Shown here: positions 1 to 64,000 of the stretch, one piece after another
Numbering within the stretch: the stretch's first letter is position 1
Layout: each line of letters starts with the position of its first letter
NCBI GenBank assembly: GCA_026874595.1
Contig: CM049321.1
Span: 9,174,979 to 9,238,978, forward strand
Source of the DNA: Sipunculus nudus
Taxonomy: Eukaryota; Annelida; Sipuncula; Golfingiida; Sipunculidae
Reading direction: 5' to 3'
DNA: 64,000 nucleotides
Notes under the pieces: generated by a model
The model's input: only the letters and a program-made list of their open reading frames with translations
The model's database searches: none
What the model was told of the DNA's origin: nothing
Position numbers and translations under genes: made by a program

Positions 1-149
1 CGAAACATGTTGTTTATTCGAATGACCCTAATATCTTTGTCAAGTAAGATATAATGACAAACATTTCTTTTATAATTTGAGTACATTCTTCACAGTCAAT
101 CAGATGTAAAAACCCACAAATACTTCTTCCAGCAAAAAATAGAGGTTAG

Positions 150-151
<2 letters not shown>

Positions 152-196
<45 letters not shown>
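152..196. repeat. (TA)n microsatellite
   Basis: Uninterrupted TA dinucleotide run of about 45 bases, read directly from the sequence. The rest of positions 1-381 shows no coding signal. Confidence 0.97.
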
Positions 197-200
<4 letters not shown>

Positions 201-381
201 CGATTTTAGTTCACTATAGATTGTACACATTCCATAGGTTAAGTGATAGAATGTGGCTATTTCTTTGTCGAGCGCCGGCATGTGTGTTGCATGCGTGTTG
301 CATGAATAACACGTATCCTTAATAAAACATAATATACTAGAGCCTATAAAATATATTGCTTTTTTGGTATTATATGTTCAG

Positions 382-566
382 CAAGAATTGTGTTCAGTTT
401 GGACAAGAACCAATATTCAGCACTACAAAGGAGAAAAACGGCACACTTACTCCCCGTTTCGGACACATATGTGAATCCCAATGCAAGGATCCAAAAATGT
501 TGTCTACAATCATGAGTCTGATACTAGAGGCAGGCGAGAAAATTCCACCAAAAGCTTTAAGCAACG
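382..566 (+). CDS. candidate internal exon of an unrecognised Cys-containing protein
   Basis: An open stretch is bounded by a plausible acceptor (TATATGTTCAG, AG at 380-381) and donor (AACG|GTACGT). It starts in phase 2 and ends in phase 1. The roughly 62 encoded residues include three cysteines (NC, HICESQC) and end in IPPKALSN. I do not recognise a domain. The exon cannot splice directly to the lectin exon at 2046, which starts in phase 0, so if the two share a gene another exon is missing. A shorter copy of its 3' end (about 32 bases around AAAGCTTTA) recurs near 7120. It may be an extracellular protein exon or a chance ORF. Confidence 0.3.
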
Positions 567-569
567 GTA

Positions 570-1634
570 CGTTTATTACCTTGACTTATTATTTTGTACT
601 TATACTGAATATATATATTTATATAGAAGGTAGAGATACCCTCCGTCGTAAAGTGCTCTATGGCCCACAGGCTAGGCCAGAGCGATATAACATTGAAGAA
701 AACAACACTGAAAATTCACTACAGACTTTTTCCACGGGATGCCACCCGATCATCAGGTGAATGTTGTTAAATGAAGCTAACGGCTTGGTTTAAGAAGCCG
801 AGACTTTACGAGATAACGAGATTATGCTTTGCGCGTATCGGGGAGAGCAAGTAAGTAACTGACACTGATCCTATTGTCCTCGGGGTACACTAGGATTGGT
901 CGGGGTACACGTGCAATACTGGAACATAACAGGGCAAATAGGTTGTTGTTTTGATGTTTATTATTTAATAGAAAGATATATTTTACCAGGATGCCCATTT
1001 ATCATAATAAGCTGGTTTTTAATGGGGTCCTGGGTACAGTGAACATTTCAGTAGTATACACATAAAATACACATGTACTATGAAAATACACAATATAAAA
1101 GGCAAATATAAAAGGCAAATATACTATACTCATACCAAGTGGACTCAACTCGACAAACTCACCATGGGGTAGTGGCAACGCCATGTCCCTGAAGGTATAA
1201 TATTGTGGTCATAGCTAAACATTTTCTGAGATATTGGGTAACAGATATAACATTATACAGAGACATACGACATAATGAACTGATGCGATGGGTCGCTCAC
1301 AATAACGTGAATATTGGTTGCTCTTCAATGCATGCTAATAGTCGTAATGTTTTAGACGAGACACATTATGGAAAAAAATATTATCAATCAACCACCTTAG
1401 TATCCATGATTTAAGACTTAAGGGTGCTCAGAATCATGTTCCAGCTACGTGCTCTCGCAGAATAAAGGTTGCTGTGATGTAATTCTAATAGATCTAATAG
1501 TTCCAAGGAGACTATCCCAGGATTCTTTTGGTGTTCACGTAAGAAGTTCCAAGATCTAACGGTTTTTATTTGTACTCTTTAGATGGACAAACGGGAAACG
1601 ATTTTTAGTCATCCGTGCTTACAGTGTCTTTTTC

Positions 1635-1673
<39 letters not shown>

Positions 1674-2045
1674 AAGGAACCTAATATAAACATATAAACA
1701 GATCACGTATGCGGGATGAACACAAATTTGTAATGGAGATAAAAAAATCAGATTCTGTAACACTAGGCAGCGGGAAATGTCTAGGGGAATGAATTAAGAA
1801 GTCAGTGGTTTTTTGTTAACAAATAACTATAATTTATTCCTAAAACAACCCTAACAATACAATACACTAAATCATCGTAATTAAATCACACATTTTTGGT
1901 GACACGAATTTGGTGACCATGGTTTTGATCTGCAATTTAAAATTTGCGGCAAGACTTTAAAATGTTTTTCCACTCAACAAATAATGACGTATATAATTGC
2001 ATTAACTAATGTTACATTTACATTGAATACACCGTTTTGGTACAG
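570..2045. other. no supported gene; short TA microsatellite
   Basis: Only short chance ORFs are present. A TA run lies at about 1639-1669. If the lectin exon at 2046 belongs to a complete gene, its preceding exon (first part of the lectin fold) should lie here or upstream, but I could not identify it. Confidence 0.6.
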
Positions 2046-2157
2046 GATCACCAGCACTCAATTGATTGGAAAGGCTCCCGAGACAAATGTATAACAGCTG
2101 GCGGTGACCTCGTTAGCATAGAGACAAGAGAGGAACAGGTGAACATAAAAAAATTCG
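2046..2157 (+). CDS. C-type lectin-like domain, middle exon
   Basis: The acceptor TTTTGGTACAG and donor TTCG|GTAAGT bound 112 bases read from phase 0 to phase 1. The product contains W, then SRDKC, then GGDLVSI and EEQ. This matches the helix-1 and helix-2 region of a C-type lectin-like domain (W..A...C...GG.L.SI....E). The Cys in DKC corresponds to the first Cys of the conserved long-range C1-C4 disulphide. The preceding exon, which should carry the opening strand of the fold, was not found. The next exon at 2423 joins in frame (G|GA = Gly). A Ca-dependent carbohydrate-binding role cannot be assumed. Confidence 0.8.
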
Positions 2158-2422
2158 GTAAGTTTACAGAAATATAAAATTATAATATAAAAATATTAAA
2201 GTAGGATGAAAAATTTTGTTTGTAACCCATGCTTATTATGTTTGTGCCAGATAATGTAATCCCTGCTGTTACGGTTCTTTCTCTCTTTTTCTTTAGGATA
2301 ACAATACAAAATATTGTCAGTAGGCTGCCACAAATTCCAAGTTTGAATGTAAAATATAAAGTTCCGAATGCGGATAGTATATAAAGTGAAAGTTGCGCCA
2401 TCCTTACTTACCTATATTCCAG

Positions 2423-2670
2423 GAAAACTGGAGTTTGATTTCTGGACCAGCGGAAGGTACGATATCTTATTGCGGAAATGGTCATGGACGGCCACTGGGC
2501 AAGATGTTCACTACGAGAATTGGGCTGCAAATATCCGTTTGTCCGGTGTACTTCTAGATCATTTCATGACGACTTCCGGGCGGAGGGAGTGGCGATGGGG
2601 ATATAGGTGGAAAATTAACAAATTATATGGACTTTGTGAAAGTCTGCAGAAAGTAAATGAACTTTTTTAA
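2423..2670 (+). CDS. C-type lectin-like domain, terminal exon
   Basis: The acceptor CTATATTCCAG precedes a reading that continues in phase from 2046-2157. Visible landmarks are FWTSGRYD, then KWSWTATGQ, then YENWA, and finally YGLCES before a TAA stop at 2668-2670. FW.SG, W.W..G and NWA are typical core positions of the fold, and LCE matches the closing C4. The two Cys that normally form the internal C2-C3 disulphide are absent: the LLDH segment is preceded by SGV rather than a Cys, and the late W..C position reads WKI. No EPN or QPD sugar-binding triplet is seen. This is the 3' end of a lectin-like gene, either divergent or decaying. Splicing inside the exon cannot be excluded. Confidence 0.72.
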
Positions 2671-4900
2671 CTTTGAACTTGAACTTTTTTGACCAAGGCA
2701 TAGTGCAAGTAAAAACATGCTTCAAAACAATCTTATATGTCACCAACAAATATATATATTATGCCATTGATCAAAGGAGATACGACCTTAAATTGATATA
2801 TGCCCCTTCATTAATTACACTAGATTTATTTATCAGAACAAACAGGAAATATTGTGCAGTAAACAGAAAATGTGCCTGTTGATACTGTTTCATTTACGAT
2901 TTAGTCAGAGATATAGCTATTGTATACCCGGTATGTCATTTGCAAGCAATATAATCCCATGTATTAATACAAAATGCAATTAAATATGAGTGGTGCATTA
3001 CATATCCATTTATTGCTACCACGTGTGAAACTCGTATTGTATCCTATAAAAACATTAATTAAATAGACATTCCGAGCACTCACTGTTAGTGTCAGGTATT
3101 TTGTATAGTGATAACACAATTTGCTAAATTCAACATTCTTCTGTTTATTAAATGCACTTACCTGTGGATCATGTTGAACCTACACTCTTTACCCTCTGGT
3201 CACTCTACATTCGTTCTTAGACTTCTGCCTCTTAACCACTGTATTCTATCGAAATGTTTGCCTGGTATCACCACCAGGGAGGTTTCCACAGGGTAAATAA
3301 TGCGGACTATTGCTGGTTCCAAACGTGCTCAGGTCCGCGATAGCTCGGTCGCTCTCATTTGTCGGAACATTATTGGCCTTTTTGTATATAAAGTGCAGTT
3401 GTGAACAATAGCCAAATCAGGAATACTGATTATGTCAAAATTTCCCAGAGTGAAACTGGATATGCCACTTTATTGCTTCACTGCTGCACAGTTAGGAGAT
3501 ACCAGAAACAATTTTATATGGGCCATGACGGTGGGTAGCTGGAGTGTTGAAAGATGTGTATAACATCAATTTATCTGAAAAATGTCATTGGTCCAGGAGT
3601 TCAACCTGAGTTATGACAAACATAAATTTGAATAGTGATTTTTGCTATATCCAGTGCTGTATACTAGATGATGGCCCTTGCTGTCGGCGTCGTGTCATCG
3701 GGGTACAGGTCATTGGGTACAGGAGTGATGGCCTTATCTGTCGTTAAGTTGTCATTAAGAGTTTGTCATTAAGAGGAATAAGTCATTTGTCAATCTGTGC
3801 ACTGATGTGAGACTGACTGACAATTTTCCTCTGGAGAAAGAATTTCCCCTCCAGTGGATTATTTCTTTGCCTCACTTCTTGCAGTGCTAGGCCTGCCGCT
3901 CCAAGCTTGTCGATCAACTAAATCATTTCTTCAAAATTTTTGATTACCATATTCACAGAACGTAGATTCCAGCCTTTCCCTGAAAATTCTCTTGTGGTGC
4001 GTGCCCCTCTCGATCCTTTGTTACGAAACAACACTTAATCAATTCCTTATCTGCAGAGTTAAAAAACATTCTGTACTAATCAAAGTATCAAACCCAACTG
4101 GACATAACATTATTTCGTTTTTATATTCTATTTCAAACGTATACATAGCTGTAGAAAAAAAGAAATCTTACACTGAGACACGTGTGGCTGTGAAAATGCT
4201 CAAAATCAATTTTCACAAGATGCCGTTTTATGAAAAGATCGATTTGCTAACTGCGCCTGTTGTGTATGACGGAGTTTGTTTTGAATGTATAAATGTTGTA
4301 CCTTGCGCTAATTTGTAGTTCATCTGCTGAATCACTGTTATAGTAATATATCGAACATTTCTTTAAAAAAATGTATGAACGGTTTTATAGCCAGTTTTTT
4401 TTTACACGAAGATACATGAAATTTAACATAGTGAAATTGACATGCACTACGCCATGTTATTTTGTGTCTTAACAAGGCAAAGTAACTTTATTCCCAAGAA
4501 AAACTTTCAAATTTTAAGCTTCTGTTTCATTTCTGTTTTTAATTCATTGCTTCTTGAAAAATGATAAGGACGTTTTCGCCAGTTGCTCACCACAGTATTT
4601 AAGTCCTTTTCATATTCTCTAATAAATGTAACAGCTTTACTTCAGGCTACCTGCAGACACAGGAGCGGGAGAAAGTGTCTCTATGTTCTTTTTATAATTA
4701 TGTTATAATTAAGATTGTTGGAAAGTGCAACTAGATGGTCTGTTCGGCAAGGAAGTGAAAATTTTCTTTTGTAAGAAACTTTGAAAAATTATATGTAATT
4801 ATTTCAGAAATATAAACAGAATAACATTTACAGAAACAAAACAGGATGTTTTGTTCCGGGGTGACATAGTAGCGGACCGAACTGTCTCGCTAGAGAAACT
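2671..4900. other. no supported gene
   Basis: AT-rich sequence with short chance ORFs only, the longest about 108 codons at 3992-4318 with no recognisable motif. It presumably starts with the 3' flank of the lectin-like gene. Confidence 0.55.
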
Positions 4901-4904
4901 TCAT

Positions 4905-4974
4905 TTCCTAGCGAAGAGGTTGGTACGCCGGACTTGTGAACCACCAACATGGGTTCGAATCCCGGATCGGCCGG
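4905..4974 (+). repeat. tRNA-like SINE head
   Basis: A perfect B-box-type block GGTTCGAATCC starts at 4952, preceded by an A-box-like stretch TAGCGAAGAGGTTGGTACG. The sequence just upstream does not pair with the 3' part to form a tRNA acceptor stem, so this looks like a tRNA-derived SINE or pseudo-tRNA rather than a functional tRNA gene. It resembles the minus-strand copy near 38650-38710. Confidence 0.5.
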
Positions 4975-4984
4975 TTGTTTTGCA

Positions 4985-5739
4985 CTGAGCAATTTGTCTT
5001 TGTAACAGTTTGTAAACTCATACCATGGCCTGATGTATAATGAATAACCTTAACACGGCCGATACGATTCAGTTATTTACCGATGGGCATTCAAAACAAG
5101 TTTCTATAAAACAAATCTTTAATGTTAGAACTTCAGAAATGTATAATGACAACTGCGCAATAAAATATACCCTGCCAATGAATAGATGTAAACATATATT
5201 TCCCCTTTAAGTTTTAACCCCCTAAAAGAAAGGTTCATCGTCCTTGAACCAGAATAATGGCAGTTATTTATGTTTGTGATCAAATATAAAAAAATGGTTT
5301 AAATAGACCGGTCCATGTCTGTCATTAACAAGACAGTTAAAAAATGTTCTCTGTGTTGTAAGCTTTTTCATTACAGCAAATCTCTTAGGCCTATATATTA
5401 ATTGGTCATAATGCAACAATAAGCTTATATATATAATAGGATCAAACACGTCTGTAAGAAAGAGTTATGGTTAATAGCAGGGTTACCTAGACATAAATGC
5501 ACGAACTGATCGATTGCGTAATGCAGGTGTCAGGAGCTCCCCGCGTCGCACTATGATTGACTTAATGTCAGTCACGTGATTGGCTGTTAATTTCTCTACT
5601 TGAGAAGGCAAGGTCCGTGTCAGACAGTTTATCTCGAAATTTATCTTGTAACCTCATTTTCATTTTTAACTTAGCTGACTGCCAGTCACTATATCGATAA
5701 AGCTTTGCCCGTTGTCTTTTCAGCCGTCTGGCCGTCCAT
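4985..5739. other. no supported gene
   Basis: No splice-bounded open stretch or known motif was seen. Confidence 0.5.
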
Positions 5740-6700
5740 ACGTTAAAATGAAGGGCACAAATCGCAAATGTTAGACCTAGAAACTGCTACCTGTTCCTTC
5801 AAGGAGGTCAAAGGCAAAACTCCTAGGAAACATGAAATTAGGTCATCGGGACCTATGTTCTGCGACCTACGGGCCGAAAACATGATTTTGAACACCTAGG
5901 CAGTCAGACGGGGCATACATTGTATCCATTAGGCCTATAATTCTATTCTGAGAGTTTCTGGGTAAATGAACTTGGAAACATAAAATAAGGTCACCCTGAC
6001 CTATATTCTGCGACCTATAGGAAAAAGATGTCATGTGAGCACAAGAAGTTGGACGGGGCACATATTGTACCCATTAGGCCTAGAATCTCCTAACATTAAA
6101 TTTAGGAGTTCCTAGGCAAATCCCTTTGTAAACCTAGGATTAGAACATGGTGACCTATATTCTGCGACCTACTGGCCAAAACATGATTTTGAACATCCAG
6201 ACAATCAAAAAATGCACACATTGAATTCATTTGGCCTAGAATCTTGAGAGTTCCTGGGCAAATGTCCTTGAAAACATGAAACTAGATTACCGTGACCTGT
6301 ATGCTGCGACCTAAAGGAAAAATATGCCATATCAGCACCAAGAAAGTCAGACGGGGCACAAATCGTATCTGGTAGCCCTAGAATCTGCTGACTCAACATT
6401 CAGGGAGGTTCTAGGCAAATCTTCATGGAAACCTGAAATTAGGTCACCGTGAACTTTACAGGCCAAAAACATGTTTTGAGCACCTTTAATGTCAAATGTG
6501 AACAAACTGAATGCATTTGGCTAGAATCTTCTGACGCAACAACCAGACAGTTCCTGGCCAAATCTCCTTTGAAATTCAAAATTAATGATCTATATTATGC
6601 AAGCTTCTGGAAAAAATATGAATTTGAGCAGTATAACAGGGAACAAATTGTATCCATTAGCCCAAGACTCTTCTAACATTACATCAAGGGAACGTTACTA
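5740..6700. repeat. tandem array of about 147 bp units in dimeric order
   Basis: The block TCTGCGACCT recurs at about 5859, 6007, 6161 and 6302, with diverged equivalents near 6450 and 6595, giving a period of about 141-154 bases and roughly six units. Two subtypes alternate. One carries GGCCAAAACATGATTTTGAA; the other carries AGGAAAAAGATG followed by a GAGCAC-like block and GGACGGGGCAC. The real repeat is therefore a dimer of about 295 bp, present about three times. Units share the ends CATTAGGCCTAGAATC and GTTCCTAGGCAAA. Confidence 0.85.
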
Positions 6701-7236
6701 GGATAACTAGAATATTGACTGTAACTTCAATAGTTGCCGAGCGAAATTATGTTTTCCCCTTGGCTATTTGTTCGTGCAATTTAACACTGAATATTCTGAA
6801 TAGATTTTGAGGGAATGTGGTCGAGGGTTAGGATGCAACCCAGGACAAAATTCATTGAATTTTTGAGGGAATCTTAATCATCATAGCTTAATTTAAAAGG
6901 ATTCTATTCCATTTTTTTCTATATAAACAGAGCTGTTTAACGGTTTTGTCCTGGAGTGATCTGGGAATGTGTTGTTGACTTTTGACTGCTGTGTGGACCT
7001 ACATAGCAAAGTTCGATTCAAGATCCTCCTTTCTTCGATATGTGGTCTCCGACTACCTCTGGTTTAAAAATGTGTTATAAATATATATAGTAAACTACAT
7101 TGGTTGAAGGTAGTTATTGAAAACCCACCAAAAGCTTTATGCAAGTGTAACTGTCTTCACATTCCTGTGTAAATCATATCTTATTTCTTTAGTCTATGTA
7201 TGAATAATGGCCAGTGAGACATATTATATATATTAA
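6701..7236. other. no supported gene
   Basis: Non-coding AT-rich sequence. A 32-base stretch near 7120-7152 (AACCCACCAAAAGCTTTATG) resembles the 3' end of the candidate exon at 382-566. Confidence 0.45.
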
Positions 7237-10200
7237 TTGATAACTCCGCTGAGGTTATCAGGTAGTACGGGGGTCCAAAATAGGGGGGGGGGTGACCAGT
7301 TAGTTCGGGATTTAAGGCGGAATCATCTGGTATTTATTGGATCCAGGCGGGTTTATCAGTTAGTAAGGGGCCCATGTGGGGTTGGTCAGGTAGTCAGGGG
7401 GTCAAAGCGGAGTAATCAGGTAGTTTGGGGTCAAGGCGGGGATATCAGGTAGCCAAGGGGCCCAAACGGAGTTATCAGGTAGTTAGGGGGTTCAGCGGTT
7501 AATCAGTTATTAAGGGGTACAAGGAGTTAACAGACAGTTAATAAGTCCACACGGAGTTATCAAGCAGTAAGGGAGTCCAGGCCGAGTTATCAAGTAGTGA
7601 GGGAGTCCAGGCCGAGTTATCAAGTAGTGAGGGGGTCCAGGCCGAGTTATCAAGTAGTGAGGGGGTTCAGGCGGGGTTATCAAATAGTGAGGGGGTCCAG
7701 GCGGGGTTATCAAATAGTGAGGGGGTCCAGGCTGAGTTATCAAATAGTGAGGGGGTCCAGGCCGAGTTATCAAGCAGTGAGGGAGTCCAGGCCGAGTTAT
7801 CAAATAGTGAGGGGGTCCAGGCCGAGTTATCATGTAGTGAAGGGGTCCAGGCCGAATTATCAAGTAGTGAGGGGGTCCAGGCCGAGTTATCAAGTAGTGA
7901 GGGGGTCCAGGCCGAGTTATCAAGTAGTGAGGGGGTCCAGGCCGAGTTATCAAGTAGTGAGGGGGTCCAGGCCGAGTTATCAAGTAGAGAGGGAGTCCAG
8001 GCGGGGATATCAAGTAGTGAGGGAGTCCAGGCCGAGTTATCAAGTAGTGAGGGGGTCCAGGCCGAGTTATCATGTAGTGAAGGGGTCCAGGCCGAGTTAT
8101 CAAGTAGTGAGGGGGTCCAGGCCGAGTTATCAAGTAGTGAGGGGGTCCAGGCCGAGTTATCAAGTAGTGAGGGGGTCCAGGCCGAGTTATCAAGTAGAGA
8201 GGGAGTCCAGGCGGGGATATCAAGTAGTGAGGGAGTCCAGGCCGAGTTATCAAGTAGTGAGGGAGTCCAGGCCGAGTTATCAAGTAGTGAGGGAGTCCAG
8301 GCCGAGTTATCAAGTAGTGAGGGGGTCCAGGCCGAGTTATCAAGTAGTGAGGGGGTCCAGGCCGAGTTATCAAGTAGTGAGGGAGTCCAGGCCGAGTTAT
8401 CAAGTAGTGAGGGGGTCCAGGCTGAGTTATCAAGTAGTGAGGGAGTCCAGGCGGGGGTTTTCATGTATTGAGGGGGTCCAGGCCGAGTTATCAAGTAGTG
8501 AGGGAGTCCAGGCCGAGTTATCAAGTAGTGAGGGGGTCCAGGCCGAGTTATCAAGTAGTGAGGGGGTCCAGGCCGAGTTATCAAGTAGTGAGGGAGTCCA
8601 GGCCGAGTTATCAAGTAGTGAGGGAGTCCAGGCCTAGTTATCAAGTAGTGAGGGAGTCCAGACCGAGTTATCAAGTAGTGAGGGGGTCCAGGCCGAGTTA
8701 TCAAGTAGTGAGGGAGTCCAGGCCGAGTTATCAAGTAGTGAGGAAGTCCAGGCCGAGTTATCAAGTAGTGAGGGAGTCAAGGCCGAGTTATCAAATAGTG
8801 AGGGGGTCCAGGCCGAGTTATCAAGTAGTGAGGGAGTCCAGGCCGAGTTATCAAGTAGTGAGGGAGTCCAGGCCGAGTTATCAAGTAGTGAGGGAGTCCA
8901 GGCCGAGTTATCAAATAGTGAGGGGGTCCAGGCCGAGTTATCAAGCAGTGAGGGAGTCCAGGCCGAGTTATCAAGTAGTGAGGGAGTCCAGGCCGAGTTA
9001 TCAAGTAGTGAGGGGGTCCAGGCCGAGTTATCAAGTAGTGAGGGAGTCCAGGCCGAGTTATCAAGTAGTGAGGGAGTCCAGGCGGGGATATCAAGTAGTG
9101 AGGGAGTCCAGACCGAGTTATCAAGTAGTGAGGGGGTCCAGGCCGAGTTATCAAGTAGTGAGGGAGTCCAGGCCGAGTTATCAAGTAGTGAGGAAGTCCA
9201 GGCCGAGTTATCAAGTAGTGAGGGAGTCAAGGCCGAGTTATCAAATAGTGAGGGGGTCCAGGCCGAGTTATCAAGTAGTGAGGGAGTCCAGGCCGAGTTA
9301 TCAAGTAGTGAGGGAGTCCAGGCCGAGTTATCAAGTAGTGAGGGAGTCCAGGCCGAGTTATCAAATAGTGAGGGGGTCCAGTCCAAGTTATCAAGCAGTG
9401 AGGAAGTCCAGGCCGAGTTATCAAGTAGTGAGGGAGTCCAGGCCGAGTTATCAAGTAGTGAGGGGGTCCAGGCCGAGTTATCAAGTAGTGAGGGAGTCCA
9501 GGCCGAGTTATCAAGTAGTGAGGGAGTCCAGGCGGGGATATCAAGTAGTGAGGGAGTCCAGGCCGAGTTATCAAGTAGTGAGGGAGTCCAGGCCGAGTTA
9601 TCAAGTAGTGAGGGGGTCCAGGCCGAGTTATCAAGTAGTGAGGGGGTCCAGGCCGAGTTATCAAGTAGTGAGGGAGTCCAGGCCAAGTTATCAAGTAGTG
9701 AGGGGGTCCAGGCCGAGTTATCAAGAAGTGAGGGAGTCCAGGCGGGGGTTTTCATGTATTGAGGGGGTCCAGGCCGAGTTATCAAGTAGTGAGGGAGTCC
9801 AGGCCGAGTTATCAAGTAGTGAGGGGGTCCAGGCCGAGTTATCAAGTAGTGAGGGGGTCCAGGCCGAGTTATCAAGTAGTGAGGGAGTCCAGGCCGAGTT
9901 ATCAAGTAGTGAGGGGGTCCAGGCCGAGTTATCAAGTAGTGAGGGAGTCCAGGCCGAGTTATCAAGTAGTGAGGGGGTCCAGGCCGAGTTATCAAGTAGT
10001 GAGGGAGTCCAGGCCGAGTTATCAAGTAGTGAGGGGGTCCAGGCCGAGTTATCAAGTAGTGAGGGGGTCCAGGCCGAGTTATCAAGTAGTGAGGGAGTCC
10101 AGGCCGAGTTATCAAGTAGTGAGGGAGTCCAGGCCTAGTTATCAAGTAGTGAGGGAGTCCAGACCGAGTTATCAAGTAGTGAGGGGGTCCAGGCCGAGTT

Positions 10201-11495
10201 ATCAAGTAGTGAGGGAGTCCAGGCCGAGTTATCAAGTAGTGAGGGGGTCCAGGCCGAGTTATCAAGTAGTGAGGGAGTCCAGGCCGAGTTATCAAGTAGT
10301 GAGGGGGTCCAGGCCGAGTTATCAAGTAGTGAGGGAGTCCAGGCCGAGTTATCAAGTAGTGAGGGGGTCCAGGCCGAGTTATCAAGTAGTGAGGGGGTCC
10401 AGGCCGAGTTATCAAGTAGTGAGGGAGTCCAGGCCGAGTTTTCAAGTAGGGAGGGAGTCCAGGCCGAGTTATCAAGTAGTGAGGGAGTCCAGACCGAGTT
10501 ATCAAGTAGTGAGGGGGTCCAGGCCGAGTTATCAAGTAGTGAGGGAGTCCAGGCCGAGTTATCAATTAGTGAGGGAGTCCAGGCCGAGTTATCAAGTAGT
10601 GAGGGAGTCCAGGCTGAGTTTTCAAGAAGTGAGGGGGTCCAGGCTGGGTAATCAAGTAGTTAAGGAGTCGAAGAGAAGTTTTCATGTAGTAATGGGGCCT
10701 AGACTGAGTTAACAGGAAGTGAGGGTGCCCAGGCGGGGTTATCTGGTACATAGGATGTTCATGTGGGGTTATCAGGTCGTAGGGGTCAAGGCGAGGTTAT
10801 AAAGTAGTTCGGGAGTCCAAGCGGAGTTTTCAGGTGGTCCTGGGTTCAAAGCGGAGTTAGCAGATAGTGAGGCGGTCCAGGCGGGGTTATCAGGTTATTG
10901 GGGGTCAAGGTTTGAGAAATCGGGTAGTGAGGGGGTCAAGGCGGGTTAATCATGCAGGTGATAAGGGGTCAAGGCGGTGTTATAAAGTAGTTAGGGAGTC
11001 TAAGCGGAGTTTGCAGGTGGTCATGCGGTCCAAGCGGATTATAAGGAGGTCAAGGGGGGGGGGGGGGGTTTGGTTATCATGTTTTTTAGGGGGTCCAAGC
11101 GGAGTAATCAGGTAGTGAGGGGAGTCTAGGCGGGCTTATAAGGTAGTGAGGGGTCCAGTAGGATAATCGGATGGTAAGGCAGTAAAGACGGGGGTTATCA
11201 GGTAGTTAGGCGGTTCAAGCGGAGTTATCAGGTAGAAGGCGGAGTTATCAGGTAGTGAGGGGTCCAAGCTGAGTTATCAGGTAGTGAGCGGGTCCAGGTA
11301 GGGTTATCAGGTATTGAGAGGGTCCAGGCGGGAAAATCAGATAGTAAGGGGTCCAGGCGGAGTAATCAGGTAGTAAGGGGGATCCAAGGTGGGGTTGTCA
11401 GGTGTTTAGGGGGTCCGAGCGGGGTTATCAAGAAGTTAGGGGCCCAGGCGGGGCTATCAATTAGTTAGGGGGGTTCAGGCAGGGATACCAGGTAA
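7237..11495. repeat. 30 bp minisatellite, about 4.2 kb
   Basis: The core (about 7560-10650) is about 103 copies of a 30-base unit built on GGCCGAGTTATCAAGTAGTG followed by AGGGAGTCCA or AGGGGGTCCA. The flanks (7237-7560 and 10650-11495) are increasingly degenerate versions, as expected if repeats homogenise in the middle and decay at the edges. Because 30 is divisible by three, long open frames exist on both strands (decapeptides such as VRESRPSYQV, and LITRPGLPHY antisense). They have no splice or start context and I treat them as by-products. Variant units show higher-order duplication of 450 bp (15 units). One strand is strongly G-rich. Confidence 0.97.
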
Positions 11496-13039
11496 TCGAA
11501 CGAATACACATTTGTTGTGGTTTGCTTTATGTTTATGAGGAATTCATTTTTTTTTATATCCATGAAAGGGAACTTATCGCAGAAATAAAACCTTCCTTAA
11601 CAGGATGCCCCATCTATACATGTGAACAGTCGTTTGTAGAAAAGACTGATAGACATTCCTTGTTGCTGATTCGTTATCCATGCATTAAGCGTCAAAAGAT
11701 GAGAGACAAATGATGGTTATTATGAATAATTTTGTTATCTGTAAAATAAAGATTGATACTGTAAAGGTGTTTCATAATATCGGTCAGTAATGAATGTCCC
11801 GTCCTAGTCCAGCTGGCGACAAAATGATTTTCGTTAAAGTATACTCTGTAAAGAATTTATAATTGTAAGATGGCAAAAATGGAACTCTCCCGAAACACTT
11901 AAATAGGAAACGCGTGAAAGAACAACCTCGCGAATATTAAGTCAACCATAGTTCCGCGTGAGCGTTAGAACATCAAAAGTACTCCCGGGACAGCTTCCAG
12001 TATAAACTGGCCTCCCATCCACCGATTTTTTTTACCGGCCGGAATATGAAAAAAAGCAGGCCGATAGCACTCTCACATCTACCGATCCTACTATTTTTCC
12101 GGAGGACAAATGAGGAGAATATGTCTGTTGATAGTGTTTGATCGTAAGGACGTGTACGTTAAGAGCGGACACAATGACATTTGAGGGATCACAAATATTA
12201 CCTTTGTTGTCTGTCAGTTTAAGTCGTTGCCAATACTGTGGTGTCACTACTGTGGTTTAATAAAAATGTCTATTTCTGACTGTAGATTAGAAAAAATAAA
12301 CTAAAAGTTAAGTGTCTAAACTGTGACAGAATAATGTCTTTAAGGATATAATCCTGTCTATGATGCTGTAGTGTATAGAAGAAACTTTGTTGCACTAACC
12401 ATAATAACAACATTTCAGTGCACTTTATTGTAAATACATAAAAACTATGTCCAATCATTTTCTTCTACTGATTTAATGGCGTTCTCAGCATTTACCGCTA
12501 TGTAAAACATCCAATATGTTATTTACAGAATAAGCATATCAAGGATTTCAAAATAAGAGTTCTATGTCCGTATATAGGACATTTGCAAATATATTTGTTC
12601 TGCAAGGACCAATTTTGTGTATCATTTAGAAGGTAGGGAGGTCTCCCAAACGATAAATTTCCTTAATCTTCTTGTTTTTATCCATATTCTGTCCTATTAG
12701 AATATGGTTCTTCTCTAATCAGTTTCAAATTAACAAGTTGAAAACTTACTTGTTATAAAACAATATATTAGATTCACTCCGTAGAATTAGATACAGCAGT
12801 TGAAGCTGATTAAGTAAATTAAATTTAGTGTATGTATTAAATAGCACAGCTCTCGGCTCGGCGTGAGTTTTCTTCGAGAAAATATACCCCAGTCAACCTT
12901 TTTTGTGCAACAGTCCCCTTGAATATATTGTGTTCCAGGACATAATACATGAATCGATCCGAAACTACCCTCCAAATACGGCATGGTGGAAAGAAAAGGA
13001 GTGCATCTTCAGGTCGTGGCCCATTTCTCAGTTCTTCCA
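11496..13039. other. no confident gene; possible 3' UTR of the vWD gene
   Basis: Short ORFs only. A minus-strand open stretch at 12032-12247 has coding-like composition but no recognised domain and no clear splice context. If the candidate last exon at 13040-13052 is right, the minus-strand sequence below it is 3' UTR. Confidence 0.4.
12424..12429 (-). terminator. candidate polyadenylation signal
   Basis: AATAAA on the minus strand, about 610 bases past the candidate stop codon of the vWD-domain gene. The motif is common in AT-rich DNA, so this is only suggestive. Confidence 0.2.
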
Positions 13040-13052
13040 TTAAGTAAGGCAG
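13040..13052 (-). CDS. vWD-repeat gene candidate last exon
   Basis: The acceptor ATACTTTCAG at 13053-13054, read in the phase set by exon 5 (AG|C), gives SCLT and a TAA stop. SW....SC is how many D domains end, which supports the join, and the summed coding length (1332 bases) is a whole number of codons. The exon is tiny and lies 2.4 kb from exon 5, so a missed exon in between or an alternative ending is quite possible. The same acceptor also opens a different frame of 71 codons to 12838, which would need phase 0. Confidence 0.33.
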
Positions 13053-16000
13053 CTGAAAGTATTAAAATCATGTTGACGTTTGACGAAATGGTTTATAAAA
13101 TATCTAAGGATTCTAGGTGATATATATATATATATATATATTTATTTTTCGTATCTTGTCTGTTAGTCAACTCTTTTACATTTTCATTTTCTTTTCATTT
13201 ATTCAGGTTTAAGCTTAGGTGGCATAGATCATGCTGAACCACATCTAAAATAGAAATTTAAGTTTTGCCTTATTAATTCATTAACTGTTAGAAGCTGTCA
13301 TGCACGGTTTTGTATAGAGTAAAGGTGTTTTTTTCTACTTTTTTTGATTAAGTCAGCTATTCACTTTCCTTACATGTAGAATGAATGTAATTTCTTGCTT
13401 TCGCTGCGTGCCTATTTATAAACTGTAGGTAATTCCTGCTGAGAAAGGTTCTGTTCTTTCTGACGGATTTATAACCCTGTTTTATCAAAGCTGTTAGAAA
13501 ACACGGTACCTTTGTTGAGAAACAAAACCCCTTGTAATTGAAGGTTGTTGGTTGAGTATAAAAAAAACAACTAAAAAGTCACTAATTACAAAACGCCTTT
13601 TGTAAAACGCTAGTTGGTCAGACTTGCCGCCAGATATCCTTGTTGAATGCGTTTGCATTATTTTGGCGGGCGCCCCACATGCTATAAACACGTGGATATA
13701 AACAAAACAAACAGCCTGTGTAACGTTGGATCGACGATGTCTGGCATATTTTTATTAAAGGTTCAAGCAATTATCTTTAGTTAATAATTGTCAGTATTGA
13801 ATAGACCCCTTTAAGGGCTCATACACATTTTTCATATGTGTATAATCTCACGTTATACATGAATTTTGCTTTAAAGGGACATAATCAGGAACAATATTAT
13901 GCATGTTCTTTCACACTATCAGTTCACTTTTGCTTTATACAAAAGTTTCCAGACCAAAAATCAAAGCACAGGTCTCAGAACCTCCCCTAGAGCTGTTTAA
14001 CGCCTTATTATGGTTCTGAGTGTAAGTTAACACAGTCCATGTGTGTCTGTTCACAATAACAATGCCGCGTTATCGTAGTTCGGTCCAATTTTGCGCATGC
14101 GTGACATATCCCAAACAAGGAGTAGTCCATACCTGAACATTCTAGACCTCTCAAATATCTCTGCTAGATGGACATTACGGTCTTTCGGCCGAATGTAGAT
14201 TCATCGTAGGAGCTGTCGCATCAGATTTGTACAATATATTTTCCTCGGCCTCAGCTGAAATGACACGGGTAGCGCAGTGTGAGCCCGTGTATCGGGACCC
14301 AGGCCTGAGCCACCGCAACGTGCGATGTTTCAGCCAGCGGGAACATGTGTTACATCAGGGCATCTCACGGTTGACAGGTGTTGCTGCGCGGGCGATGCAC
14401 GGAGTCCTATGCGCTGTGCTTAGGTTTACGCCTGTGATCGCGCCCGGTCAATTGTTTTTAACATTCGTGTGCAGGAGGATGCCAACGGTTTCAGGGTAAT
14501 ATTTTGGCAGGTACCAATTCATTGCAAAGGGAAGAAACTATTTTTCGTGTTAATGCAACATGCTTCATGGGCGATTAGGCCCCTTAAAACAGCAAAACCA
14601 TCCCGATACATGGACTTGATATGTCCAACAATCTATTTCTACATGATTTTGTGTGTGATGTAAACACAGTACACGTATGTTTGTTTACGATGACAGGACT
14701 GCGTGACTGGAGGTCAGGTCAAGCACTTAGTCGAAACTTCTAAACAAGTAGAAGAAATATAACAGTAGAAGCACCAGTTAGAAGCTCGAAATCAAGATAT
14801 GTGTAGTTGCGGTATACGGACACCAGGTGGCGTGCTATATGTTTATATTTGGCACACTGATCGCGCCCAATATACTTTTTTTCCACGTATGCAGGAGTAA
14901 TATAACGGTTTCATAACGAAATACCGGTAGATACCGTAAAATATTTTGAGGATAAAACACTGTATTTTAGGTTTATTTAACATAACTGGTATATGAACAA
15001 GTCCCTTTAAAAATTACTTACACACTGCTACTATTAAGGGAAGCTATCTTGATTTATAGTTTAACAAAATGCAGGAATAAACAAAGGATCATCGAATAAA
15101 TTTTCAATATGTTCTCCTGAGTATCAATTAATGAATCGTATATGGAGTCAATATATGCTTTTCTAGCAAGACAATCAAGTCAAAGACTATTTTATGCTTT
15201 AATTTAGTTCGTCTCATAACAATAAATTATATTTTATCTTATCTTACTCTCGGGACAAGAATGAAGCTTTATAATGTGATCACATATATGGTTCCACTCT
15301 TTTCCTAAGTTTATCCTACTTTTAAATTTGTGTTTTTGCTGTTTTTAAATTAAAAATTTCCTACTTATTTTTACTTTTGATTCTATTTTCTTAGTTATGT
15401 CCTTTTTCATAAGGGTTTGTTGGACAGCCAATCATAATTTTACGTAACGATAAAATGACGTCATACTGACCTTTGATCTTTGACCCAGCTGTCACAAAAA
15501 GCTTGGATGCTCTGCGCTGTCTCGCCTTGGCTGGTCACGAGATCGTCATCCGCGCTGAAATATTATACCACCAACATCAGGAACCAAACGGCTCTCAGAA
15601 AGCGCCTAACCCCCCCCCCCCCCCCCCCCCCCATACGAAGATAATTTGCAGCCAAAATTTAATCCATAAGTATCAATATATCTTGTTAACAATATAATTA
15701 ATATCTTCCCATTACTTTATAAAGAGTTCTTGAAACATTCGTAACAACGCGTTTTACGCAAAGGATACACAGAGTTGCAAACCTATATAAAAAGCAGAGA
15801 TGTCATTTTTTGATAATTATTCCTTTTAATATATCTTAAATATTAAGTACATTCAAAATGATTTATAACAAATATATGAAGGGACCACGGTGGATTTAAA
15901 ATTATATCAGGCATATTTTTGACATTATAAATAATTGGTGTGTGCCGATGTTTCCTTCAGAAAAAGGATTTCTACACAAATTACCCAAATGCTCCAGAAA

Positions 16001-19000
16001 ACATTTATAACACATTTCACTTATAAAGAACACAATTATGATGTCAAATTACATGAATATGTCTACTTCTATCACTTACAGACGTGTCATTGATTAGCTC
16101 ACATTTATTCTGGGCTCAGCTCATGCTCATATTCCAACATAATGATATTTGAAAAATTTTAGGCGAAAATTTACTGCTGTGTAATATATAATTAATGTAA
16201 TTGAGCTCAACAATGAATTCCTCAGGAATCATTCTGTGATTTCCTTTATGAATCAATCGGATGAGTTTAGTATATTTGCAGATAAAATTATTGCAAAACT
16301 TACGTTATACATAAACAATGCAAAGGTGTTATTTTATAGAACTATTTTACTTCTTAACTATGTTAAGAGAAACATTATTTCGTTTTAAACGTTGCAATAT
16401 GGGCCTCCTTGCCAGATAGATTCTCGCAAGAATGGTGTCCTCGGAATAGTTTCATGCCCTATTCCCTCGCCCCTATCGAACCTTATACCATATTTGTTTC
16501 TCTGTGTTTTCCGAAACCGCTTTTGGGACGTGTTTTTTTTGCGTACACACTAAAAACCGAATATCACAGGTCGCTGTTCGAAATTATGGATATATACCAC
16601 TAGTTTATGCAATGGACACAATGGTGTTTTGATAGGTTTGTCTAACGAATAACATTGACTATTATCTTTCCCTGGAGAAAAGGATTTGTTTCCTTTGACG
16701 TTTTTTAGGTTCTAGGTTTTCTAGGAAAAAGGGAATGATCACAATAATGCAATGCACCTTTTCAGTGAGCATGCGCATTGCGATTCATTCTTGTCTGTCG
16801 CGCTGGTCAAATAACCCAGCGTAGCAGGGTTGTCAGGTGAAATCATTTGGAAGCAAAAGTCTAAGGTTCGTTATTGGTAATTAAGTATGCCATCATTGTT
16901 ATTATTAAGAACAATACCAACCTAATTCTGATGTTTATCATGTTAACGGATTTTGCAGATGTGCAACAGTGTTATGCTGACGTTATCTTATCTCAACCAC
17001 ATGGAGATTTTTTTTTCAGTATAAAAAGATTCTCCACGACATTTGTGTACCTTTCGCTTTACTTCCGATGTTACCCGATCACTGATGATGTCACATAGGG
17101 ATTTTCCATATTTCCCGATAACTCCCGATGTCACATCGGTTGTGAGTTATCTCAATACTTACTTGCCGTTGTTATTACCGCAAAGGCCTTCCATTTGCCC
17201 GAAGTACTTTGATTTCACCCACAGCATCAGTCTTCTGTGGCCCCACGTGACTTCCATTTTGCCAGCCTTGCAGTTGATTGTAATAGACTGGCCCTTCTTG
17301 ACTATTTTTATAGCTTTGGCCTTATAATCAGTGAAGCTGTCGAGAGGGTGTGGATCAGAATTCTGAAAATCAAAACCAAAAATATTGTTTTATTTATTTA
17401 TCTTACATATAAGGAAGAGGTCTATTTTATGTATGCCACTGCGTTTATTGTGTAATGGTGAATGTATTGATACATACAGTGGAACAGCTTCCTGGATAAT
17501 GCAGATAGAGCAAGCCAGATATCGGAATTATCGCGAGTGACCAGAATGAACGAACTGCTGATTATAAATATCGACATGAAATAACATTTGTTCCATCATT
17601 AACATTTGGTTGAGTTCAACTCCTGTACGTATGCACCCGTCAAAATCTTTAAACACAAATACTTATTGAAGGTTTAAAAAACCATATAGCAGACAATCGA
17701 GAAAAAAAAAAACATGCCGGTTTGAAGAAACATTTTCCGAGAACATTTGCTAAAATGCCGCGAAATTCCTGCTCCTTAAGTAATTATAATACCACTCCCT
17801 GAATCCACGCCGTCTGTCCGTTGTGACCATCTGTGTGTGTTAGCCACTGACGAAGCTCGTATTAGCATGGCAAGAAAATGCCGATGATTTTCGTCAAGTA
17901 TAATACTGAAGATTTTTATTTATCAATTAGCGTTTTACAGTTATTTCTCCCGCTTGAAGGTCCTTGCACGTCAGGATATTCCATATATTCCATATATGCC
18001 ACGTGGGTGTTAACAAACCCATATGTATGTTCTAAGAAAAATTAACTTTCTTCAGTTTAGTAATATGTTCTTCAAACTTACACATATGACCTGCAGTAAT
18101 ATGTTTTCCAGCTTGAATAGGGGGGGGGGGGGGGGGGGGAGGGGGTGGAGCGCCACCGTGGGGTTATTTCGGAAACTCGAAAGATTTTGTCAGGAAAAAC
18201 AAGACAACTGTGTTGATCCATGTGTAATAAAAAAAAACGAATTTTAACAAAATTTTGACATACTTTGAATGAGGCCTTACTTTATACTCCGGATATTTTT
18301 CCAGTTACACTAGGATTATGACGTATAGCTTGCGAAGGATATTGAAGAAGCGATGGATACACCACCTGTTTTCCCAACCCGGAGGCCTGTGTTTTGAAGA
18401 GGTATTTCTCGTTTGACTCACAAAATTCTAGTTTCATTTAAAAAGCAATCCAATCCTTATAAAAATGCCTTGAGGAATAAAATATCAATTTGAATAGAAG
18501 AAAATTTACGGATAAATATAATTCTGACATTTGTAATTAGATTTATGAGAAATGTACAATATTATGGAGTCTTGTGGTTGCCTGTATCTCCGTTACACGT
18601 CAATCCTCGTCGTGAGACCCGCATAGTATGGCTACCGGTATATGAGCATTCGAACATGCCTTTGTGCACGAAAGTGTCTCTCAATTATTAAATGCGCAGG
18701 AGATGGATTTTGTTTAATTCCAATTCTAATAATTCTAAAAAAACTCACACACATCGGTATATGTCGTCACGGGGCTAAGCCAGATCGAACGGTTCAATTT
18801 ACCCGGCAGGGCTTTATGAGGTGTCAAGATAAGTGGGACAGCCGAGTTCAATAGCCGACCACGCCATTTTGCCCGTCTGACAAAGAGGGTCTATATACTG
18901 CCAGAGTGTCGCACTGTAAGACTTGATGAGGATACAAATGTTTAATTCAGTTTTGATAACGCCTCATTGGCCTATGACGAAACAACTTGCTAACGTTGTC

Positions 19001-22000
19001 AAATGGCATAAACTCAAAAGCTGTGTCGTTTCATTGATCGGGTTCGGCTCTCGATTGGCATGGCTGGTCTCCACTGCTCGGATCGGCGGTGGGGATGCAT
19101 ACTCCTCCTGCCTCTGTTGACGGCCTCATACGTTTCCTTGCTCATACGTTTACTATCAGCTCCATAAATTAAAATTGACTTAAATTAATCAAAATTTCAC
19201 CTAAGAAGCGCCTTGTGATAAGGTCCCAGACCTTAGTAGTAGCTTTCTATAGCTTTTCCAGAGTTGCTTGGTCAAACCAAACTTCTTCTGTCTGCCTGAC
19301 ACCCCTTCATTGCCTACAGGTACGTTGCCACTTTTAATAAACCAGACCAATCGTTAGATATGTTTGCGCACACACCTACCATGTGCGAGAAAATTTCTGC
19401 TTTAACTCTGTATATTGTTCAATTTCTGAACTTATTAATACAAACATGCATGTCTGGCTACAGTTTACTGGATATTAACCAACGTCACAGGAAATGACGG
19501 GTTACCATTGAGACTGGATTTTCACTTTAGTTTTTGAGTTCACATGTATAATTTTGTGCTAATTCATAAATCTGTGCTTATTGTTAAGATGTACAACAAT
19601 ATTGATGCAACTGAATGTAAGGCCGTTGCAGCGCAGTCCCCAAATGACTTTTGTCACAATTCCAAGGTTTAATGGCAACGTCAACATTGGGTGTGGAAAG
19701 GGAGTATGTGTGAAAACATTTAGAATAAAAATTAGGCGGTGCAATTTGGGGTATATACCAGGTCTGAAACGCTTGAATACGCTGTGTCAAGCAGAATCAA
19801 TTAACAGACTGATGGAAAGTGTCAAAAAAATGAATGACGCTGTGCCTTTATAAGTACCAATTCGATGGAACCAATTTTACCAATTGTACGTCGTACACGG
19901 TACATGGAAAAGCCAGAGGGAAACAATGTTACCAATCGCACGCGGTGTAAAATAAATGGAACAGTCTCATGAAACACCGTGGAACCTGGTTTTGAGAGAC
20001 CCGCGCGGACAGGTCCTGTGGACAGTTGTAAATTCCAGCTGTGATCCCCAATAAATTCTTACTACGGTGCATGATTGTGGAAATTGCGGGTGTCCAATGT
20101 ACCTAAGTCATCCAAGAAAATTTCGTAAACAAAATACGTGTACCGGCGAGGTTTTCAATTGTGTTCCTCATTAGTGACCGGCCGGTTTATTTTTTTCGTC
20201 GTGTTCTTTTTTCAGTTTTATCTGACGAGCCTGATAATGTATTTTTAATAGTCCCCAGCCTTAAATAGAAGCTTGTTTAGACGCCCGGTCAAAGCAGGGG
20301 CTGAAAAAATAAACGCCCGGGCGTCTGTTAAAAGAAATACGGGAGGTATAAACAGTTCAAAATATTAAATTGACATTACTTATCTGGACTGCAGGTGTAA
20401 TCCATTAGTTTTTCCAAATTAGCGTGTAGCACCAAACCTAATCGGGAACACATTAATTTTTCGGGGGGGGGGGGGGTTAAATGGGGAGTGTGCCAAAAGA
20501 TTTTATGGTCTGGCTCAGAAACTACATAGTGAACAGATTACAAAACATAGTGGTCTTTCTTTATCTCAAAACATTTTGCTGTTTGGCCTCTTAAAACAAA
20601 GATAATAACAATTCTTAGGTAAACCAATAAATCTCGATACAAAGTCAAATATCGTCTTGTATCACTCTCATCATGTCCTTTTTTCGATACGTTGACGATA
20701 TTCTATCATCCGATAGATACGACATTTAACAACCGAAGCTGAAAGTTCATTCCGTACAAAACGGGTTAATCATCAGCTGATTGCCTTAACGTTAAGAAAC
20801 GACTGTTATAAAATAATCTGATTTGCATTTCAATATTACCGGAGATTTCTGATTGGGAATATAGATTATAACAAATCACAAATGTGTTTTATCATTACAT
20901 ACCACGTTTTACTTTATTTATCTACTGTATTTTGCAGCCGTTTCTAAACCGTTGCTTCATTTGTTCACGCTTTCGCCAGGGGGCGTTTCTACACATAACG
21001 AACCTTTTCCAATTATGAGTAATGGGACGGTAGGGACTACATGTGTTAACCGTCGAACGCTGGAAGCAAAATTTGTCACAGTTCAAGAAATCATCCCTTG
21101 TTTACATTGCACATGCAGATATGTTTCGTATATTATAAGGTAAACACCAAGAAACGCGTCTAACCCCCAGCAACGCTTTGAAGCGCAAAGAACGAGAGGA
21201 AAACACACAAAATAAAATAATATACATCACAAAATGGCTATACCTACGCCTCCGCGCGTCGTTACTGCAACTTCCGTTTATATTGCGCACAAAATGCATG
21301 TAGGATCGCACTCAAAAATGCGTGAAATTGTGTGGAAACGTTAATGAGACAGGATACCCCTGAAAACGTGGCCTTTATCGAATCCAGTCGCTTAGACAAC
21401 AGTAACATGTGAAGCGGTCTTAATTTTACTCACAACGGTGACAGCGGTAGGTGACAGGCTGTACAATTGGTCCCCGATGTGGATGTCGATGACCTGGATG
21501 ACAGTCTTCCCGGGATGGCGTGTGGAAGGTGTCGTCTTCACGTATATTGCGAAAGTCCCTTTAGTGTCCGCCGCAAATTTATACTCGCATATCCCGGAGC
21601 ATGTGAAATTGGGTGACCCATCAATGTTCGAGAAGTGAGGATCTCCAAACGCGATGCAGGGTTTGGAATCTGAAAATGAAACAGAACAAGACAGCAACTA
21701 AATATGAAAGAATAAGAAAGTCTTAAATATGAATGAATAAGACGGAACCTATAAACGAAGATTTAAAAGAAGGTATTTATTATCTCTGCCATTTTGTGAC
21801 AGTAGGTCGAGGGTTAACCAGTGGTTGTTATCTCTTGCAAGATTTGACGGGAAGTTAAGGTTGTTGTATTTTTACCAGTGTTTCTTATCTTAACCAAGAT
21901 TTGAAAAGAGGTCAAGTTTTCAGCATTTTCTCCTAACGAAAGGATTTTTATGCCGTTACCATTTTACCTCTATTAGACCCAGAATAATTACAATGACTAA

Positions 22001-24751
22001 AATCGTAAAAGGTTATATCTTTACCTTTTCCCTCGCCGCTGTCAGAACCAGAATCAGAATTGCTTCTACCTTTCCCTTTTCCCTCGCCGCTGTCAGAATC
22101 AGAATTGCTTCCACCTTTTCCTTTTCCTTTGCCACTGTCAGAACCAGAGTCAGAATTGCTTCCACCTTTACCTTTTCCCTCGCCGCTGTCAGAACCAGAA
22201 TCAGAATTGCTTCCACCTTTCCCTTTTCCCTCGCCGCTGTCGGAACCAGAATCAGAATGGCTTCTACCTTTCCCTTTTCCCTCGCCGCTGTCGGAACCAG
22301 AATCAGAATGGCTTCCACCTTTCCCTTTTCCCTCGCCGCTGTCGGAACCAGAATCAGAATGGCTTCCACCTTTCCCTTTTCCCTCGCCGCTGTCAAAACC
22401 AGAATCAGGATTGCTTCCACCTTTCCCTTTTCCCTTGCTTCTGTCAGAACCAGAATCAGAATTGCTTCCACCTTTCCCTTTTCCCTCGCCGCTGTCAGAA
22501 CCAGAATCAGGATTGCTTCCACCTTTCCCTTTTCCCTTGCCACTGTCAGAACCAGAATCAGAATGGCTTCCACCTTTCCCTTTTCCCTCGCTACTGTCAG
22601 AACCAGAATCGGAATTGCTTCCACCTTTCCCTTTTCCATCGCCACCACGACCACCTTTGCTGCCGACTTTACGGGTATCCCGCACTTGACGACGTAGCGT
22701 AACTTCTGCAGGGTTACTTGGTTCCATGGCATCATCATCGACGTCTTGGTCAGCTTTGAGATAAATTAAAAACGAGGTATGTGAAATGGATGAATATTTC
22801 CAAAAACGTGAATACGGTTACAAAGTAATACTCGACTACATGCACCTTATATATATACAATTATAAAGATACATACATATATAAAAATAAAAATAAACCT
22901 GAGAATAAATGTCAATGTAGCACTAAAGTCATGCACCCTCAAGAAATTTGTACCGTCTTGTATAATCGTATCGAGAAGAGGGTAAAAACTACAACATGTT
23001 AATTATACTATATTTTTTAGCCATTTCATATAAATAACACAGGGCTAACCTTTCAAGTGAGTGCAATAAATACTAACCTGACAGGACTTTTTGTAAAGTG
23101 GCTGTTGTAAAAGAGACATGCGTAAAAGATTTTATTTTATGTGGAATACTGCTGCTGATTTATTGCTTAATTGGACAATTAGTTTGATAGCTGCAGTAAA
23201 TAAATAACATGTAAAAATTTGCTGCTGATTTATTTTATATATCTTTTTTTGGTGGAGGTTAAATACGTATATGTCCATCTGAAGAATCCCATTCAGGTTT
23301 CGGATTGCGTGACAGGGCAGTATCACGTGTTTCCTCTCATTTTATATTCTGGCGTTAACCAAGCCCGGTGACTCTTCTCCTGCGGGCAATACCACCGAGG
23401 AACCCCCGAAAGGCGCACTTGCCTGTGAGTGAAATACGGCCTTTGGGCAAGACCTTCCCATTAAGCCTACAGGGCACTCACCCTGGGCGGGGTCGACCGT
23501 AAGAATATCTCATCGCCTCTCACATCTTCAGGGTCTAAGTCCTGTACTCTACCCCTGAGCCACGGAAGATGGTTATTTATTTTATACTTGACAAATTAGT
23601 TTGATAGTAGTAAATAAGTGACATTTCTCTGGTGCCTTTATTCAGTATACCGGATTACAGTACAATATTAACAACATTTTCACCATGTGTCGTATTTTGC
23701 TATGTGTGTATTGTACATCATATTATATCTAATTAGGTCGATAATATCTTATCCCTCCTCACATGATAAGATTTTTTTTCTTGATTTTCTATCCTACGTC
23801 AGTCTACGATATGGTAAAGGTAAAGGTAAATTTGGGGTTATAGTTTGATATCATGGCCGATGTCGATCCCAACTTACTTATAGAACACAATGGAATGTGC
23901 TGCAACGGACGGTCATCCATCCTGTTGCATTGATGCCGTATTAAATAACCGATAATCGTAACATCTGGCTTCGAATGATGAGTTTACGTAAGATATACAT
24001 CTGAACAACCCACACTGGAATTACGTCTCTATGGAAACGAGTCATTTGCTGTATCGCCCACAAATTGGACAGTAACCCGTGCAATCAATGTTTGTATTCA
24101 AGTGGTCAGATATTCGAAAAACATAGTGATTTACCAGGATGCTTAGCTAAAAAGGATTTTTTTTTCCGCACATGGTAGGTGTTTTTAAAAAGTACACTGA
24201 AAAAAGCTAACGATTGGTTTGGTTTATGTTTAAGTGACAACGTGCCTTCGGCCATGACTCATTGAGAGAAATGATGAAAACATATGCATCCTTATGTAAC
24301 ATTTAAGTACGGTCCTTGATGCGAGATACAAAGGCACTCTGACGCTGGTCGTAGACTCTAAAATGTCAGAGGGTCAAAATGGCACTACTTTTAAACATAT
24401 CCAAAAACCTACGTTTTTTACGATTTGTTGCGAATGGAACTCTCGATTGGTACGATCGTTTTTGCTTATTGTACTTAAGAAAGTGCAAGAAAATCGCACC
24501 ATGTAAATTTTTCCTAACTAAACTTTCCGATCTTTTTTCTAAGCCATGGCGCGTCATAATGTTTGAACATGCCCAATTACGGCAAAACCATACGGTTTGT
24601 TACGCTTTTATACGCTACAGTTTTCTACAATTTTCTAAGACATAATCGAAAAAAAATAGTTGTAAATTGCATCGTACATACCATCACTAAATGCATTAGA
24701 CAGCAGGACAAGTATCATGATTGCCAGGACGGCGATGCTGGGCCTCCCCAT
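13040..24751 (-). CDS. secreted Ser/Asp-repeat plus von Willebrand type D protein (whole gene, exons below)
   Basis: Coding segments in transcript order: 24751-24682, 22753-22025, 21669-21434, 17362-17163, 15554-15471, then tentatively 13052-13040. All introns are GT-AG and junction phases are 1, 1, 0, 2 and 2, each consistent with the next exon. The predicted 443-residue protein has a signal peptide (about 1-22), a charged linker with RRQVR and TRK basic clusters (24-66), a 200-residue low-complexity repeat (67-266), and a von Willebrand D domain from Cys271 to the SW before the end. Family knowledge: D domains occur in mucins, von Willebrand factor, zonadhesin and many invertebrate matrix proteins, where they mediate calcium-dependent assembly. 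The repeat is rich in acidic Ser motifs like those of mineral- or mucus-associated proteins. A shell, byssus or mucus matrix role is an inference. No C8 or TIL module follows, unlike mucins, unless further exons were missed. Confidence 0.8.
13121..13141. repeat. (TA)n microsatellite
   Basis: Short TA run read directly. Confidence 0.9.
15471..15554 (-). CDS. vWD-repeat gene exon 5: end of von Willebrand D domain
   Basis: The acceptor ATAATATTTCAG joins exon 4 in phase 2 (AA|C = Asn), giving GNNNGNADDDLVTSQG and then AFCDSWVKDQ before the donor CAAAG|GTCAGT. In the family, GNxNG is followed by two or three Asp that complete a calcium site, and the domain closes with F..SW. Both features are present. 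The exact phase fit and the family match together make this exon secure despite its 84-base length. Confidence 0.9.
15610..15632. repeat. poly-C/poly-G tract
   Basis: About 23 consecutive C on the plus strand, just upstream (in transcription) of exon 5 of the minus-strand gene, within its intron 4. Confidence 0.95.
17163..17362 (-). CDS. vWD-repeat gene exon 4: C-terminal core of von Willebrand D domain
   Basis: The acceptor TTTGATTTTCAG and donor GGCAA|GTAAGT bound 200 bases that enter in phase 0 and leave in phase 2. The reading contains KAGKMEVTWGHRRLMLWVK and then YFGQMEGLCGNNNG. The V.W.g...l.V.v...Y.g...GLCGN.NG pattern is diagnostic of the D domain; the GLCGN loop includes a Cys conserved in the family. 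It lies 4.1 kb downstream of exon 3 across a large intron. Confidence 0.93.
18121..18139. repeat. poly-G tract
   Basis: About 19 consecutive G on the plus strand inside intron 3 of the vWD-repeat gene. A shorter G tract lies at about 20463-20476. Confidence 0.95.
21434..21669 (-). CDS. vWD-repeat gene exon 3: N-terminal half of von Willebrand D domain
   Basis: The acceptor TTTCATTTTCAG and donor ACCGTT|GTGAGT bound the exon; it enters in phase 1 and leaves in phase 0. The product starts DSKPCIAFGDPHFSNIDG, the signature opening of a D domain (C..fGDPHy.tfDG), followed by NFTCSGICEYKF, matching the usual G.C.Y.L segment. The rest (FAIYVKTTP, VIQVIDIHIGD) fits the alternating beta-strands of the family. 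The intron upstream is only 355 bases, tying this exon closely to the repeat exon. Confidence 0.92.
22025..22753 (-). CDS. vWD-repeat gene exon 2: twelve Ser/Asp/Lys repeats
   Basis: The acceptor TTTATCTCAAAG leads into ADQDVDDDAMEPSNPAEVTL, a basic stretch, then twelve units of GGSNSDSGSDSGEGKGK. Ten have 17 residues, one is short by two, and the last is cut by the donor GAAAAG|GTAAAG (phase 1). At the DNA level this is a 51 bp tandem repeat that has expanded without breaking frame. Each unit offers casein-kinase-2-like S..D sites, and nine of twelve offer an S-x-E site, the preferred context of secretory-pathway Fam20-type kinases (general knowledge). Acidic and Lys residues nearly balance, so the segment should be disordered and polyampholytic. 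The only hydrophobic residue in the repeats is one Phe in unit 5. Confidence 0.85.
23340..23575 (-). repeat. tRNA-derived SINE
   Basis: On the minus strand, CGTGGCTCAGGGGTAGAGT is a near-perfect A box. A decayed B-box-like GGTCGACCCC lies about 75 bases further on. The element lies inside intron 1 of the vWD-repeat gene in the same orientation. It is a pol III-derived repeat rather than a tRNA gene, because no cloverleaf closes around these boxes. Confidence 0.5.
24682..24751 (-). CDS. vWD-repeat gene exon 1: signal peptide
   Basis: From ATG at 24751 the exon reads MGRPSIAVLAIMILVLLSNA, then FSD, and ends at the donor GATG|GTATGT in phase 1. It is a classic signal peptide: Arg3, then a hydrophobic core of about 13 residues, then small residues at -3 and -1 (SNA or AFS). 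This ATG is the only one that gives the leader and joins exon 2 in frame. A TTGCAGCTGCAG string just upstream could be an acceptor, so the 5' UTR may be interrupted. About 200 bases further upstream lies LINE debris on the opposite strand. Confidence 0.8.
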
Positions 24752-24977
24752 TATGCTTTCTGCAGCTGCAACTCAATTTTGGATAGATTGTTAATGATAG
24801 AAACTGTGAGTCCATATCATTTAATATGTGTTAGAATTTCTGGACAAATAAAGTGTTACTATGTTAAACAGTATTTGGATAACATTTTAAATCTATTTGT
24901 AAAAGCAGAGAGAACAGCTATAAAGTTAAACTAAAAGGTTTGCTGTTAACAAACACGCACAACTGAGATCACAAAAG

Positions 24978-25451
24978 ATATTTTAAGCTTTTTTGAAAAC
25001 AATTACAATGAACAACGTGAGGGTGAGGTTTAAAACTCGGATATTACTACTATTGAAATAACAAATGCTCTTAATCAAATGCAAAGGGGAAAATCCCCTG
25101 GACCAGATTTTTTTTTTCTTTAGAAAAAATCAAAGACAGTTTATTTTACATGCTACCCTTAATAGAAACATGATTAAATAGTATATAACATTCAAGTGTA
25201 TTTCCAGATAATTGGAGCAAAGCTATACAATTGCCTTTGCATAAAAAAGATCCAATGAATCAGCCAGAAAATTATAGAGGTATTCCTTTATTGAATGTTT
25301 TATGGAAAATATTTTCAAAAGTCTTAGAAAAAACAGGTTGATCGAATATGTTGAAATCCAGAATCTGTTATCAGAAGCACAAGCTGGATAAAGAAAAAGA
25401 AATAGCAACTTAGATCATGCTTTTGTATTTCGGCTCATGGACGTGAATGCT
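24978..25451 (+). mobile_element. older LINE copy, left part (reverse transcriptase fragment)
   Basis: Translation across several frames gives FFENNYNEQ, then ITNALNQMQRGKSPGPD (the reverse transcriptase 'GKSPGPDG' block), then PENYRG...LLNVL and IQNLLSEAQAG. These match, segment by segment, the younger element at 28520-28900 but with many stops and frameshifts. The fragment breaks off at TTTCGGCTCATGGACGTG and resumes after the younger insertion at 30656. Confidence 0.8.
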
Positions 25452-26401
25452 GTAATGTGTGCAGATAAAGGTGTAGTGTAGATAATCCACTTTGGGTTTT
25501 TAGCCATGGTTATACGGCAAGCAAGTCATTTAATCAAAATCCAACTGCGTCACTCGGAAGAAAGGGGACCACAACAGGGCTACCTGAGCGGAATTCAGAA
25601 ACTGGAGGACAAGATTTGAGGATTCATTTGCACATTTTGTTAAATTATCAGGCCAACCATTTTTTTTAATTCACTATCAAGATACTTTTTTAATTATTCC
25701 ATGAACCACCAATTTGCTTTAATATTATATTGGTAATAAATAAGGTAATGTGTTTATATGCAATTTTCCATGTTTGACTGGTTTAAAACTCCATTATACC
25801 TTCACTAATTGTTTATAGTATCTCAGTGTCTGTGATTTGAAGTATTTGTTTTAGTATTTGTTTTAGTCTTACCTCTATTAAACAATCAGGTGATACATTG
25901 TATGTTTCATGTACCTTTGTGATACAATGTATTTTGATAATACTGTTCAATATTGTTGATATTTCAAAATTTTGGCAATATGTGTGATGCACATTTGATG
26001 TAAATAAATATTGTCATGTAACATTCTGAAATTATTCGTTATTTAACTTTCCATCTTGACTATCATGATGCTTATTTCAGCAATAATATCAAGATGCCAC
26101 TCAGTAATACTAATGGGGTAGAGATATCACACAGCAGTGGGTTAAGGACACGCCCCCTAATTAGTGTTGTCAGACTGCTCTAGTGGAGGGACACGCCCCC
26201 CTAATTAGCAGGCGCCTGCAGCCTGCTGGTCACAGGTTTTCCTGGAAATATGGGTCCCAGCTAGCTCATTTCTGTGAATTATTAAAATGCCATTACTTTT
26301 CAGTGAGTGGTCATATCTTATTGATTTAAGAACTATATTGATCCTGAAGCAAAAATCTACCTTGCCATGTATTTTATATGTAAATTTTTACTTTGAAAAA
26401 A

Positions 26402-26881
26402 TGACTGATATACCTATCTAGGCGGAACAACTTGTTGTTCCATGGTATCCAAGAAAGAAATGGACTTGAAAGCTGGGAAGAATGTGAACAGCAAGTAAAG
26501 TCAGTAATGAAAGAGAAAATGGGAATGAATTCAGAAACTGTAGATAATGAAATAAGTATCGAAAGAGCACACCGGTTACCTGTAAAATCTAGAGATGGAA
26601 AGCCAAGACCTGTAATTGTAAAATTCGCATACTATAAAGAAAGTGTCATGAAACAGGCTAGGCAAACATTGAAAGATTCAGATTTCAGAGTATCGCATGA
26701 TTTTAGTGAACATGTCAGGCTTGCACGGCGTAATCTTATCCCCTTTATGGTAAAGGCTAGAGAAGATAACAAAGAAGCTTTCCTATCTTTTGATAAACTT
26801 TCTATTGAAGGAAAAATGTTTAAATGGGATTTTGATTCAAATTCAAAAGTGATGGTAGGGAAAACTAAGAAAGATAAATAG
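26402..26881 (+). pseudogene. LINE ORF1 protein (RNA-binding), N-terminus lost
   Basis: The reading enters at RRNNLLFHGIQE, a motif typical of the RRM-like part of LINE ORF1 proteins, followed by ERAHRL, RPVIVKF, V.HDFS..VR..R and LSIEGKMFKWD, all characteristic. In LINEs this protein coats the element RNA. The frame upstream of RRNNLLF has a stop (TGA near 26401) and no ATG, so the usual N-terminal coiled coil is missing or frameshifted. The C-terminal end at TAG (26881) looks natural. Confidence 0.75.
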
Positions 26882-27129
26882 CGGTTAGGCCAGGGTCCAT
26901 GGTCATCTGAATATTTGAATGTTTATAAAACACTTGTGAAATCTGTATTGTTACCAGTTTCAGATGGTGATCAACTGGATGACAGATGTTTTTGAACTAA
27001 TTTCACCATACCAGCACTGAACTAACATTGAGACTGCACGTGCACCAGATAAACAGGTAACCACATGTTCACATACCAATTAAGGCACACTTACTAAACC
27101 TCATAGTTTATGTAATGATGAAAATAGTA

Positions 27130-27977
27130 CTGTAAACTTTGTTTCATGGAATGCTGGGGGTCTGAAAAACAAGATTTATTCTGCAGAATTTTTAGATTTA
27201 TTAAATGATTCTGATATATTGTGTATTGTGGAAACTTGGGCATCTTGTGAAGAAGAGTTTAACTATTACTTTGAACAATTTCTGTACTTTGCAAGTGTTA
27301 GACATAAAGTTGGCAGAGGAGGAATAATTGTATGTGTAAGAAAGAATTGCAATTTTAAGATAATCAACATTAAAAAATATACAGATATAATTGTTTTAAT
27401 CCTGGATGGTGAAGCTCTTAATTTGGATAAACCTGTTCTATTATTATGTGCATATATTGCTCCAGAGGGCTCAGTATTATATGAAACTTTAGATGAAAGT
27501 GATGGAATAATAAGACTGGAAAATATTATGGTAGATATTGTAACAAATTATGGAGATTTATATGTCATTTTAATGCGCGATTTGAATGCTAGGATTGGTA
27601 AAATGTGTGATTACATAGACAATGATCATTTAGGATTTATTGGTTTAAATGAAACTTACCCTTCGGATGAATCTCAAATGTGTAGAAATTCAAAGGATAG
27701 CAGGATTAACAAATTTGGTTTTTCATTACAACAGTTGTGCTGTGCTTTTAATATTCATATATTGAATGGTAGAATTCCACCAGATCTAGCAGGTGAATAC
27801 ACATGTGTCACACATGCTGGACAGAGTGTTATTGACTATATTGTTGCTAGTGCTGAACTCTTTGTTAAAATAGAATCTTTTTCTGTTTTAAGGTTAGATT
27901 TATCAGATCATTATCCAGTGAAATGTACAATAGGATTTGAATCTGACAAAAAGTTCCAGAAAATTTGGTTTCCATGA
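27130..27977 (+). pseudogene. LINE ORF2 endonuclease domain
   Basis: The order is FVSWNAGGLKNK, then DILCIVETW (catalytic Glu), then the strand GGIIVCVR, then DLNARIG (D.N block), and near the end DYIVAS and LSDHYPV (SDH block). This is the full set of exonuclease-endonuclease-phosphatase motifs of LINE ORF2. The D.N block is preceded by LMR where GD or GD-like residues are usual. A frameshift near 27965 ends the frame at TGA 27975-27977. Confidence 0.82.
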
Positions 27978-27999
27978 CTTCATGGATAAAGTACAAACT

Positions 28000-29420
28000 T
28001 AAAACACAGGCTATTGATGAACTTATAGATGATCATTTATATAATGAACATACATGTTATTTTGAACATTATGTTCAACAAGATGTGGATAAGGCTTTTG
28101 AATACTTGAACAGGGTGATACACAACTTTACTATTACTAAAATGTATAAGAAAAAAAAGAGTTGGTCACAGCCAGATTGGTGGGATGAGGATTGTGCACA
28201 AGCAAGCTAATAAAATTTTCAGCACTTGATGAATATGTGAGATCTGGTAATTTATATGATTTAAACATGTATAAAATGAAAAGACAACAATTTAAAAACC
28301 TATGTGATAATAAAAAGAAGTCCAAACAACAGTCTACAATGATACACTTATCAAATATTAAGAATATAAATGATTTATGGGTCTGTATTAAAAAGTACCT
28401 TAAGAAAGAGAATAGTGTTAATCATATTCCAGCAGACGAGTGGTTTAATTACTTTAGAGTTTTGCTGAATGAAAATAAAAACAATGTTAAAGAAGAATTT
28501 TGCACTATGGCTAACATATACTTCGAAAATAATTATAACAGGGGGTCTGTATGTGGGTCCCTTAACAATGAACTAACGGTATTTGACATAAGACATGCAG
28601 TAAATCAGATGCAAAGTGGTAAATCTCCTGGACCAGATGGGCTACAAGATGATATTATTAAGTCACTTTTAGAAATTATTTTGCCCTTATTACATACTTT
28701 GTTTAACAGTGTTTTCAATAAGGGATCATTCCCTGGTGAATGGAGTAAGGCAATCATATTTCCTCTACACAAGAAGGGTCCTTTAAGTTGTGAATAATAG
28801 GCTCTCTCAGTATGTGCAGGAAATGAATATTTTATCTGAGTCTCAAGGTGGTAATAGAAAGGGGTATTCTACCATTGATCAAGCATATGTCTTGCATGCT
28901 TTAGCTCAGAAATACTTAGTTAAAAGAAAAGGAAGGTTTTATCGTTTATATATTGATTTTGCAAAAGCTTTTGACTGTGTGCAACATAATTTATTGTGAT
29001 ATGTCTTATTGAAACAAGGTATAAATGGTAAAATATTAAATGTTATAAAATCAATGTATTCAAAAATGCAGTCTTGTATATTAACTGACGGTGGTCTTAC
29101 CGATTATTTTTTATGCTTATTAGGTACTAGACAGGGTTGCATGGTAAGTCCATTATTATTTCCTTATTGATTATTGTAATATGTTACATAGAAGTGATTG
29201 TAAAGGGATATATGTTAATGATAATCTTTCCAATGTAATGACTTTATTATTTGCAGATGATATGGTTAATTGTGCAGATACTGTAGGTAGACTTCGGCAA
29301 CAGATTAATCTCTTGCACAATTTTTGTGAAAAATATGGTTTTAAAATAACACAGATAAAACTAAAATTATGGTTTTTAGAAAAGGTGGTCCTTTACGAAA
29401 AGTTGAAAGATGATATTTAA
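28000..29420 (+). pseudogene. LINE ORF2 reverse transcriptase domain, broken
   Basis: Pieces in different frames give AVNQMQSGKSPGPDGL, GEWSKAIIFPLHKKG, then LYIDFAKAFDCVQHNLL (first catalytic Asp block) and TLLFADDMV (the ADD catalytic pair). Frameshifts occur near 27965 and 28200, and stops follow LL and FLK. Between KKGPLS (about 28788) and NNRLSQYVQ the usual PENYRGI...LLNVL segment is absent, whereas the older copy at 25255-25330 keeps it. This copy therefore carries a deletion of roughly 75 bases as well as point decay. Confidence 0.82.
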
Positions 29421-29676
29421 ATGGTAAACAGAAGTGGTTCCATACTTATCTTAAATATCTTAGTGTTACTTTCTGAACAAAATTATCCTGGTCAAAAACA
29501 CAACAACAGCAAGCTTTGCTAGCAAACAAAGCTGTATGTATGATTAAAAAATACAGTAAAAAGTGTAAATATGTTAGTACTAAACATCTCTTTTATCTTT
29601 TTGATCAAATGGTGGTACCAGTATTAATATATAGATGCGAATTATTGGGCTTTAAAAATCAGAAACTATAGAGAGA

Positions 29677-30441
29677 GTGCAGTACACATTTTGTAAATAT
29701 ATTTTAAATGTAGGCCAGAATACTCCAAATGCAGCAGCATTAGGGGATTGTGGCAGATTTCCTTTGTTTGTAACTTGTTTATTACGTTGTGTTAAGTATT
29801 GGGTTTATATGCCAGAACATAGGTATCAGAAACAAGTGCACAGTTTGTTGATGAATTTAGACAACAGTGGTAAATCAAATTGGGTATCTCATGTAAGAAC
29901 ATTGCTATTTGAGTCTGGTTTTGGATATGTTTGGATGGCACAGTATGTTGGAGATGTGAATAATTTTTTGAAAGAATTTGAAATTAAAATAAAAGACATG
30001 GCTATTCAAAACTGGCATAGTGATATTGAGTTGTGTAGTAAATTATATTATTATGGTGCTTTCAAATCTATGCTAACTCTTGAAAAGTATTTATATTGTA
30101 TTCCTAATAAGAAACATCGCATAGCACTTGCTAAACTTCGATGCTCCAATCATGAATTGGCTATAGAAATAGGTCGTCAAAATTATATATCTCGTGAAGA
30201 GAGGATCTGTAACAATTGTTTACATCATGGATATAATATTGTTGAGGATGAAGCTCACTTTATGCAAGAATGTATTTTATATAATGATTTGAGGATAAAA
30301 TACTTTAGACAAGACTTACATTACCCAAGTGAACAAAATTTTATTAAATTATTCAATTTAGACAATCATATTGAGATAATAAATGTTTCTGCATATGTAT
30401 ATTATTCCTTTTTGAGGAGACGAAGAATAATAGATGGTTAA
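29677..30441 (+). pseudogene. LINE ORF2 C-terminal region with Cys/His motif
   Basis: A 254-codon open stretch starts inside the thumb/connection region (QYTFCKYILNV...) and ends RRRIIDG. Its distinctive block is RICNNCLHHGYNIVEDEAHF followed by MQEC and Y..LR..YF, the C..C...H...C pattern seen at the C-terminus of many LINE ORF2 proteins, thought to aid nucleic acid binding. It is the longest intact piece of this ORF2. Confidence 0.75.
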
Positions 30442-30655
30442 AGTATGTGTTACATATTCACTGATGATGGCAATATAGATACATTGTGTACTAAGGTATG
30501 CAGTCATGTTACATATGTTTGTTACATTATATATTAATTAATAATAAAACTGCTTCTTTATGTTCTATTAATGCAATTATTTGATGAAATTATTGTTGAA
30601 ATGTTTGGAACTTTGGGCCTGAGGCCTTTTCCTGAATAAACTCTGTTCTGTTCTG

Positions 30656-31930
30656 TTATTTGGCTCATGAATATGTATGCAAAAGAAAGGGGAGGTTTAT
30701 GTATATTTAAGGAATTTAGCAAAGCTTTCGACTCTATACAACATGGTTTTGTGGTATATATTGATGAAACAAAACATACATGGCAAGATACTTAAAGTCA
30801 TTAGATCAATGTACTCCTAAATGCAATCATGTGTAAGGACAAGGGAATCACAAATTATTTCCCTTGTTCAGTTGGTACAAGACATGGCTGTATGGTTAGT
30901 CCTCTACTTTTTTATATATTTATTTATGAATATTTTAATACTTTGTGCAACTCTGATTGTAAAGAAATTTTCATAATGAAGAGCTACCTAATATTATGAC
31001 CTTGATGTATGCTGATATATAGTTAATTTTGGGAGATTCAGGTTGGAGACTGCGAAAACAAATTAACCATCTGCAGCAATTTTGTATAAAGTATGGAATG
31101 AATATTAACATGGACAAAACAAAAATAATAGTGTTCAGAAGAAGTGGTATACTAAGGAATAATGAGAAAGGGTATCATTTCAACCAAAACTTGTAGTCTC
31201 TCACTTTATATATCTAGGGATCATTTTTACTTAAAAATTATCATGGACTAGGACCCACCAACGGCAGGCAATGCAGGCAAATAAAGCTTTAAGTAATAAA
31301 AAGGGTAAGAAAGTATCTTTGAAACATCTTTTTAACTTAATTGACAGTATGGTAGCACCAATTTTGATGTATTGATGTGAGATCTGGGGACATTTAAAAA
31401 CATTACTATTTTAGGTAGGATTTGGTTATGTGTGAATCATAGAATATGTGGGAGATTTGAACATTTTTATTGAACAGTTTCAACAAATTTAAAAGACATG
31501 GCGTTATGATATTGATTCCAGTAATAAATTATATTTTTTAAATCACTGTTAACAGTTGGAAAGTATTTATCATGTGTACCTAATAAAAAATATTACAGGG
31601 CACTCGCCAAATTGAGATGTAGCAATCATAAATGAGCAGTAGAATCAGGTCAACGTAAAGGATTTGATAGAGAAGAAAGAATGTGCAAATAATGTTACAA
31701 TCTAGGTTATAATATCATAGAAGATGATTTATGTCATTTATGTTAGAATTCCCTTTGTATTATGATCTATGTGTGAAATATTTAAGAAATGATATGTTAC
31801 AGCCTCATGAATATAATCTGGAAAATCTGTTAGAACTTTCAAATTAAGCAGCATTTGTTCACTATGGTTTTATAAAAAGACAAAAATATGTTAGATAAAT
31901 GATATTTATAGCATCACTTTATGACACATT
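30656..31930 (+). mobile_element. older LINE copy, right part
   Basis: This continues the older copy split by the 5.2 kb insertion: KEFSKAFDSIQHGFV (reverse transcriptase), then MNINMDKTKI.VFR, later Y.ALAKLRCSNH and FIKRQKYVR followed by a stop. There are numerous stops and at least one internal deletion around 31390, where the text jumps toward GFGY-like sequence. It is homologous to 28930-30441 of the younger element. Confidence 0.78.
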
Positions 31931-32039
31931 GGAGAATTTAGAATTATGTGGGGTTTTTTTTCTCTTAGGATTGTTCTTATCTGTCTCACAGAATCACAAG
32001 TACATATTAGTCCTTAATGAGTCACCGTATTAGCTGTGC

Positions 32040-32625
32040 GCTTGTTACTAGAGCTGCTTGGACCGGTCCGGTCCACAATTTTGGACTGTACCGGACCGTA
32101 AACACAAAATATTCGACTGCTCTTCCCGGAACCGGACCGGTGCGGACCGCTCTACTAAGATTTAAAGGTTTAAGGGTTGAACCCACCAAGGCCGACCGAG
32201 TATCGACAGGCCTCTCGAAACGCCACGCGACGGAGATGACTTCCAGTGTGTCGCGACGTCCGCTTGTGTCGTGGGAGAAGACCAGGTCACACGACACGTC
32301 GTGGAGAAACACACGGCACCAGGAGAGTGTCTGTCCGGGCGACACGATCGAACTTGTACGATTTGTCGTGCGATTTAAGTCCGTGTCGGTAGCGTCGGCT
32401 TGTTTCCGAGACAACTCCACACGGATCGTGGAGTTGGACGCGCGACACATTTTATACACTTCACGACACGCTAGGCGACGCAAACCGACACAACTTCCCG
32501 CCAACACACGGCACGGCAATCTCCGTGTCTTGAACCCAAAGTGTGTCGGGAAATGTCCATGTGCATTGTTTGATTTCTGTGTCGGTCCGCGTCGCGCTGT
32601 GTCGAGACGCGTGTCGGCCAATTTT
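32040..32625. other. CpG-dense block with repeated GTGTCG/CGACAC words
   Basis: About 585 bases are far richer in G+C and CpG than the neighbours. They start with a palindrome-rich GGACCGGTCCGGTCC and TACCGGACCG and then carry many copies of CGACAC, CACGAC or their complements. Both strands remain open for about 200 codons, a by-product of low A+T. No protein similarity is recognised. It could be the end of a DNA transposon or a non-autonomous repeat, or an unmethylated CpG island. Confidence 0.5.
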
Positions 32626-32629
32626 TTTA

Positions 32630-34950
32630 AAATATCACTGAAATTTATTATTTTTTTTCATTTTCTGCGTTTATTGGACTATACTCCGTTATACCAACCT
32701 GTGTCCACCTGTTTTAACAGATTATTTTCGTAAAGCTTAAATTTTTCAAATATTTCTTAGAATGCTGCATATAGAAGGGCCAACATTATATGTCGAGCCA
32801 AAAAATTAAAAATTAATCTCCAGTTAATTTTTTAGAATGTGCTTCCAATGATCTGGCAGATCAGATATTGACCTCCATGAGCAGCAAACTTTATTTTGAT
32901 TGGTCATATTTTTTAGAGTGTTAACATGACATCGTCCAATCCGCAGCTGCCAATTGAGGTTGTTTTTGCATGCGACCAATGACCTTGACCGCCATATGTG
33001 GGGCCGATATGTTGAACAATGTTGACTGAATTTAAAAAAAATCTGTTTCTTCAATACTGTGTAAGGTAGTTTTTTTTTTCCTTTTTGAAGATTTTGTACA
33101 TTTAGGTTACATTCTTCTATCCTTTATTATCAATTTCTTCCTCAAAATGTACCTGATAAATTTTTTCCCAGCAAAAAAAAAAAAAAAATAAAAAAAAATA
33201 AAATAAATAAATGGACAGGAGGGAATGAAACGGACTTAAGTCTGGCCCAGTCGACCAGCCCTGGTCTCGCTATCTGGCAACACCATGTTCCGGTAGGGTC
33301 ATGTGGCGGAAATGGTTTGACTAATTCACAGCTCTCTGACCGTCATGCTGTAAGAGTTAAGTATGCGCCAGCAATAAATTTCCGGACTGTGTCACTTGTA
33401 TCAAGGCTCGGAATTTTACCATATTTTGTGACAAATATAATTCATAAAAGACCAGCGGGTCCAGTATGAAATTCCCAAGCAATAAATATCAAGAATATGA
33501 AAACCTAGTGTTCTTCTCAATTAAAACATAAAATAAACCCACTGCACACGCCTAATAATATAACTATTGTAAGTATCAGAATAAAGTGGCAATTTTTCAC
33601 ACCCCGACGTCGCTACGCAAAATCATATTTCTTATAAGCAGAAAAATACCTCACCTTGAAACAAAGTACGATTTTTTAAGTAAAATCATAGCACTAAAAC
33701 AGTACAACTAATTTAGGTTGCACAAAGAACTAGAGAATTTTTTTTTTACTTGAAAATGTATACACATTTCGTTAAGTATAATTAATTGAACACAAAGGTA
33801 AATACAATGTGTAATATATACAAACTCAAATAGTAACAGACCTGAGGTTACCCCTTCAGTGTACCAGGAGTTCACCCACTGTCACGATTAGAAAAGGGAC
33901 GGTTATATAACAGCAGACAATTTACCGGAAGCGGAAATACGCGTTTTCGTACGTGCAGACGTAAGATGCGAACTACACGCACACACGTTATTATATATAA
34001 ACATATGTTCTGAAGGCAATGCGCAAGTGATTTTGATGACATGCATATTTCTTTGCGAACGTAAACGTCAAAGGGTGTTGATTACTATTCAGGGGATACA
34101 GTATAATTAGAAACACAATAATGGCAGTGACCGTTTCATAGACATCACAAATTTTTCAAACAAAAGATAACGCTTTGTTTTTAGCACTGTCATAGCGAAA
34201 ACGATCAAAGCCTGGCTATTGTCTGTACCTAAGTAAAGCACAAAATGTGCAATTAATATGTAAATTGCCTATCAGCCTATGAATTATGATGTAACTCACC
34301 TCATCTAACCGATAAACAATGACCATAACGTTCTCGCCTATCAGCCAACTCGATACCTGGTGCATAAATTATCCCCCTGTTTACTCTAAAAAGGAACGCC
34401 AACGAGCATGACATTATCATTTGTGTGTGAGGGCATTGACTTCATTCTGCATGTTAAACATTAACACACCCTAATGTATTGTTATTTATTTTGTATGTTT
34501 CGGACTCCTCTGAGGTCGGGGGAGCAACGTAACACTCTATTTTTTCTACCCCGGCAAAGAGGTTATGTTTTCCCCCTTACTTGTTTGTTGGTTGTTAGTC
34601 TACGAATAAACTACGCCTCCTCCCACGAAGCTTTGCTGAAGGACACGACGGAGATAAGGATATATTTGTACGTGTAATTGGCCCACATTTGTGTAGTTTT
34701 TAATATAAAATGTGCAGTTGCAATTTGTGATTTGTGCAATGCTATAATCCTAAGTTTCTTTCCCATCACAGACAGAAAACCGACCTGTATGCCCAAAGAT
34801 AAATAATTAAATTTTATCAATCGCACTTATTAACGGAAAACACCATATAAATTCCTCCGCGTATGCTTTCATTCCTCTTCGTGTATGTATGTTATGGTGT
34901 GTGAGCGTGTGTGTATAACCGAACTTAAGATTACACGATATTGACTGCAC
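32630..34950. other. no supported gene
   Basis: AT-rich sequence with an A-rich tract at about 33172-33212. Nothing with coding structure. Confidence 0.5.
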
Positions 34951-34958
34951 ACCAAACG

Positions 34959-35686
34959 CGCGAGGACTTTTTACCTATGAGGACTTACACACAGGTCCTC
35001 GCACACAAAAAGCTGTTAAAGCATTATTAAAGCATTAAAAAAGCTGGTAAAACTTTGCTTGGGAATTTTCTTGCAATTCCTCAGAAAGAACGTTTTGCTT
35101 GAATTTTGTTTTGTGTATGTGACAGCACCATCTATTTAGAGCATCACAAGATGGTTAGAAAAGTGTGTGTGTATAAGCTAGGTCCTTGATAATATGTTTA
35201 AACTGGTCACCCAACCTGTTAAGCGGTATCAGATCTTATTTTTTATCCTGAGAAGTTAGAATTAGAACCGTGATTAACCATGGACTCCAAGAGTAAACAG
35301 GAAAAAAAAATAGATTTTCTTATCTACATGATAGGTATACCCTCTGATCTGTCAAGAAAAAAAAACTGTGAGCAGCTTGGTACTAGAGTTTATAATAGAC
35401 ACAAAACATTTTACATGATAAGATAATTAATCCTTCCATCCCGTGTAAATAAATGTAAATATATGTTTATTGTTTGTATTTTGTGCTTTGTACTTACTAT
35501 ATCGAGAGAGCATGTTACATCATTATACTGATACATTTTTCATTGATTACATTCCAATTGTATTGCTCTTGTCTTGTTTTTTATTATAAATTTACATAGA
35601 ATTACAACATTAATGTAAACATATTATATCTTCACATACTTTATGTACTTTTACTTGTACCGTGATGTCTTATATAATGGTGTGTT

Positions 35687-35742
<56 letters not shown>

Positions 35743-36080
35743 TTTATACAGAGAAGCATGTTCATTAGCCTGATTGGCTACATTGGTAATCCTGTTATAA
35801 ATAAATATGTTTAAACCAAGTGTGCTTGATATGCTGATAAGTAGGTCCTCGCTATAACGCGAAGACATGACATAAACTGAATGTCGTCTCAGGTTGTCCT
35901 CGCAAGTTATGCGCTAAGTCAACGCATCGTTCTTTCGTCCAGCCAGCCCTTTTCTTTAAAAAAAGGTGTGCGGTGATACATGCGTATCTTTACTGTTTTT
36001 ATCTCAGTAGCTTTTCTTCATCACTGCAGCGGAACTGCTGGTCCTCGGCATTGCATTGTTAAAGTCAGGTCCTCGCGGGT
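34959..36080. repeat. dispersed GGTCCTCGC-type motifs
   Basis: GTCCTCGC or its complement occurs at about 34959 (inverted), 34994, 35844, 35895 and 36068, with GTCCTCGG at 36041. The words around them differ, as in relics of a short interspersed repeat. A TA run separates the clusters. Confidence 0.4.
35694..35736. repeat. (TA)n microsatellite
   Basis: TA dinucleotide run of about 43 bases. Confidence 0.97.
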
Positions 36081-36724
36081 ATGTTTATCCGCGTATGGGT
36101 GTGTTTGTGTAGGCTCTTGTTTACAGTATCACGTTATCATGAAAGGAAACTCGAAACCGTTTACCGCGAAGCCTGGCGTGAAAAACCCGGTGACTGCAGA
36201 GACTCACCCGTGTACAAAATTGAATTTAATCCATTTTCCATACCTTAAAGAATTATTTTAAGAAATATGCGCAATAGCACAAATAAGGAACATTACCAAA
36301 AACTTGATCATATTTTGCAAAAAAAAAAAAAAATTCATTGATCGACTAAAAAATAGGAAGGTTGAATACCTGTACCTATATTTTTTTGTTAGCCTTACTC
36401 ACATTTACTGTTTGCGTATCTATCTATCTATATACTACTTAAATTGTCCTGTCTGTTAGCATGTTTGTCGCAGCGCAGTCGCCAAACATGGTACCGCGCT
36501 CGACATTGCTGACCTTCACCTTGGCCCATTACCACAAAGACGTTTAGGGATTAGTTACGTATCGACCACCTGACGTCGCTACTTTACGGGACTGGCTACA
36601 CAATACGCGGCTATATACCCTTCCTTCCAACGGGTCCCCATTTTCTCATAGTTGTTAAGACAAACCAAACATCTACGTTGAATCCTAGCGGAGGTGTTAT
36701 GATTGTAATAAGTTTTATTGTCCA

Positions 36725-36790
36725 ACGGCTTCCGTGGCTCAAGGGCAGAGCACAAGACTCAAAGCCGGGGAACGTGAGTCCGATCTAAGC
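36725..36790 (+). repeat. tRNA-like SINE head
   Basis: CCGTGGCTCAAGGGCAGAGC is an A-box match very close to the one at 23.5 kb (minus). The B box is weak (GTGAGTCCGATC). It is likely a decayed member of the same SINE family on the opposite strand. Confidence 0.45.
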
Positions 36791-37858
36791 TAATTCGGTT
36801 AGATAAATGCACTGTAGGTAATTTCTAAGAAGAAAAATTCTTATAGCTGAATGTGCAACTCTGTATGTATGGGCTTGGTAATTACAAGCTGTTAATAAAC
36901 ACGGTACATGCCTCAATCTTGACAATAAGAGTAAATATTTAAACTAATGTATTTGGTGGCACATGTGATGTAGCTGGAAGGTCATTAGATTGTCCCTTGC
37001 AAAACTCTGGGTCACCTGACCTGTTGCTAGATATCTTTGTTGAGTGTTTGGATTATTCCCCCCCCCCACCTGTTACAAACAAGGATATATACATAATGAA
37101 CAGCCTGTGTGCGGTGGGAAAGTTTTTGACAAAAATGAGTCTCATACAAAATAGTGTGAGACTAGGTATATACCTTCAGTCACCAGAATCTTATTCACAC
37201 TTTGGTGTATGCTACACAGAAAAATATTGGTTACCACTGACCAGCTCTATGGCTGGATCACAGGTGAGCCCGGTTTCACAGAATAAAGGTTCCCCCTTGT
37301 CTGATATAGATTGCGTTTTCCGATGAATCACGCAAATATTTCAACAGTTAGGCAAAAAATGATCTCGTCATCTGATTGTTTCCCGTGTAGGAGACTATTC
37401 GTGATGTTAGACATTACAAAATAGTACAATGTGCAAACAACTGGGTTTTATATAACTTTGAAAAATACTGAAAAATTGTTTTAAACAATATGGCATTCAG
37501 TAAAATACTTTGGGATATGAAAAACTTTCTGCCTTATTCGAAACCCATTGTCCGGTAAAAATGATGGCAATTTCAAGCCCTGATATTGATATTTACACTC
37601 CTGTATCGATAGATTTGCTCTTTTACTCTGCGGCAGCAGCGGGATATTTTGGGAGCAGTTACTATTCTATCGTCTTCGTACATTAACGACCACACTCGAG
37701 GAGTATCCAGGAAAGGACCACAAGGGAGCCATTTGATTTGTTTTCCTTTTACAGAATGTGATTTTCTTTAGAAAATAGTACAGGTACTAATGGTTATAAT
37801 TAAAATGTCAGTAGTCCATGTGAATTATATTTGAATTTGTATTATCTCGTAATAATAA

Positions 37859-37892
<34 letters not shown>

Positions 37893-38389
37893 AACACAAG
37901 GTATAAAAAAGTATATAAATATTATTAAGTTGTATGCTAGTTGATCGATTAGTTCATTTATTCATTTCATAATCGATTTAATCGATTGCATTTTTGAATA
38001 ATCGATTAAAAAGAAACATGAATGCACATCAAAAGAAGTCATATTATCCGAATAAAATATTCTTATTCTGTCAGAGATCAAAATTTTTAGAAAGACAAAA
38101 CAGTAAACAGCATTACAACTTAATTAACGTTAATAAGTGTCAACATCCCGGCCATTACCTTGAAATTTCAGCGGATACAAGACTGAATTGACTCGGTCAA
38201 TATTTTATGTATAATTCTATACAGCATATTTCAAGGTATTATAGATGGTACTTAGAATAATCAGTAAATTATCGATTATCAAACACAGTAGTGTGTTACA
38301 GTAGTTGTCACACTAGGGGTGGTAAGAACAGTTGCTGGAGTAGTGGGCCTCACATACAGGTCACGTCTCTCAGTCACAAACATCATCCC
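36791..38389. other. no supported gene; (TA)n and ATCGATT words
   Basis: A plus-strand ORF of 109 codons at 36997-37326 has no recognisable motif. A TA run lies at about 37866-37891. ATCGAT occurs at about 37943, 37972, 37981, 37999 and 38271, and such clusters are often found near ends of hAT-type transposons. Confidence 0.45.
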
Positions 38390-38427
38390 AAGCACATTCT
38401 GTGTTGTGCAGAGCACAGAATGTGCTT
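38390..38427. repeat. perfect 14 bp inverted repeat (hairpin)
   Basis: AAGCACATTCTGTG, a 10-base spacer, then CACAGAATGTGCTT. The arms are perfectly complementary, giving a 14-pair stem with a 10-base loop. No T-run follows and no gene context explains it. Confidence 0.85.
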
Positions 38428-38644
38428 TACATGTTTAACGTGCCGGAAAGAGAGAGAAACATGACATTGAACTCTTCAGTTCCAAAGTTGCCTGACAAGT
38501 CAAATAAACAATTGAAACGGCGACAAATGTACAACAGGAAATATGCACAGTTTACAGAATTTACAGTTAACTTTCGCTGACACAATATGCGGCGCATCTG
38601 ACACCGTTAAAATAGAAAATAGTGAAAATAGAAACAAGGCCCGA

Positions 38645-38715
38645 AGTTGGATTCGAACCCGTAACCGTGTAACACAAGTCAAACGTTCTACCCCTTCGCT
38701 AATAAAGTAAGCTTT
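38645..38715 (-). repeat. tRNA-like SINE head or pseudo-tRNA
   Basis: The minus strand reads TAGCGAAGGGGTAGAACG (A-box-like), then GACTTGTG, then GGGTTCGAATCC (B box). The spacing is that of a tRNA, but no acceptor stem pairs. It shares TAGCGAAG, GACTTGTG and GGGTTCGAATCC with the plus-strand copy at 4905-4974, so the two are probably one family. Confidence 0.5.
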
Positions 38716-38751
38716 ACCAGCAAGGCCAGTAGGAACGCTTGTGTGTGTCCG

Positions 38752-38755
<4 letters not shown>

Positions 38756-38800
<45 letters not shown>
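38756..38800. repeat. (TA)n microsatellite
   Basis: TA run of about 45 bases. Confidence 0.97.
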
Positions 38801-38803
<3 letters not shown>

Positions 38804-40465
38804 TCAACTGTCTTTTTGCCAAATATCCCACTTCCCTCTAAACAGAATCCGCCCCTGGCAATGCAACAACCAGGTCACCTCACCTGCCCTCTCAGATCAG
38901 GTGTAGATATATATAAATATATAAGAAGGAAGTGTTGTTTGGAAAAACAATACAAATGCACATTCCATTGGTATATAACTAACATGTAAGCGCTAGGTAC
39001 GTTCGGAAATAATAAAGATACAACATACGCTCCTGGGATGTTTTTAATTCTATAACTGGTTGCCAAGAAATGATGTTATGTCGCCTATTATGCAATCATT
39101 ACCGGTTCACATCATAACGCAATCTGGGAACAGAACAACGAACAAACTTGTTGTATACAAATGTGATTGTTTCTGCGCTAATGTTAAAAAAAGGCAAGAG
39201 CATACATACATAGCATAGCGGGTAAAGGTGTATTGCGCACAAAATACCCTAAGCGTTCTAATCTATCATATATTTAACTTATACGCCCAACACTTCCTAA
39301 AGTCAGATTGCCAAGTTTGGTCTTGATCCATTATAATAAAGAAATAGTTCAATACATTCTCCTGAAAATGTACTGATGTATTAATAATAAGCAATATCCC
39401 GAGGAAGACCTGTATTTAGGTGGCACATCTCATATGAAATTGCTATTATGTTTTAATATCCAATTTGTATCAAAATTTATCTTAATATCCACTTCGAGAA
39501 AGGTACAGGGTTTCTAGTAAGATATCGGGTCGACGCAAGTCTCATCCAACACAAAGAGACCAACCCACATAACAGGTATGTAAAATATATATGATGTATA
39601 GTATTTTCTGCTTAAACTGTTCTGGTATCATCAAGTTATTTGCTGTATTACCTTTTGCTTACTCCTGTACTCAAGTGGAAAAAAAAACTTTCACTGGGCG
39701 CGACCGGTCTCTCAGAACAAACAAAGAGCGCACCCGACCTGTTAGCCGTGCCGCGCAACTTCACAAATAAAGATTATACAAGCGTCCAATCGGTTTTTTT
39801 TATCCATGTTTCTTTTTTATGTTTTTCTCTCTGTTTGGAAGTTTTCGCACATGCGCAAAATCTGGTCACGCAGGTTTGTGTTTACTAACAGAAAAAAATG
39901 ATTGATTTCGGGGGAAAAACAAATACACTTGGAGCACACAACCGTGACAGGCGCTATAGCAGGCTTTAAATGGGCCAAATCACATATCTGACCTTTATAG
40001 TCTTAAGGTAATTCCTTGGAGATTTTATAAATTTCGGGCAGAAAACGTGGATATCACCGCCCAGGCTGCTTGTTTTGTTTCTATCAACGTGTTTATAATA
40101 TGTAGGGGCCCGCCAAAACAATAAAAACAAATTTAACAAAAGCATCTGGCAGCAAGTTGGAAAAGCCAGAGCTTTGCAAATGGCGTTTTGAACCAGATGA
40201 CCTTTCTACTTCAGCATGCATATATTCAACCTATCACCCTAGGTTACATGTTTTTTTCCCGTTTGTCAACATTGTTGTGTTTACAAACACGTTGTTGATA
40301 AACAAGTACATACATTCTTCACTGACGCCTCATAAGAACTTTTCACAACCAGAATTACTCTTAGATCATTTATATACTAGTTTACACAGAGGAAGCGAGA
40401 AATCACATAAATTCCTTTTCAAAAGGTAGGCGAATGGGCATCTTTAAGTTCTACATTTGACTACT
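38801..40465. other. no supported gene
   Basis: Short chance ORFs only. Confidence 0.5.
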
Positions 40466-40477
40466 GCCCTTGGCCAG

Positions 40478-40556
40478 TGAATGCGGAAGACAGTCAGATC
40501 GGGAAGCGAACCCGCAACCTTAAGGGCACGAGTCCATCGTACTAACCATTTGTACA
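40478..40556 (-). repeat. tRNA-like SINE head
   Basis: The minus strand reads AAATGGTTAGTACGATGG (A-box-like), then GGACTCGTGCC, then GGTTGCGGGTTCGCTTCCCG (B box). The boxes are well spaced, but the flanks do not form an acceptor stem. Confidence 0.5.
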
Positions 40557-40559
40557 CGT

Positions 40560-41105
40560 CATGTTTAAATTTATATGAAGGAATACAACTGGTAAGAAAA
40601 CACTGTTTCCTTGTTGCTTTCATTTACCAAAATTGGCCAAAGAGAAAAATATAATCATTGTAAAGGTCTGATCACTCTGTATAAAAGAGAATGGACTAGT
40701 CATGTTTAAAGGTATACAAATTATTTCTCGCTTTTAGTTCATACACAATACAACAATATCCCAGGAAAACCATTCCGATACACGGATTTACCATTTCCAG
40801 GTCATCTGTTTTATAAGCTGTTATGGTTCTGTTAGTTTCTGTGTGTTTCTGTTTACCATTACGACAGAGCATGACTAGATGATCAATCTTATGCATATTG
40901 GACTAGTGTCAAACACTATGTCTGTTCTAATTTAAATTCCCCTAAAAAATTCAAAGACACATTAAAAAAAACCAGAAGACAAGGCAAAACAACAAGAGAA
41001 GAAACACTTTGAGTCTAGAATATTAGACCATTTTAAACGTATTTATTACTTTATAATTGAATACAAACATCTGTATAAAACAAGGACATTTTGAAATTTA
41101 TTATA
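40560..41105. other. no supported gene
   Basis: Nothing seen. Confidence 0.45.
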
Positions 41106-41768
41106 TATCTTTAGGTCTGCAGGTTGAATACTTTGAAAACTATTAGATCTTCAGATTACAGACTTTTGAAGATTTTTAGGTTTCCAGATTGAAGAATTTT
41201 GAGCCTTGTTAAATCTCAGATTGACGACTTTTCAAGAAAGGTAGGCCTTCAGACTGAAGGCGTTTGAAGACTGTTAGAGATCAGGTTGAAGACCTTCGAA
41301 GACTATTAGGGTCTTCAGCTTTAACACTTTAATGGCTGCTACGTCTTCAGATTGATGACTTTTGAAGACAGTCTGTTTTTCAGACTGAAGATTTTTGAAG
41401 ACTATTGGGTATTCAGATTGAAGATTTTATGTATTTTTGGTTTAAATATTGAAAACATTTGAAGACTGTTTTGAAGACTGTTGAACACTGTTAGGTATTC
41501 AGATTAAAGATTTTTGAGTATATTTTGTTTTTCAGACTCAAGACTTCTGAAGACTGTTAGGTCTTCTGAATGAAGGCCTTTGAAGACTATTAGGGATTCA
41601 GGTAGAAGACTTTTGAAGGCTGAAAGAATCTTTAACTTGAAGACTTCTGTGACTGTTAGGTATTCAGATTGAAGACCTTTGAGTATATTTTGTTTCCAGA
41701 TTTACGAATTTTGAAGACTGTTAGGTCTTTAGATTTAAGGCTTTAGAAGATTTTTCGATTAAGCAAAC
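41106..41768. repeat. degenerate minisatellite of about 35 bp units with internal palindrome
   Basis: Roughly 18-20 diverged copies of a unit resembling GACTGTTAGGTCTTCAGATT followed by GAAGACTTTTGAA. Each better-preserved unit contains CTTCAGATTGAAG, a 5 bp inverted repeat around a 3-base centre, so single strands could form a series of small hairpins. Units are about 33-43 bases and much more diverged than those of the 30 bp array. Confidence 0.8.
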
Positions 41769-41769
41769 C

Positions 41770-43755
41770 AAATCAGCAATCCAAATGACCTTTGGCTTGT
41801 TATAGGAGTTCCAGGAAGCTCAGGTAAGCTTCAGTGGAAATACTCACTTATAATACTTATATCCCTTCTTTTCAAGGCGATACGTGTATGTACAAGCAAG
41901 ATTGTCTGCCTCGGGGAACATTATAGTCAATAGTCTGACACTGAGTTCTAGTTTCATATGTGAAAAGATGGAGCTTGTTTATTATTGCAGATACGATTAT
42001 TTGCAAGATAATAATAACAATTTTTGAAACCAATGTCTCATCGATTAGTGCTCTGACCCATGTCAAGACTTGCACTTCACTTGAGATTCATGTTTCATAT
42101 CTATCAGCAGCAAAGCCCATAACCGTAATATTACTTTTGTGTGATTAATTACCATGGCAGAAATTACGTGCATATACCTAATCCAAACTACAAAATCGGG
42201 GGTGAGAACGTCGTTGAACAGGTTTAATAAAAAGCGCATATTATAAATTTTGGCCATCACGATCAAAAGAAAGATGGCGAGCCTTATCACGACCCGGTTA
42301 AATCGGTCCGGATGAAATCGACAAGATTCGCTACATTATATATACCATTGTACATAAATTGAAAAGTAGAGATACTGTTTAGTGTAAAATACAGGAAAAC
42401 TGGTCATTTTAAGTAAAAATATCATGACTTATTGCACCTGTACTCTGGCCATCCTATAGCGGCTTCTGTCCAAGGTGACCAACCTCAGGATATTATGAAG
42501 ATACCACCAATCAACATAGTTTATGAATTACTAATGAATTATTTGTTTAGTCGTCCATAAATAAATAAATAACCGAAGTTTTAGATAGTAGATTTGGCTG
42601 ATACAACATGAAAAGTTGATATTTCAGTGATACACACAAAAAAACACACACATATATACAGTATATAGAGAAACTATACATCGAGTCGTGAAACTTTTTT
42701 CAAATCGAAATACATTTATAGAGATTCAACGAAACAGTTCATTTAAAAACCCTGAATTAGAAAAAGTGTCTATAAAAATGTCGGACAAGTATCCATCGTT
42801 TTGTAAAATAGTTTCATATAGATGATTTTTTAACATGTGAAGAAACTTGTCATTAAAGCTGGGATGAGATGACAACTCATTTGTATAACTATATGTGTTA
42901 CTTGTCCGGGAGTTTCATGGGCGAATAGAGCTTTAGTTCTGAGTCTACAATGAACGAAGCTTTTACCTTACGGCTTACGATATCCTGGTCCCAATGATGT
43001 CAATTAAAGTTTTCAATCTTCAGGTGCACCGAAGTACACCACGGAATACCCCCGGGTTATTTTCACTACATTCTCAATAAACTATATTTGTGAAGAGAAG
43101 GTGGATTCATCAATGGCGCAAATACAGGAAATGGAGGGAACGTGTGGCTCCCGTTGGTAGGGTATATTTTTTAGCAAATTTGAAAATTACATAAACTTAT
43201 GTTAAGTCGTTCCGCATCAGCATTAATTGAAGCCTATTGGGCCAGCCTGTAAACCGTTTATATATATATATATATTTATTTATAACATAAATATGGCAGT
43301 ATGTTTAAAAACCCATACCAGAGCCAAATACTTGATCATGTATAGCCTTGACATGTAAGTCAGTTATTTACTTATGGGTATACAGGGGGTTCAAGTATGT
43401 GACAGGAAGAAGAGTTAAAATTTGAAAACTGCACTTTTCCAGAATTACAACGACACAACGATTCAACTATAATTTGAGATGATAACATTTTTACAGTCTA
43501 CCAATGTGCATTCAGCACCACGCATCAATTAAGCCCTACACTCACATTTATGACTGGCTTTCTATGCACTTTTGATATATAAATTCCTTCTTTCTACATT
43601 AAATAAGCAAAATGTATCATTTAACAAAAGGTTGTTAAATACTTTGATTGGCTTCAAATTTAATGTAAGATTAAATACTCTCGATTAATCTCCGCCGTCC
43701 GCCCATACATTTACCAACACAGGGTATATATAGTACTATATATGAGATATTAAGG
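41770..43755. other. no supported gene
   Basis: Short chance ORFs and a brief TA run near 43260. Confidence 0.5.
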
Positions 43756-43759
43756 GCTA

Positions 43760-44550
43760 ATGTACTGATGACCGATGACCATGTACAAAAAAGTCAATGC
43801 AGGTGGCGCAAAAAAAAAACTCAATTTCACATACGAGTTATGTGACCAATATTTGCATAAAAACTTGGTAATGCTAGCTCCTGCCTTTTCTGAGATTGCT
43901 ATGATAGCAAGCTTACTTGGCTTAATGACTAACACTTAAGGACACTTGAGAGAGTTTTTTCTTGCTTTTTCCCGTAAAATGTAAGTCGATGCAGGTGGTG
44001 CCACAAAGAGCTCAAAATATTTGACATGTGACTGATTTTTGCCAAAAATTTGGTAATGCTACCTCATACTGTTCATTAGATATTTTGAGCTTGTGTACAG
44101 ATGACCGATGACCCCGGACAATGGGGTCGATGCAATTGGTGCCACTTATACCTCAATTTCAAATATGAGTCATGTGACCAACATTTGCATAAAATTTGGT
44201 GATGCTAGTTCCTGCCGTTTCAGAGATTGTAATCTTAGTATGCTTATTTGGCCGAAAGTCACCGAACTGGAACCATTCGAACAACCTTGAAAGAGCCTGT
44301 TTCTTGGATTAATCTGTGAAAAAAATGGCTTGACAGTTTTGGAGCAGAACACATTAAGAATTTAATCAAGCTTTCTCCCCTGTGAAATGACAAGTAGGCA
44401 AAAAGTAAGCTCAGTCCAGCAGAACTGATTGATGATTTTTTTTTTTCATAAAACTGAATGATAATAGCTCTGTCGGTTTTCGAGACAGTATGAGTAAACG
44501 TACGGACGACTGACGACGGCGGACGGACGACACCACACAAACGCATAATA
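43760..44550. repeat. cluster of related interspersed-repeat units
   Basis: The word GATGCAGGTGGTGCC and its variants occurs at about 43795, 43988 and 44129, each followed by CTCAATTT-like sequence, (C)ATGTGACC, TTTGCATAAAA and TTTGGTAATGCTA. The first and third units also share TGATGACCGATGACC at their start (about 43764 and 44101). The cluster ends with ACGGACGACTGACGACGG and ACGGACGAC at about 44501-44530. A GACGGACGCACAGACGG relic recurs at 47822. Confidence 0.75.
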
Positions 44551-44994
44551 GTCCATGGGCCAGAGCAGATACTGGTATCACCCAGAGTGGCAAAACTTAA
44601 ATAGTTTTTTTTTAAATCCAGGGCTTATTGATGGTGTGTCAAATGTGGCAGTTTTATGCATTAATCATCAGTGGCAGATACAAATATTTACTCCTAACTC
44701 TTAAACTGTCGTAAGTTCAGTATTTTCATCTCCTTATATGTATCCTATGCTTGTTTCGTTATAATGTTTAACTGTTTCATGATTTGCTTGGGAGACTACT
44801 GGCTTTTTTTGTGTTTTTTCTTAACTTTTGCATGAAATATTATGCACAATATAGGACTAATATTGGCGATGCCATTCCATATCAGATAGCGGCTGTCAAA
44901 GGTATTTGCGCAAGGTGACTTGCATAATCGGGGTACCGACGTTTAACATATGATTTCAACTTTAAAAAAAGTACTGTTTTACAAATATTTTATG

Positions 44995-45048
<54 letters not shown>

Positions 45049-47800
45049 ATTTTATATATTCTAGCACCTGAATAGGCGGTGACTCTTATTAAAGGGTTCA
45101 TTTAACCCCATCCCTCTTGTTCCTGATCTTCACTTGCAAAGTAAATCTCAAACAACAGTCATTCAATTCTGGTATTAGCATACAGTGTACTGGCATACAC
45201 TGGCATACAAAAAAATCGTCAGCAAATCCGTGTGAGATCCAGAACAAGGCTTACAGGCCTATAATGCGAGCCTGTGCAATAGAATATTCATCAGGCATAA
45301 TGCTTACATGATAACATGCTTGACCATTATTGGAAAAGTACTTGATTACTTTTCAAATACATGTATGAATGACACGTGCATGTACAAAGCAAGTTTTAAA
45401 ACATTTAGAACCCGAGTACAAGATTATAAGCTCATAAGAAAACACAAAATCGATAAAAAAAAATTTGTTGTGCATGTTTCAATGGTATGCGATGCAGGGA
45501 ATGAATGGAGTACAGGTATGTTACATGACATAAACCTCAAATATGCTAAATAACGGTGTGGTAAACTGCTTTAAAAAAAAATTTCCTCATTACCTGATGA
45601 CCTTTTTTGTGGACAAGTGTTAGCCCCAACACAGAATTTAGCTCAGCTGAATAAAAGTCACCTGAGCTATAGTTTTTTGTCCATTGTCCAAAAATGGGCA
45701 TACTGTTAGATGTCCCCAAAATCTCCCTCAAACCGGAAACTGGGTCATAGCGGTTTCGTTAATTAATTCCTTCGAGAAATAAAGTTAAACCCTCAATTTT
45801 CCATTAAAAACTTATTATTACACTTCAGGCCTACCTAATATCAACCTACCGGTTTTTCTTAATATTTATCATAACTGTTTCCAATATATTTCTATATACG
45901 TGCTAGAAATTCTTTCAGTTATGGGCCCTATAAAATAGCGCACTTTGTAAACTATCAGGAAAGATATTTAGTCACTTAACATAATAATTCTTTTAGCTAG
46001 AGACTCTTTTTTTAGGTCTATAACTTTGTTTAATCAAGATGCAATTGGTTACCCAAAATTAGATATGAATTTTGTAAATGTTTTAAGTTATTAGCTTAAA
46101 AATAAAATCAGTACCTTAAATTTTGCCCACCTGTGACCATGGCATGTTTTCCCCCTTTTATTAGTGTTGATTTCATTTTCACAGCATGTAAACGTAAGTG
46201 TTTATATCTGAAATTTGAAAATAAAAGCAACAAATTTGGGCTAGTTATTGAAATTGTTTAGGCTCTTTTGTATTCACTTGCATGTTCAAGTTGCAGGCAG
46301 GCCACTTCTGTTATATTGAAGGTCAGCTGTGCCAGGGAACTTGATTTGTAACGGTCTCTGGGGGAGATCCCCTACTGTGACAGACGTACAGTTATTCACA
46401 TATCAACCCCATCCCCCACTTCTCCCCACCCACCCCATCCCAAGTGTTATGTAGTAACTGTATTGTTTGCCCTGTGTTTCCTTTATTATAATGCTGTTTC
46501 CACTCCAATATACAAAACTTTTCTTGAACTAGAAAATTTCCAGAGCACTGGATATCCCGCAAAACGGAAATGTGAGAAAATTGTACATACACACAGTCAG
46601 AGAATTGACCAAAAACAAAACAAAAAAAGGTCCGCTTCGTGCAAACTGAATCAGATGCCAATACGGGAAGTGACTTATATGAGAAATGTGTACTTTGCCT
46701 TGTATTCGAATCTAAAACATGACTAAGATACCGCATGTAGGAAAGAAATCACAAAATAAACTACGAATGCACCAAAACCGAATCAAATGAGGATAACAAT
46801 AAAATATACTACCTTGTTTATTAGAAGTGGATTTTAGTAACAATTTGTAAGATACTGCATTGCACAAAAATGTTTGACATGAAGTATAAAAATTCATTTA
46901 AAAAAATTTGAGAAATAGTGTCGCATATAAAATGAAAAAAAATTGTATAAACAATTTCATAAAAAAAAATCCAAAAATCATTCAAGTGTGACCGAAACCT
47001 TATCAGCTCTAGAGACCCATAAGACGCACCTGCTTCCACAATTAGTAGTAGATCAGAGTAAAACTTTTCGAGATATTGCGTCGCATTACAATTGTATATG
47101 GACGGATGCCCCCCCCCCCCCACTCCGCTGAGGCGGGGGATAAATAGTAATTCAAGGGGTAAAAATGTTGTAATAAAAAAATGAGGATCTAATGAACATT
47201 TGTTCATTGTTTTCCTGCCTCAGCAGAATGGGAAATACGAATTTGTTTGCACGTCCTGTTTGTTTATACAGTGGTGTTGTAATTCCCACCACCCCCCCTT
47301 CCCTGCCATTGATTCCTTACATCTGTGCATTGCGACATAAAGTTTTGTTGCAAATGTGTAAATTTTATTATTATCTTTCTTTCAATTAGTATTAGAAAAC
47401 AATAGATATAATTGAAATATATTTTTGCCTCACGAGGATGGGACATTAAGTGATCAGCTCTGTCAATTAATATCCTGTTTGTATATAACTGCTGAACTGT
47501 CAACAATTTATCAAAAAGCCAATCAATGATCATCGGAATAAAATCGATCTAATGTTCACAAACTGCTCACATGCTTCAGTTTCAACATTAGAAAACACAT
47601 GGTCAGGTCACAAAATATAGTTTGCAACAATTTCTTACTCATCAATACAAACCAATTATATATACCAACAATGGTCCAAACTAGCTCTTCCTCTCAGACT
47701 ATCTCCATATGATATTAATTTAGATTTTTACCCTTAAGGTCAACTTCAGCTGAGCAAAGTGACCCATAGGTCCCTTGTTTGAGGATGGCCTGTGGTTACG
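44551..47800. other. no supported gene; (TA)n at 44996-45045
   Basis: A 50-base TA run lies at 44996-45045. The remaining sequence has only short ORFs. GAGCTATAGTTTTTTGTCC with CAGCTGAATAAAAGTCACC near 45645-45685 looks like another relic of a dispersed repeat. Confidence 0.5.
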
Positions 47801-47809
47801 ACTTTGCCT

Positions 47810-49057
47810 AGCTAACGGGCAGACGGACGCACAGACGGGTGGATAATGGACAAAGGTTGATCGTTATAGCTCAGCATTAATAAAATTCATCCGAGCTAAA
47901 AATCAAGTAAACTAAAATTTAGATCAAAGGTTCACATACCAGTGACAATATTTACTCAATGTTTAATATTAATTTTTCATTTATTATTTTATATTGGTTT
48001 ACAAAAATGCACACATATACATACTCACAGCGGAATGGAAAGATGGTTTCGGTACACAGTTTAAATACAGATCTTTTGAGGATATTTCTATTTACAAAGC
48101 CATTCACATTCTAAATGTCCTCGAGGCGTATGATCCCAGGGTTTCCTGTTACAATTTACAAGAAAAAAAATATTTTCCAAAAAATGCGCTAAAACAACAT
48201 TTTTATGCGGTTAAGCTAATTAAATTTATTAGTAAATACAAGATATTAATTTTTGCAGTACGGTTTCAATGCAAATGTTTCCAGATAATATTTCTGTCGA
48301 ACACCACCAGGCGGTGCTGCATGGTACCAACGAATTTCACGTGACTGTTGCCGCACTTTCCATTCTGTAGAAGACAGAAATACCAGATTTATCAGAGCAG
48401 GACTTCCACTTTTCTTTTAACACATGCAAGTCAGAGAATTTCGAAATGAAAGTTTTAGTACATTAATATTCATATTTTTAAAACATGATCAGAAGCCCAA
48501 TGAGTCCTAAAATGTACACATTGGTATATTTTTAAAAGCTGTCTGTCGACAATAGACAGTATTTATTAAATAATGATGATTTGACATAATGCAGTAATGC
48601 GAGTTTAATATAGGGGTTGCCATTGTTTGGTAAGCTAAGTTGTCTGTATTGCAGCAGGATTGTCATCAGAAAGAGAATGGGTCTTTTGCCTTTATACTTA
48701 CAAGTAACACACATGTTGAAAAACAGCGGATTAATTTTGTATATGGTTGTTAAGACTGTTTAATCTCCTTCAACATTAACGGTAATTTTTTTTTGCAATA
48801 TTAAGCCAAATTTGTATGTGTGTGTGGAGGATCAAATTTTGTAAGATATTTTAACCTCTAAAACAGCTTGAAACAGTTTGATTCCTCTATATATAAGCTG
48901 TGGCGTCATGCCATAGAGCATTCTAGCAGCTGTTTAATGGAGAAAGCCAATATATATATATATATCCCGAAGAGCTCCTCCGCAACGTCTGAACCTGAAA
49001 TAAAATAAAATGTAGTTTCGGATTGTCATAGGGGTGTTTCTGTGTATCTAGATGTTT

Positions 49058-49120
<63 letters not shown>

Positions 49121-51735
49121 TTTATATATTCATGAAAATTTAAAATTATGTAACGTTTTTATTTTTTAGAAAAAAATGAAAATTTAGAATATGTAAAATG
49201 GTTTCGATTATAGCAAAAGAAAGCCGAGTGATAGATTTTAAATGCATGGTTAAATATCTCCATGTTCTTACTTATCTCATGATATATTCAAAAATAATAT
49301 CCCAGGAGCAGAATTTATCAGCCTTTAACGTACTGCAAATTAAAATAGTGATATAATTTGATATAAACATGTCCCCTTGTTTCATGTTTTGAAATTTTTT
49401 TGGTTCCATAATTTTTACAGACAGATATAAAGTGACTGAGGATGAAACAAAATAACGCGGTCATCAATGTTGTATCTGCTTAATTAACATGTGATTAATG
49501 TTTGCCTTTCCAAGCAATGATTAACAAAAACATATTTCAATTTAGCGTGAAAGATTATAGCATCGTCCAATTCCATCTTTTTTAGTTGAGTTTTCCAAAT
49601 ATTCCGTGGAAATGAGGATGAGGATCGTCATTCTATCTATATTATATTTCCTTTCAATCATAAGAGATTATTTTGAGATGGGTCTATCGTCAAATGTCTG
49701 AAATTACACCAATGTATCCAGCAAGCGGAGAGGCCCAGGTCTTGATTTGCGAAATTGCGCGGTACATTCTTGACTATGTTTAGCACCACCAATCGCACCA
49801 GGTGCAAGTTTATTCAAATTTGTGTATAGTAGAAAGCATACAATGTTAAAACAAAACATTGTCAGGTACAGTAACAGTGGAACAAATATTCACTCAGTTT
49901 ATTTGAGACATTTAAGATTTGCACAATTTTTCTCATATCAATAAAGTCAAGGACAGGGTCATAGGGGACTCTTAAATTCTATGCATGCCACACATACCAG
50001 AGGCCAAAGCGAGGCCAATTGGGAATAACAAAGACACGTGCTCACTTGTCACAGCAGTAACACATGTGCTGATACAGTTTAGCTCAGCAAGGCAGGTCGT
50101 GTCACAGCCTATTCTGTTCCTTCATCCTACTCATTTACTAATTGGACATCAGATTTGATTTTTCATTAGTTTTCATAAGTGATCCATGTAGAAAGAAACA
50201 GTGGAAATAACTAATTAATTCATACATCTGGACGAGGGACTCTTTGTGATTGTGTGTTCATATGTTCCTGGTTTGGTCTGCTGTTTGTTATATTTGTTCA
50301 TAGAAATAAGTAAATGAACAACCATTTTAGAACAATGATTTTTAATGATCTGTATCAATTCATAAAGGCACATATTAAAATATCATTTTTACATAGTCCA
50401 TGCCCTCATTTGGTTTTGCCTTAACTTTATTATGTACGTGTCAAGATATTTTAAAATACTGTGCTGTTTCACAAAATCTGTGTCCATACACATGCATAAA
50501 TTGTACTTTATTAAAATAAATAAATAACATAAATAAATAATGACAGAAGAGTACCAACATATTTAACTTGATGGTGACATTTAGCAAAGATCTGCATATA
50601 GTTTTTACCAGCCAAGCATTGATCCCCTTACTGGTTTATAGATAATAGATACATTGGTATGTCTCAATTGGTTGAAGGGGCTTACATTTAATATTACCAA
50701 AACTTAATGTCATCATTTTCTCATTTTTACTTGAGGCCCTCTAAGATGGCATCTGTGGATAGCTTTAAGGCCCTTAAATTACATGATTGCGAAACAATTA
50801 TAGATATATCCCCACATGACCAGCCCAGACCCACTGCAATTTAAAGAATATTTAACTCATGCAATTCTTGTGTCACCGTTGCCATTGTTTGTCAATGCAG
50901 TTTATGTCACAAAGCTGTAGGACACGCCGTCAGCATATATAACTCTTTTAAAAAGAATTTTTGAAGGAACTAACCTGAGTTAAAAGGTGTGGAGCTGGTG
51001 AAGTGTTGAGCATTAATTAAAATGAATATATTATTCCATAATTCATACCTTACATATTTTTATATTTTTTTTCTCAAATTATGTAAAGTCTTGCGGGAAA
51101 AAGGTATCATTTATAAAATTCTGTTTCTGCCCATGCACTAATATAATCCTTGCCATGCCCAGGAACTCACCATATCACTATCTAATGAGGAGCGATATAT
51201 TTTTTTAAATGACCTGTGACATAGTGTTTCACTTGACAGCTATGTGTTGGTTATGCCACTAAAAATACAGTGTATTTTCTATTGGTGCCAGATACAGCAT
51301 ACCTACATCTATATTTTTAATAGGCTTGTGAATAGAAAACATTTCATAATTTCATTTCAGAACACTTTTAACAATCACATAGGCAGACATGTTTCATTTA
51401 TGCTTTATTAGTCTTTATTAAGTTAATGACTTCATAATGGCAGTATAAGCAGCGTACTGCCGAAAGTGTTTTGGTGTGTGTGTCTCTCGGTGCCTACTGT
51501 ACATGAAACAAGAAACTTAGTATTAATGTACACAATCAGAGGAACCATGCACAGACCACCTCATTCTGTGCCGTCTGGAATGTGTATCAGTCAGCACCTG
51601 TGCCCGACACTTGTATATCTTGATATTTTAATTGACCTCGGGCAATTAATGGCATCCTGTGGTTTGATTCATAGCTAAAATAGACCGTAGAGCCAAGTAG
51701 ATGTGAGCCCAAGGGTCTTTAACTTTATTATGTTA
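47810..51735. other. no confident gene; repeat relics and TA runs
   Basis: A repeat relic lies at about 47818-47900 and TA runs at about 48950-48965 and 49060-49120. Two short minus-strand segments have exon-like ends: about 48360-48325 (acceptor TCTTCTACAG) and about 48161-48127 (acceptor AATTGTAACAG). They would join as NGKCGNSHVKFVGNPG and so on, but nothing upstream supports a gene. Confidence 0.35.
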
Positions 51736-51739
51736 AGAG

Positions 51740-51913
51740 TCACTGGAAAGTACCTCCCTTACAGGTCGGGTTCACATTGTGCTCATAGCAGCAGATTCCT
51801 TTGGATTTACACTTCTTTCCAGATGCTTTTAAGAAAATTTGTTTGTAAGCATCCAAAAATTTGAAGTGGATAAATGGAACAACTGACAGGTCTGTGTTGC
51901 TGTACATAGCCAT
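51740..51913 (-). CDS. small Cys-rich ORF, 57 codons
   Basis: The reading runs from ATG at 51913 (context CTCACCATGG, a good eukaryotic start context) to TGA at 51742-51740. The product has a hydrophobic-aromatic middle (VVPFIHFKFLDAYKQIFL) and then SGKKCKSKGICCYEHNVNPTC, four Cys spaced C-x6-CC-x9-C. It could be a small secreted or effector-type protein, an exon fragment, or chance. There is no obvious signal peptide. The stop lies inside a TAAGGGAGGTACTTTCCAGT-like segment that resembles common repeat sequence, which lowers confidence. Confidence 0.25.
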   Translation of the reverse strand: MAMYSNTDLSVVPFIHFKFLDAYKQIFLKASGKKCKSKGICCYEHNVNPTCKGGTFQ

Positions 51914-52925
51914 GGTGAGTGAGCACGTGCTCCCTGTTATTCCCAGTAAGCCTCGCTTTCGCTAGCTGATTAATTATTCATGAGGAATATTAAGAATCCC
52001 CTATGGCACAAAAGATAAAAATGGAGAGCATGCCAGGCACCAGAAAATCAACAAGAGTAGAAGTTATGGCCATTTATTTATAAAAGTATTCCTACAACTT
52101 TCATTTTGCTCAAGATAAGAATTTTTATCCATTTCTTATCAAATCCGTTTCAGTATAGCTCCTTTTTTTCCTCAACGCTTTTTGCCAAGGTGATACCTTT
52201 AACTTTAATCTCATTTCAATTAAGTATCCAGAACAAACCTGTTTGATGATGTCATACGTACAGCTCTGGTGGCGCACGATTAAGGTCAGGCCGAGCTATA
52301 TCGGCTTTAATTGTGATTCTGTGTGTGTTTACGCTGGAATGAAAAAGACTATATAATAAAATGAAGATCTCTCACTCTCAGGACGTTTGATAAAACATGC
52401 TTCAAACATTAGTTTCACAGTGAAACAATTTTTCAGCTAATTCACAATATAATTGTGTGCTTTGATTAAAACAAAACCTTCTGGTGATCCAGATTACCTC
52501 CAACATTCATTGGATTATTCCTTGGATGTAGCTTTAACCCTCCATAATTGCTTATGTTATTTGCAAATAAATATCAGATGAATATGAAAATTAGATATAA
52601 CTCCTTGAGTGGAATAATATTATTTTACATATTGAAGCAGGAAGAATGAAAAGAGTGATACATTTATAGATACAGGCCGGTACAATAAACTGAGAATGTC
52701 TAAATGAAAACATGAACGTCATGTAAATGACGGGGGCATATCAGGACAACATAGGGAAAAGGAGGGGTCCAACCCCGGAGGACTAATTATAATAATTAAT
52801 CAATAATAAATTTATATTATAAAGCTTATAATTAATTTGCTCTGAACGCTTTACACTTTAACCATTTGCGCTTTAAATCTAAAAAGATAAAAATATAAAA
52901 ATATATAAGAGATACCAATATAAAG
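51914..52925. other. no supported gene
   Basis: Nothing seen beyond AT-rich sequence. Confidence 0.5.
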
Positions 52926-52929
52926 ATTC

Positions 52930-53730
52930 ATTCAGTAGCACGTTGTCATGCTTGTGTTACGGAAATAATATTGTAACATTTTTGAAAATATGGCACAAAA
53001 AAGGTAAGTCTAAATTTTTATTTGACACCATCAGAGGCAGTGACGATCTTAAGACGCGAGGTAGTTTGTTCCATATTATTGGACCAGCCACACTGAATGC
53101 CCGTGTTTGTAGCAGGCAGGAAGTGGTGAATGGCACAGTGAGAAAGTCCTGATCAACAGATCTGAATAACCTAGATATAAACTAAGGCTGTAACAATTCC
53201 TAAAGGTAAACTGGTGCTTTGTTGTTAACAGACTTAAAAATAAAAAAAAAACAACTAAATTCTTGAATTCAAAACGTTCCTACACGGGCAGCCAGTGTAA
53301 AGAATACAAGACAGGAGTAATGCGGTCTTACTTTGCATAACCAGAAATGATCCTGGCTGCTGGATTTTGGACGGACCGGAGTCTGCTGAAATGCGTTGAT
53401 GATACGCCGCACAACAAAGAAGTACAATGGTCTATATATCGTGGTTATAACTGAATGGACTATACCTTTTAATGATTCCCTGTCAAGAAACCATCTCAGT
53501 TGTTCGATGTTCGAATGTAAGAAGTCTCCCTTACACACTGACGAAAGGCGAGCCTTCATTGAAACATGAGATTTTATCGGGACTCCTAGGTTCTTTGCAT
53601 TTGATGTCGGTTTGATAGTATTACTGCCAATGAAGAGAGACAGAGATGTTATTTTGTTGGCCAGTTGTTTTGATGAAATAACCAAAAACTCAGTTTTATC
53701 GCCATTCAATTTAAGGTGATGTTTTGCCAT
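52930..53730 (-). mobile_element. non-LTR retrotransposon remnant, 3' part of reverse transcriptase ORF
   Basis: On the minus strand, MAKHHLKLNGDKTEFLVIS opens a 153-codon frame with AKNLGV, matching the segment just after the catalytic core of CR1-, Rex- or Jockey-like elements. After a frameshift, LHWLPV.ERFEFK and later RAFSVAGP.IWN.LP, the usual C-terminal block, are readable down to about 52950. It is a different family from the LINE at 25-32 kb, which lies on the other strand. The upstream catalytic part is missing, as in 5'-truncated insertions. Confidence 0.78.
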
Positions 53731-53744
53731 CCATTTCTCGACTG

Positions 53745-54735
53745 ATGATATAAAGTACCGTAAAGGTTGAAGCAGGAGTCGCGACTTGTATTAGGAAATC
53801 GAATTCTAAAAACCAGAATTTTCTGGCAAAGTCGGGGTGCGACTTATTATATGTACTTATCACGTCAAAGTCCGGGTACCTGGAACATTGCAAGATGAGC
53901 GATATTCGGGGATATTCTTTCACCAGGGCTTTGCCAAACGTCTTATTCATGTAAATTACGGATATTATCCATTCTATCGCAAAATTTCCTTCGAATTTGA
54001 TCAATGAAGATAACATTTTTATCATAATCTATATTACCAAGTGCCAAATATTCTCTGTTCCCATTGTACCGGAACTGATAACAAATGACAGTCGAGAACC
54101 CATCATTTATTATGCACCAATCCTTGGTGAGCGGGTTTGCACAAAATGGCTAGAATCACTTTACCCCTATGTCTGTATAAAAAAATATGTAAAATTAATT
54201 TTTCAATATGACAAAAATTTAAATAAAATCAGGTAATAATACGATGTTTATTTGCATATATTTTATTTAATAAACGAAATATTTTAAATTATGTAGATTT
54301 TTATACTCTGCTAATCATTATATTTGTATAACTTACTTGCATAGATTCCAGTCAAAAATTTATTTTAATATTATTGTGATAAATGATTATTTACTGATTT
54401 ATAACTTACCGTGATGGAAATAAAGATATTTTTTAAATAATTATTTATTCCAGAAAAGAAGATTCTATTTAACAACACATGAATATATAGATAAGCAGAC
54501 ACGAAGACATGGTGCACAAAAATAAGCATTTTATTAACCTGAATACATATGTTAATCAAATGCAGAGAGAGCGAGAGTGAGAGAGCGAGAGTGAGACAGA
54601 GAGAATATATACATTTTATATACAAATATTTACACATATTAACATAAACAAATTGTTGTGTTTAACACAGAAATAACTCTAGCCAAGATTTACAACAGTA
54701 TGCCCAATATACAACAGTTCATGCAAGATGCAAAC
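53745..54735. other. no supported gene; GA-rich tract
   Basis: A GAGA/GCGAGAGTGAGA tract lies at about 54563-54604. Sequence at 53756-53860 (GGAGTCGCGACTT and TCGGGGTGCGACTTATTATA) resembles the outer part of pogo-type elements and could be one flank of the transposase remnant at 54.7-56.1 kb. Confidence 0.4.
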
Positions 54736-54740
54736 CCCTT

Positions 54741-56092
54741 TTATAGCAGCTGACGCAGGTGTGCACATTCACTAAAACCCTTCAAATCTTTTTTAGAGGT
54801 ATCGTCATATATACAATCAGGACTGTCACCTTCGATGTCACTTTTGTCAAATAGCTCATCAAACAGGGCATCATCCCTGGTGCCATCGAGCGCGTTGCTG
54901 ATAAAGCACTTCAGAAAGCCGGACGGACAGTATCCTCTGACACTTGTTCCCATGCTGTGCGGGTCCACGTAGAAACATGCTCCTTCGTAAGTAGTCGCCG
55001 TTTCCCGCATTTGTTGCACTCCGCTTTTCCATACATCAGCCACTGATTCCACTACCGCTTCATGTTGTCCTTCATCGGTTTAATTACTGCCACGTCAAGG
55101 GCTGCAGTACTGAGGCAAATCCACCAGGAATCACAGCGACTTCGATGAGGCGGCTCTTCAATTCATCCCGGACAATCTCAGTCAGGTACATCCTGCAGTA
55201 ATACCACACTAGAAGTCGACGCGCAGAGTTCCTTCCATACGCTTAGGGAAGGTGGCGCGATTCGACGCGATACAACCGTTCTCGTCAATATATCTTATTC
55301 TATTGGAATGCAATATGGATTCCACGTAACTTGATTTTCAGGTCCCATACTTCTTTGAACATTAACCAGGGTTTGCTCTGGCGACGACAGTGAGCACTGC
55401 AGTAAACCCATGCTTCTCCTATCCGGTTGATTTGACGTGGACACTCTGCGCCACAATCACGTCAAATGTTTTCTGCCCAGGCATATCAAATCTGAATGGA
55501 GTCTCGTCAGTGTTTAATAAGTCGATCAAGTTATACTGATGCCTTGTCGGCATATCGATATCGAACTTATGAAAGTTCACGATCTTTTATTCGGCATTAT
55601 CTGGAAGCTGACCAATAGAAGTGCGCTGGCGAGTCGACAGGCCGTGGCGTGCTTTGAAGGACCGCAACTATCCTGCACAGGCCTTGAACGAAATTTTAGT
55701 CGAATCGCGTCGTGCCTGGAGCATCAGGTCCTTCCCAGTTATAGCTATCCCGTCTTTACGAGCCTCAGTCAGCCAGGATATGAGTGATGCCTCAAGGTCC
55801 TGGTCCTGCACTTGCCGCACACCACCTTTCAGATGTTTGGCACTGCGGTCCAATGACTTAGTACTTACTTCTGTTTCCGCCAGCATCGAACTTGCCGCTC
55901 ATTTACCCCGAAGTAGTCAGCTGTCTGTCTGTTACTTCCTGAATCCAGGGCATGGGCCACGACGCCAAGTTTGAAGGCAACATCATATGCCCTGACTTCC
56001 TTTTGGTCCCACCCATGTCTCTTTTGAAACAAGAGTATTCGAGTGTAAATTTTTGCAGCGGTGTTATTCGTATGTCGATGATTGTAATTCAA
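54741..56092 (-). pseudogene. pogo-like transposase, broken
   Basis: Read on the minus strand in several frames. First an N-terminal helix-turn-helix: AYDVAFKLGVVAHAL, then TADYFGVNERQVRCWRKQK. Then a CENP-B-type DNA-binding region: LEASLISWLTEARKDGIAIT and F.ARHGLSTRQRTS. Then the catalytic start NTDETPFRFDMPGQKT, where the Asp of TDET is the first DDE acidic residue of the pogo/Tigger family. Finally a 104-codon C-terminal stretch with FDELFDKSDIEGDSPD. At least three frameshifts or stops interrupt it, so the enzyme is dead. The strand and order agree throughout. Confidence 0.82.
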
Positions 56093-56161
56093 AGAGTCAA
56101 GTGACCATAGACGGTTAGTGCAAAGCTTATATAGATGTCATGTACACACAGAAAGTATCAT

Positions 56162-56480
56162 ACCTTCAAGACAGAGCAGTTCGTTTCAGCTCAACACAAG
56201 ACTCGCCACTGGTAATCAAAGTATTTGGTTTGTCCCTTTAATGACTTTGTTCTTTACTTTTATGCTTCTTTTTTGTACACTGGTGTTCCTGGCCAATGTA
56301 AATCACCTGTAAAGCCCCAACACACAAGCAGCCACTGACCATGACATTAATTATCAGCTCTAAATGAGTAAACAAATCCGATGATAAACTGTTTTTACTT
56401 AAATGTAAATCCGAAACAATAATTCCAAACATACATATACAATTATAATACGTGACATTTAAACGGACTTGACAGTAATG
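56162..56480. repeat. direct repeat, copy A
   Basis: Shares with 57045-57299 the blocks CACAAGACTCGCCAC, GGTAATCAAAGTAT, GGTGTTCCTGGCCAA, CACACAAGCAGCCACTGACC, and TGACATTTAAA with GGACTTGA. Identity is about 85% by eye, with about 60 extra bases in this copy. Confidence 0.85.
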
Positions 56481-57044
56481 ACAATTTTTAACAATAATAT
56501 ATATTATATAAATGTATTATTTATAATATATATTATCCATATAATTACAGTATGTGACATAAGGCGTGACATTTAAGTTTACATTGTCTTCATATACAGA
56601 AAAAGATGTGAAAGCGTTATGAGTTTAATGTCTCTCCAAGGAGGAGATATACATATATATATACACATAAATAAACATGACTAATAAAATACAGAAGTAA
56701 AATAAAGTATATAACCTTGAATATGGCATAATTTAATGCGTTTCATATATCCCGGTATTATTTTACACGTCCCTAATAAACCCCACATACTTGGCGTGTT
56801 TTCGTGAAACCTACGAGTGGTCGACTCTCCTGTGATATACATAATATAGACCCGTAACACTGACAAATATTTAATGGCACATATATTCATAAAACAAGAT
56901 TTATAACTCAGAGCGGATGAAAAAGACGGATAAAATTAACATGGAGATTAATTTTTATTATTATTATTTATCTTATTACAACGTAACCTGGGTGATTGGT
57001 CAAGCATTAAGATTAACTTGTTTGCACAAAAAGTGTATTAATCA

Positions 57045-57299
57045 CACCTTCATGACAGAGGAGTTCAATACAGCTTAACACAAGACTCGCCACCGGTAAT
57101 CAAAGTATCTGGTTTGCCCCTTTGATGACTTTTTTGTTACTTTGATGCTGATTATTGTACATAGGTGTTCCTGGCCAAGGTAACTCACCTGTGAAGCCCC
57201 CACACACAAGCAGCCACTGACCAAATTAATTAATTAAATAACTCCATATATACATATATTATTATAATACATGACATTTAAATGGACTTGATAGTAATG
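57045..57299. repeat. direct repeat, copy B
   Basis: Second copy of 56162-56480 in the same orientation, about 880 bases away and lacking an internal segment of about 60 bases. The pair lies between the pogo-like remnant and the LTR element, with AT-rich sequence between copies. Confidence 0.85.
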
Positions 57300-57736
57300 A
57301 GAATATATTACAAAATTAACGCATTAATGAACAAAATAACGTTCCTGATTTTTAGTATAACTTAAACAAATGGGTTTGCTATATGCAAAAGAAACATTAA
57401 ACACAGTTATCTAAAGATATACACACACAAGTCCGTGCTCAACCACCACACACACAAGTCCGTGCTCAACCACCATCCTTGACGTTGACGGACACCTTCA
57501 CATAGATCGACTTAATGACACGGCAAGTATATATATACCAGTGTTTAATTTCAAATCAGACAACAGACACAGCAAACCAAATTTTAATGGAAATCTACTG
57601 AGGTGTATATATTAACATGCACTATATATATATATATATGTAACGATCCAGCTCCGATGCGGGGCTCAGACCGATGTTGCAGGAAATCATCGTCACCGAT
57701 CGCGACCAATCTCCGAACAAACAAGGACAAATGACG

Positions 57737-57794
57737 ACCTGATGATAAAAATGGACCAGTGTAGTGAAACGTGTGGTTTCCACAAAGTCCTATG
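57737..57794. repeat. 58 bp duplication inside the LTR, copy 1
   Basis: ACCTGATGATAAAAATGGAC through to AAGTCCTATG, matched at 58038-58095 with four substitutions, three of which are CpG versus TpG/CpA-type changes or simple transitions. Confidence 0.9.
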
Positions 57795-58037
57795 GTAGAG
57801 TCTTTACAGTTTACCTGATGAATATTTTACATATAAGCGATACAGAGTTAAAACACAGAAACACATAGAAGACAGCTTAAACCTTCCAACGAAGGCATTA
57901 TGTAGCATTTTGTACCAAACACTAAAATATGACTTTGCGAGTCTTAAGACCTGTTACTGGGTGAAATACAGGAAGAAAAGGGAACGAATGACTGAAATAA
58001 TCAAGGCAACTGTAAGGAACTAAAGAAACAATTTCTC

Positions 58038-58095
58038 ACCTGATGATAAAAATAGACCAGTGCAGCGAAACGTGTGGTTTCCACGAAGTCCTATG
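58038..58095. repeat. 58 bp duplication inside the LTR, copy 2
   Basis: Second copy, 301 bases from the first. It keeps GCAGCGAAACGTG where copy 1 reads GTAGTGAAACGTG. Confidence 0.9.
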
Positions 58096-58363
58096 ACAGA
58101 GTGACGGCTGAACGGACCTCTGGTCCGGGGTTTCCGCAACTCTGCACACTGTCAAGTGTTAGTTTGTTTGTTAATAAGGCTTATTTAAATAACATAGGCC
58201 GGACTTGGCAACAAATAAGCGGGTCGTTGACGACCCAGTGCATTTTGGTCTTGTGTTTAAACAACTTATTTTGAACAAAACACCATCCTGGCGGTCTTTT
58301 CCTGAGGATGCAAGAAACACACTGTTTTTTGTCCGGCGATGTAAGAAACAAATACCCGTTACA

Positions 58364-58372
58364 CTCTCCCCC
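58364..58372 (-). promoter_or_regulatory. polypurine tract next to the LTR
   Basis: GGGGGAGAG directly abuts the TG of the LTR on the minus strand, the expected plus-strand priming site of an LTR retroelement. Confidence 0.65.
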
Positions 58373-58598
58373 AGGTTTCTAATTGGCGTCCCGCAAATTT
58401 TAATATATCAGACATTATAAATAAAACCATAGGTGATTTATACCAGTTTGATATATCTGATGGCATGTTTGAATATCACGATGGTTTTGACCAACACGGT
58501 ATATAATTCTATGGAAGCTTATCTTAGTAAGTTTTACTTATTGAGGAATGACCATTCATTTGTTGGACATTGTATTTATTTCCTACAATGTAATCACC

Positions 58599-59785
58599 CT
58601 AACGTAATTTCGCGGGTAATTGCCCTTGTCGCCTCGGACGGGCTAAAGGTGCATTATTTACAGGTGGTGCAGATTGATTTAAGCCGTGATCACAAACATT
58701 TAAAGTGATCATCGGTTCATTGGTTTCCTCATCCGATATTACCGGATCCATTGGAATAACTGGAACGTTCTGGTCGGATGATGTTTGGGAATAAACAGAG
58801 GTATTTTCCGATATATTAATGGGAATACTAGAGAATTCCTCTTCATCGGGGCTCAGTGGTATTGGCATCATTATCATCTAATATATCTTCATTGGGATAC
58901 ATTCTTGAAAGTGTAGCATTCATTACCACCTAATTTCTCATCTGGAGATAGACACATTCATTTGCGAAGCATGTTGAGGTGTAACCTGCTGAGGAACATC
59001 GGAATTCCTTAGATTATGCTGGTTTCTGTCAGAAACTCTAATAACAAACTCTAGCTGGTCATCAAGTGAGTCGTCCGTCACGTCACTGTCTGAGGAGTCA
59101 CTGGTATCAAAGACAGTTGTAACACGTTTCCTCGTACCTGGAGATGGAGATGTAAAAGGAGGATAGTCTATAGGTTAGTCTATTGGTAAGGTAAATTGCG
59201 GTGTATAGTCTATAGGTATGAGTAAATTGCGTGTACAGTTCTACGGCGTTGAGCATCGTTCAACGGAGAAACCACATATACAGGAATCCCTGCTTTGAGT
59301 TGTTCCCTCACCAGATACACTTCTCTACCCCATTTATCAGCCAGTTTATTTTTTACCAATGAGACCAAGGTTACGGACGAGCACTTTATCGTCCACTGTT
59401 AAAACAGTTCTGCGACTATGGCGATCATAGAGTTTCTTTCGACGTTGTTTGTTTGCTTCTGAAGCTCGTTGAGCTGTGTCATATGCAAATTTTAACTCTT
59501 TTTGGAGATCTGAAACATACGTTTTATACGTCTTCCCTTGAATTTGATTATCCACACCAAGGATCAAATCGACTGGAGTCTGGGGTGTCGCCCCAACATC
59601 AAGAAAAAAGGCGAGTACCCTGTAGCCTCGGTCCTTTTGCAATTGTACGCATAAGTTAACAGACCTACATATGATTTCCCATCTTTCTTTTGTTTGGATT
59701 CAAGGGTTCCTAACATGTTTAACAAGGTTCTGATAAACCGTTCTAATAAGAGATGTTCTTTGAAAAAATTTCTGCAACAGTACAC
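58599..59785 (-). pseudogene. Ty3-type retrotransposon integrase and pol C-terminus, broken
   Basis: Minus-strand frames give ERFIRTLLNMLGTLESKQKK, then TYAYNCKRTEATGYSPFFLM and GRHPRL, the end of the integrase catalytic core. After a frameshift come AYDTAQRASEANKQRRKKLYD and VLTVDDKVLVRN, the integrase C-terminal barrel region. A further frameshifted tail ends RPRRQGQLPAKLR, like many gypsy pol ends. Several stops lie between about 58880 and 59340. The integrase HHCC region and early catalytic core are missing. Confidence 0.82.
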
Positions 59786-60030
59786 ACTTGTGATCCAGTA
59801 TCTAGTAAGGCTTTACAAAGCACTTTATCAGCAATTAAGTCTTCAATGTTTGTATTTCCTACAACTGGCACGAAACAGGTGTTGTTGGTATGGGGTTAGA
59901 ACACGAACCCGAGTCCTCCCCCGCACGAACACAGGGTGCTTTCAGTTTTTAGCCAGTTGCCATATTTGTCTCTCTTTGCATGACATTTATCTATTTTATG
60001 GGTTGACCTCTTACAGCGTGAACACAGGCA
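59765..60030 (-). pseudogene. Ty3-type gag zinc knuckle and aspartic protease fragment
   Basis: On the minus strand, CSRCKRSTHKIDKC is an exact C-x2-C-x4-H-x4-C knuckle (about 60024-59983). After a stop, LCKALLDTGSQVCTVAE carries the DTGS active site of a retroelement protease. Integrase sequence follows almost immediately, so reverse transcriptase and RNase H have been deleted from this copy. Confidence 0.75.
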
Positions 60031-60059
60031 CCTGTCGTATAAATAGTGTCTTCACGGGT

Positions 60060-62590
60060 ATATAGAGAGTTAACGGGTATGTAAGGCATGGGACCCCGGG
60101 CCCTACTATACTAATAATAGAGAAAGACACCACTGTTCCTCGTCCACTTCACCAGCTGAATTTTTATGTTTACCTAAGTAAAATGCACAAGAACCACTGA
60201 TCGTAACAAAGCAGGAGGATTGTTGCACCTACTGAAACCAGCATTAGGTTCATACAAGCTCTCTATTATTAATTCTTCGTCTGGTTTGTTGACGAAATCC
60301 GTCAGATACTGTCCAAATGAATAATCCATGCAGTGCCAACTTCCGCTTTGTCGATGTCGGTACAAGTGTACCGAATATAGCAGTGCTGGGTAAAAAGGGA
60401 AGCCTCTAGCGAAAATGTAAAATATTCAGGAACTGAATTATGTGCTCAGTTGCTGAAAAAAGTGCGGGAAATCTTAAAAGAAGTGCACGTTACGGCGAAC
60501 ATGACCACTGAAAGAGACACCAGTCACGTCATGACATGGTAGGTAGATAAAAAATATTTAATTTCTGTATGCAATGTGACATGTATACCTAGTATATAAA
60601 TATAATGTCTGAGCCATGTGAGTGTGTCGTGTGTGTGATCTACTGGTACTAATTAAATTATCGATTCTTTACCGTCGATTCCAATTAATATTTTTTACAG
60701 TATATGTATACATGATTATAGTATATTACCACAAGTGGCAAAATGGATGTCAGTTAATATCAGTCAGTAACAGAAGAAAAATGTATTGTCCAGGCTTCCT
60801 AGCGGCCCTATATTCCAAATTATTTTTTCATATATTTGTCAGGCAGTGCTGTTGTGACGTATAAATATTCCTTATTTAGCCATATAATCACTATGTGTCA
60901 GGAATTCTCATGTAGAATGTTTGACTTAAGACCACTCTCGTCATACTGAGCTATACTATAGCAATGTTTGTGTTTTCCTATTGTCTGTCCATTCCTGAGC
61001 AGACATGGGATCTATTACACCACTTCTATTACTATAACCTTCAATTTCTGATATTACTTTTACTATTACTTGGGTATCTATTACTATTACTTATACTGAT
61101 AGGAGATTCTAGACCTTCTGCAGTCAACATCACTTTTACCAACACTACAGTTACATGTGTAAACTAAAATGACAAGCACCTATATATCACCAAGCTATAT
61201 TACATTTATATACATAATTTTTTTATACTGTGTCTGTCATTTACAGTGACATTTTTTTATAATGATACTGCAGATCTTAGTTACACCAGCATCTTTAATT
61301 AAGTTTATTTTTATTTTGAAACCTTTATGATGATTAAGTGGCAAGAAGACATAATAATGACATGTACGATAATTGTATGAATATAAATGTAATTTGAAAG
61401 CATGCCCATTGTAAAGGACCTGGCATAGGAAAAATATTGATTTAAATGAATATTTGTACATTTTTAGTCATATATATTTCACTTAAATGTATCAATCTTA
61501 CATACTTCAGTTTATGTTTCATTTTCTTCCATATAGTTAATACATGTTTAATGAATGTCAGTGTAACTTAAAATTTTCACCAGAGGAATTATTTATGATT
61601 ACTGCATATGCTTATTTAGTATCAAAGCTGATGAATTAGTATGTATGTAAATGAATAAAGAGCTATATCCAATTTCCCAATCACAAATTATATATTCCAT
61701 AAAAAAATACTGTGTACCTCAAGATTTCATCACATGTTTAATACATAAAAAGGCATGATTAAAGATGTCGAAAGGGTGCTGCAAAATTGCCAAATTTAGT
61801 TAAAGCCGGCTGAAGCTGGCCAAGTAAGTACTTAAAAATGCCCATATAGCCATTACTGGCCAATACTTCTCAATTTCAGATAGAAAAATACCCCAAAACA
61901 AATGCACAACAGCGTTACTTGTAACATGTTGTTACTTGGGATCAATATACTCTGAGTTATGATGGGAAAACCTGTTGAAGCACCCCAGATGCTAACATAC
62001 ACAGACACTAAACACCCACGAAAGATAGAACCTGTTTTACCTGATCAGGACGACTCTGCATAAATCCAATTGATTCAGCCACCTGTGGATAAGATATCCA
62101 ACCCTGATCCAATTGTATAATACATGTAATGTGATAGAAACGTGTGTGGCCATGTGTTTAGTTTATTATAATGTTCAACTGTTGGAGGAAATATGTATTT
62201 GACATGTTAGAAGAAAACTAGCATGGTATATGAGGAAGTAATACATATATGGTCACATTGTTTTCTCGTTGAATTATAGCGTATTAAAAACACGTATGCT
62301 GAAACTTACTGTCGACATGAAAATAATTTATGAATACATTTGTAGACATAAACCATTAGACAACACAGTACCAGGGCTCGATAAATCCACTCATCCCATT
62401 TTTTTGGCGAATAAAATATGATGAGGAATACTAACCCAGTGCAATCATGTCCCTGTGGACAAGCAAAATGTACCATCATTTAGTAGTTTTAATTACCTAT
62501 CAATCTTAATATTCTGTAGCAGTAGTAGAGCGTTTCAGGTATGAATATCCAGAAAACGTGGACATTTGAAAGTATATTTGCCCAATTACC
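60060..62590. other. no supported gene
   Basis: Possible gag or 5' remnants of the LTR element up to about 60.4 kb (a 63-codon minus ORF at 60174-60365). After that the sequence is AT-rich with nothing recognisable. Confidence 0.45.
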
Positions 62591-62596
62591 TATCCA

Positions 62597-63594
62597 ATGT
62601 TCTGTGGGAGAGTCATTAAGTTTTGTGAGACATCTAAAGATGTTGAGGACCCTGCAGTACCATCTGAAAATATAATCTGTAATTATGACAGCATCATCAT
62701 ATTTGCAGGCTGCATCACACTGTGGTCCCTCACAAAGATGGGCATGTCATCAATAATATCCTGTTTGATAAGTAGAACGCAGAATGTACAGAAAAAGGCA
62801 TCACACCTATGAATAAACAGTTGTGTGGCTAACCGATCACTGGATTATATAGCTGAGTGAAAAGCAGAGGAAAATGTATAATGGCCGGTTAACATGGGCA
62901 TATACTGGGATCGCGTTTAAGGCTGCAGTAAAAGTAACACAAGAGGATAGACCTGCCAGGGATTTTGTATACTCATTAGCAGTTGTGAAAAGGTACATGC
63001 CAGGGACATACATGTTGGCCAAAGAAAGTAACACTTTATCTTATTATATAAAACTTACTGGCCGTACCATCAATAGTTAGCGCCAGACAAAGGAGATAAT
63101 ATTCAATTCTGATGGCACATGGACATGCAGCATTGGCTCAATTGTGATTGATAAGACAATAATCGGTTTACAGAATACATGTGTTGCATCTCCGACAGAT
63201 ATCAGTATGGTCACAGACATAATAGATAGATCGCATGTTTGCTAAGGAAAGGTGACACGTGCCCTTGGGCAGCTCATGTCATGTGAAGGTGTGGACCTCG
63301 TTAGGGATCACAGAAAACCGTTTGCATTCAATTAATTGTGAAGGTGTGGTCAGTTTCTCAGCTGCTACCCATGTGTGCAGGAAGTGCCAGGCAATACCTC
63401 ATGCACCAGATCCTGCTGTGAATCATGATGAAAAGCTGCCACCAGGTGCTACAGAGCACATGAAAACACTGATAGTTGCACAACATAACTGTCTCTTCTC
63501 AACAAAGATCCAAGGGGACATATATGGAACAAACATATCATCATGCCTTGTTAAACAGTATGGAACCGCAGTCCAAAGGCATATAGTGAACTGA
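62597..63594 (+). pseudogene. degraded coding remnant, family unknown
   Basis: Three plus-strand open pieces (62597-62812, 62874-63080, 63259-63594) with a few in-frame stops between them have protein-like composition: ITLWSLTKMG, then DFVYSLAVVKRYMPG, then NCEGVVSFSAATHVCRKCQA and LPPGATEHMKTL. The last piece has a C..C pair. They look like one decayed ORF, perhaps from a DNA transposon, but I cannot name the family. Confidence 0.3.
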
Positions 63595-63599
63595 GAAAC

Positions 63600-64000
63600 T
63601 CTGGCCTCCTAATATTGCCAAGTGAAACACAAGCGTCCCAACAGGTAAACTTCTTGAATGCAAGAGGCAAAGTAATAATTATTTATACATTTTGTTGTGT
63701 TACATGATAATTACACTCAGGATGACTGGAGACTGCCTGAGATGACAGAGTAAAAAAATTATTATTAATCTAAATATTCATACAATATAGGGATTATGAA
63801 CTTCATTTGTGTGTCATGTTTTTATTTCTAACAGGTGTCTGTGGCTTGTATGATAGGTTCTGTTGGATGTTACATTATCCTTACTGTGTAACATGGAAGG
63901 ATTGTAGTTTGTGAATACAGAGTTATGTGAGTGAACTCTCAAAAACATTGTTTTTACAGTAATTACACAGCCAAACGTGTAGCCAATGGTGTTACCAAAC
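63600..64000. other. no supported gene
   Basis: Nothing seen up to the window edge. Confidence 0.45.

Follow-up and report, generated by a model that had tools for sequence, protein, structure and literature searches.

The window analysed here, a stretch of 64,000 nucleotides from the Sipunculus nudus genome (assembly GCA_026874595.1, contig CM049321.1, positions 9,174,979 to 9,238,978), probably contains a real gene for a secreted protein from the VWD-C8 family, whose product would most likely be a component of a matrix, mucus or adhesive. The analysis supports the gene model, the secreted architecture and the presence of a single complete VWD domain, with a protein order that runs from a hydrophobic leader through an acidic stretch and 12 repeat units to the domain. 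The best reading is that of a lineage-specific matrix or mucus protein. What looks new is the fusion of the repeat to the VWD domain, the class of VWD-bearing mucus and matrix proteins being already well known.

The gene lies on the minus strand, from 24751 to 13040, and consists of six coding exons separated by five GT-AG introns with matching phases, which in order are 1, 1, 0, 2 and 2. The coding sequence is 1,332 nt long and encodes 443 amino acids plus a stop. The original prediction had joined the exons with matching phases on this strand, as is now seen; its five introns stand, but its count of five exons has to be raised to six coding exons. The features are the following:

24682..24751, minus strand: exon 1, with the start codon, a leader resembling a signal peptide (MGRPSIAVLAIMILVLLSNAFSD) and the donor GTATGT (phase 1)
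22025..22753, minus strand: exon 2, an acidic stretch resembling a propeptide, which contains RRQVR, and then the repeat array
22026..22625, minus strand: 12 repeat units, of which ten have 17 aa and two have 15, consensus GGSNSDSGSDSGEGKGK; coordinates computed by hand
21434..21669, minus strand: exon 3, first VWD segment, with C271, C290 and C294 (Pfam profile 1-73)
21635..21646, minus strand: codons of GDPH (residues 275-278), where autocatalytic Asp-Pro cleavage is predicted
17163..17362, minus strand: exon 4, second VWD segment, with C376 and C406 of GLCGN (profile 92-144)
15471..15554, minus strand: exon 5, third VWD segment, DDD to FCDSW, with C432
13040..13052, minus strand: coding part of exon 6, one base ending a Ser codon, then Cys (C441), Leu, Thr and stop

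The leader that had been claimed corresponds to a hydrophobic N-terminus, residues 5-17 having a mean Kyte-Doolittle value of 3.2, and stops in the same frame precede the ATG; judged by eye, the leader is a probable signal peptide. The RRQVR in exon 2 is a possible furin-type site.

The PF00094 search suggested with the original prediction returned a match over nearly the full profile (positions 1-155 of 156, residues 271-422, E 8.4e-20, 72.1 bits, against a curated cut-off of 22.9 bits). Taken singly, exon 3 matched profile positions 1-73 (E 3.2e-4, 21.5 bits, under the cut-off), exon 4 matched positions 92-144 (E 2.8e-6, 28.2 bits) and exons 5 and 6 together gave no PF00094 match. This indicates that the domain is made by the joined order of the exons and not by a single open reading frame, in agreement with the earlier statement that the multi-exon match is not visible as one ORF. 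GDPHF, GLCGN and DDD were all found in the order that had been described within one VWD domain. The expected VWD cysteines are all present as well: C271 before GDPH, C294 in GxCxY, C406 in GLCGN and C441 after SW, which we take to be the canonical set. Three further cysteines, C290, C376 and C432, lie in the domain beside this set. A Pfam search of the full 443 residues at E values up to 1 found no domain besides VWD, and the phmmer matches of the protein included FCGBP, VWF and mucins.

Relatives in the same genome place the gene in the VWD-C8 family. VWD-C8 loci were compared in three regions (C16:18.27-18.30 Mb, C16:2.76 Mb and C15:54.10 Mb), five of them (P0 to P4) carrying VWD relatives 24-29% identical to the candidate in an alignment that left out the sixth, Pmuc. 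Their VWD intron positions and phases, the latter read by eye from the DNA, are like those of the candidate. A phase 1 intron precedes the VWD domain in five of the six loci; in Pmuc, the VWD domain and a repeat share one ORF, the repeat (TTQAPPPPPPP) standing immediately before the domain in an arrangement comparable to that of the candidate. The intron after the first VWD exon is in phase 0 at all six loci, as in the candidate, the one after the second is in phase 2 at the five loci where it was found (all except P4), and the last VWD intron, read at one locus only, is also in phase 2. C8 exons occur in all three regions, whereas the repeat of the candidate is absent from these relatives. 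The original prediction considered a lone VWD domain fused to such a repeat unusual. This applies to the fused repeat but not to a VWD domain without C8: when the 72 of 125 VWD matches starting at profile position 3 or earlier were compared with all 53 C8 matches, for 33 of them no C8 is listed in the next 15 kb downstream, both genome lists being lower bounds (the candidate itself is absent from the VWD list).

Outside this genome, the best phmmer match was FCGBP (8rde; 40.6 bits for the best single domain and, with all its domains summed, E 2.4e-54). Both proteins have a GDPH motif and a complete VWD fold, and human FCGBP likewise ends in an isolated VWD domain (PMC10880436). In contrast, FCGBP has 12 D assemblies in addition to that domain, whereas the candidate has one VWD domain, no C8 that could be found and an unrelated repeat. 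The D2 region of VWF aligned with 39.5 bits, including the last cysteine. In gel-forming mucins, a repeat adjoins a VWD domain as it does here, but the candidate, by Pfam over its 443 residues, is without the C8, TIL or CK domains of mucins and VWF, and it lacks the Thr/Pro-rich region of the mucins: its 204-residue repeat stretch contains two Pro and is free of Thr.

In oyster pediveligers, vWF-D is found together with EGF domains and in an IgGFc-binding protein, and VWD proteins have been proposed for bivalve adhesives (PMC6337334). The skeletal proteomes of corals also include VWD proteins (PMC4890752, PMC7853314). Where the excerpts of these sources give their make-up, the bivalve and coral proteins are multi-domain (EGF, NIDO-AMOP-EGF or vitellogenin type), and none of those described there has the repeat and single VWD domain of the candidate. 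No such fusion is named in the open-licence literature among the matches listed, which is consistent, if weakly, with the original description of the protein as apparently undescribed. We infer a use in matrix, mucus or biomineral. A non-structural role is unlikely, whether in the circulation as a factor of immunity or clotting, in the coat of gametes, or in modulating signals as BMPER or RGM do. VWD domains do occur in proteins of the endothelium, the mucosa, fertilization and morphogenesis, and GDPH is borne by BMPER and RGMB (PMC10880436); against this, a charged low-complexity repeat beside a VWD domain would be expected more in proteins of matrix, mucus or adhesives, and Pfam finds VWD alone in the protein. 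The mantle and foot named with the original prediction imply a mollusc; genome searches listed no match to Egg_lysin or to molluscan haemocyanin, a result that does not demonstrate absence, and of two globin stretches compared with the PDB, one had no match and the other general ones only.

As a matrix or mucus protein, the candidate would work through two parts. The C-terminal VWD domain would be the structured one, held by disulfides C271-C406, the partner of C271 being presumably that of the VWF pairing, and C294-C441. The counterpart reported in FCGBP is the disulfide C4097-C4255, and an autocatalytic mechanism of Asp-Pro cleavage has been described for GDPH (PMC10880436). The presence of the motif suggests that the candidate VWD domain may self-cleave; the chain would be cut between D276 and P277, and C271-C406 would keep both pieces linked. 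FCGBP mutants of Q4094 show only partial GDPH cleavage (PMC10880436). When this residue is placed in the alignment by its distance from the GDPH Asp, the Gln is replaced by Ser291 in the candidate and, therefore, cleavage may be incomplete. The N-terminal repeat would be a disordered, near-neutral polyampholyte, with a net charge of -2 across the 204-residue stretch and lysine-rich blocks alternating with Ser/Asp blocks. Stepwise phosphorylation by a Golgi kinase of the Fam20C type is possible because the Glu-bearing units have serines two apart, ending in Ser-x-Glu; it would yield alternating phosphate and lysine blocks in a chain that may bind calcium and stick to itself. The VWD domain would thus anchor or cross-link, and the repeat would add charge-driven cohesion. 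That all of this operates together, with a VWD domain that cuts itself after folding, a repeat that becomes a separate chain retained by one disulfide alone, and phosphorylated serines next to Lys-Gly-Lys blocks that allow self-coacervation, is a tentative and rather doubtful proposal. If it were true, the material could be released or made to set by calcium, pH or a reducing environment, a matrix-setting chemistry not met within one 443-residue chain in the literature among the matches listed. The functional purpose of GDPH cleavage has not yet been revealed, according to PMC10880436, and a small single-VWD protein would be a handy test piece for it if the cleavage and phosphorylation predictions hold.

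The serine pattern bears on the modification of the repeat. There are nine S-x-E sites, and 38 of the 57 repeat serines can be reached by S-x-E followed by S-x-pS, whereas none of 2,000 composition shuffles exceeded 12, a contrast that is overstated because the tandem repeat copies one motif many times. These stepped Ser-x-Ser-x-Glu sites could be targets of a Fam20C-type kinase, and the genome contains 20 exon matches to the Fam20C family. DSPP-like proteins provide a comparison as Fam20C substrates. Biomineral substrates such as the phosphoproteins of limpet shell have Ser-x-Glu and a stepped, acidic Ser-x-Ser repeat like that of the candidate, which differs from them in alternating lysine-rich with Ser/Asp blocks and in that its phosphorylation is predicted. 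In the Lottia shell, S-x-E or related sites account for 16 of 46 phosphosites (PMC4094399). The same serines could instead belong to a proteoglycan core of the serglycin kind, with chondroitin or heparan sulfate on Ser-Gly-x-Gly sites and the VWD domain as anchor. The glycosaminoglycan attachment consensus is Ser-Gly-x-Gly with acidic flanks, and the repeat has 10 SGxG sites, 21 SG dipeptides and acidic flanks within its units. Yet the 10 sites show no clear enrichment over composition shuffles (mean 6.3, maximum 17) and their serines are better patterned as S-x-S-x-E; this alternative seems unlikely.

Independent support for the 13-base exon 6 came from two sources. Its cysteine, C441, matches in alignment the cysteine that closes VWF D2 and D3, and C8 exons in the same genome start with one base followed by a Cys codon in the four that were read, from the 53 C8 matches. 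Together, these findings suggest a former VWD-C8 gene whose present end is the VWD/C8 border. It is very unlikely that the gene is longer, with unseen C-terminal exons for C8 and more D assemblies, and that exon 6 is an artefact. Such a small coding exon is readily found by chance and the relatives have C8 exons close to their VWD exons, but a tblastn search of the window ±10 kb with two C8 exons gave nothing better than E 0.47, while the three regions of the relatives, serving as controls, were all positive; none of the 53 C8 matches genome-wide lies on C16 near 9.19 Mb, and exon 6 provides the cysteine that the VWD fold expects. A VWD-C8 gene of the mucin/FCGBP class would appear to have lost everything beyond a domain border, precisely there, and to have gained a repeat with no second open copy found in the genome, where two weak matches have 8 and 2 stops inside. 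The candidate would illustrate clearly one way in which secreted materials specific to a lineage may originate.

The repeat totals 200 residues in 12 units, as originally described (TRF period 51, 12.4 copies). The region is open in other frames too, on both strands, and a codon-level test over 10 full units of the 12 did not discriminate between the coding and +1 frames, with pN/pS of 0.36 and 0.38 (2.4, 0.75, 4.7 and 0.45 in the remaining frames), so the repeat alone is no proof of coding and shows no distinct sign of purifying selection. That, together with the lack of a paralogue closer than the five relatives, would fit a decaying or unexpressed copy that has lost C8 and downstream parts and yields no functional product, which is highly improbable given 1,332 nt without frameshift or stop, intact splice sites, canonical cysteines and GDPH, and a repeat in which one unit is six bases shorter without loss of the frame and the exon end truncates the last. 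A degenerate repeat unit considered at the start of intron 2 was rejected as weak: its local alignment score of 23 was equalled by 3 of 1,000 shuffled sequences and, among 242 windows from other introns, by 5. Within the array, at about 22175, there is a donor-like AAAGGTAAAG whose use would remove about three units in frame.

The spliced minus-strand gene proposed at 13040-24751 was borne out by reading the DNA and joining the exons, with both end points of the original prediction exact. The proposed count of five exons was one too few, as six coding exons were found:

24751-24682, minus strand, coding exon 1 (70 nt)
22753-22025, minus strand, coding exon 2 (729 nt)
21669-21434, minus strand, coding exon 3 (236 nt)
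17362-17163, minus strand, coding exon 4 (200 nt)
15554-15471, minus strand, coding exon 5 (84 nt)
13052-13040, minus strand, coding exon 6 (13 nt)

The five introns are all GT-AG, with phases 1, 1, 0, 2 and 2, and the product has 443 residues followed by a TAA stop. The exon 2 donor, AAAGGTAAAG (around 22028, minus strand), is built from the repeat unit; the identical ten bases recur in frame within the array at around 22175 (minus strand), 147 bases upstream, where they would form a possible alternative donor. A stretch of intron 4 (around 16400-16524, minus strand) gave the top local alignment score against the repeat unit among 242 intron windows (42), and is either a chance likeness or a stray fragment.

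The protein opens with a leader (residues 1-23) whose core is strongly hydrophobic (mean Kyte-Doolittle 3.2 over residues 5-17), followed by an acidic stretch containing RRQVR. Gly, Ser, Lys, Asp and Glu are abundant in residues 63-266, and the repeat array comprises 12 units of consensus GGSNSDSGSDSGEGKGK, 17 residues long in ten and 15 in two. The VWD domain spans residues 271-422 (PF00094, E 8.4e-20, profile positions 1-155 of 156). Exons 3 and 4 each match their own consecutive portion of this profile, the former slightly below the curated cut-off when taken alone and the latter above it; exons 5 and 6 together gave no PF00094 score by themselves. The top PDB matches were FCGBP, VWF and mucins. 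Seven cysteines are present in the domain, four at canonical places plus C290, C376 and C432, an odd total which suggests that at least one could pair between molecules.

A 13-base coding exon such as exon 6 could arise by chance, but two independent lines of sequence comparison support it as real. The cysteine that it encodes, C441, aligns with the closing cysteine of both VWF D2 and VWF D3, and the disulfide C4097-C4255 reported for FCGBP in passages of PMC10880436 is taken to be the counterpart of a predicted bond involving C441. The second line is that VWD relatives on contigs C16 and C15 of the same genome have the candidate's intron places and phases in common. As read by eye from printed DNA, without transcripts, a phase 1 intron precedes the VWD at five of six relative loci, a phase 0 intron occurs at all six, a later phase 2 intron at all five whose exon end there could be located, and the last VWD intron is of phase 2 at the one locus where it was readable. 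By the same reading, all four C8 exons inspected, out of 53 C8 matches in the genome, have a single base followed by a cysteine codon at their start. Exon 6 of the candidate starts in the same way and meets a stop two codons later, and the simplest reading is that the gene descends from a VWD-C8 ancestor truncated at the domain border.

Two C8 exons used as tblastn queries returned a best E of 0.47 in the window extended by 10 kb at either end, and detected C8 in all three relative regions, which served as positive controls. None of the 53 C8 matches listed genome-wide (E up to 0.001) lies near C16:9.19 Mb. Of 72 N-terminal VWD matches, 39 are followed on their own strand by a C8 match no more than 15 kb downstream and 33 are not, both match lists being lower bounds. 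Lacking a listed C8 is thus nothing special for a VWD in this genome.

The size of the genome assembly (1.43 Gb, 153 contigs) and its VWD, C8 and Fam20C genes point to an animal. A search of it with the candidate VWD recovered the three exons of the candidate itself plus five further matches (27-32% identity), of which one lies within a 283-residue ORF judged by eye to be vitellogenin-like. Pairwise VWD identity is 24-29% to five relatives and 26% to the domain of this ORF. The repeat as query returned only the array itself (in two rows) and two weak matches containing stops, and this search thus gave no second open copy. At C16:18293901-18295154 (plus strand; positions 1902-3155 of the genome stretch L019), a long TTQAPPPPPPP repeat runs straight into the VWD start of a 418-residue ORF. 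This VWD relative is mucin-like and sits in a tandem cluster of VWD-C8 genes; the combination of repeat and VWD therefore occurs at least twice in the genome, with different repeats.

The candidate VWD contains GDPH, a motif which, in the passages of PMC10880436 that deal with it, self-cleaves between Asp and Pro. The same passages describe that a disulfide can hold the cleaved pieces of FCGBP together, that cleavage gives the FCGBP domain studied greater protease resistance and that mutation of Q4094 leaves cleavage merely partial. In the alignment, the Q4094 position is occupied by Ser291, which suggests that cleavage of the candidate may be slow or partial.

The repeat serines are spaced two residues apart and lead into Ser-x-Glu. 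Stepwise, 38 of the 57 serines are reachable; in 2,000 composition shuffles, which do not preserve the periodicity, the number never exceeded 12. The Fam20C family has 20 exon matches in the genome; in pearl oyster, fam20C has a part in shell formation, and the relevant passages of PMC5824888 leave undecided whether it phosphorylates matrix proteins. Serine blocks phosphorylated by a Fam20C-type kinase, with lysine blocks between them, would produce alternating charges, which might suit a cohesive matrix or mucus component. The observation behind the original prediction was right and its support is stronger than could be shown at the time; its interpretation as a matrix, mucus or biomineral protein is plausible but unproven. 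A literature search of titles and abstract openings named no protein of such make-up, which does not prove it undescribed; VWD proteins whose domain make-up is stated in the consulted passages of the literature (PMC10880436, PMC10543319, PMC7853314, PMC4517812, PMC5824888, PMC4890752, PMC4094399, PMC6337334, PMC6555990) are multi-domain.

Of the 533 frames in the window that reach 45 aa or more, ten besides the candidate were compared with Pfam and two gave a match, one to a retroelement endonuclease and the other to a Brinker-like DNA-binding domain. Rfam at gathering thresholds gave no match in the window. Other features noted there are:

7554-10892, large minisatellite with 111 copies of a 30-base unit (91% match), whose degenerate flanks reach out to 7353 and 11494
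26405-30438, plus strand, row of ORFs resembling a non-LTR retroelement, with ORF 27084-27974 matching Exo_endo_phos (E 3.9e-9) and three further ORFs without a Pfam match
55868-56137, minus strand, ORF matching a Brinker-type DNA-binding domain (Pfam E 3.7e-6), perhaps of transposon origin

Several reading frames of the minisatellite are open, on either strand, and an open frame in that stretch is therefore no evidence of coding. Elsewhere in the assembly, long stop-free COX1 frames occur on contigs C60, C61, C62, C66, C72, C74, C75, C89 and C123 (genome stretches L023-L027). The part of C123 that was read has a bacterial look (53% GC, long ORFs), which indicates that the assembly probably includes symbionts or contaminants.
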